In this document: positions 1-47,617 of the stretch, piece after piece
Position numbering within the stretch: position 1 is the stretch's first letter
Layout of the letters: each line of letters begins with the position of its first letter
DNA from: a virus
DNA: 47,617 nt
Virus record (IMG/VR): IMGVR_UViG_3300048839_000532
Location: 1-47,617 of that record
Strand: one strand, 5' to 3'
Notes under the pieces: generated by a model
What the model saw: the letters and a program-made list of their open reading frames with translations, nothing else
Told to the model about the DNA's origin: nothing
The model's database searches: none
Program-made: the position numbers and the translations under genes

Positions 1-81
1 AAAGAACATCTAGGCATCCGACGCCGAGCGGAGCTGGTTAGGTTTATCCTCGGCGAGTACATAAGGGGCTGGGAAAAATGA
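1..81 (+). CDS. Ribbon-helix-helix protein, C-terminal fragment (cut by window start)
   Basis: This is the last 26 codons of the protein encoded in full at 47319-47501; the reading frame begins at base 1 with KEHLGIRRRAEL and stops at TGA 79-81. Residues visible here form the second helix of the RHH fold. The copy differs from the right-end copy by one residue (Trp instead of Arg in the last five). Its stop overlaps the ATG of the next gene (ATGA), so the two are translationally coupled. Confidence 0.8.
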   Translation, partial: KEHLGIRRRAELVRFILGEYIRGWEK

Positions 82-197
82 AAGCGCCAGGGAAACTTTC
101 AATAACCGACATCATGATTGCGGTCGTGGGTCGCGGCGTGCGCGTCAACGAATTCGGCATTACCGACGAGCTGGCTTTTGCTGGCGGAAGCCCGGTC
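1..197. repeat. Left copy of the terminal direct repeat (circular junction)
   Basis: Bases 1-197 match 47421-47617 except at position 70 (T here, C at 47490). The repeat lies inside two genes, so it most likely reflects assembly of a circular or circularly permuted genome rather than a functional long terminal repeat. The mismatch changes Trp (this copy) to Arg (right copy) in the ribbon-helix-helix protein and destroys a GGCC site. Confidence 0.9.
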
Positions 198-467
198 GAC
201 GACAAGGCGCGCCATCTATTGAAAGAGCTGATGCTGCAACAAAAGGCGGCGGAATTTGCTGTCGCCACTTCGCCTACAACCTGCAAGTGCGTTTACTGCA
301 TCGACAATGAAACGATGCTGCGCGTACACGAAGAAGAGCGAAACCGCGAGCAGGCTCTGCGCAGAACCAAGCTACAAGAAGAGATGGACGCGGCGTATAT
401 CAAAACAAAGAAAGGCAATCGGGGGAGTTGGATTTATGGTTCAGACGGAAAAGGACGAGAGATATGA
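78..467 (+). CDS. Hypothetical protein with a clustered-cysteine motif
   Basis: A 129-residue protein starting at ATG 78 inside the stop of the ribbon-helix-helix gene and ending in an ATGA overlap with the next gene. The middle carries CKCVYC, a compact cysteine cluster that could bind a metal, followed by a charged probably helical stretch (HEEERNREQALRR). I do not recognise the family. It sits at the head of a run of small coupled genes downstream of the replication operon, a usual place for host-takeover proteins. The first 120 bases are repeated at the right end of the window. Confidence 0.7.
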   Translation: MKAPGKLSITDIMIAVVGRGVRVNEFGITDELAFAGGSPVDDKARHLLKELMLQQKAAEFAVATSPTTCKCVYCIDNETMLRVHEEERNREQALRRTKLQEEMDAAYIKTKKGNRGSWIYGSDGKGREI

Positions 468-925
468 CCCCGATAAAACCTATTCTTGCGGCAAGCCTGT
501 TCGGTTTGTCGACCATCAACCTATTTCCTGCACTTGCGCAGACTGCGCCTTTACCCGGATTAACGCAGAACACAACGTTAAAATCAGACTCCCCACCCCT
601 CGCCGCACCTGCTGTGACGACAGAAGCTGCTCCCACTGTAAGTTCTGGGGGAAAGTCCAGCGCGAGCACTTCTCTTGCACAACAAAAACCTGCGGTAGAT
701 GCTCCCGGAAAGAATGCAAACCGCCCGCACCCAAAGGTGTACCTGTCCGGATGCGCCCAGACATTCAAGAGACGCTTCACCAGGTTGCTGAAGGACCCTT
801 GCGTGATTTTCTTCCCGATAGTCCACCCGCTAAGAGCCTCCAAATACGCGGAGGAACATGGCATCTCAGCAGCACTCGGGATTGGGACCATGGCAGCAAG
901 CTCGGTCGCGGCTGTCAGGAAATAG
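464..925 (+). CDS. Predicted exported protein with signal peptide
   Basis: Start ATG 464 overlaps the preceding stop. The N-terminus has a short charged part followed by a hydrophobic core and a plausible cleavage after ALA (FPALA/QTAP), so a Sec signal peptide is likely. The mature part is low-complexity (Pro/Ala/Ser/Thr rich) to about residue 90, then a more structured Cys-containing segment (YLSGCAQTFKRRF), and a hydrophobic, Ala-rich C-terminus. The architecture of signal peptide, disordered linker and small C-terminal part would suit a periplasmic or surface protein such as a superinfection factor; this is inference only. An in-frame upstream ATG at 428 lacks a good ribosome site and would bury the signal peptide. 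Confidence 0.6.
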   Translation: MTPIKPILAASLFGLSTINLFPALAQTAPLPGLTQNTTLKSDSPPLAAPAVTTEAAPTVSSGGKSSASTSLAQQKPAVDAPGKNANRPHPKVYLSGCAQTFKRRFTRLLKDPCVIFFPIVHPLRASKYAEEHGISAALGIGTMAASSVAAVRK

Positions 926-935
926 GGGAAATTTT

Positions 936-1220
936 ATGACAACTGAAAGCACCGTATATGGTGCATACAAGCCATCTACTGGTAAATGGCTGGCTTTTGC
1001 TGGTCATCAGGCTGGCATCAGCGACGCCACCAGGAACAAAGCCGCTCGGCTCCGAGCTAATCACGCACCGGGACACTGCCCGACCGGCGAATGCAAGGAT
1101 GTTGATTCGCCGTGGCACTTCACGGGTGTACGCTTGAACTTTTACGACATGCGTGACTTGGTTGAAAGAAACATGTTGCAGCTCAAAGGATATGTTTTGA
1201 TGGCGGTGCCAAAGCAATGA
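936..1220 (+). CDS. Small hypothetical protein
   Basis: The 94-residue product starts at ATG 936, preceded by GGGGAA at a good distance; a longer version from 858 would overlap the exported-protein gene heavily and has no clear ribosome site. The sequence is basic and contains CPTGECKDVDSPWHF, a possible Cys pair. No family recognised. It ends in an ATGA overlap with the next gene, so it belongs to the same coupled operon. Confidence 0.6.
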   Translation: MTTESTVYGAYKPSTGKWLAFAGHQAGISDATRNKAARLRANHAPGHCPTGECKDVDSPWHFTGVRLNFYDMRDLVERNMLQLKGYVLMAVPKQ

Positions 1221-1468
1221 CAAAACTCAGAAAGCTCGGCAATCCAAGCGAGGGCAGAAAAACCCGATTCCAAATGCAGTTACAGCGGCTGGCGATGCTG
1301 GGAATGTCCCGTAAAGTCGCTGAAGCGCCTATCATTGTCATGCCGAATGGCAAGCCCGCCAAAGATGCGGAAACAAACGCAGCTATTTATTATGGTATCG
1401 CCCTCGGTATCACTTGGGCGATGGGAGAGGAGAATTTACCGATGCAAAAATGGAGCGTACCGAGATGA
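1217..1468 (+). CDS. Small hypothetical basic protein
   Basis: An 83-residue protein with a strongly basic N-terminus (about 25 residues with many Lys/Arg) and a hydrophobic middle around IYYGIALGITWAMG, which may be a buried helix rather than a true membrane span. Start ATG 1217 overlaps the preceding stop and its own stop overlaps the next ATG. Family not recognised. Confidence 0.6.
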   Translation: MTKLRKLGNPSEGRKTRFQMQLQRLAMLGMSRKVAEAPIIVMPNGKPAKDAETNAAIYYGIALGITWAMGEENLPMQKWSVPR

Positions 1469-1743
1469 TGCTACGGAAGAATGAACAGGGAGAATGGATA
1501 ACCCACGAGATGCTGCGAGACCGCAATGCCGAGCGCGAGACTGTCGACCTGATTGGTGGCGCGTTCAATGGCGCCAAGGTCATCATCGAGAAAGGGGCTA
1601 TTGGGTTGAATATTCCGATAGCCAAGCTAGAAGATGAGGTCGATTACTGCGTCAACTTACAAGACTATCGGCGCGAGCACCCGACATCAAGCCGTTTCAT
1701 TCATTACGGTGGGAAATCGGTTATTGAAGATTGCCCAATTTGA
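1465..1743 (+). CDS. Small hypothetical protein
   Basis: A 92-residue product. I chose ATG 1465, which overlaps the previous stop as ATGA and has GGAG about 9 bases upstream; the frame is open further upstream to 1414 but that would give a longer overlap. It contains EWITHEMLRDRNAERETVDL and a C-terminal segment with HYGGKSVIEDC. No recognisable family. After it the operon has a 41-base gap with AAAGGAGAA in front of the next start. Confidence 0.6.
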   Translation: MMLRKNEQGEWITHEMLRDRNAERETVDLIGGAFNGAKVIIEKGAIGLNIPIAKLEDEVDYCVNLQDYRREHPTSSRFIHYGGKSVIEDCPI

Positions 1744-1784
1744 AACATAAAGACCCTTATCGGACGTAATTAAAGGAGAAGAAA

Positions 1785-2050
1785 ATGGCTAAATCGAAAA
1801 CACTTTCAACAAATACCAATCCTCGTTTTAAAATATAAAAAGCCACTGCTGGTGATGAGCACGGCGAAGTTAATGTTTTTTGCTTGAAATTGATGGCGCA
1901 GAACATGAGATTGCGCTGACAGACAAGGATGTAAACCAGCTAACAGACAAACTGGTGAAGGTTCGCTATCCGCATGGTGTGATTGAAAAACAACGCCCCG
2001 TGTCTGCACTTGAAACTATTGCGCGCGAGCGCAGAGACGCGAGGCAATAA
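1785..2050 (+). pseudogene. Broken small gene: in-frame stop plus poly-T frameshift
   Basis: ATG 1785 has an excellent ribosome site (AAAGGAGAA), but the frame stops after 17 codons at TAA 1836-1838. The same frame continues sensibly (KATAGDEHGEVNVF) to the T6 run at 1876-1881, after which the frame shifted by one reads LEIDGAEHEIALTDKDVNQL and on to the stop at 2048-2050. One extra T in the run would join the two parts as NVFLLEIDG. Two lesions in about 100 bases suggest decay; sequencing error at the homopolymer could explain only one of them. Confidence 0.6.
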
Positions 2051-2052
2051 CG

Positions 2053-2181
2053 ATGCCAGCGCAAAAGAAACCAGTCGAAATATCAAGATTGCTACAAGGG
2101 AGCGTCGACGCCCAGAAAGCCAGGAAGAAACTCATGCAGCCATCACCGCTCAATCAATACTATCACTACCAACAATATTAA
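2053..2181 (+). CDS. Small 42-residue protein
   Basis: ATG 2053 lies three bases after the broken gene's stop. The product is basic at the front (MPAQKKPVEISRLLQGSVDA) and Gln/Tyr rich at the end (NQYYHYQQY). It ends directly in TAAGGAGGCGCAATCGTG, so its stop codon is built into the ribosome site of the following gene. Function unknown; support is the position and coupling in a tightly packed operon. Confidence 0.5.
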   Translation: MPAQKKPVEISRLLQGSVDAQKARKKLMQPSPLNQYYHYQQY

Positions 2182-2193
2182 GGAGGCGCAATC

Positions 2194-2373
2194 GTGAATC
2201 GCTATCAAGTGCGTTTGAAGTACAGCGCGATTAGAACTTGGACCGTTGAAGCTGGTACGCAGAAAGAAGCGGAAGAGAAAGCGCGTGCGAATTTCAATCT
2301 GTATCTTCTACGACTCTGGAAGCGACAGGATAAATTGCGGACTCTCAGCGTGAGAAAGGAGGCGCAATCATGA
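2194..2373 (+). CDS. Small hypothetical protein, GTG start
   Basis: GTG 2194 follows a perfect GGAGG seven bases upstream; no ATG is available in this frame. The 59-residue product reads MNRYQVRLKYSAIRTWTVEA and is rich in charged helical residues (QKEAEEKARANF), resembling small phage proteins with a beta hairpin followed by a helix. It ends with KEAQS, residues encoded by the reused Shine-Dalgarno cassette of the next gene, and its TGA overlaps that gene's ATG. Confidence 0.65.
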   Translation: MNRYQVRLKYSAIRTWTVEAGTQKEAEEKARANFNLYLLRLWKRQDKLRTLSVRKEAQS

Positions 2374-2564
2374 ACTGTCGAACATGCGATAAGCGGCTGT
2401 TAAAACAGTACGAGCACGACTGGATACAGGTTAGCGAGCACCATTCATGGGCTACGCCGGACGGGCAATGCGGAAACATGATGCCGTTTTCCGCTGTGTT
2501 CTGCTCTTACAAGTGTGCGACACAAGTAATACTGGCACTCGCAGATAAGGAGGCGCAATCGTGA
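2370..2564 (+). CDS. Small zinc-binding-type protein
   Basis: A 64-residue product with CRTC at residues 3-6, a single Cys in the middle and CSYKC near residue 50, an arrangement expected for a small zinc-ribbon or treble-clef fold. ATG 2370 overlaps the preceding stop and is driven by the cassette GGAGGCGCAATC. It ends in KEAQS from the next copy of that cassette. Target unknown; such phage proteins often bind host enzymes or nucleic acid. Confidence 0.65.
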   Translation: MNCRTCDKRLLKQYEHDWIQVSEHHSWATPDGQCGNMMPFSAVFCSYKCATQVILALADKEAQS

Positions 2565-2869
2565 ATGTTCGTTTCCGAAACACGTTTGAAAAGCGATTTG
2601 AAGGCAAAGTCACCGTGCAAAAGATTTGCACCTATGCGTGCGTGCTGGGAGATGCTGGCTGGAATCTGGATGTATCTGCGCACTCAGACGGTATCAGCAT
2701 CGATACTGACGGTATCAGCATCGATACTGACGGTATCACAATCCATTTCGTCAAAACGTCTGACAAGAAGGAGACCATCACAGCAGAGCAAGAATTTCTT
2801 TTCAATGCTGATGTTGCGTTGGACATGATGAGACAGGACAAGGCAGAACGACGGAGGGCGCAATCGTGA
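2561..2869 (+). CDS. Hypothetical protein with internal DGISIDT repeats
   Basis: GTG 2561 is set by the repeated cassette; the product is 102 residues. Residues about 43-61 carry two exact DGISIDT repeats followed by a diverged third (DGITIHF), so a beta-hairpin segment has been locally amplified. The C-terminus is helical and charged (DVALDMMRQDKAERRRAQS), again ending in AQS from the downstream ribosome site. No family recognised. Confidence 0.6.
   Translation: MNVRFRNTFEKRFEGKVTVQKICTYACVLGDAGWNLDVSAHSDGISIDTDGISIDTDGITIHFVKTSDKKETITAEQEFLFNADVALDMMRQDKAERRRAQS
2687..2744 (+). repeat. 21-bp in-frame tandem repeat
   Basis: Two exact 21-bp units beginning GACGGTATCAGCATCGATAC at 2687 and 2708 are followed by a diverged partial unit from 2729. 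The unit is a multiple of three, so copy number can change without breaking the reading frame. Confidence 0.85.
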
Positions 2870-3171
2870 GCGAGAAAGTTACAATCAGAAAGAAATTCAA
2901 ATTCAAAGTCAGGCACACCTATGAGACCGAACATATCTGGGAGGATGAAAGTACGGTTGCAGCATTGGAGAATTTTGACAGAGCGTTGAGCGACGGCGAC
3001 TTAAGTTTTGGCGAGAAGCTTGAAAAGAATCACACTTCAGACGACATGCCGGAACCCGTTTGCAACAACTGTGGTGAAACGCCATCAGCGTTATTCAAAA
3101 TCAATTGCTGTCAGTCTCCTGACTATCCTCACACCGAAGAGGACATGAAAATGTTGGACGATGGCTGGTAA
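2866..3171 (+). CDS. Small hypothetical protein with Cys cluster
   Basis: GTG 2866 overlaps the stop of the gene before it and follows GGAGGGCGCAATC, a one-base variant of the cassette. The 101-residue product begins with a basic beta-rich part (KVTIRKKFKFKVRH), has an acidic helix, and then CNNCGETPSALFKINCC, a probable metal site of two Cys pairs. Last member of the cassette-coupled cluster. Family unknown. Confidence 0.6.
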   Translation: MSEKVTIRKKFKFKVRHTYETEHIWEDESTVAALENFDRALSDGDLSFGEKLEKNHTSDDMPEPVCNNCGETPSALFKINCCQSPDYPHTEEDMKMLDDGW

Positions 3172-3207
3172 CCAATGAAACATAACACTGATTAGCAGAC
3201 ACTCGTA

Positions 3208-3873
3208 ATGCCACCACCCAAAAACCCTATTTGCAAGAAGTGCGGCAACCTCCGGATGCCGATGGGCAATTGCCCGGCATGTGAGCGCATTCGCCAAAAA
3301 ACCAGAATCGAGCGCGCGGTCGCAAGGCAGCGCTCGCCTATCGCGTGGATGGAGGCAGAAAAGAAAGCCCGAGTACTCGCCAGGGAGCAAAAGCAAAAAC
3401 TCAAGCGCGCACTAAAACAGCCAAGCAAGGGCGATGCAGTCCAAGAGCAAAAATACAGGCGCGGTCAAATACTACTTGCGTTAGTTATAGACTGGATAGC
3501 AATGTTTATTGATTGCTATGAAAAGGACGAGACCGGCAGATGGTGGCGCAAGCCGGGCACAGACTTTCAATTGCAGGTGATGCTCACGGCGATGGAAATT
3601 GTTTTGCCGGAGTCAAAGCAGATATTCAAGAAGCGAAGGCAGACAAGAAAAGAGCGCGAAGCAAGTTCATTGCGTCACGCTTTCTTCACTGCGATGCTCG
3701 GCACTGCGCGCGGCTGGCACAAAACCGAATGGCAAATCAATGCCTTGCTTGAATCCGGTTCAATATCTCCCGAAGCTGCGAGATTGTTGCTTGCTGATTG
3801 CCATCAGCAAGTGCTGAAACGATTTGACTTTTATCCCTCAGTAGCGCTGCCAGGTCCTCATCAAAAGACATAG
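3208..3873 (+). CDS. Zinc-ribbon protein with basic helical middle
   Basis: A 221-residue protein. Residues 9-26 hold CKKCG and CPAC, a small zinc ribbon; residues 30-80 are very basic (KQKLKRALKQPSKG), as in nucleic-acid binding proteins; the rest looks alpha-helical and includes a hydrophobic segment (ILLALVIDWIAMFIDCY). The start ATG 3208 has only a weak ribosome site. It is the last rightward gene and its final 137 bases overlap, antisense, the 3' end of the SNF2-type helicase gene. Both reading frames look genuine, so the overlap may be real; function is unknown. Confidence 0.6.
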   Translation: MPPPKNPICKKCGNLRMPMGNCPACERIRQKTRIERAVARQRSPIAWMEAEKKARVLAREQKQKLKRALKQPSKGDAVQEQKYRRGQILLALVIDWIAMFIDCYEKDETGRWWRKPGTDFQLQVMLTAMEIVLPESKQIFKKRRQTRKEREASSLRHAFFTAMLGTARGWHKTEWQINALLESGSISPEAARLLLADCHQQVLKRFDFYPSVALPGPHQKT

Positions 3874-5944
3874 GCGCAATAGTATCGTATACGGTGACAT
3901 TGTCATTCTGTCCGATACGGTGGCATCTATCTTCGGCTTGTTGTTTTTTACCAGGAGTCCAAGGTTGCTCTACAAACAAAACTGTCGACGCCGCCGTCAA
4001 GGTGATACCTTCAGCCGCTGCCTCAAGCGAGCATACTATAACGCGGCATCCGGGGTCCGATTGAAACCGCGCTACATGCTCGGCGCGCACCGTGGCAGAG
4101 TCCGAGCCCATCACACTTGTAGCGCCCCATTGAGCCAAAGCGCCAAGCAGCTCTTGTTGGACTTCTATGTGATGCGCAAAGATTACGAGCTTTTGGTCGC
4201 CCTCCATAAAATCATTGACGAATGAGACGACCTCTTTGATTTTGCCTTGCGCGCAGAGCTTGCGCAAAACACCGATACCGACTAGCACCTTTGCCCGGGC
4301 GGCTTTTGCTGCGGCGATTTCTGCCGCCAATTGCGCGCGTGCTTCAATTTCTTCCGGAGTGCCGGCGTCCTCATCAACATCAATTGATTTGGTTTTCTCG
4401 GCGAGATAGGCAATCTCCCTGATGTACTTAACGAGGTCTTTTTCGGCTTTTGTATACTCGGCGCGATTTGCCAATTCCAACGACAGGGTTTCGTAGGTTT
4501 TTGGCGGCAGCTCGGTCAACACCTGGTCTTTTGTTCGACGGATGTAGCAAGTAGCGCGCAGTTTTGCGTTTAACTCTTCGAGATTCGATGCACCCGAGAA
4601 GTCCCAAGCCATCTTGCGCCCCGCGTTTTTCTGATGCGCATTTGTATAGCGCTGCAAAAATTTCCACTTGCCGCCGAATTCACTTAAGCGGTCCAGAATT
4701 TCCAATTGCGATGGCAGTTCGACGGGGCGATTAAGAATTGGGGTTCCAGTCAGCAAAGCGCGGTGCGGCACATTGCGGCTGATTTGATATGACGCCCTGG
4801 TCCTTTGCGCTTTGTCGTTTTTGAGATAATGCGACTCATCGCACACATAAACCTCAACACCCTCGGATGCTGCCTCGGCGAGCGGTGTGAGATTTACGTT
4901 TTTCTTCTTGTCATCAGCCCACCCGGCAGAATTCAGGTCGTAATTCACAACCAGAATGTTAGCCTTTGCCACTAAATCCGCCGGCGTTTTTGAATCGCAA
5001 ACAAGAACTAGCGTGATTGGGCACATGACACGAGCATGGGCGTATGGATATTCGGTGGCGACGTGATTGCCTTGCTGGTCGTAATGCTCGTACGAGTTTT
5101 TGCGAGGCGAGAAAAACATCTTTTGTGCACCCGGCAGGCAAGCCGCAGCCTCTTTACCCCAGTTCACCTTGACGGTAGCAGGGCAGTTGATTAGGGCTCG
5201 CTTGGCTCCCAAAAGGAAGATACCGCCCAGCGCTTGAATTGTTTTTCCAAGCCCCATGTCATCAGCAATCAGAACCCGGTCGTTTTTGAGCCAGTAATCA
5301 ACCCCGCCGTGCTGGAATGGTCTGGGCTCCTTGCCGAATCCGGTAAAGTCGAGCCGGACGCCGTCCTCAGCTCGTGAAAGTGTTGCGTTAGCGTGGGCTT
5401 TTGCAATAATTCCAGCGATTTGCTCGTAAGCGCCGGGTGCGAAATTGATGACCTTAGATAACTCAGCAGCTCCCTCGGCAGTCCCGATATTAAGGGGCGC
5501 GTGCCACATCTTTCGACCGTTATCGTCCTTAAAGCGTGCGCCAGGAATGAGCTTCTTGACTCGGTCCACGTCTGTTTGATTCCAGGGAAATTCGACAATA
5601 ATATTTCCCGATTCAATTGAAATCTGACGCGGTGAGGCAGGTTGAATGTTTGGTTTTGCAACCACCGGGCTTGTAGCGAGTTTGGCTCGAATGGCGTCCA
5701 TGTCGATTGGAGGCGGTGCGGGTGGTAGTACAGGCTTTTCGATTGCGTCATAGTTAATCCCGAATCTTGAAAGCTGCGATTTGTATTTGCGCAGCAGGTT
5801 GTAAACAGCCATCTCTTGGCGAGGGCTCCAATTCTCCGGCAGGCTTCGGATAAAACCGCCATCAAAGCGATTGAATCCGGAACCATCCTGGGCGCGCGCG
5901 CCATCGCAAACACCCAGTAAAGCGTTAACGGCTTGCTTTAGCAT
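3737..5944 (-). CDS. SNF2-family DNA helicase/translocase with HARP-like domain
   Basis: A 735-residue superfamily 2 ATPase. Residues about 115-165 resemble the HARP/annealing module of SMARCAL1-type enzymes (VDRVKKLIPGARFKDDNGRK). The ATPase core has motif I DMGLGKT at 229-235, motif II DESH at 369-372, LTGTPILNRP as motif III region, and a C-terminal helicase lobe with AAAEGITLTAA and RCHRIGQ. HARP-bearing enzymes reanneal or remodel forked DNA, so a role in phage replication-fork or recombination-intermediate processing is likely. Start ATG 5944 follows GGGAGAAATC and overlaps the gene upstream by 20 bases. It is the last gene of the leftward transcription unit and converges with the gene at 3208. 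Confidence 0.92.
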   Translation of the reverse strand: MLKQAVNALLGVCDGARAQDGSGFNRFDGGFIRSLPENWSPRQEMAVYNLLRKYKSQLSRFGINYDAIEKPVLPPAPPPIDMDAIRAKLATSPVVAKPNIQPASPRQISIESGNIIVEFPWNQTDVDRVKKLIPGARFKDDNGRKMWHAPLNIGTAEGAAELSKVINFAPGAYEQIAGIIAKAHANATLSRAEDGVRLDFTGFGKEPRPFQHGGVDYWLKNDRVLIADDMGLGKTIQALGGIFLLGAKRALINCPATVKVNWGKEAAACLPGAQKMFFSPRKNSYEHYDQQGNHVATEYPYAHARVMCPITLVLVCDSKTPADLVAKANILVVNYDLNSAGWADDKKKNVNLTPLAEAASEGVEVYVCDESHYLKNDKAQRTRASYQISRNVPHRALLTGTPILNRPVELPSQLEILDRLSEFGGKWKFLQRYTNAHQKNAGRKMAWDFSGASNLEELNAKLRATCYIRRTKDQVLTELPPKTYETLSLELANRAEYTKAEKDLVKYIREIAYLAEKTKSIDVDEDAGTPEEIEARAQLAAEIAAAKAARAKVLVGIGVLRKLCAQGKIKEVVSFVNDFMEGDQKLVIFAHHIEVQQELLGALAQWGATSVMGSDSATVRAEHVARFQSDPGCRVIVCSLEAAAEGITLTAASTVLFVEQPWTPGKKQQAEDRCHRIGQNDNVTVYDTIAPMSFDEDLAALLRDKSQIVSALADGNQQATISQLREILNRIQARH

Positions 5945-6158
5945 TAGATTTCTCCCGGTGTGTTTTGAGGTATTTGCGAATATTCAGCAACTCGGTCGCA
6001 AGCTCCAAAACTTGCCAGCGGTCTATTGATATACACTTGCCATTTTGCTCAATAATGAGCAGTTTGCGGTCTTCAAGCACTTTCAAGGTCAACCGTCCAG
6101 CGCTCTCTGTTGACTCGATTTGATGATTGAATATCTCCCGAAAAATATTTTTTGCCAT
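5925..6158 (-). CDS. Small hypothetical protein upstream of the SNF2 helicase
   Basis: A 77-residue product (MAKNIFREIFNHQIESTESA) with alternating beta-type and helical segments, ending in a basic tail. Its stop lies inside the start region of the helicase gene, so the two are probably translated together and may act together. Ribosome site AGAGG is present upstream of ATG 6158. Not a family I recognise. Confidence 0.6.
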   Translation of the reverse strand: MAKNIFREIFNHQIESTESAGRLTLKVLEDRKLLIIEQNGKCISIDRWQVLELATELLNIRKYLKTHREKSNAKASR

Positions 6159-6191
6159 TGGTCGTTTCTAGCCTCTCTGTTGAATGTTTTG

Positions 6192-6476
6192 TTAGTCCCA
6201 GGGGTTACTTTGAGGGTCCGGCACTTTTACGGGCTCTCGCGGCTTGCGGGGCGCCCGTACCGGCTTCGGCTTGCGAGTCTTTGGGGCTCGTTTTTCAGTC
6301 GGTCCCATCCTGACAGCGTGCAAAAACTCGTCAAGGGTCACGACGCCATCAGCCAGATTGAATGCTGCGTTGAGCACATACTCAGCGGTATAAGCCATCG
6401 AGCCGCCCCGTGGTGTGATTTGCTCAACCCGTTTGTGGATTTGCTCTTGAGGGTAGATGTCAAGTTTAAGTCTCAT
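6192..6476 (-). CDS. Small protein with basic Pro/Lys-rich tail
   Basis: The 94-residue product starts at ATG 6476, directly behind GGAGGCGCAAG, the same Shine-Dalgarno cassette seen on the plus strand at 2.2-2.9 kb. The N-terminal 60 residues look folded and helical (HKRVEQITPRGGSMAYTAEY), and the tail is a disordered basic segment with repeated KPR/PRKPREP motifs typical of nucleic-acid or protein docking tails. It overlaps the end of the gene before it. Function unknown. Confidence 0.65.
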   Translation of the reverse strand: MRLKLDIYPQEQIHKRVEQITPRGGSMAYTAEYVLNAAFNLADGVVTLDEFLHAVRMGPTEKRAPKTRKPKPVRAPRKPREPVKVPDPQSNPWD

Positions 6477-7113
6477 CTTGCGCCTCCACCCTGACTGGTT
6501 TGTAACCCTGCTCGGCGCAGATTCGCGCCAAAAGGTTGAAAGCCTCGTCCGGTGTTGCGGCGCTTTCAACCGCGCAATTCTGTAACTCTAATTGAGCCAA
6601 GACGGCGGACTCTTTACGTGCGGCTTGCTCTGGCGATGGTTTCCAGGACTCCTGTTCGGCAAGCCATTTGTCAAAGCCATCATCTGCGGCGTCCTCTTCC
6701 CGCTCTTGTTTCCAGCGCTTGTACTCTTGGGTTTCCCTGTATTGAGCCAAGCGGAATTTTGAGCCTAGATTGTCATTGGTAGCTGATTGTGCCACGAATT
6801 CTAACTGCCCTGGATAGCGCATCACAAAGCACATTGCCCAGTCTAACGCTTGGTCGTAGGTTTTGATTGCTTGCGCGACGTTCCATGCTTCGGCGAGCTT
6901 GAATGATTCCCAGCGGCGGGTCAGATTGCCCACTTTGCGATGCTGCCACATCTGGGTGTTTTCTTCTTGTAATCCGTAGCCAATATTCACAAGTTTTTCA
7001 AGACAGCCAGCAGTTGCGCAATGCTGCCACCCCTCTTGTTTTCTTAATTCCAGCTCGGCAGCAGCAAGCGCGAACACAAAGCGGCGTCCGTTGATTTGTC
7101 GTTTGTTTTTCAT
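6466..7113 (-). CDS. Duplicated-module protein, long form (MKNKRQINGRR family)
   Basis: A 215-residue soluble, helical, charged protein. Its first 45 residues (MKNKRQINGRRFVFALAAAE) are nearly identical to those of the gene at 7667-7885, showing that the two are copies of one gene; from about residue 50 they diverge, because the other copy continues into a zinc ribbon. The middle is rich in Trp/Arg/Glu, and the C-terminus ends VEAQDET, where the next gene's ribosome site is embedded. ATG 7113 overlaps the stop of the repeat protein before it. Function unknown. Confidence 0.65.
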   Translation of the reverse strand: MKNKRQINGRRFVFALAAAELELRKQEGWQHCATAGCLEKLVNIGYGLQEENTQMWQHRKVGNLTRRWESFKLAEAWNVAQAIKTYDQALDWAMCFVMRYPGQLEFVAQSATNDNLGSKFRLAQYRETQEYKRWKQEREEDAADDGFDKWLAEQESWKPSPEQAARKESAVLAQLELQNCAVESAATPDEAFNLLARICAEQGYKPVRVEAQDET

Positions 7114-7670
7114 TGTTTGACCTCACTATACAGGCGGATTAATCGCTTCAATTCATGACGGCGCATTCGTTCCCGAGCATAAACAGCAGCATCAGCAGCA
7201 TAAACAGCAGCATCAGCAGCATAAGCAGCATCAGCAGCAGCATCAGCAGCAGCATCAGCAGCAGCATCAGCAGCAGCAGCAGCATAAGCAGCATAAGCAG
7301 CAGCAGCAGCAGCAGCAGCAGCATAAGCAGCACGGCGAGCTTGTTGCAATTCCAACGAATCGGCTTTACCTAGCGCAAATCGGCGAGCCACTTTGATTGC
7401 GTTTAAGCTACTCTCATCCCACTTGCTTGGATGGATTTGATTTAGCGCTTGCTCGGCACACCAACAGGCAAATAGGCGCTTAGTTTTGTCATCCGGTAGC
7501 GCGCGAATTCCGACCCAAATGCGGTCAACCAGCTCGATTGATTCGTCTTTTAAGACTTCCCGCCAGGAATCATAGCCGCGGGTGATTTGCGCGTCATATT
7601 GTGTAATCGCGCGGTCACAAGGGTTTAACGCCAGGATTTGCGCGCGGTCTATTTTGATTTTTGTTTTCAT
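7110..7670 (-). CDS. Ala-Ala-Tyr/Asp repeat protein, Imm-5-like (short copy)
   Basis: 186 residues. The N-terminal about 105 residues hold a conserved helical part (ILALNPCDRAITQYD, DRIWVGIRALPDDKTKRLFACWCAEQ), followed by about 55 residues built from Ala-Ala-Tyr and Ala-Ala-Asp triplets, then a basic C-terminal helix (RERMRRHELKRLIRLY). This layout matches a family common in phages and actinobacteria, annotated by analogy as putative immunity proteins (Imm-5-like); the biochemical role is not established. The gene is a paralogue of the one at 7875-8639 with a shorter repeat. ATG 7670 overlaps the preceding stop, with AGAGG upstream. Confidence 0.75.
   Translation of the reverse strand: MKTKIKIDRAQILALNPCDRAITQYDAQITRGYDSWREVLKDESIELVDRIWVGIRALPDDKTKRLFACWCAEQALNQIHPSKWDESSLNAIKVARRFALGKADSLELQQARRAAYAAAAAAAAAYAAYAAAAADAAADAAADAAADAAYAADAAVYAADAAVYARERMRRHELKRLIRLYSEVKQ
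7179..7336 (-). repeat. Trinucleotide low-complexity array encoding Ala-Ala-Tyr/Asp
   Basis: The plus strand reads as irregular alternations of GCAGCATAA and GCAGCATCA units. On the coding strand these become GCT GCT TAT/GAT. Unit length is a multiple of three, so slippage changes repeat number without a frameshift. Confidence 0.9.
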
Positions 7671-7885
7671 TGGTTCCTCTCAGAATCAGATAGACAGGGG
7701 TTATCAGGGGTGAATGATTCATCTACCCAGCCACATTCAGGGCATTCATAGCCAATATCTACGAGCTTTTCTAAGCATCCGCTCGTGGCGCGATGCTGCC
7801 ATCCTTCTCGTTTTCTTAATTCCAGTTCGGCGGCGGCAAGCGCAAAAACGAAGCGCCGCCCGTTGATTTGTCGTTTATTTTTCAT
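7667..7885 (-). CDS. Hybrid of MKNKRQ-family N-terminus and zinc ribbon
   Basis: 72 residues from ATG 7885 (an in-frame TTG at 7894 is less likely). Residues 1-42 copy the start of the gene at 6466-7113; the remainder (YECPECGWVDESFTPDNPC, ending SERNQ) matches the end of the small zinc-ribbon protein at 8636-8770. It therefore looks like a fusion produced during tandem duplication of the module. The CPECGW pair and a further Cys could bind zinc. It is coupled by overlap to repeat-protein genes on both sides. Confidence 0.7.
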   Translation of the reverse strand: MKNKRQINGRRFVFALAAAELELRKREGWQHRATSGCLEKLVDIGYECPECGWVDESFTPDNPCLSDSERNQ

Positions 7886-8639
7886 CTCTGGCAATCCTTT
7901 TGTGGGTGGTGATTAGCTTCTTCAGTGTGTGACGGTGCATTTTGTGGCGGGCAGCAGCATCATAAGCAGCATAAGCAGCAGCAGCAGCAGCAGCATAAGC
8001 AGCATCATAAGCAGCATCATAAGCAGCATCAGCAGCAGCATAAGCAGCAGCATCAGCAGCAGCATAAGCAGCATCATAAGCAGCATCAGCATAAGCATAA
8101 GCAGCAGCATCAGCAGCAGCATCAGCAGCATCATAAGCAGCATAAGCAGCAGCATCATAAGCAGCAGCATCAGCATAAGCAGCAGCAGCATAAGCAGCAG
8201 CAGCAGCAGCATCATCATAAGCAGCAGCATAAGCAGCATAAGCAGCATAAGCAGCAGCATCAGCAGCAGCATAAGCAGCATAAGCAGCAGCAGCAGCGGC
8301 ACGGCGAGCTGTTTGCAGCTCCAATGTATTTACTTTGCCATTTGCGAAATCACGAGCCACCTTGATTGCATTTAAACTGCGTTCATCCCATTTGCTTGGG
8401 TGAATCTGATTTAGCGCTTGCTCAGCGCACCAACAGGCGAACAAGCGTTTTTGCCGGTCATCGGGTAGCGCGCGAATACCAACCCAAATACGGTCAAGAG
8501 GCTCGATTGATTCGTCTTTCAGGCAATCAATCCAGGAATTATAGCCTTGGCTGATTTGTGCGTCATACTGTGTCACCGCACGACCGCATGGCGTCAGAGC
8601 TAGGATTTGTTCGCGCTCAATTCTAGTTTTACTTTTCAT
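7875..8639 (-). CDS. Ala-Ala-Tyr/Asp repeat protein, Imm-5-like (long copy)
   Basis: 254 residues. The first 110 are highly similar to the short paralogue at 7110-7670 (QILALTPCGRAVTQYDAQIS, DRIWVGIRALPDD), followed by about 115 residues of Ala with Tyr or Asp at every third to fourth position, roughly twice the length of the other copy, and a basic His-rich C-terminus. Such repeats could form a long helical or solenoid surface. ATG 8639 lies in the repeated junction GAGAGGAACCAATGAAA also used at 7670. Function unknown; the Imm-5-like assignment rests on family resemblance recalled from other phages. Confidence 0.75.
   Translation of the reverse strand: MKSKTRIEREQILALTPCGRAVTQYDAQISQGYNSWIDCLKDESIEPLDRIWVGIRALPDDRQKRLFACWCAEQALNQIHPSKWDERSLNAIKVARDFANGKVNTLELQTARRAAAAAAYAAYAAADAAAYAAYAAYAAAYDDAAAAAAYAAAAYADAAAYDAAAYAAYDAADAAADAAAYAYADAAYDAAYAAADAAAYAAADAAYDAAYDAAYAAAAAAAYAAYDAAARHKMHRHTLKKLITTHKRIARDEK
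7950..8300 (-). repeat. Long trinucleotide array encoding Ala-Ala-Tyr/Asp
   Basis: About 350 bases made almost entirely of GCA, TAA and TCA triplets on the plus strand (GCAGCATAAGCAGCATCA pattern). The coding strand is GCT, TAT and GAT. The array is over twice the length of the related one at 7179-7336, so array length clearly varies. Confidence 0.9.
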
Positions 8640-8770
8640 TGGTTCCTCTCATAATCGGTAAGGCAGGGATTATCACTTTCGACCTCTTCCCAGCCGCACA
8701 CAGGGCATTCATAACCCTGCGTGTAGCGGTTGTATTCTGTTTTGTCGGATTCGCAATCGGGGCAGTTCAT
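8636..8770 (-). CDS. 44-residue zinc-ribbon protein
   Basis: Reading from ATG 8770 the product begins MNCPDCESDKTEYNRY and continues with YECPVCGW and a C-terminal DNPCLTDYERNQ: two CxxC pairs of a zinc ribbon. It overlaps both neighbours with ATGA junctions (8767-8770 and 8636-8639). The last 25 residues are homologous to the C-terminus of the hybrid gene at 7667-7885, making this the parent or sibling of that fusion. Role unknown. Confidence 0.75.
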   Translation of the reverse strand: MNCPDCESDKTEYNRYTQGYECPVCGWEEVESDNPCLTDYERNQ

Positions 8771-9210
8771 GACGCAATCACCAATTCGTCAAGCTTGGAT
8801 GCGTCAACAAGCCATAGCCAGCGGCTGGCAAGTATTTTGGAGTTGTTTGCGGTAACAAGCATTGAGCCATCGTCACGAATAATGATTTCAAGGTTGACAG
8901 TGTCATAGTCAGGCAAGAGGTTGTTTTGCCCAATCCAGTCGATAAGCTGTTTTGATGGTTGCAGCTCAAAATAACGACCGTAAGTATTTTGTTCTGGGCG
9001 ATGGTCACGAACACCGACAAAGGATGACAGCCAGCAAGGCGCGGGCTTCTCTGTCGTGCGCCCGGTGCGCTTACTGAATGTGTGCTCAACGGTTTGATAG
9101 GTGTGCGCAATCATACGCGGACCGCCCGGCTTGGGCAGCTCGCATGGTTTAAGCTTGAACCAATCAGCCGGGTCGTGCTCTTGCAAGTAAAGTGGTTTTG
9201 GTGTGTACAT
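8767..9210 (-). CDS. Hypothetical protein opening the duplicated-module operon
   Basis: 147 residues from ATG 9210 (MYTPKPLYLQEHDPADWFKL), chosen because GGGAGAATTTGAC stands immediately upstream, the same leader as at the clamp gene; the frame is open to 9264 but lacks such a site. Contains a beta-rich C-terminal half (DTVNLEIIIRDDGSMLVTAN). No family recognised. It is the first gene of the operon 9210 to 6192, all coupled by short overlaps. Confidence 0.7.
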   Translation of the reverse strand: MYTPKPLYLQEHDPADWFKLKPCELPKPGGPRMIAHTYQTVEHTFSKRTGRTTEKPAPCWLSSFVGVRDHRPEQNTYGRYFELQPSKQLIDWIGQNNLLPDYDTVNLEIIIRDDGSMLVTANNSKILASRWLWLVDASKLDELVIAS

Positions 9211-9243
9211 TGTCAAATTCTCCCAAATTAGTACCCTGTATGG

Positions 9244-9263
9244 TGCCACTACGGATAGTGGCA
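9244..9263. promoter_or_regulatory. Perfect 8-4-8 palindrome between clamp and next gene
   Basis: TGCCACTA-CGGA-TAGTGGCA lies between the stop of the clamp gene and the start at 9210. No U-tract follows on either strand, so it is more likely an operator or an mRNA-stabilising hairpin than a classic terminator. GTACCCTGTATGGTGCC just to its left is a second partial dyad. Confidence 0.5.
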
Positions 9264-9275
9264 TGAGAAAGGTAG

Positions 9276-10166
9276 CTATTTTGTTTGGACGGGCATCAAA
9301 AGGTGGCGAACACTGGATGCCTCATAGCGAAAAACAACGGGCTTAAGCGGGGTGCTGTAAAGCATGGTGACATCACGGTCATGGTTCAGTGCTTGCGCCA
9401 GGAACTCGGCGCAAAAAGTGACCTTGAAACGGTCCAAGAGCCCATCCTTATCATTCACGAGAATGGAGCGCTTGTATTCAAAGAAGTCATGCACCACAGT
9501 GATATTGCAATCGACTTCAAGCGCGCGTTTTTCGTTCTGGGAAAAATTTAGAGTGATGATGCCGTGCTTTGCGGAATCTTTCTTTGTTTCGGCAATGTAG
9601 CAAGCTTGCTCGATTTGCTTGGCAGCTTCTATCAATGATTCAACAGGCGAGTGAGAGCCAAAGCGCATAGCAGATTTGATGTTCAAAAGATTGATACTTT
9701 GCAGCTTGCTTTCGTCAGGGAACAACTCCATGTAGCGCGGATATTGACCTTCGATAAGATTTCCTGACACCAGTTGATTGTAGTCGTGGTCGTGGATAAC
9801 AAAAGCAGAACCACGAACAACAAGATAAAAACCCATCTTCTTGGCGGACGCCGCGCGACTAGCAGTGATGAATTCTTTGGCGGGGACATTTTTGTTGAAA
9901 GACGAATAAATCCCTGATGCGCGAAACTCACCATGTGCCAAGCGGCTGCTGTCGGTTGCGCACACATGCAACTGCCCATCACGAACGTCAAAATTAATGG
10001 CGCTCAAAACAGGCGTTAAATCGTATTTTGAGGTACTGGCGCAAATCGCTATCTTGTTGACAATGCTCTTGATTTCTACTGGCTCAAAGAACAGTGATGA
10101 TGTATCGGCAGCGCCCGCTTCAAATCCCGGCGCAACACGGTTGTCATTCTTAGTAGTGGTGGTCAT
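9276..10166 (-). CDS. Beta sliding-clamp (DnaN) homologue, apparently two-domain
   Basis: 296 residues from ATG 10166 behind GGGAGAATTTGAT. Residues about 28-150 match bacterial clamp domain 2: VLSAINFDVRDGQLHVCATD with RLA following (compare LNGVLFE...VATDGHRLA), then GNLIEGQYPRYMELFP (compare SRLIEGKFPDYxxxxP). The rest fits domain 3, ending PLKPVVFRYEASSVRHLLMP with the typical YLIMP-type C-terminus. Bacterial clamps are about 366 residues with three domains; here nothing resembles domain 1, and about 25 linker residues precede domain 2. It would tether a polymerase or repair enzymes to DNA. No phage polymerase is seen, so host polymerase III is the likely partner. Confidence 0.85.
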   Translation of the reverse strand: MTTTTKNDNRVAPGFEAGAADTSSLFFEPVEIKSIVNKIAICASTSKYDLTPVLSAINFDVRDGQLHVCATDSSRLAHGEFRASGIYSSFNKNVPAKEFITASRAASAKKMGFYLVVRGSAFVIHDHDYNQLVSGNLIEGQYPRYMELFPDESKLQSINLLNIKSAMRFGSHSPVESLIEAAKQIEQACYIAETKKDSAKHGIITLNFSQNEKRALEVDCNITVVHDFFEYKRSILVNDKDGLLDRFKVTFCAEFLAQALNHDRDVTMLYSTPLKPVVFRYEASSVRHLLMPVQTK

Positions 10167-10197
10167 TATCAAATTCTCCCGTATAAAAGCAAACTAT

Positions 10198-10214
10198 GCT
10201 ACCTGAAAGATAGC
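10198..10214 (-). promoter_or_regulatory. Operator-like element upstream of the clamp gene
   Basis: GCTACC-TGAAA-GATAGC, a 6-5-6 dyad embedded in a larger perfect inverted repeat TATGCTA...TAGCATA. On the leftward strand it overlaps a possible extended -10 (TGCTATCTT) about 40 bases before the clamp start. Same pattern as the other dispersed sites. Confidence 0.65.
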
Positions 10215-10245
10215 ATAGCATACTACAGTACTATGAGAGGTTAAA

Positions 10246-10629
10246 TTATTCGAGGGAATCAACGCGGGTTTCAAGCCGGGTTAGTTTCTGGTTCAGGGTT
10301 TCCAGCTCTCGCCATATAGAGGTTTGTTTATCGGCGTAGGTTTTGAAGTCCACATATCGGACGTCATCGGCGGGTGGTGATTCTGGTTTAGACTCGAGCG
10401 CGGCAAGGCGTGCGTCCAGCTCGTCACACCGGCAGATAGACCGGGTAGTGACGGGTCCAGCTTCAGGTGCCCCGACCTGAGAGGAGTAGACGCGGTTACC
10501 GCATGGCTCGCAATATCTACGCTTTGAGGGAAGCATGAAGATAATAGGGTCGCCCGGCATGATGGTTTTAGGGCAACCGCCACATTTGAACGACCTATCG
10601 GCGATAGTAGGGAATAGTTTTTCAGGCAT
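10246..10629 (-). CDS. Treble-clef zinc-finger protein with coiled-coil tail
   Basis: 127 residues. Residues 14-45 contain FKCGGCPKTIMPGDPIIF and CEPCG, two CxxC pairs in a treble-clef-like spacing; residues 65-127 contain a further CRC and a leucine-spaced helix (IWRELETLNQKLTRLETRV), a clear coiled coil. Probably an oligomeric DNA- or protein-binding accessory factor. ATG 10629 is one base from the end of the upstream gene. No specific family assigned. Confidence 0.65.
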   Translation of the reverse strand: MPEKLFPTIADRSFKCGGCPKTIMPGDPIIFMLPSKRRYCEPCGNRVYSSQVGAPEAGPVTTRSICRCDELDARLAALESKPESPPADDVRYVDFKTYADKQTSIWRELETLNQKLTRLETRVDSLE

Positions 10630-10904
10630 TATTTAGCGTCCTTATTGAGTAAGAGTTTTAAGGTGGTTAGCATGTCGACCGAGCCGGGTTCCGCTTCGAG
10701 CATACGCAGTGAAGCGTTAAGAGCTGCTGTTTCGGTGGCACCCAGGCGATTAAATAGAACTGCCGAATACAGTGCGGCACGAACCTTGTCAATGCTAAGC
10801 GCCGGGATGTCAGGCAGTTCTATATCTAGTGTTTCATTGGCATACATTATCGCCACTTTCAAAGCGGTCTTGTCGAGCCTATCGGCTTCATTTTGTTTCG
10901 GCAT
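10629..10904 (-). CDS. Small helical hypothetical protein
   Basis: 91 residues, mainly alpha-helical, with regular Leu/Ala spacing (ALSIDKVRAALYSAVLFNRL). ATG 10904 follows GGGAGGATAGAATTT. A leftward promoter candidate, TTGAGT with 17 bases to CTATTC, lies just upstream. Forms a two-gene unit with the zinc-finger gene. Family unknown. Confidence 0.65.
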   Translation of the reverse strand: MPKQNEADRLDKTALKVAIMYANETLDIELPDIPALSIDKVRAALYSAVLFNRLGATETAALNASLRMLEAEPGSVDMLTTLKLLLNKDAK

Positions 10905-11365
10905 AAATTCTATCCTCCCGAATAGTGCCGTAATACCGCTTCACTCAAGCCATATTACGCGCGTAATTAATTAATTAGTTAGTTGTATTGTGTGCACGGC
11001 GTCCGGGCTCCGTCCCGGCGCATCGTGCTAACTCAGTTAGTTAATTAATAATTGTGGTCACTTGATAACTGAGAGTCAAATTAATTGTGCAATTTGTGAC
11101 CACATTCTAATTGATTGGTAGTAATTGCCAGTCTCTTGAGGAGCCTGGCGTACTACTTGGCTAGTTAATTGCAAGACATCTGTATCATACAGTAATACGG
11201 TAGCCAAGTGCAAAACAGCCCTGCAAATAGCATCGGAAGTTGCAACGGATAATCGTGGTAACACCAAACAGAATCAGACCAAGCGGTCTTAAAAGAACTG
11301 GACTGATGTCATATAGACAATCAATCCAGTGTAAGCAGTCCAGTTAAAATGAGGCTGGAGAAGGG
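10905..11365. other. Non-coding region with serial inverted repeats (RNA or origin candidate)
   Basis: No convincing gene lies in these 461 bases. Seen directly: palindrome ATTACGCGCGTAAT (10954-10967); a strong hairpin 10994-11028 with arms GCACG, GCG, CCGGG around loop CTCCGT; TGTGGTCAC/GTGACCACA (11053-11061, 11096-11104); hairpin 11127-11149 with GCCAG/CTGGC arms; ACTTGGCTA/TAGCCAAGT (11155-11163, 11201-11209) enclosing CTGTATCATACAG; AACTGGACT/AGTCCAGTT (11296-11304, 11337-11345), itself enclosed by AAGCGGTCT/AGACCGCTT (11281-11289, 11392-11400). AT-rich TTAATTAATTAG tracts flank the first hairpin. A structured RNA or a replication origin are the main possibilities. Confidence 0.6.
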
Positions 11366-11548
11366 CTAGGAGAGGAAGGTGGGGGTACACCAGACCGCTT
11401 GCATAAATCGCGCCCAGCCGCCCGGGTAGCGCGCCTCCACGACCTCGGTTACCTCCGAATTACTCAGCCTGTCAGACATGGTCATTCCAATGGACTGGAG
11501 ATAGCAACGCGCTACCGCAACGCTGTGTAATGTGGCTTCAATGCTCAT
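11366..11548 (-). CDS. Small hypothetical protein under its own strong promoter
   Basis: 60 residues from ATG 11548 behind GGGAGAATACGAAC. Sequence MSIEATLHSVAVARCYLQSI, then a short helical part (RLSNSEVTEVVEARYPGGWA). It is isolated, preceded by the best consensus promoter in the genome (11590-11616) and followed by the structured non-coding region. A single small gene behind a repressible strong promoter fits an early takeover or regulatory protein; this is inference. Confidence 0.6.
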   Translation of the reverse strand: MSIEATLHSVAVARCYLQSIGMTMSDRLSNSEVTEVVEARYPGGWARFMQAVWCTPTFLS

Positions 11549-11580
11549 GTTCGTATTCTCCCGAAATACTGTATTACCCT

Positions 11581-11616
11581 GCTACCGCTATTATAGCACA
11601 ACGGTAGCACTGTCAA
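11581..11616 (-). promoter_or_regulatory. Consensus promoter with two overlapping operators (leftward)
   Basis: On the minus strand TTGACA (11616-11611) and TATAAT (11595-11590) are both perfect, with an extended TGC before the -10 and a short 15-base spacer. Dyads GCTACC-GCTAT-TATAGC (11581-11597) and TATAGC-ACAAC-GGTAGC (11592-11608) cover the -10 and spacer. It would drive the gene at 11548. Confidence 0.75.
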
Positions 11617-11801
11617 TAGGTAGTAAAGAGAAAGTGGACTGATGCCAAGTACTGTATTAGAGGGGTACCGCGTGATGGTGTTACTGTACTGCTAGGCGTG
11701 ATAGTAGGCGCGGCTGGGGGCGCGGGCGGAGGGACCGGAAGGGGTGGGTGCCGCTCCCCCAATTTTTTGGTATGGGGCGGGCGTACCTCCCCTCCCTCCA
11801 C
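11613..11801 (-). CDS. Possible proline-rich small protein (doubtful)
   Basis: A 62-codon GTG-start frame rich in Pro/Ala/Thr (PLPVPPPAPPAAPTITPSS). AGGGG lies upstream and it follows the leftward gene that ends at 11836. However, its composition is just what the G/C-rich tract beneath it would give, and its end runs into a promoter. I list it with low confidence. Confidence 0.25.
   Translation of the reverse strand: MEGGEVRPPHTKKLGERHPPLPVPPPAPPAAPTITPSSTVTPSRGTPLIQYLASVHFLFTTY
11714..11749 (+). other. G-quadruplex-forming tract
   Basis: The plus strand carries GGGGG, GGG, GGG, GGGG and GGG runs separated by loops of 3, 4, 7 and 1 bases, satisfying the usual G3+N1-7 rule. About 40 bases later CCTCCCCTCCCTCC gives short G-runs on the other strand. 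The stretch 11640-11835 otherwise holds no convincing gene. Confidence 0.6.
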
Positions 11802-11835
11802 ACAATACCCCTGTCACCTAAATTTTAGTGCTGTA

Positions 11836-12000
11836 CTATCTGTACTCCGGAACCCTGCTCCAGACGCATTGCCTGTCTCTGTAGTTGTAGGTCTTTTTGT
11901 GGTCTGAATCTTCACTGGAAAAGAAGTGGTTCAACTCAACACGACTCTCATCCAGATTCGCCATGAACTCCCTTAACTCCTTCAATTTCTCGATATTCAT
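11836..12000 (-). CDS. Small acidic-helical protein
   Basis: 54 residues from ATG 12000, which overlaps the stop of the preceding gene (ATGA). Begins MNIEKLKELREFMANLDESR, a charged amphipathic helix, and ends in a more basic Tyr/Arg-rich tail (YNYRDRQCVWSRVPEYR). GAAGCGTAA just upstream gives only a weak ribosome site, so translation probably depends on coupling. Third gene of the leftward unit from 12627. Function unknown. Confidence 0.5.
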   Translation of the reverse strand: MNIEKLKELREFMANLDESRVELNHFFSSEDSDHKKTYNYRDRQCVWSRVPEYR

Positions 12001-12431
12001 TTACGCTTCGCTCCTTTTCTTGCTGACTGCTGCTTACGTCTGGTGTACTTGCGCTTGACCGCTTTTGCGATATTCTTCTCCTCCGGCTTCGCAAGAGGCT
12101 TGGCGAAAGGCTCCTCTTTTGTCACCCCCTCGACAAAACTGTCCCGTTTGTGCTCGACTGCGTACCACCCCGAATCAAATCGCAGCATTGACGGCTTCAG
12201 TTGATGCACTCTCAAATCATGCCCCAGTCCCCGAATCGTATCAATTAAAGCAAGCGCAACCCTGGGCGGTGTTTCGGCGTCCAGCAATCGCTCTAAAAGC
12301 CGCAGCAAATGCCACGATTGAAACATGGATTCGTGGGTGGCTGGCACCCCTGGCGCCAATTCTGACGTGTTAGTTGCTTTCATTGCCAAGTCAAGCAAGT
12401 CTTCTTCAAAAATAAACGACTCTTTACTCAT
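11997..12431 (-). CDS. Hypothetical protein with Lys/Arg-rich tail
   Basis: 144 residues from ATG 12431 (MSKESFIFEEDLLDLAMK), chosen for AGGAATAAG upstream. A helical N-terminal domain (SWHLLRLLERLLDAETPPRV) is followed from about residue 100 by a highly basic tail (KAVKRKYTRRKQQSARKGAK), typical of DNA- or RNA-binding. Second gene of the three-gene leftward unit under the divergent promoter at 12.65 kb. Confidence 0.65.
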   Translation of the reverse strand: MSKESFIFEEDLLDLAMKATNTSELAPGVPATHESMFQSWHLLRLLERLLDAETPPRVALALIDTIRGLGHDLRVHQLKPSMLRFDSGWYAVEHKRDSFVEGVTKEEPFAKPLAKPEEKNIAKAVKRKYTRRKQQSARKGAKRK

Positions 12432-12435
12432 GCTC

Positions 12436-12627
12436 TTATTCCTCCAAGGCGTCCAATCGGCCGCCAATACGCTCTTTGAGCTTCCCTATATCCTGTTCAT
12501 CCATACCGGTGTTAGCAGTGATGCGTTTTACCATGTTTGGGGCTAACTGGGTGCACACCAGCGCATAGTACAGAACCCAAACCTCAGTCTGTGTGAACGA
12601 AAACCCCATCCTATTTTGTTTAGCCAC
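12436..12627 (-). CDS. Small hypothetical protein, GTG start
   Basis: 63 residues from GTG 12627 (MAKQNRMGFSFTQTEVWVLY), preceded by AAGGAG at seven bases; longer readings of this frame would run through the divergent promoter. The C-terminal half (ITANTGMDEQDIGKLKERIG) looks helical. First gene of the leftward early unit. Function unknown. Confidence 0.6.
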   Translation of the reverse strand: MAKQNRMGFSFTQTEVWVLYYALVCTQLAPNMVKRITANTGMDEQDIGKLKERIGGRLDALEE

Positions 12628-12638
12628 TGCTAATCTCC

Positions 12639-12679
12639 TTGCTACCGTTGTGATAGCAATGCTATCATTGCGGTAGCAA
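12639..12679. promoter_or_regulatory. Divergent promoter pair on a near-perfect 41-bp palindrome with two operators
   Basis: Rightward: TTGCTA (12639-12644), 18-base spacer, extended -10 TGC-TATCAT (12663-12668). Leftward mirror: TTGCTA (12679-12674) and TATCAC (12655-12650), also 18 bases apart. Dyads GCTACC-GTTGT-GATAGC (12641-12657) and GCTATC-ATTGC-GGTAGC (12661-12677) overlie both -10 elements. It separates the leftward unit (12627) from the rightward one (12696), as a phage early switch would. Confidence 0.75.
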
Positions 12680-12695
12680 GCAAATTTGGAGGAAA

Positions 12696-12986
12696 ATGAA
12701 ACTTCTATATAGTGATATTGAAATCCATGAAGATAAAAACCCGCTCGATGGGCGCGATTTTGTCGTTTACGGCGTCGATTTCGTCCAGTATCCGGAGAGC
12801 GACTCAAAATTCAAAATGCTGAGAGGACAGCTTTCGCTCAACCGCGAGGAGGCAGCGCAGCTTATTGCCATGCTGGTTGATGCCATAGCGGAACCAACCA
12901 CTCTCGCTGGTGAGGCGCGCATCATCAATGACCTAGAAACAATTTCCGAACGAAAAGGGAGAAAAGAACGCAATGCAAGAACCTAG
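12696..12986 (+). CDS. Small hypothetical protein, first rightward early gene
   Basis: 96 residues; ATG 12696 follows GGAGGAAA. Begins MKLLYSDIEIHEDKNPLDGR with beta-rich sequence, then a helical C-terminal half containing LSLNREEAAQLIAMLVDAIAE, and a basic end. The motif 'LxxEEAxxLxxxL' recurs in the genes at 12973 and 13200, so the three may be diverged relatives or share a fold. Function unknown. Confidence 0.65.
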   Translation: MKLLYSDIEIHEDKNPLDGRDFVVYGVDFVQYPESDSKFKMLRGQLSLNREEAAQLIAMLVDAIAEPTTLAGEARIINDLETISERKGRKERNART

Positions 12987-13203
12987 AGCTGGCTCCACGA
13001 CGATTCAATTCAGCGATGACCACAAAGAAATTGTCATCCAAAACAAGGGAAATAAAGGCAACTATATTTCGATAACCCGAGACGGCGAAGAAATTCAAAT
13101 CCAATCACAAATCGACCAGTCCGGGCAGTCAGAGCTGTGTGACTACTATCTCGGTGCGCTGGAATTCCGAATGTTGCTGCAATGGTTGGAGGAGTTGAAA
13201 TGA
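12973..13203 (+). CDS. Small hypothetical protein
   Basis: 76 residues overlapping the previous gene by 14 bases. A beta-strand-rich body (TTIQFSDDHKEIVIQNKG) ends in a helix with ALEFRMLLQWLEELK. The layout of beta sheet then C-terminal Leu-rich helix is the same as in its two neighbours. Not recognised. Confidence 0.6.
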   Translation: MQEPRAGSTTIQFSDDHKEIVIQNKGNKGNYISITRDGEEIQIQSQIDQSGQSELCDYYLGALEFRMLLQWLEELK

Positions 13204-13391
13204 ATCGAGAAATCGAAACAATGCAGACGTTTAAAAATGATGATGGGTATGTCATTCAAAAGATGAGCATGAGCCCAGGACTACACCCCGTCGAATTAGT
13301 CGACCAGGTCGTTCTGACCGAAGAGGAGGCAAAGAAAGTCGTCACCTGGTTGATGCGAGAGCTACCCTCTGTGCCGGGAGTGCCATTTTGA
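13200..13391 (+). CDS. Small hypothetical protein
   Basis: 63 residues from ATG 13200, inside the preceding stop, with GGAGGAG about eight bases upstream. Contains VVLTEEEAKKVVTWLMRELP, matching the C-terminal helix pattern of the two genes before it. Ends with TGATG coupling to the helix-turn-helix gene. Confidence 0.6.
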   Translation: MNREIETMQTFKNDDGYVIQKMSMSPGLHPVELVDQVVLTEEEAKKVVTWLMRELPSVPGVPF

Positions 13392-13576
13392 TGAGACTGA
13401 TTAGAGAGCCCTATGCGGCAACCTATGAGGAGCTTTATCAACTATATGTGGTGCAGAAGTTGACAAAGAAAGAAATCGCCGACAAGCACGGCGTAAAACC
13501 ACATGCGGTGGCGCACCGACTGGAGAAGTTGAAAATCAAAGACATCCACCGCCGAAAATTAAAGAACAGTAATTGA
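13391..13576 (+). CDS. Helix-turn-helix DNA-binding protein
   Basis: 61 residues from ATG 13391. Residues 23-48 (LTKKEIADKHGVKPHAVAHR) form a classical helix-turn-helix of the sigma-factor/MarR-like type: a first helix, Gly turn, then a recognition helix, followed by basic residues. As the only classical HTH protein seen here it is a candidate for the regulator that binds the dispersed operators, alongside the ribbon-helix-helix protein. Its stop codon is part of the -35 of the next promoter. Confidence 0.75.
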   Translation: MRLIREPYAATYEELYQLYVVQKLTKKEIADKHGVKPHAVAHRLEKLKIKDIHRRKLKNSN

Positions 13577-13601
13577 CAGAGCGCTATCGTAGCGCTATAG
13601 T
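13573..13601 (+). promoter_or_regulatory. Strong rightward promoter
   Basis: TTGACA (13573-13578), exact 17-base spacer, TATAGT (13596-13601). The spacer holds GCGCTATCGTAGCGC, a dyad related to the dispersed operator. Transcription would run into a 380-base region without a gene before the ATG at 13981. Confidence 0.75.
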
Positions 13602-13980
13602 TCGATTTAGTTTCCGGCTGTTGCGGGGCTTGCCCCAGTGAGGAATGATGCGACGAGTCAGCCTAGTCAGTATCCACAAGCGTACACGTGCCTAGTGGTG
13701 CATGATACCAGCATCAAGCAGTACGCAAAGTGTATCCAACCTTGGGAATGTTGTTAAAAGTCCCTTTTATGAACCCGAGCGAGACGTCGCGCACCTGGTC
13801 ATGCGGGGAGGGTTCTCTCTTTCTTGACCTCAAGGCATGTTGAACTCCAGCAATTGCGCCCTTGCCATTATCCGGTGAGGGTGCTATTGTTTTTACAGCA
13901 AAAGAAATTCTCCCGAATTTAATAGCCGCATACAAGTCGCAGTTCGTCCGAGGTGCGACTTTTGTGTTTATACTGCTTGT
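13602..13980. other. Gene-free leader; possible small RNA plus decayed gene
   Basis: Behind the strong promoter lies GGGGCTTGCCCC (13625-13636), a tight GC hairpin, and no good plus-strand gene up to 13981. On the minus strand the conserved ribosome site GGGAGAATT occurs near 13905-13915, but the codons behind it offer no ATG/GTG at proper distance, while the frame continues open (GAIAGVQHALRSRKREPSPH) to 13714. That looks like a minus-strand gene that has lost its start. No tRNA-like cloverleaf seen. Confidence 0.4.
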
Positions 13981-14262
13981 ATGAAAAACGTAGTCGACAT
14001 CTGGAGCAAGCAGCCGCACCTCGCGGGCGAAGGAATTTGCGTAGTTTGCAAACACACATGGACCGGCGTGTTCCCGATTGGTTGCCCGTGGGTGGAATGC
14101 CCTAAATGTGGCGCCTCGCGCGGCTGTGCGCGACATAACATTGGAACCGACAAACCCCGATTCTGTTGCAATTCCTGCGATACCTGGATTTTTATTATTC
14201 TCGCTGACGGCGCTCAGTGTATGGGTTGCGGCAAGAGCATCGCATGGAAAGATTTTTGCTAA
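13981..14262 (+). CDS. Multi-zinc-ribbon protein
   Basis: 93 residues with five Cys pairs or near-pairs: CVVC, C...CPKCG, C, CCNSC and CMGC. This would make two successive zinc ribbons of about 40 residues each, the first with TWTGVFPIGCPWVECPKCG. Such double ribbons occur in small phage transcription or host-shutoff factors; the actual partner is unknown. ATG 13981 lacks a strong ribosome site, the Cys spacing being the better argument. Confidence 0.65.
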   Translation: MKNVVDIWSKQPHLAGEGICVVCKHTWTGVFPIGCPWVECPKCGASRGCARHNIGTDKPRFCCNSCDTWIFIILADGAQCMGCGKSIAWKDFC

Positions 14263-14265
14263 GGC

Positions 14266-14294
14266 TTGCTACCGCTACGGTAGCGTGATAAAAT
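14266..14294 (+). promoter_or_regulatory. Promoter with a perfect operator in its spacer
   Basis: TTGCTA (14266-14271), 17-base spacer, TAAAAT (14289-14294) with TGA giving an extended -10. The spacer contains GCTACC-GCTAC-GGTAGC (14268-14284), the most symmetrical copy of the dispersed dyad. Drives the gene at 14323. Confidence 0.75.
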
Positions 14295-14322
14295 TGCCTC
14301 GTAATCTTCTATAGAGGTAGTT

Positions 14323-14853
14323 ATGAAACCTGAACACTTTCAAGGTTTTTGGAAGGCGCTGTCAGAGCGCGATGGTGCCATTGAAAAATTCGCGAATCTG
14401 CTTGCGCTTTGCGAGGAATTTTCCGTCAAGCTCGACTATTCGACTCCGGTCAGTGGTGGTGAGTGGATTGTGAATGTCGCTCACTTCGGCGACCGTACTG
14501 AATTTCGTTTTCCGCGTTTGAATTTCAATGCGCGTGATGCGTACAACACAATTTCTCAACGCCTAATAAAAGCGAAAACGAAGCTCGAAGCCGAGCAAGA
14601 AAAGGAGGCGCCCAAAAGTGTGCCTACCACTTCTGACGAGCCCTCCACCAGCGAGCCCGCGCAAGATGGACCCGTGGACATGGGCGATGCTCATGACACC
14701 GCGAAGACACCCACCGACCAGGGAAAGTCATTAGAGGATTCGACCCAGGAGTCCGAGAATCAATCGTCCAGCAATGGCGAGACCGTTTCGGAAACTACCA
14801 CCGAGCCCGAGAATGGAGCCGAAAAGTCGGCGAAGAAAAAGGAGAAGAAGTAA
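14323..14853 (+). CDS. Acidic protein with long disordered tail
   Basis: 176 residues; ATG 14323 follows AGAGGTAG. The N-terminal 85 residues look folded (KFANLLALCEEFSVKLDYST, then beta strands). From about residue 90 the chain is Glu/Asp/Ser/Thr/Pro-rich and repetitive in composition, ending in a Lys-rich tag (EKSAKKKEKK). The folded half plus long acidic tail is common in DNA-mimic or protein-sequestering factors; that is only a guess. Next gene starts on the base after its stop. Confidence 0.6.
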   Translation: MKPEHFQGFWKALSERDGAIEKFANLLALCEEFSVKLDYSTPVSGGEWIVNVAHFGDRTEFRFPRLNFNARDAYNTISQRLIKAKTKLEAEQEKEAPKSVPTTSDEPSTSEPAQDGPVDMGDAHDTAKTPTDQGKSLEDSTQESENQSSSNGETVSETTTEPENGAEKSAKKKEKK

Positions 14854-15246
14854 ATGAAAACGTTTGCCCGTGCAGCATTTGTTGCAGTATTCGCAACTTC
14901 TATCGTGGCTTTGCCAGCCCACTCTATTCCGAATGAAGACTACAAGCGCACTATCCAAATGGTCGAAGGTAGTGACGTGACACAGTTCACGTTGACGCCA
15001 GTGCGTGCTGGCGGGCAAGTAAACGCGATTTGGGTTAGCAATGGAGACAATGTGGTACCGGAGCCAACCCCCAAGTCTGATACTGACAAGAAAATCACTT
15101 CGCTAAAAAACACAATTGAGATGATGCGCGAGCGCTTTAATAATGCGACTTTGAATTTCGAGGCTCGCATCAAAGAGCTTGAGCGCAAAGTCGCCGGAAT
15201 GCAAAAGCAAATTACAATCCTGCACGCAAAGAAGGTGAATAAATGA
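14854..15246 (+). CDS. Exported coiled-coil protein
   Basis: 130 residues. The N-terminus (MKTFARAAFVAVFATSIVAL) is a good Sec signal peptide with a likely cut after PAHS or AHA-like residues near 24. The mature protein has a short beta-rich part, a Pro/Asp linker, and from residue 85 a coiled coil (MRERFNNATLNFEARIKELE). It may act in the periplasm or at the envelope. It begins directly after the acidic-tail gene and overlaps the next one. Confidence 0.7.
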   Translation: MKTFARAAFVAVFATSIVALPAHSIPNEDYKRTIQMVEGSDVTQFTLTPVRAGGQVNAIWVSNGDNVVPEPTPKSDTDKKITSLKNTIEMMRERFNNATLNFEARIKELERKVAGMQKQITILHAKKVNK

Positions 15247-15506
15247 CAGACCTGCTGAGGAGGCAGCCGATTGATGTTGCCGAGGAAGGCTTTGCGCGTG
15301 ATGAGGTCGACGAGCTGTTTACATACGCCGCGTGGGATGAGGACCAAAAACTCGCTGGCAAGCACGTAGTCGATTCGCTGAAGGCGGCGTTTATGGAAAT
15401 CCTTATCCATGTTCCACCGTCGCCAACCAGAACTCGTTCACTCAATTGCCTGGTTGATGCTCGAATGTTGGCAAACGCAGCAATCACTCACAAAGGAAAA
15501 TATTGA
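15243..15506 (+). CDS. Acb2/Tad1-hairpin-like protein (candidate anti-CBASS)
   Basis: 87 residues, all-helical. The C-terminal signature PPSPTRTRSLNCLVDARMLA followed by NAAI matches the PxSxExxxAxxxLxxAxMwANAxI pattern of the small phage hairpin family that includes Acb2, and FTYAAWDEDQKL resembles its FxYxxPxxDQ segment. Acb2 proteins are hexameric sponges that bind cyclic di- and trinucleotides and block CBASS signalling. Length and helical content fit. The assignment is by recalled pattern, not by search. It is coupled by overlap to neighbours on both sides. Confidence 0.6.
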   Translation: MTDLLRRQPIDVAEEGFARDEVDELFTYAAWDEDQKLAGKHVVDSLKAAFMEILIHVPPSPTRTRSLNCLVDARMLANAAITHKGKY

Positions 15507-15592
15507 TGCTAAGTCGAATCGCAGACGCGCTATTTAAAGCATGTGTTGCCATCATGGTTGGTGCTGCAATAGCTCATCTGTTTTTCGGTTGA
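15506..15592 (+). CDS. 28-residue membrane peptide
   Basis: ATG 15506 within TGATG, with AAAGGAAAA upstream. The product has an amphipathic start (MLSRIADALFKA) and one transmembrane helix (CVAIMVGAAIAHLFFG) running to the C-terminus. Its TGA is embedded in the TTGACA of the late promoter. It may be a small membrane effector or a leader peptide; no family. Confidence 0.5.
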   Translation: MLSRIADALFKACVAIMVGAAIAHLFFG

Positions 15593-15642
15593 CAGTGCTA
15601 CCCCTTTCCTAGCATTATATTCGGTGCTAGGAAGGCGGTAGG
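15589..15642 (+). promoter_or_regulatory. Candidate late promoter with two operator dyads
   Basis: TTGACA at 15589-15594; CATTAT 18 bases downstream is an acceptable -10, with TATATT just beyond. Dyads GCTACC-CCTTT-CCTAGC (15597-15613) and GCTAGG-AAGGC-GGTAGG (15626-15642) bracket the expected start of transcription. It precedes the 26-kb block of virion genes beginning at 15644. Confidence 0.6.
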
Positions 15643-15643
15643 G

Positions 15644-15970
15644 TTGAACAGCTCAGCGGTTAGAGAGTCCGATATCGATAGTCACTCACTCCAATATCGA
15701 GTGGCATCACTGGCGGTGCTGTCCGCGTATGAGGATGCTCGAGCGCTCGGCATGAACCAGCGCAGACATTTTACTAAGGCTGCCACCCCTTTCGGCATCG
15801 CAAAAGCGCTTGCGCGAGAGTACCGGCAGTTGAGAGACTTTCTCGAAGGTCCTGAATTCGAGGGCATGGTACGAACACTGGGGCACGACCCGACTGAAGC
15901 GCGAGCGACCATCTATAACGCTTGCAAAGGGGGCGTCAGTGGGCGAAAAGCACGAACTCAAGGCTATTGA
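15644..15970 (+). CDS. Hypothetical protein at the head of the late operon
   Basis: 108 residues. The only reasonable start is TTG 15644 behind GGCGGTAGGG; no ATG fits before the conserved-looking part. Helical, with ALGMNQRRHFTKAATPFGIA and a basic end. Position immediately before another small gene and far upstream of the large terminase makes a small-terminase role possible but unproven. Overlaps the next gene by 32 bases. Confidence 0.55.
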   Translation: MNSSAVRESDIDSHSLQYRVASLAVLSAYEDARALGMNQRRHFTKAATPFGIAKALAREYRQLRDFLEGPEFEGMVRTLGHDPTEARATIYNACKGGVSGRKARTQGY

Positions 15971-16481
15971 GCCTGACGAACGCGTCAAGACCGAACTGCT
16001 TCAGTGGCTCAAAGAATTCAAGCCGAACGCAAACTTTCGAGAGCTGCGAGACTCCATCAACAGACTCCGGCACGCATTTATGTTTGGGCTTATTGAGAAA
16101 GAGATGTATACCGCCCTGGTCTACGGTATTCAGGTTGAGACGGTGATTTTGCGCGAGTCGCTCATCGAGGGTGGTGGCACGCAGCTCACGGACGCCGCCA
16201 AGAGCAAGGCGACATTCGCGCGCATGTCCGACCAGGAGCTGAAGGATTACTTGGCGCAGTCGAATAGCGTCAAGCGCATCGAGATGATTAACGACCTGGA
16301 CCGCCGAGGGCAGATTGTTGACGCCGAAGTGGTCGAGGTGCCTAAAATCAAAATCAAGGTTTCGACTCCAAAAAATGTTTCCAAGCGCATCCAAGAAGTT
16401 GCGCCCAAAACCGGGCTACTGGCTCAGCCACTACCCGCGCCACCACCACCAAAAGAGGAAAATGACGAATGTCCGATATAA
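15939..16481 (+). CDS. Hypothetical helical late protein (possible terminase small subunit)
   Basis: 180 residues from GTG 15939, preceded by AAAGGGGGCG. Helical N-terminal part (ELLQWLKEFKPNANFRELRD), a central charged region, and a Pro-rich C-terminus (LLAQPLPAPPPPKEEND). No DNA-binding motif is certain. Small terminases are helical and of this size, and no other candidate is clear, but the evidence is positional only. Overlaps the acetyltransferase-like gene by 13 bases. Confidence 0.5.
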   Translation: MGEKHELKAIEPDERVKTELLQWLKEFKPNANFRELRDSINRLRHAFMFGLIEKEMYTALVYGIQVETVILRESLIEGGGTQLTDAAKSKATFARMSDQELKDYLAQSNSVKRIEMINDLDRRGQIVDAEVVEVPKIKIKVSTPKNVSKRIQEVAPKTGLLAQPLPAPPPPKEENDECPI

Positions 16482-17287
16482 AAATGGAGCGTGTCTCGCC
16501 GCACTGGGCGACGGATGCGCAGGCAGAGTACGAGAAAGGTGTCGACCGGATGCAAGCCCTCGATGGTGCATGGGTCGCACTACAAAAAGAACCGTATGTG
16601 GTGCCCGATTCGGCGCAAGGAATGCCCGCAAAGGTGTTCTGGGGCTCTGTTTTGAATAACGGAGAAATCCACCTTGCAACCGATTCACAGGGCATTCTCG
16701 CCATACATATCCTATCGGGCATCCGCTGGGGGCTCTGGGCGAGCTGGGAGGCTGCCGTCCCGCCAAAACGCAGACAAAACCCTGCCGTCTTGGAATCGGC
16801 GCACAGAGTCATCGAGTACTGCTTTGCTCCTAGCGGGCTCGGCTTGCTCAAACTAAAGGCTGTAGTACACCCAGAAAACACCGGCGCCATTCATTATTTG
16901 CTCAAGCTGGGCTTCAAGAAACGCGCCATCCTCCCCAACGAGGCTTCGTTTAAGGACCAGCCCTCGACTATGATTCTTTGGGAATTGGACAATCCATTTT
17001 TGAAGGTGGACGACGTCCAGCCCGAGCCTGATACCGAAGAGGAAGAAGATGTTTGGAACACAGCAGCCGGGGATGAACTGGCAGAGCCAGATGCAAATGT
17101 CCCAAGCGGGGATTCCAACTCCCCCTACGAGTACGAACCAGTACCAGACCCCTGGTCCGTATTACAGCGGGTTACAGACAGCCAGCTCAGCATGGCAGGC
17201 GCCGCAAACAGCGTCGGAGCAAATGCAGGGGGCGGTCCAAGCAGGGTACCAACTCCCCGAAGAGTTAAGAATTACTGGGAATCCTAA
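16469..17287 (+). CDS. GNAT acetyltransferase-fold virion protein
   Basis: 272 residues. Residues 20-175 look like a GNAT fold: ILSGIRWGLWASWEA, then ESAHRVIEYCFAPSGLGLLK as the acetyl-CoA-binding region and VHPENTGAIHYLLKLGFKKR as the classic C-terminal GNAT motif (NxxxxxxYxKxGF). T7 gp13 and related podovirus internal-virion factors have this fold at this place in the late operon, so an assembly role is plausible; catalysis is not implied. The tail from residue 185 is acidic and disordered. The last 239 bases overlap the next gene in another frame. Confidence 0.7.
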   Translation: MSDIKMERVSPHWATDAQAEYEKGVDRMQALDGAWVALQKEPYVVPDSAQGMPAKVFWGSVLNNGEIHLATDSQGILAIHILSGIRWGLWASWEAAVPPKRRQNPAVLESAHRVIEYCFAPSGLGLLKLKAVVHPENTGAIHYLLKLGFKKRAILPNEASFKDQPSTMILWELDNPFLKVDDVQPEPDTEEEEDVWNTAAGDELAEPDANVPSGDSNSPYEYEPVPDPWSVLQRVTDSQLSMAGAANSVGANAGGGPSRVPTPRRVKNYWES

Positions 17288-17849
17288 CGCGACTCCCGAC
17301 GCCGCAACTCGCCAGAAGTACGAACAGTATTACATGGCGAACTACGGGGCGCCCGCTGAGGCTCAAGCGCGAGCAAACGCTTACACCTCCGGGCGCTCTG
17401 ACAGCGCCTTCGCCGGTGGTCAGATTGGTCAAATCATGGGGCAAAACCGCTACAACGCCTTTATGGCTGGTGAGCAGCTTGCCGACAACTATCTCAACCG
17501 CTTGCTGCAAGCCAGAAGCTCTTTCGCTGGGCTCGAAGGCAACATGGCGCAGGCTTACAACAGCCTGAATCAGCAAAGAGGGCAGGGTATGGCAAATATG
17601 ACCATGCAAGACGCAGCCCAGCGCAACAACTACAATATGCAGTCAGCACAAATGCAAAACCAGTGGTCGCAGAACGCCTATCAAAATCAGCTTTCGGCAT
17701 ATGACCGGATGCAGGACTACAACCGCTACAACACTCAGAAAAACCTGGCTCTGGGCAGCGGTATTGCGGGTGCTGCGGGCGGCATGGTGAACTTTGCACG
17801 GACGGCGCTTGGTGAACCAGGTCCAGGCTCAACAGGCGGGTGGCAATAA
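17049..17849 (+). CDS. Gln/Asn/Met-rich internal virion protein
   Basis: 266 residues from ATG 17049 behind GAGGAAGAAG. The first 80 residues are Gln/Pro/Thr-rich and unstructured (MFGTQQPGMNWQSQMQMSQA); the remainder is helical with many Asn/Gln/Tyr (RNNYNMQSAQMQNQWSQNAY) and a Gly/Ala-rich hydrophobic end (LALGSGIAGAAGGMVNFA). The composition and the location before larger internal proteins suggest a podovirus ejection protein that crosses the host membrane. The start lies 239 bases inside the preceding gene. Confidence 0.6.
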   Translation: MFGTQQPGMNWQSQMQMSQAGIPTPPTSTNQYQTPGPYYSGLQTASSAWQAPQTASEQMQGAVQAGYQLPEELRITGNPNATPDAATRQKYEQYYMANYGAPAEAQARANAYTSGRSDSAFAGGQIGQIMGQNRYNAFMAGEQLADNYLNRLLQARSSFAGLEGNMAQAYNSLNQQRGQGMANMTMQDAAQRNNYNMQSAQMQNQWSQNAYQNQLSAYDRMQDYNRYNTQKNLALGSGIAGAAGGMVNFARTALGEPGPGSTGGWQ

Positions 17850-17852
17850 ACG

Positions 17853-19637
17853 ATGCGCAATTACGAAACCACCAGCTTTATACCTCAAAACAGCTGGACT
17901 CACGGACTCGGTGGTGAGACCGGCTATCGCGACGGCAAGCTGTATTTGTCAAACAGAGACCGCGCAACCTACTTATCGAAGGGCGCAAGAGAGAAAGCCG
18001 ACCAGGCTGAGCGCGACCTAAAAAGTGGGCAGCGCCCTGATTATCTGCAAGTCGAAAACCTCAAGGCTCAAGCCAAGGAGTTTGAAGATGAGGCGGCGAC
18101 CGGCGGGCGCTCCAAAACAATGCTTGCTCAGCCGACAGCCGAGGCGAATTGGGAAGATTTGAACGGCTGGGGCGCCGACAAATACATGCCACGCGACCAG
18201 CAAAGATTCAACACTGGCGCTCGATGGGGCGGCTTTCAGGCGGCGGGCAATGCGAGCGATGCGGCTGGTATCACTGGGATTGATTACGATGGCGGCGCAC
18301 CGTCCGGAATGCGCGAGGCGTCATACTCTCGCGGCGGCGAGCGTCCGCTCATCAGCAATGCCTCCGGTGGTCGCATCGTCGAGCACGAATACACGCCCGG
18401 CGGCTTCCAGTCTCGCTTTGCAAACAGCGGCTACAGCGCCTTTTCTGGCGAAGCCTACCGACAAGACAAGGGCTTGATGAATGGCACCGCTGGTGGTTAC
18501 GCAGGCATTCAGCCACCGCAGCAACAGCAGCGCCCAATCCCGAATATTCGCAATTACGGATGGGACATCACGTCCCCCACCGACCCTTACCCGACCCCGA
18601 TGCAGATGCGCGGAGATTACAATCACGGGCGCTTTGAGAACGTCACCGAGGATGGCTACGACCCTGTAAAACCCCCGACCGATTGGACGGCAACCCGCAA
18701 GCAGCCGGGCGCGTTTTCGCAAGAATTCACCAGCCAGCTCGACGGTTCGCCGGTGACTTTGCGAGGGCAGGAGGGCGTTTACGACAACACTCTGCCGCCG
18801 CCCGACAAAATCGCGATGCCTGACGACTGGAATGACGAGGAAGACGCTGCGCCAAAACCAGAGTTGGAGCAAATCAAAGATTCAATCGCCAATCGGGCAG
18901 AGCAGCAAGAGTCGGTCGCCGACGGGTTGAAGGGCTCCAAGCGCCTTAACGCCCTTGCGGCAGCCGCTGACGAGCAAATGATGACTGAGCGCGCCTTGCA
19001 GGACTACATCAAGAAAGGGTTCTTGCCGAACTACAAGCCGGAAGCGTCGGCGCGCCCCGGTGAGATGTCTGCTTATCAAAACACGCGCGAATCCGGACAA
19101 ATCAAACGCCGCCAAGATAGCGCCGCGATGGATGCAATCAGTAGCCTCACCAGTGGTGGCAGACAAGCTGTCGAGGGGGTGAAGAATTTCGGCAAAAAAG
19201 TTCTCGACCTCTACCCGCCCGAGTTGAAGGATGACCCGCGTTTCTCTGACGTGCGCACCAATGTTCGCCGTGATGGCAAAATGAGCCGCGCCGAGGCTAA
19301 GTCTGCGGGCGAAATCCTCTCACCAAAAGAACAGGAAGCTGTCGAGCAATACAAACAGCGGCAGCTTATCGAAGAGTTGCAAGCGCCCAAATCAAGCGCT
19401 TTGGCGCAAGATAATCGCATTGCGATGGACGTCAATCATGCGCCCATCTTTGAGGGCGAAATCATCGACAAGCGCAATCGGCATGAATTCAATCCAGTTG
19501 GTGCGGGCGAGATTGATGCGCAAATGGGCATGGGCGGCAAGAGTAAGCGCGAGCAGGCGGGTCCACGCAAGCCGCTCACTCACAGAGACTTGCTCGCCCG
19601 ATTCTTATCAAGTGCGATGGGCGGAGGGATGATGTAA
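17853..19637 (+). CDS. Putative internal (ejection) virion protein
   Basis: 594 residues, hydrophilic and mostly low in secondary structure in the first half (Gly/Tyr/Pro rich, MRNYETTSFIPQNSWTHGLG), with a helical, charged second half (KQRQLIEELQAPKSSALAQD). A segment with KDDPRFSDVRTNVRRDGKMS resembles an EF-hand-like or dockerin-like loop weakly. Position between two other internal proteins and before the 1561-residue protein argues for a capsid-internal or ejected component. It overlaps the next start by one base (TAATG). Confidence 0.55.
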   Translation: MRNYETTSFIPQNSWTHGLGGETGYRDGKLYLSNRDRATYLSKGAREKADQAERDLKSGQRPDYLQVENLKAQAKEFEDEAATGGRSKTMLAQPTAEANWEDLNGWGADKYMPRDQQRFNTGARWGGFQAAGNASDAAGITGIDYDGGAPSGMREASYSRGGERPLISNASGGRIVEHEYTPGGFQSRFANSGYSAFSGEAYRQDKGLMNGTAGGYAGIQPPQQQQRPIPNIRNYGWDITSPTDPYPTPMQMRGDYNHGRFENVTEDGYDPVKPPTDWTATRKQPGAFSQEFTSQLDGSPVTLRGQEGVYDNTLPPPDKIAMPDDWNDEEDAAPKPELEQIKDSIANRAEQQESVADGLKGSKRLNALAAAADEQMMTERALQDYIKKGFLPNYKPEASARPGEMSAYQNTRESGQIKRRQDSAAMDAISSLTSGGRQAVEGVKNFGKKVLDLYPPELKDDPRFSDVRTNVRRDGKMSRAEAKSAGEILSPKEQEAVEQYKQRQLIEELQAPKSSALAQDNRIAMDVNHAPIFEGEIIDKRNRHEFNPVGAGEIDAQMGMGGKSKREQAGPRKPLTHRDLLARFLSSAMGGGMM

Positions 19638-20833
19638 TGGTGCATATTAATTCGGCTGCCCAATCAATGATGGGCGAAGCCGCCAGCCAAATAGCATCAC
19701 AAGGTATGGTCGAGCAGCGCCCACAGTCGCCGACTGGCAATTACACGATGGACCAATTTGCGCAAGAGGCAATGAATCGCGAAGCCTTTCTAAATCAGGC
19801 GCGGATGCAGGATGTAAACAACCAATGGCAGCGCGCAGTCGCCAGCCAGGACAATTTCGGCTCGAAGTATCAGCGCGGCAGACTTGCTGGGCAGCAGCTT
19901 TTCAACGACATTCTGGCGCCGATGATGGCGGGTCCGGGCGCTGGCGGCGCGCAAGGCGCTTACGAATTTATCAAAGACACAAACAAGCGCATCGACGACG
20001 CGATGACCAACCAAACATCAGAGCGTCTGAAAACCGCACAAACACTCAATTCGCTCGCTGATATCGCAGGCAAAGCTGACAAAGCTGAGTGGGACAAACT
20101 CGGTCAAACCATCAAAATCCACGAGGCGGCGCAGCGCATAAATAGCGCAATCGACCGGCAACAATTGACTCGCGCGCAAACGCAAAACCAAGAGCTGATG
20201 GCTCTTGAGCGTGGCACGATGATGGAAGATAAGGTTCGCGAACAGAAAAACAAAGCCGACCTTGCTGGACAAAGAACCGCCAATGCTGTCGAGGATTTGA
20301 CGCGCAAGCAGACCGAGAGCAAAGCCGCCATCCAAAAACTGTATGGCGAGTATCAAAAGAACTATCAGAGCTGGGCGATGTCGGGCGACAAGCAAGCCGA
20401 GCAAAAGGCAAAAGCGACCAAGGCGCAGCTTGATGCGCAGCTTTCCGAATACAAAATTACGACCGAAAAAATCAAGCAAAATGCGATGTCTGGCAAGGCG
20501 CAAAACCAGAGTGCTGAGTCGTCCAAGAGGCAAACACTACTTGATGCGAAAACCAAAACCGAAGGCTATCGCAGTCAAACCGAGCAGGCGCGCGGCAAGG
20601 CTTGGGGCAACAAGGCGTCGGGTGTCGACCCAAAAATGCAGGGGCAGGTTCAATCGATTATCCAGAACCGGCTCAAGCAGGGGATGCCCAAAGAGGAGAT
20701 GCTCAAGCAGGTTGACAGCATGAAAGACCCGCTGCAAAAGCGACTCTTTCTGGATGCGCTGTCGCAGATGGAAGACACCGAAGAGGAGCAAAATATTTCC
20801 GAAGTGCCCGACGAGGATGAGGACGAGGCTTAA
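19637..20833 (+). CDS. Putative coiled-coil internal virion protein
   Basis: 398 residues, almost wholly alpha-helical, with a long Lys/Gln/Ala-rich coiled coil over residues 120-320 (AKATKAQLDAQLSEYKITTE) and an acidic C-terminus (NISEVPDEDEDEA). Consistent with a helical ejection-apparatus protein like the T7 core proteins in architecture, though no sequence relationship is visible. Coupled to the next gene by an adjacent start. Confidence 0.55.
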   Translation: MVHINSAAQSMMGEAASQIASQGMVEQRPQSPTGNYTMDQFAQEAMNREAFLNQARMQDVNNQWQRAVASQDNFGSKYQRGRLAGQQLFNDILAPMMAGPGAGGAQGAYEFIKDTNKRIDDAMTNQTSERLKTAQTLNSLADIAGKADKAEWDKLGQTIKIHEAAQRINSAIDRQQLTRAQTQNQELMALERGTMMEDKVREQKNKADLAGQRTANAVEDLTRKQTESKAAIQKLYGEYQKNYQSWAMSGDKQAEQKAKATKAQLDAQLSEYKITTEKIKQNAMSGKAQNQSAESSKRQTLLDAKTKTEGYRSQTEQARGKAWGNKASGVDPKMQGQVQSIIQNRLKQGMPKEEMLKQVDSMKDPLQKRLFLDALSQMEDTEEEQNISEVPDEDEDEA

Positions 20834-23800
20834 TGGCTGATGTAATTGACCCCTTCAACTGGTCGCCAAAGGAAGCTCCGAAAGAAAAGAAAGCCGCGAC
20901 CAAAACAAAAGGCGTCGAGGTGGCAGACCCGTTTATTTGGGAGCCGAAAGGCAAAGAAAAGGCGCAGGTCGTCACGATGGCGGATGCTACAATGGGTGCG
21001 TTCGGCGTGGATTTGCGCAAGCCCGAAGGCACGACCCGCAAACCGTCGAATTTTATCGAAGGAATGGTGCAAGACACCGCCAAGGCTTCTCGGGAGGAAG
21101 TGAATGAGCAGCGAAAAGTTGGAATCGGAAAAGCTATTGCCGGTCGCGCGGTCGGCGCCGCGGTTGGACTCCCGATACTTGGACATGATGTCCGAAACGC
21201 TATGGCAGGCGTGGCGTACAAAGCCGGAGAAGTTGCGAAGCCGCTCAACCAGGGAAACAATCCAATACAGCAGCTCTGGGACGAAGCTGAGCGAGTCGAC
21301 GCGCGAGGGAATAAGACCGCGCCCGCTCTCGGTGCACTTCTCGGTTCACTGGGAATCAATAGACCAACCGACGCGGCAGACCGCATCCGAGGTGGAGCTG
21401 CGGAACTTACAGGGGCTCCAAAGGCGACGGAATCTGGAAGCGCAGATGTTCTCAACGCTATCCCAATGGGTGGACCGGCTACTAGAGGAGCGGCTAGAGG
21501 ACTTACTGCCGCTGCCAAGGAGGCGGCGAAAGCGGGGCTGGGAATGGGAGCGCTTGCGGGCGCCCAAGTCGCCGGAACTGAAACTGCTCGTTCTGGCAAG
21601 ACGTTCAGCTCTAAAAACGCACTTACAGCGGCGGCTCAGGCTGGTATCGTCGGCGGTGCCGCAGGCGGAATCGTTCACCTTGGCGCGCAGGGTTTTACGA
21701 AAATACCTAAAAGCGCAGGTCGCAAAGCAGAAGCCCATGCAAGAGATACTATCGTTTCTACCACGCCAATAGAGCCTGTCGGCAAAGACGTTCACAAGCC
21801 AACCGACAAGGCTTATGATGACTACTACGCCAACGTCGACGCTGAGCTAAAAGCTGACCAGTCTCGCCGAAACGACAAGTACTTCCGCCAAGAGCACGAG
21901 GCTGAAGTGCTCAAGCAGAAGCAAGCGCTCGACGAAATTGACCGACAGCTTGCCGCCAAAGGTGGTCGCCCGTACTTTACCGGTGAGGAAATGTTGCCGG
22001 GCGCAGCCGAGCGCCAAGCGCAGGGCGGCAAAATGTTCGAGCAGCGCAAAGCGATGGGCGAAGGCAAGAAAGCTGCTGACGATGCGTACTTTGCCGAGAC
22101 CGACGCTGAGCTGCAAGCGGATTCCAGCCGTCGTGACCAGCAAAAATTTCAAGCAGCGCACGATGAGGCTTTGTCGAAGCGGCTCGGGTTTAAGAATGTT
22201 GGCGAGTACACAAAATGGCGCGACAGCCAGCCGCTCGCACACCCGGACGAAGTCGCAAAAACCCTCGGCGACGATTTTGTCCCAGAGCCTGCCAAGCTCG
22301 AAAAGCCCGCCAAGGCAAAGAAAGCAGCACTTGACAGCGAGCAAAATGTCAAGCCAGATGTCCGCGAGCTGAAGGCGCAAGCCGAGGACCGCTCGACGCT
22401 AACGCCAGAAAAGCGCAGGCAGGCGCAAATCAAGTTAAAGGAAACGACCGGCGAGCAGCGCGAAGGCGCCATCGTAAAGCGCTACTCCAAAATCGACGCA
22501 GACAAGCCTCCCGAGTCACCAAAGGCGCCACCACCCAAAGAGGATGGGGTTATCACCCGCGCGGAATTTAAACGCCGCACGGTCAAAGAGAGCCGCCCCG
22601 CAACGGCAGAAGAAAGCGGGCGCTACCAGGCTGTCGCAGATGCCACCGCAGAAGCGGACTATCATCAGCGCCGATACGAGACCCTCTTAAAAGAGGTTGC
22701 AGACGAGCTTGGGGTCGAAAAGCCGACCGAATTGAAGCGCGGCAGCCATGATAAGGCGCTCTCTCCCGAGTCGGGAGAAATCAATAAAGCCATTGCCGAA
22801 AAGATAACAAAGATGCGCGAGGCTGCCGGGTTCTCCGACGAGCCCTCGATTGATGTCTACGACAAAACTTTCATGGGTGAGCACAATTTTGAGCCACTGC
22901 AAGGCAAAACGCCGAAAGAAAAACTCGCCGAATTGGAGGGTATCGAGCGCGAAGCCGGTAGATGGAAGAAAGAAGCCGACAGCCAGGCGAGATTCGTCAA
23001 GGGCGAATGGAAAGCCGTTAACGAGGAGTCTTACAAGGTCGGGGATAAAACATATCTACCGGTCGAAGTCACCGCCGGTGATGGCACCAAGCATCATGTA
23101 AATGTGATTACAAAAGAGGGGGGCAAAAATGTTCTTACTCCCGCCAAAGCCCGAGAGCGCGCCATCAAGCAGGTTCAGTCAGAATATGGCAGTGTTAAGG
23201 AGGGCGCGCATCCTCGCGCAATCACGGTACGAACGCCACGCGGCGAAGTACTTTTGGAGTCCTACAAGAGAAAACCTAGTTTTGATGCGCGAGAACTTAA
23301 ACGCGCAGAGGTGGCTGCTGGTGATAATGCTGATTTTGCAAAAGCAAAACAAGAATACCTCGAATTAAAACCGAAGCGCGACAAAGCGGGTGAGTATGTC
23401 GGCGTGAACTATGGCAAACTGCATGAAGCCTTGTCGAAGTTCATTACCGACGAGGCTGGCTCTGGTGTGAACTTGCTTGATTATGGTGCGCGCGCGGGCG
23501 AGGCAGCTGGCAAAGCCGCCAAGGAAATCGGCGATATCTGGGCAACGCACACAATCAATAAAGTCAAAGGCGCGCTTGACGAATTCCTGCAAGACGAGAA
23601 AGTCTCCCGTGAAATTACCGGCAACCAGGACCCCGGAAAGCTGGCAAAGGTCGGCGATGCTATCCGTATTGCGCTTGCGCAGAAAAATGATATGGACTGG
23701 GTTCGCTCTTATAATCGTGATTTAGCCGAAGGGTTGGAGTCTATTCGCTCAAGAATGGACAACCTTGGACAGGGCGTCGAAAAACTTTCTGATGCGATTC

Positions 23801-25518
23801 GCGCAAGGGAAGAATTCGCCGACGCGGTCGACATGACACCACAGGAGGTGCGCGACCACAACTGGCAGCATCTGACAAAAGACCAGGTGAACTTTATCGC
23901 CGACGTCTCCGAGCTTAGGGCTGAAGCATCCGACATGATTTCTGATGTTTGGGACTTGTGGAATGATGCCGGAATGCCGGACAGATTTGAGCGCCGCCAC
24001 CTCGAAGGGCTCTACAAGCAGTACACAGGCGGTGTGGATATTCGTACCGGATTGCGCGAAAAGAAAAGCGCAATCGCAATGATTAACGACCATTTGCAAA
24101 CCGGGACTTATGATGCGCTTGTCACCGGCAATAAGCGCATTCACACTCTGCACATTGCTGATGCGCTTACGATGGGCACCTCGGTTGTGCACCCAATGAA
24201 CCTGGCAAAAGCGGCAAAAGAATATTTCTTCAACAAAGAGATTCGCGAGTTTCTCAAGTCGTATCAAGGCGCCGGAGTCTACAAGCAAACGCGCGGCAGT
24301 AAGATTTCTCTATGGGAGAAAAGCGTTGGAAAAGCAGTTGAACTCTCGCTCGAAAAACTGGTCGGTAAAGGCGCTCTGGATAAACTCAGGCTGCTCGAAG
24401 GCGGAGTCTTGGAAGACCGAAAAATTGAATTTATTCGTGGTGCCGCAATTTTGCGTGCAGGCAAAGAGATGGGATATAAGGGTAACATTCTGCAAGATGT
24501 CGCCCGGGAATACGCAACCGGCAAAAATATTCTCACTCCGGCTGAACACACGGAATTATCAATTAGAGTACTCAACCAGCTTGAGGATGCCTTTGGATAC
24601 AACCCCGCCGGGTTCGTCAACCGCAATGCTTTTAGACAGATTGGTCTTGACCGCGTTTTCCCATTCATGGGCATCAGGTCCGTTCAGAACCGTTTATTTG
24701 GCAAGTTCATTGCAGAGCGAAATTTCAAAGCCCTGTTAACCCTGAGTGTCGCAACTCAAGCATTCGCCGGTTCAAATGCGCTCATGGCGCCCGTGGAGAA
24801 CGCACTACAGGCGGTATCACCGGAACTTTATATCCAAGTCAAAGAACTGATGGATTTCCTGTCAATCGCAGGGCTCGCCGAGGCTGGCGGCAAAGCGACC
24901 GGGCTTATCAACGAAGAGAACGAGCAAGGTTGGGCGCCATTCTTGCGGCGCATCGAGCACATTCAGCCCGAAGTTATCCCGTGGCTTTACAACCCGCCAA
25001 ATATATTGATGGATGTTTTTGACAAAAACGACACCACCCTTAGGACTAATATATTACGATTGTCTGCGGTCGCGGGTGGCTCCAATATCGCCAAGATTAC
25101 GACACCAACCGAGCTGGAGGGTTTGTGGCGTTATCTCGACAAGGCGAAGGACGGCAAGGTCGAAAACATCACCGACGAGCGCGGTCAAAAAAAACAAATC
25201 GGCGGTAAGAAGATGGCGGTCTATCAAAAGGAACCGTTCGGCGAAAAACGAATCGGCTCGAAGCAGCACATCGAGACCACTTATTTCCGCGAATTCATGA
25301 ATCATCTTTTGCCAAAAGCCGATGCAATAGACGAAAGATATGCGAGCGAGGCAAAGTTTGCTGCCGCCGCAAAGACGGCATTGATGCGACGAGGGTATGA
25401 CGCGAAGGAAATCAAAAGCATGTTCAAGGAGCTATACGAGCCGCTCCACTGGAATAAGCACGCAGCGACCGGGCATGATTTTTTGGAACTACTAAAAGAA
25501 CACCCGAAGAAAAATTGA
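20833..25518 (+). CDS. Giant (1561-residue) internal virion/ejection protein
   Basis: The largest gene here. The N-terminus has two similar short motifs (DVIDPFNWSPKE and VADPFIWEPKG). Residues 100-300 contain Gly/Ala-rich hydrophobic helices able to enter membranes (AGIVGGAAGGIVHLGAQGF). Residues about 325-470 carry a repeat centred on DAELKADQSRR and DAELQADSSRR. The long middle is charged and helical; the last 400 residues again alternate hydrophobic and helical parts (RVFPFMGIRSVQNRLFGKFI). Podoviruses use one such giant protein to span the envelope during DNA entry. I see no certain lytic transglycosylase or polymerase motif. Confidence 0.65.
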   Translation: MADVIDPFNWSPKEAPKEKKAATKTKGVEVADPFIWEPKGKEKAQVVTMADATMGAFGVDLRKPEGTTRKPSNFIEGMVQDTAKASREEVNEQRKVGIGKAIAGRAVGAAVGLPILGHDVRNAMAGVAYKAGEVAKPLNQGNNPIQQLWDEAERVDARGNKTAPALGALLGSLGINRPTDAADRIRGGAAELTGAPKATESGSADVLNAIPMGGPATRGAARGLTAAAKEAAKAGLGMGALAGAQVAGTETARSGKTFSSKNALTAAAQAGIVGGAAGGIVHLGAQGFTKIPKSAGRKAEAHARDTIVSTTPIEPVGKDVHKPTDKAYDDYYANVDAELKADQSRRNDKYFRQEHEAEVLKQKQALDEIDRQLAAKGGRPYFTGEEMLPGAAERQAQGGKMFEQRKAMGEGKKAADDAYFAETDAELQADSSRRDQQKFQAAHDEALSKRLGFKNVGEYTKWRDSQPLAHPDEVAKTLGDDFVPEPAKLEKPAKAKKAALDSEQNVKPDVRELKAQAEDRSTLTPEKRRQAQIKLKETTGEQREGAIVKRYSKIDADKPPESPKAPPPKEDGVITRAEFKRRTVKESRPATAEESGRYQAVADATAEADYHQRRYETLLKEVADELGVEKPTELKRGSHDKALSPESGEINKAIAEKITKMREAAGFSDEPSIDVYDKTFMGEHNFEPLQGKTPKEKLAELEGIEREAGRWKKEADSQARFVKGEWKAVNEESYKVGDKTYLPVEVTAGDGTKHHVNVITKEGGKNVLTPAKARERAIKQVQSEYGSVKEGAHPRAITVRTPRGEVLLESYKRKPSFDARELKRAEVAAGDNADFAKAKQEYLELKPKRDKAGEYVGVNYGKLHEALSKFITDEAGSGVNLLDYGARAGEAAGKAAKEIGDIWATHTINKVKGALDEFLQDEKVSREITGNQDPGKLAKVGDAIRIALAQKNDMDWVRSYNRDLAEGLESIRSRMDNLGQGVEKLSDAIRAREEFADAVDMTPQEVRDHNWQHLTKDQVNFIADVSELRAEASDMISDVWDLWNDAGMPDRFERRHLEGLYKQYTGGVDIRTGLREKKSAIAMINDHLQTGTYDALVTGNKRIHTLHIADALTMGTSVVHPMNLAKAAKEYFFNKEIREFLKSYQGAGVYKQTRGSKISLWEKSVGKAVELSLEKLVGKGALDKLRLLEGGVLEDRKIEFIRGAAILRAGKEMGYKGNILQDVAREYATGKNILTPAEHTELSIRVLNQLEDAFGYNPAGFVNRNAFRQIGLDRVFPFMGIRSVQNRLFGKFIAERNFKALLTLSVATQAFAGSNALMAPVENALQAVSPELYIQVKELMDFLSIAGLAEAGGKATGLINEENEQGWAPFLRRIEHIQPEVIPWLYNPPNILMDVFDKNDTTLRTNILRLSAVAGGSNIAKITTPTELEGLWRYLDKAKDGKVENITDERGQKKQIGGKKMAVYQKEPFGEKRIGSKQHIETTYFREFMNHLLPKADAIDERYASEAKFAAAAKTALMRRGYDAKEIKSMFKELYEPLHWNKHAATGHDFLELLKEHPKKN

Positions 25519-25543
25519 CATTCGATGCTACTATCGTAATGCG
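25515..25543 (+). promoter_or_regulatory. Promoter-like element before the packaging genes
   Basis: TTGACA (25515-25520) overlaps the stop of the giant gene, followed by GCTACT-ATCGT-AATGC, a degraded copy of the dispersed dyad. No convincing -10 lies at 16-18 bases. It stands in the only gap of the late operon between 15.6 and 41.9 kb that contains this motif. Confidence 0.4.
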
Positions 25544-25570
25544 TTAGTACACCACTAGAAAGAGCTGGCG

Positions 25571-25687
25571 ATGAAAAAGAAGCAGATAAAAAAGGCACCA
25601 CCTAAGCCACCAGCCGGAGCCGTACCGCTCGGCAAGAGACCCCCCACCGTTTCAGCGCCAGCTCCTAAAATTAAAAAAGGATGCTAG
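25571..25687 (+). CDS. 38-residue basic Pro/Lys-rich peptide
   Basis: ATG 25571 is followed by MKKKQIKKAPPKPPAGAVPL and a C-terminal KIKKGC. Very basic and Pro-rich, likely disordered; could coat DNA or neutralise charge in the capsid. Stop codon is directly followed by the ATG of the next gene, whose AAGGA ribosome site lies in its last codons. No family. Confidence 0.5.
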   Translation: MKKKQIKKAPPKPPAGAVPLGKRPPTVSAPAPKIKKGC

Positions 25688-26005
25688 ATGTTCAGTATAT
25701 CTGATTGGACACCGGACGAGCTACAGGTTTTCGTCGGGTGGGATGAGCGCGAGGGTAAAATCTATCGCGGCGAAATCACCGATTTGAATGTAAACGCAGA
25801 CGGCGTGGTCGGAGTCATTGTAAAAGAAGCGCATGATTTTTCTCGGGGCTTCTTCCCTGTCGCCGTAAAGCTTACGATGGCGAACCCACCCAAAGAACAG
25901 CAAGCTTGTTTTGTTCGGGAGCACCCGAAGGCGCTAGAGCTTTTTAAGGCACTCGCGCAGCACAAGAAAGCCGCCAAGCAAGCCGCAGCAAAAGAAGCTG
26001 AATAA
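25688..26005 (+). CDS. Small protein upstream of the large terminase
   Basis: 105 residues; beta-rich body (REGKIYRGEITDLNVNADGV) with a helical Ala/Lys-rich C-terminus (AQHKKAAKQAAAKEAE). It lies where many phages keep the small terminase, and its stop overlaps the large-terminase start, but it lacks a visible helix-turn-helix. Role unknown. Confidence 0.6.
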   Translation: MFSISDWTPDELQVFVGWDEREGKIYRGEITDLNVNADGVVGVIVKEAHDFSRGFFPVAVKLTMANPPKEQQACFVREHPKALELFKALAQHKKAAKQAAAKEAE

Positions 26006-27849
26006 TGATTTGGACCCCGGAGACGGACTATGGCATCTTTGAGATGCCTGGCTCGATATGGATGCCCGAAAGACTCCCGTCTTTGCAGGAGTTTTTAAAG
26101 GCACCATCCCCGCTACCAGATGTTGACAAGAATCTACTCATCAGAGCGCAGCTCCGGTATCAGTGCGATACCGATTTAGAGTATCGCGCCGCCGAGATGG
26201 AGATGTGCCGCCGAGACCCGGTGCGATTCTTCAAGTACTGGCTGTATGTAAACGAGCCCCGCGCAACCGGCGATTTAAAAGACATTCCATACGTGCCGTA
26301 TGAGTTTCAGGAATGGCTCATCTGGTATATGTGGAATTGCATCGCGCAATCGAGCGCCATCACCCGCGGCTTGGGTCGAAACGTCGTCTTTCCAAAAGCT
26401 CGAGACATGGCGGCGTCGTGGACGATGCTTGGCGTGTTCTTGCACCGCTGGCTTTTCTATCGAGATTCATTCCTTTTAATTTCTGCCACCTTCGAGAAGG
26501 TCGACGACCGAGGCAACAAGGGCTGTCTGTTCGAGAAACTCCGATACATGCTTCGGATGCTGCCCGACTACTGGTTGCCGCAAGGATTCAAATGGACCGG
26601 TCCTGGCAAGCATGACACCGAGGCGTGTCTTATAAATCCGACCGGCGGCGAAATTGTTGGCGAAGCCACGACCCGCAGGTCTGGTCGCTCAAACCGGGTG
26701 ACAGCTCTTGGTATGGATGAGCTTGCCACCGTCGACGATGGCAAGGACTTCGAGTGCTGGTCGGCAAACTCTGCCACCACGAACTTACGCTTTGCGATTT
26801 CGACTCCGGACGGACCCGACAATCTCTTTGGTCAAATGGGTACCGGTGAATTCGGTGAAGCCTGCGACATCATCCGGCTGGAATGGTTTTACCATCCCGA
26901 GAAGATTCACACCTTCGACCCGCCGCCGTTGAACGCCGAGGGCAAGGTCCCGCCAGATTGGCGCCCCGACCCAGATTTTAAGCGCGAGATGGATTTGAAG
27001 CTCGTCGACAATTCGCCGGTGTCGCAATGGTTTAAGTACGAAAAGGCGCGCTTGAACGAAGTCACTTTCGCCAAAGAAGTGCTTATCGACTTCAACCAGT
27101 CCAAGAAGGGTGGCGTCTGGAGCGGTGAATACAACATCCATATCCATGTACAAAGAGGGCTGCGACCCGCTGACGATGGCAGTCGCTTAATTATTTCGTC
27201 CGACCCGGGCACGCATTGGATGACATCATTTACGCAAATCGACCGCTACAACCGCTACATGATTTTCAAAGATATGTACTGGGAGAATGCGCATATCGAC
27301 AAGGTTTGGACCGATATAACGCGAATCTGGAAAGACGAATTTGGCAACATGCCTTGTGACTTTATCGGCGATGCCGCAGGCGCAAAAGTCAATTCTGCGA
27401 TGCACAAAGGGAAGTCGGAATGGCTTTACGTCTGGGACAACTTCGGCATCAACGTCCACTGGGATTTCCATTACACATTCCAACAGAGCGAATGGGTGGA
27501 CGCGCGCATCAATGCGATGAAATTGATTTTGACAAAACTCTCCTCGGAGACCGGCGCCGCGCGGTTTTTAATTGACGATGTCAAAGCACCATATATCCAC
27601 AAAGCGCTCTCCGGAAATTACCGCTACGAGACGGACCCTTACGGAAACTTGACCGGTAAGGTAGAACAGAAGCACCCATGGGAAGACGCAGCCGACAGCG
27701 CGACATTCCCTTTGATTTTTAGAGGACTGGTTGACCAATCAAAACTGATAGGCAAAGACCCCAAGCCATCACCGCGCGAGCGCGGAGCCGTGCAATGGTC
27801 AAAGCCTTCAACCCAGAGACGAGGTTTTAAAGGATGGCGAGGCAGGTAA
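26005..27849 (+). CDS. terL: Terminase large subunit (DNA-packaging ATPase/nuclease)
   Basis: 614 residues. The ATPase half has VVFPKARDMAASW at 127-139, in the place of the Walker A motif (compare KSRQMGISW of related terminases, which use this atypical form), and RVTALGMDELATVDDG with Asp238-Glu239 as Walker B. The nuclease half starts with LIISSDPGTH (Asp near residue 400), continues with DFIGDAAGAKVNS, and a final IDDVKAPYIHKAL as the third acidic site. This powers headful or unit-length DNA packaging at the portal. ATG 26005 overlaps the previous stop; the 3' end overlaps the portal gene by 16 bases. Confidence 0.92.
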   Translation: MIWTPETDYGIFEMPGSIWMPERLPSLQEFLKAPSPLPDVDKNLLIRAQLRYQCDTDLEYRAAEMEMCRRDPVRFFKYWLYVNEPRATGDLKDIPYVPYEFQEWLIWYMWNCIAQSSAITRGLGRNVVFPKARDMAASWTMLGVFLHRWLFYRDSFLLISATFEKVDDRGNKGCLFEKLRYMLRMLPDYWLPQGFKWTGPGKHDTEACLINPTGGEIVGEATTRRSGRSNRVTALGMDELATVDDGKDFECWSANSATTNLRFAISTPDGPDNLFGQMGTGEFGEACDIIRLEWFYHPEKIHTFDPPPLNAEGKVPPDWRPDPDFKREMDLKLVDNSPVSQWFKYEKARLNEVTFAKEVLIDFNQSKKGGVWSGEYNIHIHVQRGLRPADDGSRLIISSDPGTHWMTSFTQIDRYNRYMIFKDMYWENAHIDKVWTDITRIWKDEFGNMPCDFIGDAAGAKVNSAMHKGKSEWLYVWDNFGINVHWDFHYTFQQSEWVDARINAMKLILTKLSSETGAARFLIDDVKAPYIHKALSGNYRYETDPYGNLTGKVEQKHPWEDAADSATFPLIFRGLVDQSKLIGKDPKPSPRERGAVQWSKPSTQRRGFKGWRGR

Positions 27850-29864
27850 GGTATGTTTTTCGGACGAGCGAGATTCCGGCGCTGAATTCGGAATTTATGA
27901 ACAGTCTTGCAAAGCACTTCCACCGCACTTATGAATTTTGGCAATGGTCGCGAACAGACCTCGTAGATAAATGGATGGAGAGCCTAGAGGCTTACAATGG
28001 CATCCGTCGACTGCCTGAAATCGAAACCATGCAGTACGTATCTGAAGGCGACCGGGGCGAGCCCGACATCTTCTTTGGTGTTGAGCGCTTGTCGAGACAG
28101 TTGTCGCTTGCTGTCATGGACAAGCAAGAACAGTGGCTTACCGTTGTGCCTCGCCGAATGGAAGACCCAACCATCACAAACCAGGTCCGCTCACAGCAAG
28201 CATGGGTGCACAGGAAGGCTGACACCAGGCGCATCTTTGCTCGCCACCTAAAGCAAATGATTGTGATGGGAACCTCTCATGTGCTTTTGAACTGGGAGCC
28301 GGAATTTGTTTTGAAGCGCATAGGGACTGGACAGTCTCGCCGCAAGCTGCGCAGCATGTTGAAGGCTGCGGGTCGCCCAGATGGAGCACAGCTTGTCGGA
28401 CAAGCTCGCATACAAGAGCTGAAGTTCAACGGACCCCGCCTACAAGTTCTTGATAATTTCGACGTGCTCATTGACCCCGAGGTCGACGTCACCCGCACCA
28501 AGGTCCCTGGCGTTTGCGTTCAGCAATATTACAGAATTGAGGAACTGGAAGCGCTTGAGTATGACGACGGCAAGAAGGTTTTCGGCAACCTGAAAGACCT
28601 CGGCACGATGCGCTCCGACGAATTGTATTACCAATCCCTGGAGGGTCAGGCGCGCGAGCAGGCGAAATCGATGGCGCAGGGTGTCACCGTCCGCAGTGAC
28701 TATTCCGATGTCATGGCAAAATTTGTCAAAGTGCTCGTATTTAATTTACCGCTCGTAGTCTGGGAAGGCGAGCAATTCGTCGACTACTATTTCTATGTAG
28801 CGATTGACGAAAACAACAATCCTCGGATGATTCGGGTTGAAGAAAACCCGTCAGACGCAGGGCACCGCCTCATCGTCACGGACCACTATATCGACTACTG
28901 GGCGCCCGCCGCATATGGTATATCCGGTGTTGACAAAGTTGTTGGCTGGTGGAATACTAAAAACTTCATTGAAGCCGCAAAGGTAAACGCGATAGCAGCT
29001 TCAATCTGGCCCGCAGTCGTCACCGCTGCCGGTGCCTTCAAAGACGTGCCTGACTGGACACCAGGGGCGGTGAATGAGCTTGCGCAGCTCGCTTTGTCCG
29101 ACAACGTTATAAAAGCCATGCCAGTGCCCGAGAAAGGCATTCAAATTGGCACCATGACAGAAACCTATTACGAACAAAAGATGAATTCGTCTTTTGAGTC
29201 GATGGGTGCAACGCAGCAACAACAACAGATGGCCGACCGGGAAACCGCAGCGTCTGTCAATTATCGCGCGTCGAGCCAGGGCGTCTTGATTGAAGACCAA
29301 GCGGAAAAGTTTGGTAATTCGCTGCAAACCATTTGCCAGTGGACCCTCGACATGTCCATCCAGACGGCTCTGCCGCAGGGCAAGGACGCAGACGGCGACG
29401 ATGTTCTCGGATTCTCAACCGTAGTTGGTGGCAACACCCAGCGCGCAGAAATCAAGATAGGGCAATTCAAAGAACCTCGCGACATCGAGGTCCTCGGCTT
29501 GCATGGTGCTATCAACAAAGCGCAAGGCGTGTCGGAAAAACAAAAGGGCATGGATTCGCTCGGCAGGCTGGGGCAATTTCTGCCGAACGCTCCCGCTCTG
29601 GCAAATAAATTAGTGAGGTCTTACATGAACGACCTCAATATAGAAACGTCCCCCGAGGATTGGCTGACACCTCAGCAACTCGCGGCGCAAAACCCAGAGG
29701 TGCAGCTCATGGCGCTCCAGGCTGCACTACAGAACCCGCAAATGCTGGCACAAGTGATGGGCATCTCTCCTGAAGAGATGGCGGGAGCGCCACCACAGGG
29801 AGCACCACCACAAAATGAAAAACAAGGTCAACCCGGAAGTCCACAACCTCCGGTCGCCGGATAG
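27834..29864 (+). CDS. Portal protein
   Basis: 676 residues directly after the large terminase, as is usual. Features fitting podovirus portals: a helical N-terminus (EFWQWSRTDLVDKWMESLEA), DKQEQWLTVVPRRMEDPTIT in the wing, the long helical segment with ASIWPAVVTAAGAFKDVPDW, a Gln-rich hinge (GATQQQQQMADRETAASVNY), and a low-complexity Pro/Gln tail. It would form the dodecameric DNA channel and terminase docking site. AAAGG precedes ATG 27834. The last 50 bases overlap the next gene. Confidence 0.85.
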   Translation: MARQVRYVFRTSEIPALNSEFMNSLAKHFHRTYEFWQWSRTDLVDKWMESLEAYNGIRRLPEIETMQYVSEGDRGEPDIFFGVERLSRQLSLAVMDKQEQWLTVVPRRMEDPTITNQVRSQQAWVHRKADTRRIFARHLKQMIVMGTSHVLLNWEPEFVLKRIGTGQSRRKLRSMLKAAGRPDGAQLVGQARIQELKFNGPRLQVLDNFDVLIDPEVDVTRTKVPGVCVQQYYRIEELEALEYDDGKKVFGNLKDLGTMRSDELYYQSLEGQAREQAKSMAQGVTVRSDYSDVMAKFVKVLVFNLPLVVWEGEQFVDYYFYVAIDENNNPRMIRVEENPSDAGHRLIVTDHYIDYWAPAAYGISGVDKVVGWWNTKNFIEAAKVNAIAASIWPAVVTAAGAFKDVPDWTPGAVNELAQLALSDNVIKAMPVPEKGIQIGTMTETYYEQKMNSSFESMGATQQQQQMADRETAASVNYRASSQGVLIEDQAEKFGNSLQTICQWTLDMSIQTALPQGKDADGDDVLGFSTVVGGNTQRAEIKIGQFKEPRDIEVLGLHGAINKAQGVSEKQKGMDSLGRLGQFLPNAPALANKLVRSYMNDLNIETSPEDWLTPQQLAAQNPEVQLMALQAALQNPQMLAQVMGISPEEMAGAPPQGAPPQNEKQGQPGSPQPPVAG

Positions 29865-30147
29865 TCGATTAGTCTGCCGTCAATTGTCGGGGCTTACGAA
29901 TTCAGAGTCGTATCGCTATCTTAAGGAATTGGCGGAAGCCATCGCCGAACAACACGGCGGCGGACTGCCAAAGAACGACGAGGACCGCGAACGTATTTAC
30001 GAGGCAGCGATTATCCGAAAAGGTTTTAAAGCGCTCTGGAAGATTGTTGAAGGAGTGCCGCCGGTCGGAGAAGCGAATAACCCTAGCGACCTGCTCGAAC
30101 AAATAACAATCGAGCAAACACCAGCAGAACTTAAAAAGGAAGAGTAA
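29815..30147 (+). CDS. Small head-gene protein
   Basis: 110 residues, charged and mostly helical (RYLKELAEAIAEQHGGGLPK, then EAAIIRKGFKALWKIVEG). Lies between portal and scaffold and overlaps the portal 3' end by 50 bases. May be an assembly cofactor; not recognised as a family. Confidence 0.55.
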   Translation: MKNKVNPEVHNLRSPDSRLVCRQLSGLTNSESYRYLKELAEAIAEQHGGGLPKNDEDRERIYEAAIIRKGFKALWKIVEGVPPVGEANNPSDLLEQITIEQTPAELKKEE

Positions 30148-30151
30148 GCAA

Positions 30152-30913
30152 ATGGACTACGAACAACTAGCAAATGCTCTTATCGAAAAGATGGCGTCGG
30201 GCGCACCGGCAGCCAATCGCAACTATTCCCAAGAAACCATGACCGGCGTTCTCAGCGTGCTCAAAGACAAAGGGTACGACGAGGACGCAATTGATGCTGC
30301 GCGTGTCACCATGACCGGCGCGAAACAGATGATAGAAAAAACCGTCGAATCAGCGCTCGCCAAGAAAGATGCAGACAACGCCCGCATGTTGCGCGACCGC
30401 GATTCCGAGAATTTTGTCAAAGGGGTTTTGAAAGAGCATTACGCCGACCCTGAATACGGCAGCAAGCTCAAGGCGATGGAAGCCTCAATTCGCAAAGCTG
30501 CATTCACTGAATACTTTGGCGATGCCAACAGGGACAAAGCCTGGAGCAGCAACATAATCATCACAGAAGATTTGGAAAAGGCGATAGACAATGCCGTTGA
30601 CGGCTTACTCAAAGATGTACTTGGCAAAGATAGCAAGGCTACAAACCCTGCTATTAATGCTAAGCCTACATCTAGCGAGGGAGCAGTTGCCGGTAAGCAA
30701 ACGCCCGCTGAATTTGCTGCCACCAACAGTGGTGACATGGACAAGCAGATTGAAAGCCTGTCCGAAGAGCAGCGCCAAATGTACGACGCAAAGTTTATTC
30801 GTCTGACTCAGCGCCTCGGAAGAGACCCTGAAAAGGCGAAGAAAGAAGCCCTTGAGTCGGCGCAGGGAATGCCTGCGTACTTCCCGACTCGGGGATTAAC
30901 CGCACAAATATAA
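30152..30913 (+). CDS. Scaffolding protein
   Basis: 253 residues, highly charged, helical, with Lys/Asp/Ala-rich central part (KADADNARMLRD-like charged helices) and a C-terminal helical domain (QMYDAKFIRLTQRLGRDPEK) suited to capsid-protein contact. Its place between portal and capsid genes and its composition are typical of podovirus scaffolds that guide procapsid assembly and then leave. Sequence similarity is not something I can check. AAAAGGAAG precedes ATG 30152. Confidence 0.75.
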   Translation: MDYEQLANALIEKMASGAPAANRNYSQETMTGVLSVLKDKGYDEDAIDAARVTMTGAKQMIEKTVESALAKKDADNARMLRDRDSENFVKGVLKEHYADPEYGSKLKAMEASIRKAAFTEYFGDANRDKAWSSNIIITEDLEKAIDNAVDGLLKDVLGKDSKATNPAINAKPTSSEGAVAGKQTPAEFAATNSGDMDKQIESLSEEQRQMYDAKFIRLTQRLGRDPEKAKKEALESAQGMPAYFPTRGLTAQI

Positions 30914-30926
30914 GGAGTAACCCAAA

Positions 30927-31622
30927 ATGGCTGGTGGATTTGAATTCAGCAGACGCAAGTCGGGTAAAGCGCCGGTGCTTTATGCCGAGAGGGGAAAAGC
31001 CTCGACAGGCTTCAAACCCAAGGATGCTCTTATCTTTACTGAGGGGCAGCTTGATAGAGCCGTAGCCGCCAGCAAGGTAATGGGTATTCTCAATTCCCGC
31101 GTGGCTCGCGCAGACGAGATGCGCAAACCGGCAACCAATCCGGAAAACACAACTGCTGCATGTGAATTTATTCAATATATGCACGCGATGGGCGGTGACG
31201 CTGTTTTCAAAACTTCCCTTACCGGCGAAGGTTTGGAGATTGACTCAGACGCTTGCTCAGAAGCCGGGACTACAACCACGGCGAAATTCTTGAGTGGTGC
31301 ATCGGCGGGTGATTTCGACGGCGGTGTGATTTATTTTCACGACACCGACACTCACCACGCCATCACAAATGATGCCGAAGCCGGTGGCACTCACACTGTC
31401 ACTTTCTCGCCCGCGAGAGACACGGCTCCGTCGGTCGCGACGGTTATCTCCATCCTGCCGAAAGGCATCGGTTCGAGCGCCATCAAGCTCTCCTCGGTTG
31501 AGGCAGCTCAAGGTATTGACCCGAAAATCGCTGGCGCGTCCGGCGGTCACGCTCGTATCGAAGGCTACAACCTCAATCCGAAAGAGTTTTGGGTTGAAGT
31601 TTCTTTCCCTGATGTTGAATAA
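30927..31622 (+). CDS. Putative head decoration/minor head protein
   Basis: 231 residues; AAGGAG precedes the ATG. Basic N-terminal 15 residues, then a beta-rich protein with Gly/Thr/Ser-rich segments (AGTTTTAKFLSGASAGDFDG; FDGGVIYFHDTDTHHAITN). Located between scaffold and the capsid protein, where decoration proteins are often found. No catalytic motif. Confidence 0.6.
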   Translation: MAGGFEFSRRKSGKAPVLYAERGKASTGFKPKDALIFTEGQLDRAVAASKVMGILNSRVARADEMRKPATNPENTTAACEFIQYMHAMGGDAVFKTSLTGEGLEIDSDACSEAGTTTTAKFLSGASAGDFDGGVIYFHDTDTHHAITNDAEAGGTHTVTFSPARDTAPSVATVISILPKGIGSSAIKLSSVEAAQGIDPKIAGASGGHARIEGYNLNPKEFWVEVSFPDVE

Positions 31623-31633
31623 GGAGTTTCAAA

Positions 31634-32551
31634 ATGTCAGCAGGCACAATCACCATCCAAGATTGGCTGGAACAGTCCGAAAAAACCCTATTCAAGAATT
31701 TCACCGCCGGTCTGGAAGAACAAACCGACTGGAAGAAAGCGTTCATCGAGGTCAAATCGAAAAAACGCCGCGAGGAAATGCTTGAGTACGCGATGCCTGG
31801 TCCGGTCGTAAAAACCCCCGAAGGCGCGCCCTATGTTCGCCTTCAAACCGAAAAGGTCCGACTCGCGTCGGTCGTGCATGACGACTTTACCGGTGAGGAG
31901 CGCATCTCCCACCAAATGAAGCGCGACAATATGTACGAAGAAATGGAAAAGAAATCATGGGGTCTGGCTGAATCCGTTCAGCGCAAACTCAATGAAGACG
32001 CTGCAAGCCTGATTTACAACGGGTTCTTGCAGACCAAATCTCCGGACGGTGGCGCATGGTTCGGCGAGCACAGCCTCGCCAAAGCCCCTGGTAAGACCTA
32101 CTCGAACCTGATTACAGGCGCGTTCGGCTCCGATACGTTGAACGATATCGAAGTCAACTTGCTCGAAACCAGAAACGAGAGAAATGGTCTTTGCCCGATG
32201 GGCAACGGAAAGCGCTTGCGTGTATTCGTACCGCCCAAACTGCGCCGCAGAGCCAAACAGCTCTCGATGACAGGGCAATACGAAGCTGGCAAGCAAGACT
32301 TCGATATCAACGTATTCGACTACGACCCGATTTGTTTGCCTTTCTTGGCGAACGCTCCGGACGAGTATAAGAATACTCAGTTCTACGCTTGCGACCCAAC
32401 CCAGATTCAGACCTATTTCTTCTTGAGAGAAGGTCCAATCTTCAAGATGTATATCGACGAGGACACCGATGACATTGTCATCAAAGTGCGCATCGCGTAC
32501 TCGTTCCTGGTCGCCTCTTGGAGAGGCTGGGTAGGCTGCAAAGGCGCGTAA
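31634..32551 (+). CDS. Major capsid protein
   Basis: 305 residues, of HK97-fold size. A charged N-terminal arm (MSAGTITIQDWLEQSEKTLF), an E-loop-like section, the segment WGLAESVQRKLNEDAASLIY followed by DGGAWFGEHSL, which recurs in Mu-type and related capsid proteins, and a beta-rich C-terminal A-domain. Directly downstream of scaffold and decoration genes and preceded by AAGGAG, the strong ribosome site expected for the most abundant product. Confidence 0.85.
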   Translation: MSAGTITIQDWLEQSEKTLFKNFTAGLEEQTDWKKAFIEVKSKKRREEMLEYAMPGPVVKTPEGAPYVRLQTEKVRLASVVHDDFTGEERISHQMKRDNMYEEMEKKSWGLAESVQRKLNEDAASLIYNGFLQTKSPDGGAWFGEHSLAKAPGKTYSNLITGAFGSDTLNDIEVNLLETRNERNGLCPMGNGKRLRVFVPPKLRRRAKQLSMTGQYEAGKQDFDINVFDYDPICLPFLANAPDEYKNTQFYACDPTQIQTYFFLREGPIFKMYIDEDTDDIVIKVRIAYSFLVASWRGWVGCKGA

Positions 32552-32579
32552 TCGCTTTTCACCGTAAAGGAGTGAAAGA

Positions 32580-33176
32580 ATGTTGAAAAGACTTTCCCCG
32601 ATGCTGGTGGTAGCGCAGGTGGTGGCAATGCTGTTGGCTTTTACGCCGATGGCATTCGCCGCTACCGAGACTTCCCACTCGTATAGCAATCAGGCTATCT
32701 ACGGAAACCTGAGTGTAAGCGGGACAACTTCGCTAACCGGCGCACTGACACTGGGCACCCCGCTCGCGGGCTCCAATGTCACGAATGCCGCAAGGCGTTT
32801 CCGTATAACGGTACCCCTGTCGCCCGTAACTGGCGCAGCGGCTGACTCCACTACTTACAGGGCTCTCATCCCTGTGGGTAGAGCTTGCACCGTAACTGGT
32901 GTCAGCTTCGTGGCTCAAACCCCTCCCGTTGGTGGCACTGACACCTTGAAGGCGCTCAAGGGCAGCTCGTCCGGCAATACATTGCTGAGCGCTGCGTCCA
33001 TCAATGCGACCGGATTGGCGGCAAACACCACAACCAATGCGACCCTGACCTCGACCGCTGCTGATTTGGCTATCCCGGCGACCACTCCTATTTATTTGGA
33101 GTACGCACAGGGCTCGGCTGGGACGGATGCGATTGGCGTCTTTGGTTCTGTTGAAGTGCAGGTAACGGACTACTAA
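32580..33176 (+). CDS. Signal-peptide-bearing beta-rich head/tail protein
   Basis: 198 residues. Residues 1-27 form a textbook secretory signal: two Lys/Arg, a hydrophobic core (VAQVVAMLLAFTPMAFA) and cleavage after AFA/A. The mature part begins ATETSHSYSNQAIYGNLSVS and is Thr/Ser/Ala/Gly-rich all-beta, as in phage fibre or decoration proteins (SVSGTTSLTGALTLGTP). The ATG is behind AAAGGAGTG. The gene lies in the head-tail cluster, directly after the capsid gene and overlapping the adaptor gene, so a secreted form of a virion protein is implied. Confidence 0.75.
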   Translation: MLKRLSPMLVVAQVVAMLLAFTPMAFAATETSHSYSNQAIYGNLSVSGTTSLTGALTLGTPLAGSNVTNAARRFRITVPLSPVTGAAADSTTYRALIPVGRACTVTGVSFVAQTPPVGGTDTLKALKGSSSGNTLLSAASINATGLAANTTTNATLTSTAADLAIPATTPIYLEYAQGSAGTDAIGVFGSVEVQVTDY

Positions 33177-33940
33177 TGCTCTACGGCGAATTTTGTGACA
33201 GAACTCTTGAGTTTCACGGTCAGCAGGCGATACCGCCTCAGAACTTTGGGACTGACAATGAAACGAAGTATCAAAGACAGATGCGTCGTTTCTTTGAGTT
33301 CTGTCACGAAGCCGTTTTGAGCCGAATGAATGAGCCGTGGATGCAGCGGCGCTTTCAATTACCACTGTCCGCCGGAGTCGCCGAGTATGACCTGGATGAC
33401 ACAGCGGCAGTCGAGAACCTTGTGCCCTTTTCAATCATCTTGCTCGGCACGGACTCGCCTGGCAGGATGAAAGCGTATCCAGGCGGCTATAATGCCTGGC
33501 GTCGAATCTATACAGATGACTCCCTTGTTTCGACCGCGCAGCCATGCTGGTGGCTCGAAGTCCCAACGGATTCCGCCTCCGCGGTGCGCACGAAGCGGGT
33601 TCGCTTTGACCCCATCCCGGACGCCGCCTACGTCTGCGAGTATCAGTGCAAAATCAACGTGCCGACACCGCAAAACCGCGAGGACATCCTGGTCTTCCCT
33701 GACGACTACATCTTCGCATTACAAGCCGCGGCGGGGACCTTGCTTGAGTGGTCGCTAAAGGGTGGTGTCACCGATGGTACTATCTACGAGCTTGCCAAGC
33801 AGGCTGTCGACTCTGTTAAGCAGTGGTCGACCGGACCATCGGAGCGCAAGCCGGGCGTCCGGATGGACGTTAGAATTGCCGGTCGCACCCCTCGGCGGGG
33901 CTATGGCACCAACACGGTTGGGCGCCAAGGGTGGTATTAA
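33176..33940 (+). CDS. Head-tail adaptor (tail tubular A-like) protein
   Basis: 254 residues. Helical N-terminus (TKYQRQMRRFFEFCHEAVLS), a central beta-rich portion (LPLSAGVAEYDLDDTAAVEN), and a C-terminal helix, resembling the podovirus ring proteins (T7 gp11, P22 gp4) that bind under the portal. Position between capsid and nozzle genes agrees. ATG 33176 overlaps the preceding TAA. Confidence 0.7.
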   Translation: MLYGEFCDRTLEFHGQQAIPPQNFGTDNETKYQRQMRRFFEFCHEAVLSRMNEPWMQRRFQLPLSAGVAEYDLDDTAAVENLVPFSIILLGTDSPGRMKAYPGGYNAWRRIYTDDSLVSTAQPCWWLEVPTDSASAVRTKRVRFDPIPDAAYVCEYQCKINVPTPQNREDILVFPDDYIFALQAAAGTLLEWSLKGGVTDGTIYELAKQAVDSVKQWSTGPSERKPGVRMDVRIAGRTPRRGYGTNTVGRQGWY

Positions 33941-35587
33941 ATGCCACCACTAACCCTATCCGCTGAAGCTGGTCTTGCAACCTACGTCTCCGACCTGAGA
34001 CGTCCGACCACCAAAGCCAAAGTATTGAACAACGTCAACCAGGTGAAGCGGGGCGTCGTCACTTCGCGCGTGCGCGGCTGGGAAAGGGTGCGTGCTGACG
34101 ATTTCAATGGTGGTGCAAAGTTTTTAGGATTCTCCGAATTTATCCTTGCCGCTGACGGCTCAAAAAATCTCATCTTTCAGGTCGGCGACAAGATTTATTC
34201 TTACGACTTCGGGACGGAAACGGAAACGGAAATCGCTAACAGCCTTGACCCGGCAGCGATTCCAAATTTTGCCATGTTTCAGCCATACGCCTCGGGTCCA
34301 TCTTTCGGCATCTTCTCAAACGGCGAAGACGAGCCGCTTAAAATCACCGACTTGTCGACCTCGGCAGCCTTCGAGCTGAATGGTAGCGCCTATGGTGGCG
34401 GTGCGGCGACCACATCCCCGATGCCAGCAAAGAGCTACGGCATCCCCAAGTTTGTCGTGCCATTCCTCGACAGGCTGTTGATTTTTGGCTTTCCTGACGA
34501 CGACACCCGGTATGATGTGCTCATTACAAACACGGGCGAAGCAGAAGTCGTCACGCAGGCAACGCCGCTACTCGCGACCGATGGAGACATGCGCCAATTG
34601 CCACCCCGTCTGGGTAATCCCACAGGTGGCGTCAGCTTTAGATTGTCGAACGCTGACAACATCCAAATCGCGCTCATAGCCTGTGAGAGCGGCGTCTGTA
34701 TGCTCTCCGGCACGGATGCGACAAATTTTTCCTTGACAGTTCTTACCGAAGAATACGGCATCCCGAGCAACCACACCTGGATTCCGCTTTATAACGACAT
34801 GTGGTTTTTCTCCGACAAGGGACTGACCTCGTTCTCGACTTTGGCGAGCAACTCCTCACTGCTTACCGACATGCTCTCGATGGACATTCAGGACATCATC
34901 GCGCGCGTCAACCCGGCTCACGCCTACAAGATTCATGCTTTCCACAACAAGCGCACGCAGGACATTGTCATCTGGCTGCCGCTCGATGCAAATACGGAAT
35001 GCCAGGACGCGATTGTCGCGAACTACAACAACGACTTCTCTCAGCCCGGTCGCCCGGTCCCGCAGTGGTTCACCAAATCCGGTACCACCGTTACTGCGTC
35101 TATTTACTTCAATAAAGAGTCTATCGGCGGTGGTATTGACGGCGTTTTGCAGCGTCACTATGTCGGCACCAAGTACGACACCGCGCCCGTTCCGTTTGAA
35201 ATAATGACAGCCTTGATGGGTGTTCAAAATCCGCTTAAATCAATGCAGATACAAGAGATTGGGGTCGTCTGCGAGGGTGCAGCCCAGCGGTTTATCATGA
35301 ACGCCTTCCAGTACGTGCGAACCGTGAAGGAATCAATGATTCGCAACCAGGCGAAGCCTCAAGACTTTCGCATGACCGCCGACGACACTGGCACGCAAAC
35401 CATTCTCGATTCGTGGATAGCCGACTCCAGTTCATTCCCCGCCGACCAGGTCAAAGTCCTGAAGCAGTATAGCTGTCTGGGCGCTTGTGATTTTGTCGAA
35501 TTTCAAATCAAAGGGCAGGACGAGGACGACAATATCGATTTTGTTCAAATAGTCGCAGATGTAGACATGATGGGAAATAAAATATGA
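33941..35587 (+). CDS. Tail tube/nozzle (beta-propeller stabilisation) protein
   Basis: 548 residues, nearly all beta. The start MPPLTLSAEAGLATYVSDLR with VNQVKRGVVTSRVRGWERVR is the pattern of podovirus nozzle proteins, and repeated blade-like segments follow (SKNLIFQVGDKIYSYDFG; PFLDRLLIFGFPDDDTRYDV; NDMWFFSDKGLTSFSTLASN). Such proteins form the hexameric tube tip and hold the DNA in. The ATG abuts the preceding stop. Confidence 0.75.
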   Translation: MPPLTLSAEAGLATYVSDLRRPTTKAKVLNNVNQVKRGVVTSRVRGWERVRADDFNGGAKFLGFSEFILAADGSKNLIFQVGDKIYSYDFGTETETEIANSLDPAAIPNFAMFQPYASGPSFGIFSNGEDEPLKITDLSTSAAFELNGSAYGGGAATTSPMPAKSYGIPKFVVPFLDRLLIFGFPDDDTRYDVLITNTGEAEVVTQATPLLATDGDMRQLPPRLGNPTGGVSFRLSNADNIQIALIACESGVCMLSGTDATNFSLTVLTEEYGIPSNHTWIPLYNDMWFFSDKGLTSFSTLASNSSLLTDMLSMDIQDIIARVNPAHAYKIHAFHNKRTQDIVIWLPLDANTECQDAIVANYNNDFSQPGRPVPQWFTKSGTTVTASIYFNKESIGGGIDGVLQRHYVGTKYDTAPVPFEIMTALMGVQNPLKSMQIQEIGVVCEGAAQRFIMNAFQYVRTVKESMIRNQAKPQDFRMTADDTGTQTILDSWIADSSSFPADQVKVLKQYSCLGACDFVEFQIKGQDEDDNIDFVQIVADVDMMGNKI

Positions 35588-36459
35588 AATATCGGGGTAT
35601 TATCATAAACCTGCTGGTGGCGCTGATTTTCGCCATCCCCTGCTTTGCGACCGTGGTATCGTCGGCGGTGGTACCCACGACCAGGGCGTCCGGCTTTACT
35701 GTCACAAACACCATCTGGAATAGCGACGTCGGCGGCGTTTATTCGTACATAAATAACAACATTGTCCCAGTCTTAAACAAGCTCACCACGAAAGGGGATA
35801 TGTATGTTTACGATGGGTCCTCGCTTCAAAGGCTCGCAGCAGGCACGGACGGACAGGTCCTCACCGCAGCCTCTGGCGATTCCAAGGGTGTCGCTTTTGC
35901 ATCCTTTGCAAACGCCGCCCAGCTCACCACAAAAGGAGACATACTCACCTACGCCTCCGGTGCGACAAGGCTTGGGGTCGGTGCGAACGGAAGGGTTCTC
36001 ACGGCTCGAAGTTCAGCCACCGAAGGCATTGCTTGGGAATCTTCAGCCTCTGCCATTCCGACCGGAACTATTATCGCCTGGTCGCCCGCCGCAGCCGCGA
36101 CAAACACTATCCCCACTGGCTGGCTCCTTTGCGATGGAGCCAGCGGCACCCCGAACCTTATCGGTCGTTTCATTATTGGCACGCGACCCGGGGGCTCTGC
36201 CGCCGCCCCTGCTGTGGATGGTTACGGAGCCCAGACCGTCGATGCCAATGGCTCGGGCTCGGTCAATCACACTCACGCCGTAGACGCCGCCAGTGGTACC
36301 ACCACCGCTGCGAATTCGGTTATCGGCGGTGCGCAAGTTGGCGCGACTATTTTGTCGGGTGGCAGCCATACGCATACTTTTGTTGTAAATGCTGGTGTTA
36401 CGGGCGCCACCACGTCCGAGCCGGCTGATTACGCCCTCGTGTACATCATGAAGCAATGA
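35584..36459 (+). CDS. Tail-collar-domain protein with signal peptide (copy 1)
   Basis: 291 residues. The N-terminus (MKYRGIIINLLVALIFAIPC) is a signal peptide with cleavage after CFA. The repeat segments TTKGDMYVYDGSSLQRLAAG and TTKGDILTYASGATRLGVG are short fibre modules. The tail-collar motif follows from about residue 160: PTGTIIAWSPAAAATNTIPT, then GWLLCDGASGTPNLIGRFII. The C-terminus is Gly/Thr/His-rich (SGSVNHTHAVDAASG). Paralogue of the next gene. Collar domains sit in tail-fibre proteins; a secretory leader on one is not expected. Confidence 0.8.
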   Translation: MKYRGIIINLLVALIFAIPCFATVVSSAVVPTTRASGFTVTNTIWNSDVGGVYSYINNNIVPVLNKLTTKGDMYVYDGSSLQRLAAGTDGQVLTAASGDSKGVAFASFANAAQLTTKGDILTYASGATRLGVGANGRVLTARSSATEGIAWESSASAIPTGTIIAWSPAAAATNTIPTGWLLCDGASGTPNLIGRFIIGTRPGGSAAAPAVDGYGAQTVDANGSGSVNHTHAVDAASGTTTAANSVIGGAQVGATILSGGSHTHTFVVNAGVTGATTSEPADYALVYIMKQ

Positions 36460-37343
36460 CAAATCTCATTCGGCTATTTTTGGTTTTTCTTTTGACAACG
36501 GCAGTCGCCGGCGCCTCGGTGTGCCCGCCGATTGGACAGCCTGCTCGGTTTAATCCGGGCGACATAATGCGCACTCTGGACCATTGGAATCCGACCGTAG
36601 TCGGCGCCTACACGTGGCTTAATACAAACGTGGTGGCACCACTCAACTTGCTTGTGACGAAAGGCGACTTGTATGTCTACGATGGCGCCCATTTGCAAAA
36701 GTTGGCGGCTGGCACCAACGGTCACAAAATCGTATCGAGAAGCTCCGAGCAGACTGGCGTCAAGTGGGAGAGCTACTCTGGCGAGCAACCACTCACCACC
36801 AAGGGTGACCTGCTCTACTTTCAAGACAAGCTCGTCAAGCGCCTGCCAGTTGGCGTGGACGGACAGGTTTTAACGGTGAGCATGACAGGCATTCCGTCAT
36901 GGTCGAGCGCCTTATCAAACCCATTCCCGACTGGCTCAATCGTCTCGTGGTCTCCCGCCGCCGCTGGCACCTCAACTATTCCGTCCGGCTGGGCTCTTTG
37001 CGATGGAAGCAGCGGCACCCCGAATTTAATCGGCTTGTTTGTTATCGGCACCAAGCCCAACGGTTCATCGTCAAGCGCTTCAAGCGGCGGCTTTGGGGCT
37101 TATACCGCAAACTCTCAGCATGGTAGTAATACCCATGTACACAGCGGCTACATCGCAAGCATTTTTACCGGTGGAACAAGTGACGGCTCAAACAGCCAAG
37201 CCCCGATAATCCTTAACGGTGCCCCAAACCAGTTTGGCAACCCCGGGTCTCACTACCACCTAATCCCCCCGTTCGTTCGCTCAATTCAAACAGCCGCCAG
37301 CGAGCCCGCCGACTACGCCCTTTGCTACATCATGAAACTGTGA
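36456..37343 (+). CDS. Tail-collar-domain protein with signal peptide (copy 2)
   Basis: 295 residues, sharing with copy 1 the whole order: signal peptide (IRLFLVFLLTTAVAGA), fibre modules (LVTKGDLYVYDGAHLQKLAA), collar motif (PFPTGSIVSWSPAAAGTSTI, PSGWALCDGSSGTPNLIG), and a variable C-terminus ending SEPADYALCYIMKL, which matches the SEPADYALVYIMKQ end of copy 1. It is therefore a tandem duplicate with diverged outer part. ATG 36456 overlaps the previous stop. Confidence 0.8.
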   Translation: MTNLIRLFLVFLLTTAVAGASVCPPIGQPARFNPGDIMRTLDHWNPTVVGAYTWLNTNVVAPLNLLVTKGDLYVYDGAHLQKLAAGTNGHKIVSRSSEQTGVKWESYSGEQPLTTKGDLLYFQDKLVKRLPVGVDGQVLTVSMTGIPSWSSALSNPFPTGSIVSWSPAAAGTSTIPSGWALCDGSSGTPNLIGLFVIGTKPNGSSSSASSGGFGAYTANSQHGSNTHVHSGYIASIFTGGTSDGSNSQAPIILNGAPNQFGNPGSHYHLIPPFVRSIQTAASEPADYALCYIMKL

Positions 37344-37350
37344 GGAACCG

Positions 37351-37752
37351 ATGCGCACATCAAACCTAGTCACCTTCAATCCCAGCCGGGATTTGCCGAA
37401 AAATTACAACAGTTCGGGCGACTATGTCATCGGGGCTGGCAATTACGCCATCGGCGACAAAGCACCGGGCTCGGCTGGTGGTCCAGCACTAAACGACCTC
37501 GCGGCGGCGCATGGCTATATTTACGAAAGCAACATCGCCTCCGTTCTTGTTGATACGGCATGTCAGCTCGCGGTCTATATTTTTAACAAAACATGGGGAG
37601 AGTGGACAAAGGCGGGCGCTGCCGCCGCCGATTACACAAAATCCATTGAAGAAAGGGGGCAATGGGCTTTCACGGGACAGGAAGGCACCGCGTTTTATCT
37701 TGTCTCGGATACCCCGGTCGTGAGGGCAACAGTACATGCGGCTCGTCAATAA
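37351..37752 (+). CDS. Small virion-associated protein
   Basis: 133 residues from ATG 37351 behind GAGGAACC. Contains a beta-rich part (VLVDTACQLAVYIFNKTWGE) and a Gly-rich middle. No signal peptide, unlike its neighbours. Lies between the two collar genes and the long fibre gene and overlaps the latter, so a fibre-assembly or adaptor role is reasonable but unproven. Confidence 0.55.
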   Translation: MRTSNLVTFNPSRDLPKNYNSSGDYVIGAGNYAIGDKAPGSAGGPALNDLAAAHGYIYESNIASVLVDTACQLAVYIFNKTWGEWTKAGAAAADYTKSIEERGQWAFTGQEGTAFYLVSDTPVVRATVHAARQ

Positions 37753-40177
37753 GCTCCTTGCGCTATTTCTAGCGTTCACAATCTTTGCACCATGGGCGAT
37801 AGCGGACTCCCCCGCCGTCCTCCAGGGTCCACCCGTTGGCTGGCTGCCTAGCCTGTCCGGTGTGGCGCCCCTTGATGCGAGCTATTTCACTCTCAGCTCA
37901 AACTCGAATCTAACGAACGAGCGCGTCTTGACGTTCTCGGTGCCACAGTTCTCGGTTTCCGACAATGGACCGGGCAATACTTACGTCGTCGGACTTGGTC
38001 CCATCCTCTCCTACTGGTACGGCACTGGGGCAACGACCAATCAGACGGCGTTCAACGCTATCTCAAATCTGCCCTCGTCAGCAACCGGCGATATCTTCTA
38101 CAAAAACTCGGCGACAACCGTCACCCGATTGCCAATTGGCACCGCCGGGCAATTCCTGAAGGTTAACGCTGGCGCCACGGCTCCCGAGTGGGCCTCTGGT
38201 GGTGGTGGCGGCGGTGGCGCTCCGGATGATGCGCATTACGTAGTCACCCAGGGCGATGGCGCGCTGGCAAATGCCCACGTAGCAGACGATGGCGACGGGA
38301 CGACCGCTGTTGTCGGTTCGGGCACTTTTGCAATAGATGTAGATTCGACGGTTGTCAGAACCACTGGCGCGCAGACCCTTGGCGGTCCAAAGACGCTCAC
38401 TGGTGGACCTGTTATCGCCGACGCGAATACCGACGGTCTGGACCTGGAAGGCTCAATCGCCACCACAAAGATAGTCACTGACCCCGGCTCAAATCAAACC
38501 GTCACTATCCCATCCGTGGGCACATCGTCTTTTGTTATGACGGCTGGCGCGCAAACCATTGGCGGTGTCAAAACTTTATCAGCGGCTCCCGTTCTTTCGA
38601 CAGGCACCTTGACTGCCGGTGCCAACTTGATGACGTTCCCATCGAGCGCACAAACACTTGTTGGCAGAACCTCGACCGACACTCTGACAGATAAAGAATT
38701 GACCTCGCCGTCATTCACAAACAACGCGACCGGTATGACCTTAAAAGGGTCAAGCTCCAATACCTTTGTGGTCGATTGGGCGCCCGGTGCGACCGGTCAA
38801 ACTCTCAGCCTACCGAACCCCAACGGTAACGTAGACATTGCTTACAAATCCGGCGCCGCAACCGCCGGTGGTGTCGCCCAGGGGGTTGGAAATAACACTA
38901 TAAATTTTTCCAGCGCGGGCACCTCCGGACAGCCCTTTCTCAGTGGCGGCACATCCGCTGGCTCGTTCGGCACACTTGGAGCGGGCGGCGGTGGCACCGG
39001 AAGTTCTAGCTATTCGGCTGGTGACATCCTTTATGCGACTGGTTCGACAACGCTTGCAAAGCTGCCAATCGGCACTGCCGGGCAGTCCCTAAAGGTCAAT
39101 TCCGGCGCAACCGCCCCCGAGTGGAGTAGCGGCGGCGCGGGCACCGTAACCAGCGTTGGAGCTGCCGGACCAACCGGTATCGCAACATGGTCATCAGCGA
39201 TTACATCGTCAGGCACTCTGACGCAAACGCTGAGCGATCAAAGCGCTAATACATTTCTGGCAGGTCCAGCATCTGGCTCTGCGACGACTCCCGCTTTCCG
39301 TGTTCACGCGATTGGTGACTATACAAACCTCCCAATCTGCAATGGTGGCAGATTAACATTAACGAGCGGCTCTGCGGTCGCTGACGCATCCGCTCAAGGC
39401 ACTTTGTATTGGACGCCATTTAAACATGGCGTAATCAGCCTGTACGACAGCGGCGCATCTCGATACGTAAATATTCTGCCTGGCGAAAAATCGCTTTCGC
39501 TAACGCTCACCAGTGGTAGTGTGTATGACGTATGGGGTTATTTAAGTGGTGGCACGCTGGCGCTTGAAACGCTAGTTTGGACTGACACAACAACCCGCGC
39601 CACTGGATTGACTATCGATTCATCGGGAGTCACTCACAAAACGGGCGATCAGACTCGTAGATTTCTCGGAACACTTTATGCCAGTGGCACCAATCAATGT
39701 ACTGATAATCAATCGATCCGAGGACTATTTAACGCCGATAACAGAGCCTCTCGTATTGCAGTTTGCAAAGACACGACAAACTCATGGACCTATACTACCG
39801 CCGCCTATAGAGCGATCAACAACAACACCACCGACGGTGGCGGACAAGTATCTTTTGTTCTCGGTGCGCCTACTTCCGTATCAGCGCAAGCGGTACACAC
39901 CACTAGGCACAACAATATAGGAACTGCGAACCGCTATTGCGGCATCGGGCTAGACTCCGCAACGGCAAATTCAGCGTTTAACGGAACTTCTTCAACGACC
40001 AGCGGCGCCACAATTAGTGCCTGTATCCACTTCGCAACTTACGGTGCAACGGTTGGGATCGGGAAACATGCACTAATCATGCAGGAATACAGCGATGCTA
40101 CCGGAACGACAACCTGGTATGGCGATGACGGTGGCTCGGCTTTACAAACCGGCATGACAGTACGTTTGGAGATGTAG
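37736..40177 (+). CDS. Long tail fibre / receptor-binding protein with signal peptide
   Basis: 813 residues. Signal peptide (MRLVNKLLALFLAFTIFAPW, cut near AIA/DSP). The shaft has repeated fibre modules (LPIGTAGQFLKVNAGATAPE near residue 140 and LPIGTAGQSLKVNSGATAPE near 445) and a Gly-rich hinge. The C-terminal part from about residue 530 has the mobile tip domain GRLTLTSGSAVADASAQGTL, then YWTPFKHGVISLYDSGASRY, found at the end of many unrelated phage fibres, and a receptor tip beyond. This tip contains five of the genome's six GATC sites, marking it as imported. Confidence 0.85.
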   Translation: MRLVNKLLALFLAFTIFAPWAIADSPAVLQGPPVGWLPSLSGVAPLDASYFTLSSNSNLTNERVLTFSVPQFSVSDNGPGNTYVVGLGPILSYWYGTGATTNQTAFNAISNLPSSATGDIFYKNSATTVTRLPIGTAGQFLKVNAGATAPEWASGGGGGGGAPDDAHYVVTQGDGALANAHVADDGDGTTAVVGSGTFAIDVDSTVVRTTGAQTLGGPKTLTGGPVIADANTDGLDLEGSIATTKIVTDPGSNQTVTIPSVGTSSFVMTAGAQTIGGVKTLSAAPVLSTGTLTAGANLMTFPSSAQTLVGRTSTDTLTDKELTSPSFTNNATGMTLKGSSSNTFVVDWAPGATGQTLSLPNPNGNVDIAYKSGAATAGGVAQGVGNNTINFSSAGTSGQPFLSGGTSAGSFGTLGAGGGGTGSSSYSAGDILYATGSTTLAKLPIGTAGQSLKVNSGATAPEWSSGGAGTVTSVGAAGPTGIATWSSAITSSGTLTQTLSDQSANTFLAGPASGSATTPAFRVHAIGDYTNLPICNGGRLTLTSGSAVADASAQGTLYWTPFKHGVISLYDSGASRYVNILPGEKSLSLTLTSGSVYDVWGYLSGGTLALETLVWTDTTTRATGLTIDSSGVTHKTGDQTRRFLGTLYASGTNQCTDNQSIRGLFNADNRASRIAVCKDTTNSWTYTTAAYRAINNNTTDGGGQVSFVLGAPTSVSAQAVHTTRHNNIGTANRYCGIGLDSATANSAFNGTSSTTSGATISACIHFATYGATVGIGKHALIMQEYSDATGTTTWYGDDGGSALQTGMTVRLEM

Positions 40178-40182
40178 TAAGT

Positions 40183-40635
40183 ATGAAACTTTCGACTCTG
40201 TTGACATTTTCAGTAGCACTATTTTTAGTAGTGCTCCCCGTCTCCGCGAAAACCGGGCAGACAGCCTTTGACGAGTATCTTAGAGCGCAGGGTATCCCGA
40301 TTGACGGGATTTCTGGCAGTGGTGCGGACTGTCGAATCGACTTCAAACCGGAAGCTACTCAGAAACAGAGAGATTGGGCCAGCGCAGAAAGAGCAACTTT
40401 TGATTGGGTGGATACGCCAGGCCCAGATTACCGAGGTTTTCGCTTTGCCTGCTATAAGCTTTCGCAGGTTAACGCCGCCCACATTCCGTACATCAACGTA
40501 CTTTCCGACCCCGAGTTGTCCGACGCTGACCGCAAAGCATTGTGGGCGAAAGCAAAAGGATTGTTGGGCAACTTAGACCCGGCATCGTCACGCATTGAAA
40601 GCACTGCCGCCACATATGGAGTCGCGCTCAAATGA
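40183..40635 (+). CDS. Exported protein with signal peptide, next to fibre tip
   Basis: 150 residues. A clear signal peptide (MKLSTLLTFSVALFLVVLPV, cut after VSA). The mature part is helical with TAFDEYLRAQGIPIDGISGS and two Cys that could form a disulphide (GADCRIDF and FACYKLSQ). It carries two of only seven GGCC sites in the window, so with the fibre tip upstream it is probably part of the imported segment. Could be a fibre accessory or periplasmic chaperone. Its stop overlaps the endolysin start. Confidence 0.65.
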   Translation: MKLSTLLTFSVALFLVVLPVSAKTGQTAFDEYLRAQGIPIDGISGSGADCRIDFKPEATQKQRDWASAERATFDWVDTPGPDYRGFRFACYKLSQVNAAHIPYINVLSDPELSDADRKALWAKAKGLLGNLDPASSRIESTAATYGVALK

Positions 40636-41177
40636 TTAATGCCGCACGAAAAATTTCGCCAGCCGGATTGCACCGCCTTAAAAATTATGAGGCGTTCAGG
40701 TCGAAGCCCTACGACGATAAAAATTCCAAAGATAAAAAAGGAAATCCAATTGACTGGAATCCTTCAATGCCTTTAAAAGGAAAGCTGACCGTCGGATACG
40801 GGCGCGTGCTCTGGAATCCAAAGACTGACTACGAGAAATACAAGAACGGCGTAACCGAGGCGCAAGCATCACAGATGCTTTTGGAGGACTTACGACGGTT
40901 CGAGAATTCTGTTAGGGTCGAGGTGAAAATCCCGCTTGAGCAGCATGAGTATGACGCCATCGTCATTTTTATCTTCAATATTGGCTTGGGCGACCGCAAA
41001 CAAGGCATCGCTGGCTTCACTACTTCTACCCTTCTTAAGCGACTTAATGAAGGCAAGAAAACAGAAGCCGCAAATCAGTTGCTGCGCTGGGTGTACTCCG
41101 GCGGTCAATACACGCCCGGACTGCTCACCCGCAGACAAAGAGAACGCACCATCTTCTTGACAGGAAAATACGCATGA
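40632..41177 (+). CDS. Endolysin, T4-type lysozyme (muramidase, GH24)
   Basis: 181 residues. The active-site region has Glu20 (LKNYEAFRSKPYDD) as likely catalytic acid and KLTVGYGRVL with the TxGYG motif at 53-57. The C-terminal lobe has VIFIFNIGLGDRK, then GFTTSTLLKRLNEG and the family hallmark GLLTRRQRERTIFL. It hydrolyses the N-acetylmuramic acid bond of peptidoglycan. No signal peptide or SAR segment is seen, so release needs a holin, matching the membrane genes just downstream. Confidence 0.9.
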   Translation: MINAARKISPAGLHRLKNYEAFRSKPYDDKNSKDKKGNPIDWNPSMPLKGKLTVGYGRVLWNPKTDYEKYKNGVTEAQASQMLLEDLRRFENSVRVEVKIPLEQHEYDAIVIFIFNIGLGDRKQGIAGFTTSTLLKRLNEGKKTEAANQLLRWVYSGGQYTPGLLTRRQRERTIFLTGKYA

Positions 41178-41536
41178 ACATTTTCGCAGGCATCGTAAAA
41201 TCGCAACTCCCCGGCATCGTCGCCGAGCTGAAGAAAGAAGCACCGGCACTCATCAAGCAGTACTTGCCGAAGCTTATCGAGGAGCACAAGGCAAAGCTGC
41301 CCGAGTATATTGAATCTCTTCGCAAGTTCGGCGAGGAGCAGCTGCGCGAAGCTCTTGGCGATGCCGACGGAAACGACAAGATGGATTTCGACGAATACGT
41401 TGATGACGCACAGGAAGCCGCCGGGCACTTGCACGCACTTAGTGAAATCGTCAGCCGTGTAGAAAAACGCATGAAAGCTAACAAAGAGAAGCTCATGCCA
41501 GTTGCGGAGGTGGAAGATGCAAAAGCTGCTGAGTAA
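41174..41536 (+). CDS. Helical protein with one EF-hand-type loop, in the lysis cassette
   Basis: 120 residues, alpha-helical throughout, with Lys/Glu-rich amphipathic helices. Residues 63-74 read DADGNDKMDFDE, a complete 12-residue EF-hand loop (acidic at 1, 3, 9, 12; hydrophobic at 8) followed by a helix. Only one loop is visible, so two copies might pair in a dimer. Calcium binding is expected but not shown. It overlaps the endolysin stop and the following membrane-peptide gene. Confidence 0.65.
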   Translation: MNIFAGIVKSQLPGIVAELKKEAPALIKQYLPKLIEEHKAKLPEYIESLRKFGEEQLREALGDADGNDKMDFDEYVDDAQEAAGHLHALSEIVSRVEKRMKANKEKLMPVAEVEDAKAAE

Positions 41537-41669
41537 TTGTTATTTATCGCCGTCCTTTATAGTGATGGTCCTTTTGACGTGCGCACTCGTCGGCATCGCT
41601 GCCGGTCCACAGGTAGCCAAAGAGATATGTCCACTGAAAAGCGCATCAAGCTCACAATTGCGGCGGTAG
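41517..41669 (+). CDS. Small membrane protein (holin/spanin candidate)
   Basis: 50 residues from ATG 41517, six bases after a strong GGAGG. One hydrophobic segment (SFIVMVLLTCALVGIAAG) with a Cys inside and a polar Ser/Arg-rich end. It overlaps the 3' end of the EF-hand gene and the 5' end of the following two-span membrane gene in different frames. Small outer-membrane spanin lipoproteins are often embedded this way, but the lipobox (LLTC) is not convincing, so a class III holin is equally possible. Confidence 0.55.
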   Translation: MQKLLSNCYLSPSFIVMVLLTCALVGIAAGPQVAKEICPLKSASSSQLRR

Positions 41670-41887
41670 TCGTCTGCTGGATTCTTGCACTGCTCACCTA
41701 TGAGCTTGTTGCAGACAGGCAGGCACAGCTCGCCGGGAAGGTCCACCAGGTGCCTGTTTTCTTCGTGCAGATGTGCCAATGGGCTGTCGGCGCCGGGCTC
41801 GCCGCTTTGTCCGTTTCGGTGGCTGCGACTATAGCTTCGGCATATAGAATCGGCGTTAAAAACACTGAAGGTGACGAGCGCGATTAA
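41627..41887 (+). CDS. Putative holin (two transmembrane segments)
   Basis: 86 residues from ATG 41627, which has AAAGAGA upstream; the frame is open further back but that would precede the charged N-terminus. Two hydrophobic spans: LTIAAVVVCWILALLTYELV and VGAGLAALSVSVAATIAS, joined by a polar loop, with a charged C-terminus (KNTEGDERD). Small two-span protein after an endolysin without secretion signal is the classical holin arrangement. Ends the late operon. Confidence 0.65.
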   Translation: MSTEKRIKLTIAAVVVCWILALLTYELVADRQAQLAGKVHQVPVFFVQMCQWAVGAGLAALSVSVAATIASAYRIGVKNTEGDERD

Positions 41888-41926
41888 AGGCGCTATCGTT
41901 CCCTGACTGGTCGCCAAAGAAGGGAA

Positions 41927-41968
41927 TTGACGAACCCGTTGAAAGTGCTATCATTACGGTAGCACTTT
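41927..41968 (+). promoter_or_regulatory. Promoter/operator of the replication-recombination operon
   Basis: TTGACG (41927-41932), 16-base spacer, extended -10 TGC-TATCAT (41949-41954). Operator GCTATC-ATTAC-GGTAGC (41947-41963) lies inside a perfect 9-9-9 inverted repeat AAAGTGCTA...TAGCACTTT (41942-41968), followed by TTTTA, so the same element might also end late-operon transcription. It precedes the recT-like gene by about 20 bases. Confidence 0.7.
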
Positions 41969-41988
41969 TACTTTTATGGAGTTTCGGA

Positions 41989-43065
41989 ATGAGCGGCTAC
42001 AACCTGCAAATCACCACGAAAGACGACCTCCTGGCGGTCGCAAAACTTATATTTGATTCTGGGCTCTGCCCTGACTGCAAAAACGTCGACCAGGTCGCAT
42101 ACAAGGTAATGTTCGGCGGCGAGCTTGGCGTGCCGCCAATCGCCAGCGCCCAAGGCGTTTTTATCCAATGGAACAATAAGAAAGTCTACGACCACAAGAC
42201 AAAACAGGAGTCCTGGGTCGAGGTGCCAAAGGCTTCTATGACCTCAGCGCTGATGGCGTGCCTTATCAAAAAATCGGGGCGCTACAATTTTATCGTCAAA
42301 GAAACCACCGACACAAAATCGGAAATTGAAGTCTTTGAGCACAACAACTCGCTCGGCGTGAGAACCTTCACCATTGAAGACGCAAAAAAAGCAGAGCTAA
42401 CAACCGGACAAAACGCGCACAATTATAAAAAATATCCGCGCAACATGCTGCACGCGCGCAACATTAGCAATATCGCCAAGATGGACTGCACCGATGTTTT
42501 TGGCGGTCAGCCGGTCTATACGCCTGAAGAGTTAAACATGGTTGTCGATGGCGAAACTGGCGAGCCAATTCTTGAGCAAGGAGAACAGCCCGCCGAGGGA
42601 AAGCAGAAAGGCGCGGCTACATCTACCGCTGCGCAGACTGCGGGCAAATCAGAAGAAACCGGCAAGGCGAATGCCTCGAATGCTCAGAATTCGAGCGAGA
42701 AATCGTCAACCAGTCAGAGCGGCACGACTACTGGAAAACAAGCTGACCCAAAGCCTGCAAAGTCTGCCGAGAATACGAAGGACTCAGCAGTCTCGACGGC
42801 GAATGCCCCCAGTGCTTCTGGCGCGCAGCCCGTTAACGACCTTGAATTCGCATCGCTCAAGCAGGGTATCTGGAAAGCATTCAACGCCTCTTGTTTTGCC
42901 ATTCTCGGCGAGGAAAACAAGCAGAAAAACGTCGCCGAATTCAAGTCGATGCTACTCAAAAAATTCGAAGTCAATTCCGATGATGCCGCACAAATGCGCG
43001 TGTCGCTAACACCAGAAACAGCAACCAAGATTTGCGAATTCTTTGGCGCAAATCCGGCTCAATAG
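41989..43065 (+). CDS. RecT-like single-strand annealing protein
   Basis: 358 residues. The N-terminal 190 residues show the RecT-family course: DDLLAVAKLIFDSGLCPDCK, GGELGVPPIASAQGVFIQWN with lysines, a beta-rich core, KKYPRNMLHARNISNIAKMD, and FGGQPVYTPEEL near 185, a frequent end of the annealing domain. Residues 200-290 form a low-complexity Ser/Ala/Thr/Gln linker, and 290-358 a small helical C-terminal domain that may bind SSB or a partner. The protein would anneal complementary single strands in recombination. First gene of its operon; the start codon is preceded by TTATGGAGTTTCGGA. Confidence 0.7.
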   Translation: MSGYNLQITTKDDLLAVAKLIFDSGLCPDCKNVDQVAYKVMFGGELGVPPIASAQGVFIQWNNKKVYDHKTKQESWVEVPKASMTSALMACLIKKSGRYNFIVKETTDTKSEIEVFEHNNSLGVRTFTIEDAKKAELTTGQNAHNYKKYPRNMLHARNISNIAKMDCTDVFGGQPVYTPEELNMVVDGETGEPILEQGEQPAEGKQKGAATSTAAQTAGKSEETGKANASNAQNSSEKSSTSQSGTTTGKQADPKPAKSAENTKDSAVSTANAPSASGAQPVNDLEFASLKQGIWKAFNASCFAILGEENKQKNVAEFKSMLLKKFEVNSDDAAQMRVSLTPETATKICEFFGANPAQ

Positions 43066-43075
43066 GGAGAAAACA

Positions 43076-44362
43076 ATGCTAGATGCTGAAACAAAAGAAA
43101 ACCTCGAAGCGCTCCTCGTCGAGCTTGAGGAGAGGCTCAAAGTTACGGACCCCGACTGGGAGGATGTCGAACACGCGAACATCTCAAAGCAGATTGAAGC
43201 GACGCGCGCACTATTGGAGGACCAGGGTGCAGATTCCGACCGGGAGTCGGTCGACGACGCCGAGGTGCTGCCTCCTGCGCTTATGGACCCCAAAACGGGC
43301 GAGCGCTACACTGAAAACCCGTTCGGCTACGCAGAGCCGGATTCTACACGCCCGGACGGGGCTGATGGTCCTTCGCTTTCCCCGGCGGAAATCGTAAAAA
43401 AGGACTCATCCGCCTCCCGAGCAAAACGAGGCGGAAAGAAATCTTCCGAAGCCGCGCCGACGAATTCCGAGACAACGGATATTTTGGTCGTTATAAATGA
43501 AAACGCAGCCGATATGCGCGCCGAGCTGGATACGCCGGAGAAGATTTTCTTGTTCTATCGTGACAAGTGCTGGATAAACCCAGTTCAAGGCTCCGACGGC
43601 AAGCCTATCTACGTGCCACCATCCCCGGTGCGCGATGCTGAGGCGGTTCGCAATTACGGTTTAGAGAAAGGCATTCGCCCGGTTCAAGTCGACATCTTCT
43701 TTGACGAGGCGTGGGCGGAGATTGTCGGCGGTCGATTCTCTCTCGGCTCGCAGCACAACTGGGAAGTGCTCTATCGCTGGTACGAAAAGCTCAAGGCTTA
43801 CACCGTGCCAGAGATAAACGAGTGGGAAGAAATCGAGCAGATTCTGTTCGAGAATTACAGCATCACCGAGCCGTCGCTCAATCCAAAAGACCTCGACCCG
43901 GAGCAGGAAAAGGCAGACTGGGACAGGGTTATGCTCGCCAAGCGCCAAGCCGAGGACGAGATAAAAGTGCTTACCGCCCAATTTCAGCGAATGCTTTCAG
44001 TGCCAGAGCGTGAGCTGAAGTACCTCGAAACGATGTTCATTCAGTCGCCCGCTGCCGAGGATTTCATTGCTCGCCACGCGAAGAAAGGAACGAAATACGT
44101 CGACCTCCCGCACGGTCGCTTGCAGCAACGCAAGGTCTCAGAATCGCTTGAATGTTTTGACGAGACCAAATTTATGGGCTATGTCGGCAAGAAGGGCGAG
44201 GCATGGGCAGCCTCAATGAACATGGAGCGCCGAGTCGAGTGGAGAGCCATCGACCAGCGAGGCAAAATCAAAGGCTTTATCAAGGAGATGGACAACCCAG
44301 AAGAGGCAGGCTATCGCCGCCGTCCGGAATACCAATCCACTAGCACCAGCTATGGTGACTAA
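43076..44362 (+). CDS. Gam-like nuclease-protection protein with N-terminal extension
   Basis: 428 residues from ATG 43076 (behind GGGAGAAAACA); a longer frame from 43043 overlaps the recT-like gene and has no ribosome site. N-terminal 150 residues are acidic, helical and low-complexity. Residues 290-420 resemble Gam: a helix (ITAQFQRM-like), then FIARHAKKGTKYVDLPHGRL-type basic turn, and a repeated pattern ending MERRVEWRAIDQRGKIKGF. Gam dimers bind DNA ends and block host exonucleases, and are commonly beside recT. The extension is unusual. Confidence 0.6.
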   Translation: MLDAETKENLEALLVELEERLKVTDPDWEDVEHANISKQIEATRALLEDQGADSDRESVDDAEVLPPALMDPKTGERYTENPFGYAEPDSTRPDGADGPSLSPAEIVKKDSSASRAKRGGKKSSEAAPTNSETTDILVVINENAADMRAELDTPEKIFLFYRDKCWINPVQGSDGKPIYVPPSPVRDAEAVRNYGLEKGIRPVQVDIFFDEAWAEIVGGRFSLGSQHNWEVLYRWYEKLKAYTVPEINEWEEIEQILFENYSITEPSLNPKDLDPEQEKADWDRVMLAKRQAEDEIKVLTAQFQRMLSVPERELKYLETMFIQSPAAEDFIARHAKKGTKYVDLPHGRLQQRKVSESLECFDETKFMGYVGKKGEAWAASMNMERRVEWRAIDQRGKIKGFIKEMDNPEEAGYRRRPEYQSTSTSYGD

Positions 44363-44781
44363 TGTATGAAGTCTCAAGGGGAGAGTCGTTTTTCAGCGAG
44401 CGACCTCCCTTGCATATGTACTTTCCGCTTCATGTCCACGGCAAAGAGCGCCCCGGAACCGGACACCGCACCCCCGTGGCGACTCGCGTCCTTGAGGATA
44501 TTCTTGGCGGTAAGCTCTCAAGAGAGCAAAATTATTGGGATGACAGCCCCTTGTCAGGACCGGTCGCATTCATGGCGCGGTGCATGTTTGACCGCAGACC
44601 GGGTGGCGACTGGGACAATTTAGGAAAGATACTTGCTGACTCGCTGAACGGCATTACCTACCATGATGACCGACAGATAATTTATGGCTCGGTGGAAATT
44701 CGTCAATCCGACGAGCCTGGGGTTTCATTGACGCTAGTCGAGCTGAAAGATGACTTCAAAATTGGGAGAGTACCTCGATAA
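44362..44781 (+). CDS. rusA: RusA-family Holliday-junction resolvase
   Basis: 139 residues. The core reads FPLHVHGKERPGTGHR, then RPGGDWDNLGKILADSLNGI, and ITYHDDRQIIYGSVEIRQSD: the DxDN..KxxxDxLNGxxxxDDxQ signature of RusA, whose aspartates bind the metal. It resolves four-way junctions made during recombination-dependent replication. A second in-frame ATG at 44416 may be the true start, since RusA proteins usually begin close to the PGxPxxKxRP segment. The start at 44362 overlaps the stop before it. Confidence 0.88.
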   Translation: MYEVSRGESFFSERPPLHMYFPLHVHGKERPGTGHRTPVATRVLEDILGGKLSREQNYWDDSPLSGPVAFMARCMFDRRPGGDWDNLGKILADSLNGITYHDDRQIIYGSVEIRQSDEPGVSLTLVELKDDFKIGRVPR

Positions 44782-45886
44782 TGTCATTTACCCGAGGTTG
44801 GACCGTGCAATTGTTTTTCATAGCCTGAATCCTGTTCGCAAGGGAGAAATTATCAATGCAGACTGTCCGAAGTGTGGAAAGCGTGGAAAAGCCTGGATTA
44901 AGCAAAGTGGTCACAGCCTTGTTTGCTGGTCCTGTGATTATTCTGTTCGTATTTTGGCTTACGTGGCTGGAGAAGGCTCGCCTCGCGGCAAAGAGTTTCT
45001 TGACGCCCTCAATAAGCTGGCAGACATGGCAGGCGTACCGAGCCCTGAGCAAGCGCTGCCATCAAGCACCTTTAAAGCCATCCGAGCGGAGGCTGCAAAA
45101 GCGACTGCTTATGAGCGTATTCTTGAGGTGTGCAAATCGGCACTAGATTCACCATGGGAGGCTGAGGCAGCACGTGAGTATCTGGAAAGAAGAAAGTTCG
45201 ACATCGCAGCACACCCCCTTGGTTTTTTGGAAAACTCTGAGAGTTTCCAAGAAGAATTCGGAGACGACCTCCTGTTGGATTGCGGGTTTGCGAAGAAAGA
45301 CGATAAAACAGGGCGGATCTATTTCACCTGGCGGAATCGCATTATTGGTCCGTTTTTCGATAGACACGGTCGAATCATCGGTTTTTGGGGACGTAGTCTC
45401 GACGACCAAAAGAATCCGCCTAAATATAGGTGGACGGCTGGCGCGTCTGTGGCTACCTCTGGCGCTTACGGATTGGCGGATGCTCGGCTCGATTATCTTA
45501 TTCTCGTCGAGGGTGTTCTTGATGTGTTTAAAGCCCGCCAGCACGGCATTTTTAATCTGGCTGCGTTCGGCGGTACTTCGGCACAAAACAGGTGGGACGG
45601 TCTATCAAAGTGGCACGTGGGCAAAGCGGTCCTGCTATTTGATAACGACGAACCGGGTCACAAAGCTACGCTGGCAGCTATTGAGAGCGCGTTTAAACTC
45701 GCCAAGGGACTGACACTGTATGCGGTGCCACCGTCTGTGATGGGCGAGTGCAAGGACCCGGATGAATATATGGACAAATGGGGAGGCGAAGCGCTAAGGC
45801 TGTTGGTTGAGAAGCACGCAATTCCTGCGGCGATTTATTACGCAAAGGCGGTTTTTGATGGAAGCAAGCGTCAGAGAAACACTTGA
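44750..45886 (+). CDS. DnaG-type DNA primase
   Basis: 378 residues. N-terminal zinc ribbon: Cys39, Cys42, Cys59, Cys62 (DCPKCGKRGKAW...VCWSCDYS). TOPRIM domain from about residue 245: ILVEGVLDVF with Glu254, and VLLFDNDEPG at 295-303 for metal binding. It makes RNA primers for lagging-strand synthesis, partnering the helicase encoded directly downstream. ATG 44750 overlaps the RusA gene by 32 bases; the 3' end overlaps the helicase by 29 bases. Slightly shorter than many phage primases and without a fused helicase part. Confidence 0.9.
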   Translation: MTSKLGEYLDNVIYPRLDRAIVFHSLNPVRKGEIINADCPKCGKRGKAWIKQSGHSLVCWSCDYSVRILAYVAGEGSPRGKEFLDALNKLADMAGVPSPEQALPSSTFKAIRAEAAKATAYERILEVCKSALDSPWEAEAAREYLERRKFDIAAHPLGFLENSESFQEEFGDDLLLDCGFAKKDDKTGRIYFTWRNRIIGPFFDRHGRIIGFWGRSLDDQKNPPKYRWTAGASVATSGAYGLADARLDYLILVEGVLDVFKARQHGIFNLAAFGGTSAQNRWDGLSKWHVGKAVLLFDNDEPGHKATLAAIESAFKLAKGLTLYAVPPSVMGECKDPDEYMDKWGGEALRLLVEKHAIPAAIYYAKAVFDGSKRQRNT

Positions 45887-47264
45887 AAAATTATTCGCGA
45901 TGAGCAATGGCATCTCGGACCCTGTGGCGAAACTACAATTTGATGCGGAGGCGTTCGGCTTTGTCAGTCAAGAAACGGGCTTCGGGCTCGAAGCAATCCA
46001 AGAAATCCTCAAGAAAGAGCAAGCCGAGATACGCAGAGCCGCCGACGCAGCAAAGCTTGAGCATCACCTGCAAGAATTGCGGGAATCGCTCCGAGATACC
46101 GGCGATACGGCTGATGTTTTTGCACGGATGTTCAAAATGTCACAATCTCACCTTTACGCTCAGGGTGACCGTCGACAAGCACTCCTTTCGCGGCTGGGTG
46201 GGCAGCTCGAACGGTACGAAGACTACATCTGGGAGCGAACCGGGCAGAAGTTCGCAGGAGTCCAGCAGTCCGTCTTTCCAACCTTAAACCAAGCGCTGAA
46301 TGGCTTTCAGGGTGTGACGATGGTCGCCGGTCCTACGAACTCCTCCAAGACCCAATTCTTCCTACACAATGTCGTAAGCGTGCTCAAGGACAACCCCGAA
46401 ACTGCCGTCCTTTATTTCGCCCTGGACATGCCGGAGGCTAAGCTACTGAGCCGCCTGGCTGCGTGCGTAACCGGCGTGAATGTCGAGCAATTCGAGCAAG
46501 GGAGTAATTTGACCGGAGAGGGGGCACCTTTGACCGACGAGGACCTGCAAAGCCGGCATATCGGTCTCGAATGGCTGCGGGAACATCTCGGAAAGCGTTT
46601 ATTTTTGTTTGACCGTTCATACTTCCCAAACCTCCGGGTTTGTTTCGATGATGTAAAAGACGCCGTCGCCCTGGTGAAGAAAGAATCAGGTCTTAAACGG
46701 GTTTCAATTTGGGTTGACTACATGGACCAGCTTGTCGTTCCGGAACAGGACAAAATGAAAGACATAGCGGTCGACCAAGAGCGAGTGCAGGCATTACTCG
46801 ATTGGCATCTACTCAACCCAAACGACCCGATTCTCTCCATTACCGAGGTCAACAAGGAATCCACCAAGGAGGGCAACCCGGTCACGAATGCAGGCGTAAT
46901 GGGCACCTCTCGCAAGGTATATGCCCCCGACAATGTGTTAATAATCAATCCCTTGTCCAACGAGGAACTAATGAGTTGGACCGAGAATTTTATCGGCGGC
47001 GGTCCAGATAATATGCGATTGAAAATAAACCACAATCACCCGGTCGAGTATAGCGATAAAGAGGTAAAGGAAAAGGCGTTTCGGGTAGAAGCCGAGCATC
47101 GACGCCGCTGGCTGGCGGATATAAATCAATCACTCGGGACTATCACTGTAACGAAAGTGCGGGACGGCGGCAGGCGCTGTAAAGTCTTTTACACAAACTT
47201 TTTCCGCTGCTCTCGATTTGAAGAGGGTTTAAGGATTGTGGAGCCGGGTCGCGATTGCCAATAG
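45858..47264 (+). CDS. DnaB-type replicative helicase
   Basis: 468 residues from ATG 45858 (upstream in-frame ATG 45807 lies deep in the primase gene). Residues 1-130 are helical, as in DnaB N-terminal domains. The RecA-like core has Walker A AGPTNSSKT (157-165), VLYFALDMPEAKLLSRLAA (the DnaB H1a region) and VSIWVDYMDQL as Walker B, then SITEVNKESTK and an arginine-finger region. Hexameric 5'-3' helicase with the adjacent primase. Its stop is part of the next promoter. Confidence 0.9.
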   Translation: MEASVRETLEKLFAMSNGISDPVAKLQFDAEAFGFVSQETGFGLEAIQEILKKEQAEIRRAADAAKLEHHLQELRESLRDTGDTADVFARMFKMSQSHLYAQGDRRQALLSRLGGQLERYEDYIWERTGQKFAGVQQSVFPTLNQALNGFQGVTMVAGPTNSSKTQFFLHNVVSVLKDNPETAVLYFALDMPEAKLLSRLAACVTGVNVEQFEQGSNLTGEGAPLTDEDLQSRHIGLEWLREHLGKRLFLFDRSYFPNLRVCFDDVKDAVALVKKESGLKRVSIWVDYMDQLVVPEQDKMKDIAVDQERVQALLDWHLLNPNDPILSITEVNKESTKEGNPVTNAGVMGTSRKVYAPDNVLIINPLSNEELMSWTENFIGGGPDNMRLKINHNHPVEYSDKEVKEKAFRVEAEHRRRWLADINQSLGTITVTKVRDGGRRCKVFYTNFFRCSRFEEGLRIVEPGRDCQ

Positions 47265-47293
47265 TAGATTTTTCATGCTATTGTTGTGCTACC
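47255..47293 (+). promoter_or_regulatory. Promoter with operator before the ribbon-helix-helix gene
   Basis: TTGCCA (47255-47260), 18-base spacer, extended -10 TGC-TATTGT (47279-47284). Operator-like GCTATT-GTTGT-GCTACC (47277-47293) overlaps the -10; its right half is directly rather than inversely repeated. The same GTTGT core recurs at 12.65 and 11.59 kb. Suits autoregulation by the product of 47319. Confidence 0.65.
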
Positions 47294-47318
47294 TCGGACG
47301 ACGCGAGAGGGACCAAAG

Positions 47319-47501
47319 ATGCCAAAAGTAAAGGCAAAAACCAGAACAAAGAAAGAGGACGCGAACAAGAGAGCACAAATCGACATGCCGGATGACATGC
47401 GTGACTCGCTTGACGAAATCAAAGAACATCTAGGCATCCGACGCCGAGCGGAGCTGGTTAGGTTTATCCTCGGCGAGTACATAAGGGGCCGGGAAAAATG
47501 A
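47319..47501 (+). CDS. Ribbon-helix-helix DNA-binding protein
   Basis: 60 residues from ATG 47319, behind GAGAGGGACC. A basic N-terminal arm (MPKVKAKTRTKKEDANKR) is followed by RAQIDMPDDMRDSLDEIKEH, the strand and first helix of an RHH domain, and LGIRRRAELVRFILGEYI, the second helix. RHH repressors bind short repeated operators as dimers, so this is a candidate for the protein that recognises the dispersed 17-bp dyads. Its own gene stands behind such a site. Stop overlaps the next ATG. Confidence 0.8.
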   Translation: MPKVKAKTRTKKEDANKRAQIDMPDDMRDSLDEIKEHLGIRRRAELVRFILGEYIRGREK

Positions 47502-47617
47502 AAGCGCCAGGGAAACTTTCAATAACCGACATCATGATTGCGGTCGTGGGTCGCGGCGTGCGCGTCAACGAATTCGGCATTACCGACGAGCTGGCTTTTG
47601 CTGGCGGAAGCCCGGTC
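47421..47617. repeat. Right copy of the terminal direct repeat
   Basis: Same 197 bases as at 1-197 with C at 47490 in place of T at 70. This copy carries a GGCC (47487-47490), a site otherwise nearly absent from the genome, whereas the left copy does not. Confidence 0.9.
47498..47617 (+). CDS. Second copy of the gene at 78-467, cut by window end
   Basis: The first 40 codons (MKAPGKLSITDIMIAVVGRG...) are identical to those starting at 78 and are truncated only because the window ends. They should be read as the same gene in the circular molecule. Confidence 0.85.
   Translation, partial: MKAPGKLSITDIMIAVVGRGVRVNEFGITDELAFAGGSPV

Follow-up and report, generated by a model that had tools for sequence, protein, structure and literature searches.

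Sliding clamps form six-domain rings. Subunits of bacterial β have about 366–380 aa and three domains, and those of PCNA and T4 gp45 have two clamp domains each. Domains 2 and 3 of β are the portion that aligns with PCNA; the source of this comparison does not decide between an ancestral clamp of two domains and one of three (PMC8357120). In E. coli β, the pocket that binds partner proteins lies wholly within domains 2 and 3 (PMC11139829).

Homologues of β are common in phages and mostly have three domains: 118 of the 130 records matched by the clamp of Psychrobacillus phage Perkons cover at least 80% of that protein. The family phrog_947, which includes Arthrobacter phage DrYang gp100, Perkons ORF14 and EvePickles gp76, comprises clamps of 360–372 aa with domain 1, often from genomes that have no annotated replicative polymerase. 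A second family, phrog_6615, consists of clamps of 211–235 aa without domain 1, in which domain 2 lacks about 40 residues from its middle, leaving about one and a half domains. A simple ring of six domains is doubtful for proteins shortened in this way. Its members include Bacillus phage Silence gp47, BCJA1c gp19, Geobacillus virus E3 gp175, Microcystis phage MaeS and Staphylococcus SPbeta-like proteins, with gp53 of B. cereus phage Sam46 as a probable addition. This family carries the misnomer "DNA polymerase", and its short β-like clamps have stood in the databases unremarked. The phrog_6615 short clamps were found at the following loci:

L099, 6938–7630
L104, 5977–6633
L106, 2459–3094
L107, 1456–2163
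L108, 2920–3600

Phages with a clamp and no annotated replicative polymerase recur, with Silence, BCJA1c and Pthi1 as cases among the genomes inspected; in Pthi1 only Pol IV is annotated, and the annotated "DNA polymerase" of BCJA1c is the clamp itself. A phage that has a clamp yet lacks its own polymerase is nothing out of the ordinary. Several candidate phage clamps in records filed as phages (Staphylococcus phage SA 1306 Kay, MT835476; L007, L008) turned out to be bacterial dnaA–dnaN segments, a contamination of the phage collection, and were not counted. In the literature searched, we found no dedicated study of two-domain or phage-encoded β clamps; the 2011 survey by Kazlauskas and Venclovas may mention short clamps.

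The window, that is, the whole stretch of 47,617 nt of viral DNA analyzed here, encodes a β-type clamp in a leftward accessory block, outside the rightward primase–helicase operon. The features at this locus are:

9276–10166, minus strand: clamp gene, two-domain β-type sliding clamp of 296 aa (Pfam, TIGR00663, domain HMMs, AlphaFold2 model, VIA-align)
9709–10106, minus strand: β domain 2 region, approximate (HMM positions 5–121 of 121 on residues 31–151)
9279–9695, minus strand: β domain 3 region, approximate (domain 3 HMM 23.9 bits; C-terminus LLMPVQTK)
10164–10180, minus strand: Shine–Dalgarno-like leader GGGAGAATTTGATAATG of the clamp gene, also before the next gene at 9208–9224
10193–10219, minus strand: putative terminator-like or attenuator-like hairpin of 12 bp, downstream of the zinc-ribbon gene and upstream of the clamp gene
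8767–9210, minus strand: gene directly downstream of the clamp gene, 147 aa, without a family match

The clamp ORF runs from an ATG at 10166 to a stop at 9276, with an in-frame TTG two codons upstream of the ATG, which is preceded by a Shine–Dalgarno-like GGGAG. A 17-nt leader, GGGAGAATTTGA(C/T)AATG, stands before the clamp gene and again before the next one (9210), with one mismatch between the copies, and has three matches in the window against 0.19 expected. Because the ATG at 10166 carries this leader, repeated before the next gene, we take the product to be 296 aa long. Hairpins also lie on the minus strand ahead of both genes (10193–10219 and about 9230–9260), each followed by the leader, and these hairpin–leader pairs are possibly a shared regulatory element. 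The upstream neighbor is a 127-aa zinc-ribbon-like ORF (10629–10246), a different gene about 80 nt away, which rules out that the clamp gene is one part of a split three-domain gene.

The preliminary description had proposed that the protein aligns with domains 2 and 3 of β and has no domain 1, and this was borne out by profiles, domain HMMs, alignment and structural model alike. PF02767, the β central domain, matched the ORF with 36.4 bits, above the cut-off of 27. The DnaN model TIGR00663 matched at 3e-15 over profile positions 134–256 of 367, with a score of 56 bits that lies below its equivalog cut-off of 137.65 bits. The best PHROG was phrog_947 (1.4e-13, profile positions 134–250 of 368), with phrog_6615 far weaker (1.7e-4). 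The Pfam model of domain 3, PF02768, had no match to the clamp ORF, and domain 3 was called from an in-house profile, the full-length alignment and the model. No match to the PCNA or gp45 Pfam families was obtained with the clamp protein, the only families appearing at E ≤ 1 being PF02767 and PF00712.

The closed genome, translated in six frames into 1,005 segments, was searched with single-domain HMMs built in-house. The clamp ORF was the sole match genome-wide for domain 2 (E = 1.1e-18) and domain 3 (E = 8.4e-7), and the best match to domain 1 in the same segments, at E = 0.13, fell on domain 2 of the clamp ORF. As the domain 1 HMM gave only this weak cross-match, domain 1 is absent from the clamp gene and is not encoded elsewhere in the genome. 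In the alignment with three-domain phage clamps, the protein has nothing before domain 2 and reaches the conserved C-terminus LLMPVQTK; tblastn identity to DrYang gp100, Perkons ORF14 and EvePickles gp76 was 24–26% over domains 2–3. The resulting layout is a tail of residues 1–20, domain 2 at about 21–152 and domain 3, which has insertions relative to bacterial β, at about 158–296. The net charge is about 0, with a pI of 7.1, compared to a pI of 4.7–6 for most of the three-domain clamps in the comparison.

A structure was predicted with AlphaFold2 from an alignment of 14 relatives, two from phages and twelve from bacteria, the β proteins for the alignment having been gathered by a GTDB scan that returned 80 staphylococcal and related β clamps. 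The model (pLDDT 75.9, pTM 0.75) shows both clamp domains complete and about 20 tail residues in disorder, with domain 2 spanning elements E22–27 to E131–136 and domain 3 elements E159–163 to E286–290. A third domain, which would have spoken against the two-domain description, was looked for, and the model has two. A single-sequence control was uninformative (pLDDT 32.6); since AlphaFold2 fails without the alignment, the model is only as good as that alignment. VIA-align placed residues 13–296 onto S. aureus β residues 130–377 with a Z-score of 24.1 and 2.5 Å over 244 residues, showing that the two domains are placed relative to each other as in β. The best 50 PDB matches found by Foldseek were all bacterial β; PCNA chains were not among the best 50 listed, which ranks β nearest and is compatible with some similarity to PCNA. 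Viral PCNAs were present in the BFVD fold matches. The two-domain architecture is well supported.

The two ends of the window carry the same sequence:

1–197 = 47421–47617: end repeat, 197 nt, one mismatch

An independent 27,301-bp contig is collinear through the junction at 99.996% identity. From the end repeat and this junction-crossing contig, the genome is closed at 47,420 bp, with nothing outside the window. The repeat could be a direct terminal repeat of the T7 kind; alternatively, the genome could be circular or permuted and the repeat an overlap from its assembly.

The gene is known from one genome and one near-identical contig only, as might be expected if it were decaying or if an assembly error had removed domain 1. 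We consider this highly improbable: the same gene is present in an independent contig, it has a clean start with a Shine–Dalgarno leader in common with the next gene, the DNA upstream is another gene with no remnant of domain 1, and the conserved core positions have been kept.

Besides a terminase large subunit and a lysozyme, the genome encodes a set of replication and recombination proteins:

44750–45886, plus strand: DnaG-type primase (TIGR01391, 6e-35; PF08275 and Toprim)
45807–47264, plus strand: DnaB-like replicative helicase (PF03796, 5.9e-7; phrog_243 and phrog_19)
44362–44781, plus strand: RusA-type Holliday junction resolvase (PF05866, 2.4e-9)
41989–43065, plus strand: RecT-like single-strand annealing protein (phrog_4171, 2.4e-9)
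3737–5944, minus strand: SNF2-type helicase, in the same leftward block as the clamp (PF00176, 8.7e-22; phrog_62, 2.8e-92)

Only one large protein of the replication block has no match in Pfam, PHROGs or NCBIfam; it has 439 aa (43043–44362, plus strand), and by eye its C-terminal part may slightly resemble Gam-type nuclease inhibitors. Elsewhere, 16469–17287 (plus strand), just before the virion-protein genes, has a weak match to GNAT acetyltransferases (0.0047). Two paralogues at 7110–7670 and 7875–8639 (minus strand) contain long low-complexity A/Y/D repeats (AAYAAYAAADAA...) and have matches to Imm5 (4e-5) and phrog_18326. Together with the flanking fragments 6466–7113 and 7667–7894, they look like a tandem duplication, with 77–80% DNA identity.

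Family A, B and C polymerases were searched for in the closed genome with Pfam, PHROGs and direct family searches, and none was found; a DnaX-like clamp loader was likewise absent by profile. The closure of the genome rules out a polymerase outside the window, and the lack of one is therefore real as far as the profiles reach. The large ORFs yielded no hidden polymerase in these searches, to which a polymerase unlike the profiles could have been invisible. The statement in the preliminary description that the phage has no recognizable polymerase thus held, and a search by profiles for the overlooked polymerase that would have contradicted it came up empty.

The residues of the partner pocket (taken from PMC11139829) and of the subunit edge were mapped onto E. 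coli β through the alignment, at about 20% identity. In subsite I (E. coli numbering), L155, T172, R176, L177, P242 and M362 are kept, with V247 and V360 each replaced by L. In subsite II, M362 and P363 are kept, Y323 is replaced by F and V344 by L, and H175, N320 and R365 are lost. The hydrophobic half of the pocket, which binds the LF of partner motifs, is thus largely kept and the Gln-binding half altered. At the domain 3 edge, the β dimer residues I272/L273 correspond to Y190/I191, which are still hydrophobic, and part of the acidic patch maps to K232/R233. These edge changes would fit a head-to-tail contact made with a further domain 2 in place of β domain 1, and the K232/R233 substitution would make mixing with host β less likely.

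Among 22 phage proteins, including the replication set, the clamp-binding motif was not enriched (3 found, 3.0 expected). With the motif at chance level, the partners of the clamp must be host proteins, and with no phage loader either, both loader and polymerase would be the host's.

The preliminary description had offered two roles for the protein, capture of host Pol III or a block of host functions. In the second, the protein would be an unproductive clamp, a decoy that stops host replication by occupying host clamp-binding motifs or by capping the host β ring. Host clamps are known targets of phage proteins, one case being Gp168 bound to the S. aureus β clamp (PDB 7evp), and both the retained LF-binding pocket and the position of the gene in the accessory block instead of the replication operon would suit such a role. 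A decoy, however, would need the pocket alone, whereas the fold keeps both domains and both head-to-tail edges. Moreover, a phage with its own primase and helicase depends on the host polymerase and would be harmed by blocking Pol III. We consider the decoy unlikely. Retention of the pocket's hydrophobic half favors recruitment of host Pol III and the host loader over simple poisoning; of the two proposed roles, capture fits better and blocking less well.

The clamp might instead serve recombination or repair, together with RecT, RusA or the SNF2 helicase, or late transcription in the manner of T4 gp45, which is the precedent for a transcriptional clamp (PMC9690074). The clamp gene does share the leftward block with the SNF2 helicase gene, and β homologues adjoin a helicase gene in Pthi1 and EvePickles. 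On the other hand, we recognized no phage RNA polymerase or gp33/gp55-like factor, and clamp-binding motifs in the SNF2 helicase, RecT and RusA did not exceed chance. A non-replicative function seems improbable to us.

We hold in similarly low regard the idea that the protein does not trimerize, but forms a mixed or half ring with host β subunits or acts as a loader-free dimer or monomer. Some viral clamps do function without rings or loaders (PMC9690074), and the near-neutral pI, unlike that of acidic ring clamps, is found in short phage clamps too. The fold nevertheless retains both edges, and the acidic domain 3 edge that pairs with β domain 1 is partly K/R, which disfavors mixing with host β.

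Our best reading, to which we give about an even chance, is that the protein forms a homotrimer and serves as a clamp for host Pol III. The ancestor would have been a bacterial-type β clamp in which domain 1 was lost or never present. Three copies would close head to tail, with domain 3 of each contacting domain 2 of its neighbor, to give a ring of six domains as in PCNA and gp45; by the rule that clamps form such rings, closure with three subunits is probable. Behind the phage DnaB-like helicase, the phage primase would prime the phage DNA, and the host clamp loader, with δ engaging the LF pocket, would place the ring there. Host Pol III would then be held on phage templates by the domain 2/3 pocket, possibly along with ligase or Pol I, and the phage would run its own clamp with a borrowed polymerase. 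The dependence of the model on its alignment, the chance-level count of clamp-binding motifs, the near-neutral charge, the altered Gln-binding half of the pocket and the location of the gene outside the primase–helicase operon weigh against this reading. A more specific version is a tentative proposal: the loss of domain 1 was an event separate from PCNA and gp45, and the resulting homotrimer, joined through a new domain 3/domain 2 interface, is loaded by the host and drives host Pol III.

The phage has few relatives in the collections that were searched. A single-protein scan of IMG/VR with the clamp recovered nothing but this phage's second contig; an alignment-based scan contributed two Arthrobacter clamps and nothing more, and GTDB genomes contained no orthologues. 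The capsid and helicase had no match among 50,697 phage records and, in IMG/VR, matched only the same phage's contig, and the terminase gave one distant 4.6-kb contig. Judged by these core genes, the lineage looks like a singleton. In a phylogenetic tree, the phrog_6615 short clamps group together (88/93), and the present clamp, on a long branch, was not placed. A single clade of this clamp and the short clamps had a p-AU of 0.31, and with the long branch the tree neither groups nor rejects them.

The protein is a living example of a two-domain clamp of clearly bacterial type, which shows that the bacterial fold can do without domain 1, and it is useful for the question of two-domain versus three-domain ancestry. 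It also points to phrog_6615 as a whole misnamed phage family of even shorter clamps. If the protein is a trimer, no new fold is needed for a change in subunit number, and that change becomes reproducible and measurable, in terms of ring stability, loading by a bacterial loader and use by Pol III. The phage would then provide a modern natural example of the change between clamps of two and of three domains, with a bacterial-derived clamp in the archaeal/eukaryotic layout. The preliminary description had gone further and seen in it a route by which evolution led from the bacterial type to the trimeric one; that claim is weaker than stated, and this would be a parallel case, not the origin of PCNA.

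Compared to bacterial β (TIGR00663; S. aureus, 7evp; E. coli, 2pol), the phage protein has domains 2 and 3 that are homologous along their full length and, in the model, equally placed relative to each other, and it has largely kept the hydrophobic half of the peptide pocket. Unlike bacterial β, it lacks domain 1, is neutral in charge and has a changed Gln-binding subsite and domain 3 edge. It shares the two-domain subunit with PCNA and gp45, but is nearer to bacterial β in both sequence and fold. Cyanopodoviruses without a DNA polymerase also have replication genes, and use of host Pol III has been proposed for them; unlike the case here, a sliding clamp is not mentioned in the text of that report (PMC9860041). 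The closest annotated phage relatives are the phrog_947 clamps, which differ in having domain 1. The phrog_6615 clamps resemble the present protein in lacking domain 1 and in their near-neutral charge, but differ in their shortened domain 2, which is complete in the present protein. Polymerase-less phage β clamps and the short phrog_6615 clamps are thus already known, and what differs here is a complete domain 2 without domain 1.

Follow-up and report, generated by a model that had tools for sequence, protein, structure and literature searches.

Tailed phage particles are thought to assemble wholly in the cytoplasm, and leaders for export on their fibre genes would therefore be odd. Cleaved Sec leaders are familiar on the virion proteins of filamentous phages, namely the coat proteins pIII and pVIII of M13. 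M13 virions, however, are extruded at the membrane, whereas the genome described here carries terminase, portal and endolysin genes and belongs to a tailed phage. In extracts, finished particles of T4 and P22 can acquire their fibres and tailspike, respectively.

Within phage tail gene clusters, the lambda lom gene lies between the spike and fibre genes and its product has a signal peptide (PMC12309495). Lom resembles the genes considered below in having a signal peptide and in its location in the tail-fibre region, but it is a beta-barrel outer-membrane protein and not a fibre (PMC12309495). The five products described here have fibre or collar family matches or none, and no outer-membrane beta-barrel of the Lom type was found among them. 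The closest report concerns Porphyromonas phages (Nixviridae), in which signal peptides were predicted on phage genes, including those for major capsid proteins, and on five proteins that follow the Q-rule; no fibres were reported among them. Prohead protease cleavage is the authors' explanation for the leaders on capsid proteins, and no function is known for the Q-rule genes (PMC10367356). A literature search for signal peptides on tail fibres, which covered few subscription journals, returned method mentions only, and earlier work may describe them. Tail fibres are familiar, as is Sec export; their conserved combination is without precedent in the searched literature.

The DNA analysed here, referred to as the window, is a viral stretch of 47,617 nt (IMG/VR record IMGVR_UViG_3300048839_000532). 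Its two ends share a 197-nt repeat (99% identity), and the genome is therefore complete. A sequence-only reading of the window had proposed that five genes begin with Sec-type leaders and that the neighbouring capsid, adaptor and nozzle genes have none. Both claims were confirmed (Table 1) with a home-made scorer, which combines n-region charge, h-region hydrophobicity and a cleavage-site weight matrix built from 37 E. coli signal peptides. The five scores (8.7–27.6) fall within the span of 7.3–28.7 (median 19.1) that these known signal peptides gave as leave-one-out positives. In a control stretch of 49 kb from E. coli K-12, the scorer passed none of 30 cytosolic proteins and one membrane protein.

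Table 1. Leader-bearing genes of the window and the genes around them
Product	Coordinates	Strand	Leader (coordinates)	Leader score	Match or remark
Major capsid protein	start 31634		none		directly precedes 32580
198-aa protein	32580..33176	+	MLKRLSPMLVVAQVVAMLLAFTPMAFA (32580-32660)	27.6	mature part starts ATETSHSY
Adaptor (SU10_adaptor)	33176..33940	+	none		PF24175, E 4.8e-6
Nozzle-like protein	33941..35587	+	none		23% identical to MW495066 equivalent, phmmer E 5e-18
Tail collar fibre, 291 aa	35584..36459	+	MKYRGIIINLLVALIFAIPCFA (35584-35649)	10.1	PHROG 1800, E 1e-18
Tail collar fibre, 295 aa	36456..37343	+	MTNLIRLFLVFLLTTAVAGA (36456-36515)	8.7	PHROG 1800, E 3e-14
133-aa protein, gene inside fibre block	37351..37752	+	none		
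Fibre, 813 aa	37736..40177	+	MRLVNKLLALFLAFTIFAPWAIA (37736-37804)	9.6	BppL_N PF18338, E 3.8e-8
Small putative exported protein, 150 aa	40183..40635	+	MKLSTLLTFSVALFLVVLPVSA (40183-40248)	13.0	
T4-type endolysin	40632..41177	+	none		PF00959, E 3e-31; adjoins exported genes

Each leader has a positive n-region, an uncharged hydrophobic h-region and small residues at −3 and −1, as in Sec/signal peptidase I substrates. The cleavage site of 32580 is excellent (AFA|A). In 35584, 36456 and 37736 the leader is strongly hydrophobic, and its cleavage-site score is only modest. Lipoprotein (SPII) leaders were considered and rejected, there being no lipobox with Cys at +1 in any window leader; the cysteines near the sites in 35584 (AIPC) and 36456 (ASVC) have, on reading the residues, no small residue at −1. 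Five of the 68 greedily chosen window genes pass, all among the eight genes of 32580–40635. The corresponding hypergeometric P of 5.4e-6 is somewhat optimistic, since two probable exported genes beyond the block, 14854 (score 15.5; dropped from the greedy set) and one with a start near 464 (7.5, borderline; likewise absent), lie outside the gene set. By analogy, we infer that the window leaders work as Sec/signal peptidase I signals and that the proteins are exported and cleaved.

The starts that include the leaders are firm, which makes downstream starts unlikely. Shine–Dalgarno sites lie upstream of 32580 (AAAGGAG), 37736 (GAGG) and 40183 (GGAG), and ATGA stop–start overlaps join 35584 to the nozzle gene and 36456 to the preceding stop. 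In 32580, 35584, 37736 and 40183 no in-frame codon between leader and body makes a credible start, and in 36456 there is a weak alternative, the ATG at codon 38.

The same reading had described the bodies of the five proteins as fibre-, collar- or decoration-like. This is borne out by family matches for the collar proteins 35584 and 36456 and the fibre 37736. For 32580 it is suggested by gene position only, and for 40183, which has no family, it is not supported. The genes 35584 and 36456 are paralogues (46% identical overall in alignment), and their leaders have diverged in sequence, yet both paralogues retain one. Their Pfam Collar matches (18.8 and 17.8 bits) are under the curated cut-off of 24 bits, and 35584 matched just collar and fibre proteins among the sequences of solved structures (6ov6, 9qgo). 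The same search gave nothing credible for 37736 or 32580. Repeated LPIGTAGQxLKVNxGATAPEW modules are found in 37736.

A fibre-like N-terminal region of 45 aa in 32580 is followed by a predicted beta-sandwich (9–10 strands; low-confidence model, pLDDT 54). Comparison of this low-confidence model with PDB and BFVD gave only generic beta-sandwich and collagen-fibre-head matches, and its matches to birnavirus capsids were dismissed as generic beta-barrels. The protein has no Pfam or PHROG family and no sequence match to a known cement protein. Its gene stands straight after that for the major capsid protein, where a cement gene stands in Pseudanabaena phage Pam5, and this position suggests that it is a virion protein.

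Every recognised fibre gene in the window has a leader. No further fibre gene was recognised by PHROGs, and many genes are without any match. Any fibre on the particle drawn from the recognised genes would thus be an exported one.

The sole close relative of the window found in IMG/VR is contig 3300048592_000447, which is identical over 14,491/14,491 bases. Scans of IMG/VR with exact and degenerate protein queries from the capsid, adaptor, portal, collar N-terminus and nozzle of the window otherwise returned just very distant cyanophage-like phages, without leaders, and scans of bacterial and archaeal genome contigs revealed no homologue. The window fibres resemble tail collar fibres (PF07484/PHROG 1800) and other tailed-phage fibres in the collar motif with its conserved C-terminal EPADYALxYIMK, in fibre repeat modules and in standing behind the nozzle gene. 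Unlike the window genes, however, the ORFs sampled from IMG/VR, 87 that match the collar protein and 88 complete fibre ORFs that share the modules, are all without a genuine leader. Leaders on fibre-type genes are unusual, in agreement with the sequence-only reading, which had called exported fibres unexpected. Pam5 (ON014757) has a podovirus gene order resembling that of the window (TerL, portal, scaffold, MCP, cement, adaptor, head completion, fibres), and 37736 is 27% identical to the Pam5 tail spike across 239 aa, but no leader is found on the cement, fibre, RBP or spike genes of this phage.

As the window lacks useful close relatives, conservation of the leader was examined in other phages. 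A single leader-bearing fibre (in record L163) was the entry point to an unrelated, widespread lineage of uncultivated lake phages, whose fibres were collected from IMG/VR by a pattern search for its GLGTAATNP repeat. The great majority of the 70 ORFs with this repeat and a complete N-terminus have a leader followed by Gln. The second criterion was that a frame should have the motif of the mature N-terminus, xVVxPTNFW, close to its start. All 78 in-frame instances have a leader. Many of them are near-duplicates, with only 37 distinct sequences among 57 loci; the 20 leaderless instances lie in other reading frames and encode unrelated protein sequence. Among 34 aligned lake fibres, +1 is Gln and −4 is Ser in 34/34, +2 is always Thr and +3 Arg, −1 is only Gly, Ala or Ser, and −3 is Gly, Val or Ser. 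For the leader, pN/pS is 0.60 in frame versus 0.90 and 1.17 in the shifted frames; for the mature N-terminus it is 0.18. The character of the leader is preserved, and its letters are not. Two members with TerL 31–32% identical to that of L163 still have both leader and motif. On the evidence of these alignments, the lake leader is under selection and its cleavage site is conserved.

Gln at +1 is the Q-rule of Bacteroidetes, reported to be phylum-specific (PMC5837995), with which all 34 aligned distinct lake sequences accord, so the lake lineage probably infects Bacteroidota. The +1 residues of the window leaders are A, T, S, D and K, and this departure from the Q-rule suggests that the window host is probably not a member of the phylum. 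No common ancestry was detected between the exported fibres of the window and those of the lake phages: phmmer gave nothing at E < 0.01, and for TerL, BLASTP gave E 0.005 over 40 aa only. The leaders probably arose independently in the two groups. Taken with the window leaders, the conserved lake leader makes exported tail fibres look real and recurrent.

From TerL, the lake genes run through an LtfC-type fibre-assembly gene and a 107-aa gene to the exported fibre and, further downstream, portal; often a second LtfC-type gene and a leaderless fibre lie ahead of portal. In one 49-kb lake record, the exported fibre is the sole gene scored with a leader; another record has an additional exported gene of fibre type (L270:6016-7041). 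The exported fibre has matches to PHROG tail-fibre families (1e-9). Its N-terminus averages 83% identity over 45 aa, and its final 150 residues average 42%; a conserved N-terminus with a variable C-terminus is the usual build of a receptor-binding fibre.

Cysteine is almost absent from the lake exported fibres, with 2 in 24,050 residues (0.08 per 1000); the leaderless fibres that these phages encode have 51 in 13,462 (3.8 per 1000), and TerL has 226 in 19,007. The depletion relative to leaderless fibres has a P of about 1e-20 at the residue level and 1e-10 in a per-protein rank test, both calculated ignoring relatedness. Avoidance of cysteine fits an oxidising compartment without planned disulphides, which supports export and argues against disulphide maturation, one of the explanations offered by the sequence-only reading. 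The mature exported window proteins are not depleted (7.3 versus 5.0 per 1000, P 0.26). After cleavage, 32580 and 35584 have one cysteine each, which also tells against disulphides there; 37736 has five and 40183 two in its mature part, enough that disulphides may form in these two.

The lake alignments indicate, at the level of sequence, that the fibre is exported and its leader removed. Host Sec would move the fibre-type proteins across the inner membrane and signal peptidase I would cut the leader. The fibres, folding and trimerising once they have left the cytoplasm, may then stay in the periplasm or on the cell surface until holin and endolysin open the envelope, when they would join completed particles. 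We tentatively favour this reading, in which the exported proteins are late-joining adsorption fibres of the virion and the steps after export are inferred, because the genes are late structural genes, the window is otherwise without a recognised fibre, and fibres elsewhere attach to finished particles. The siting of the lake exported fibre between TerL and portal, flanked by LtfC-type genes, is consistent with it. Related fibre modules elsewhere have no leader and the mature window proteins show no shortage of cysteine, both of which count against it, and the leaderless fibres of the lake phages suggest that the exported fibre may be dispensable on the particle. The broader proposition, that some tailed phages build receptor-binding fibres outside the cytoplasm by Sec export, periplasmic maturation and joining at lysis, with at least two origins, is put forward with somewhat more reserve.

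Alternatively, exported fibre copies in the envelope or released from the cell could occupy receptors and never join virions, preventing superinfection or the loss of progeny on debris. Such receptor decoys, also raised by the sequence-only reading, are possible if rather unlikely; they come close behind late-joining fibres, and the present data do not separate these two. The conserved export signals, the lake C-termini, which vary as in receptor binders, and the separate leaderless fibres kept by the lake phages would all suit decoys, and exported genes in phage tail clusters are known, lambda lom being an example (PMC12309495). The genes nevertheless belong to a late structural operon (in the lake phages, the TerL–portal interval), which is late for controlling superinfection. 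Neither an outer-membrane anchor nor a barrel or lipobox was found, and the window would be left without any recognised virion fibre.

It is improbable that the genes are morons encoding lysogenic surface adhesins, that is, phage-borne fibres of bacterial type that alter host attachment or aggregation. Phages do carry exported genes without an assigned role, among them those for the Q-rule proteins of Porphyromonas phages (PMC10367356). The genes here, however, lie inside the TerL–portal and nozzle–fibre blocks and have PHROG tail-fibre matches, no integrase was recognised in the window, and the fibre-repeat pattern gave six chance hits, to unrelated non-fibre proteins, in 84,980 bacterial and archaeal genomes.

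No greater probability attaches to uncleaved hydrophobic N-termini, acting as an inner-membrane tether for fibre assembly or as docking segments in the virion. The hydrophobicity and modest sites of the 35584, 36456 and 37736 leaders would suit a tether, and the sequence-only reading had suggested a membrane anchor, but this is made less likely by the conservation of −1 and +1 in the lake lineage and by the site of 32580; exposed greasy leaders on virion proteins would also tend to aggregate. Wrongly called starts or functionless hydrophobic stretches are very improbable, for although the scorer is home-made and passed one E. coli membrane protein, and the identical window relative gives no conservation signal, the starts are firm, the leaders cluster (P about 5e-6), 0/30 cytosolic controls pass and an independent lineage has conserved leaders.

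Conserved export signals on tail fibres would point to one of two things, an assembly step outside the cytoplasm that has gone unrecognised or exported decoy copies, and either touches on receptor binding, superinfection and the handling of engineered or predicted fibres. If true, periplasmic maturation would be an assembly route undescribed for tailed phages. An annotation pipeline that trims or misses the leader would misplace the mature N-terminus.

The gene 40183 stands apart, with no Pfam, PHROG or phage match, and its assignment as a virion protein is not supported. It was considered as an XkdW-like fibre partner, and searches by motif and family gave no confirmation. Small exported genes beside tail genes are common, so 40183 need not encode a virion protein: in Pam5, two such genes lie behind the tail spike, as 40183 lies behind 37736.

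A direct repeat of 197 nt, 99% identical between its copies, occupies the two ends of the window (1–197 and 47421–47617), indicating that the genome is complete, and either terminally redundant or circular. The database, in contrast, classes the record as linear and without end repeats. Outside the fibre block, two further genes of the window have probable signal peptides. Elsewhere, two paralogues lie side by side on the minus strand (7098–8639), with arrays of 9- and 12-nt repeats.

Genes in the window and in compared phage records
Record	Gene	Position	Strand	Remarks
Window	Probable signal-peptide gene	464–925		
Window	Paralogue 1	7110–7670	-	PHROG 18326 match; weak Imm-5-like match
Window	Paralogue 2	7875–8639	-	PHROG 18326 match
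Window	Probable signal-peptide gene	14854–15246		Leader, then coiled coil
L022	Predicted exported protein	3578–4960		460 aa
L027	Predicted exported protein	10075–10605	-	176 aa
L267	Leaderless fibre-like gene	5459–6382		
L267	Sulfotransferase-like gene	6392–7192		
L267	Leaderless fibre-like gene	7668–8588		

The L027 protein belongs to a widespread phage family of predicted exported proteins, with relatives, annotated as hypothetical or 'OMP1 protein', in 164 phage records, nearly all of cyanophages. The L022 protein, encoded after a leaderless collar fibre on the same contig, contains repeated cysteine motifs (NPLYxxxCxGYExAYxxQQC).

Phages of the lake lineage encode another leader-bearing product, a predicted exported protein of 93 aa (L179, L184, L197, L206, L216, L218, L224, L228 and L244), in which the leader is followed by QDGSFxGTxxDLxSGRxQVI. 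It has Gln at +1, as does the lake-lineage fibre, and its gene is situated far from the fibre block of these phages. In L267, also of this lineage, tandem leaderless fibre-like genes flank a sulfotransferase-like gene.

The record named Microcystis phage MaAM05 (MW495066.1, region 200204–231256) has lepA, proS, ftsH, aspS, kimA and hppA around a phage head-tail module, and so seems not to be a phage genome but bacterial DNA that harbours an integrated element.
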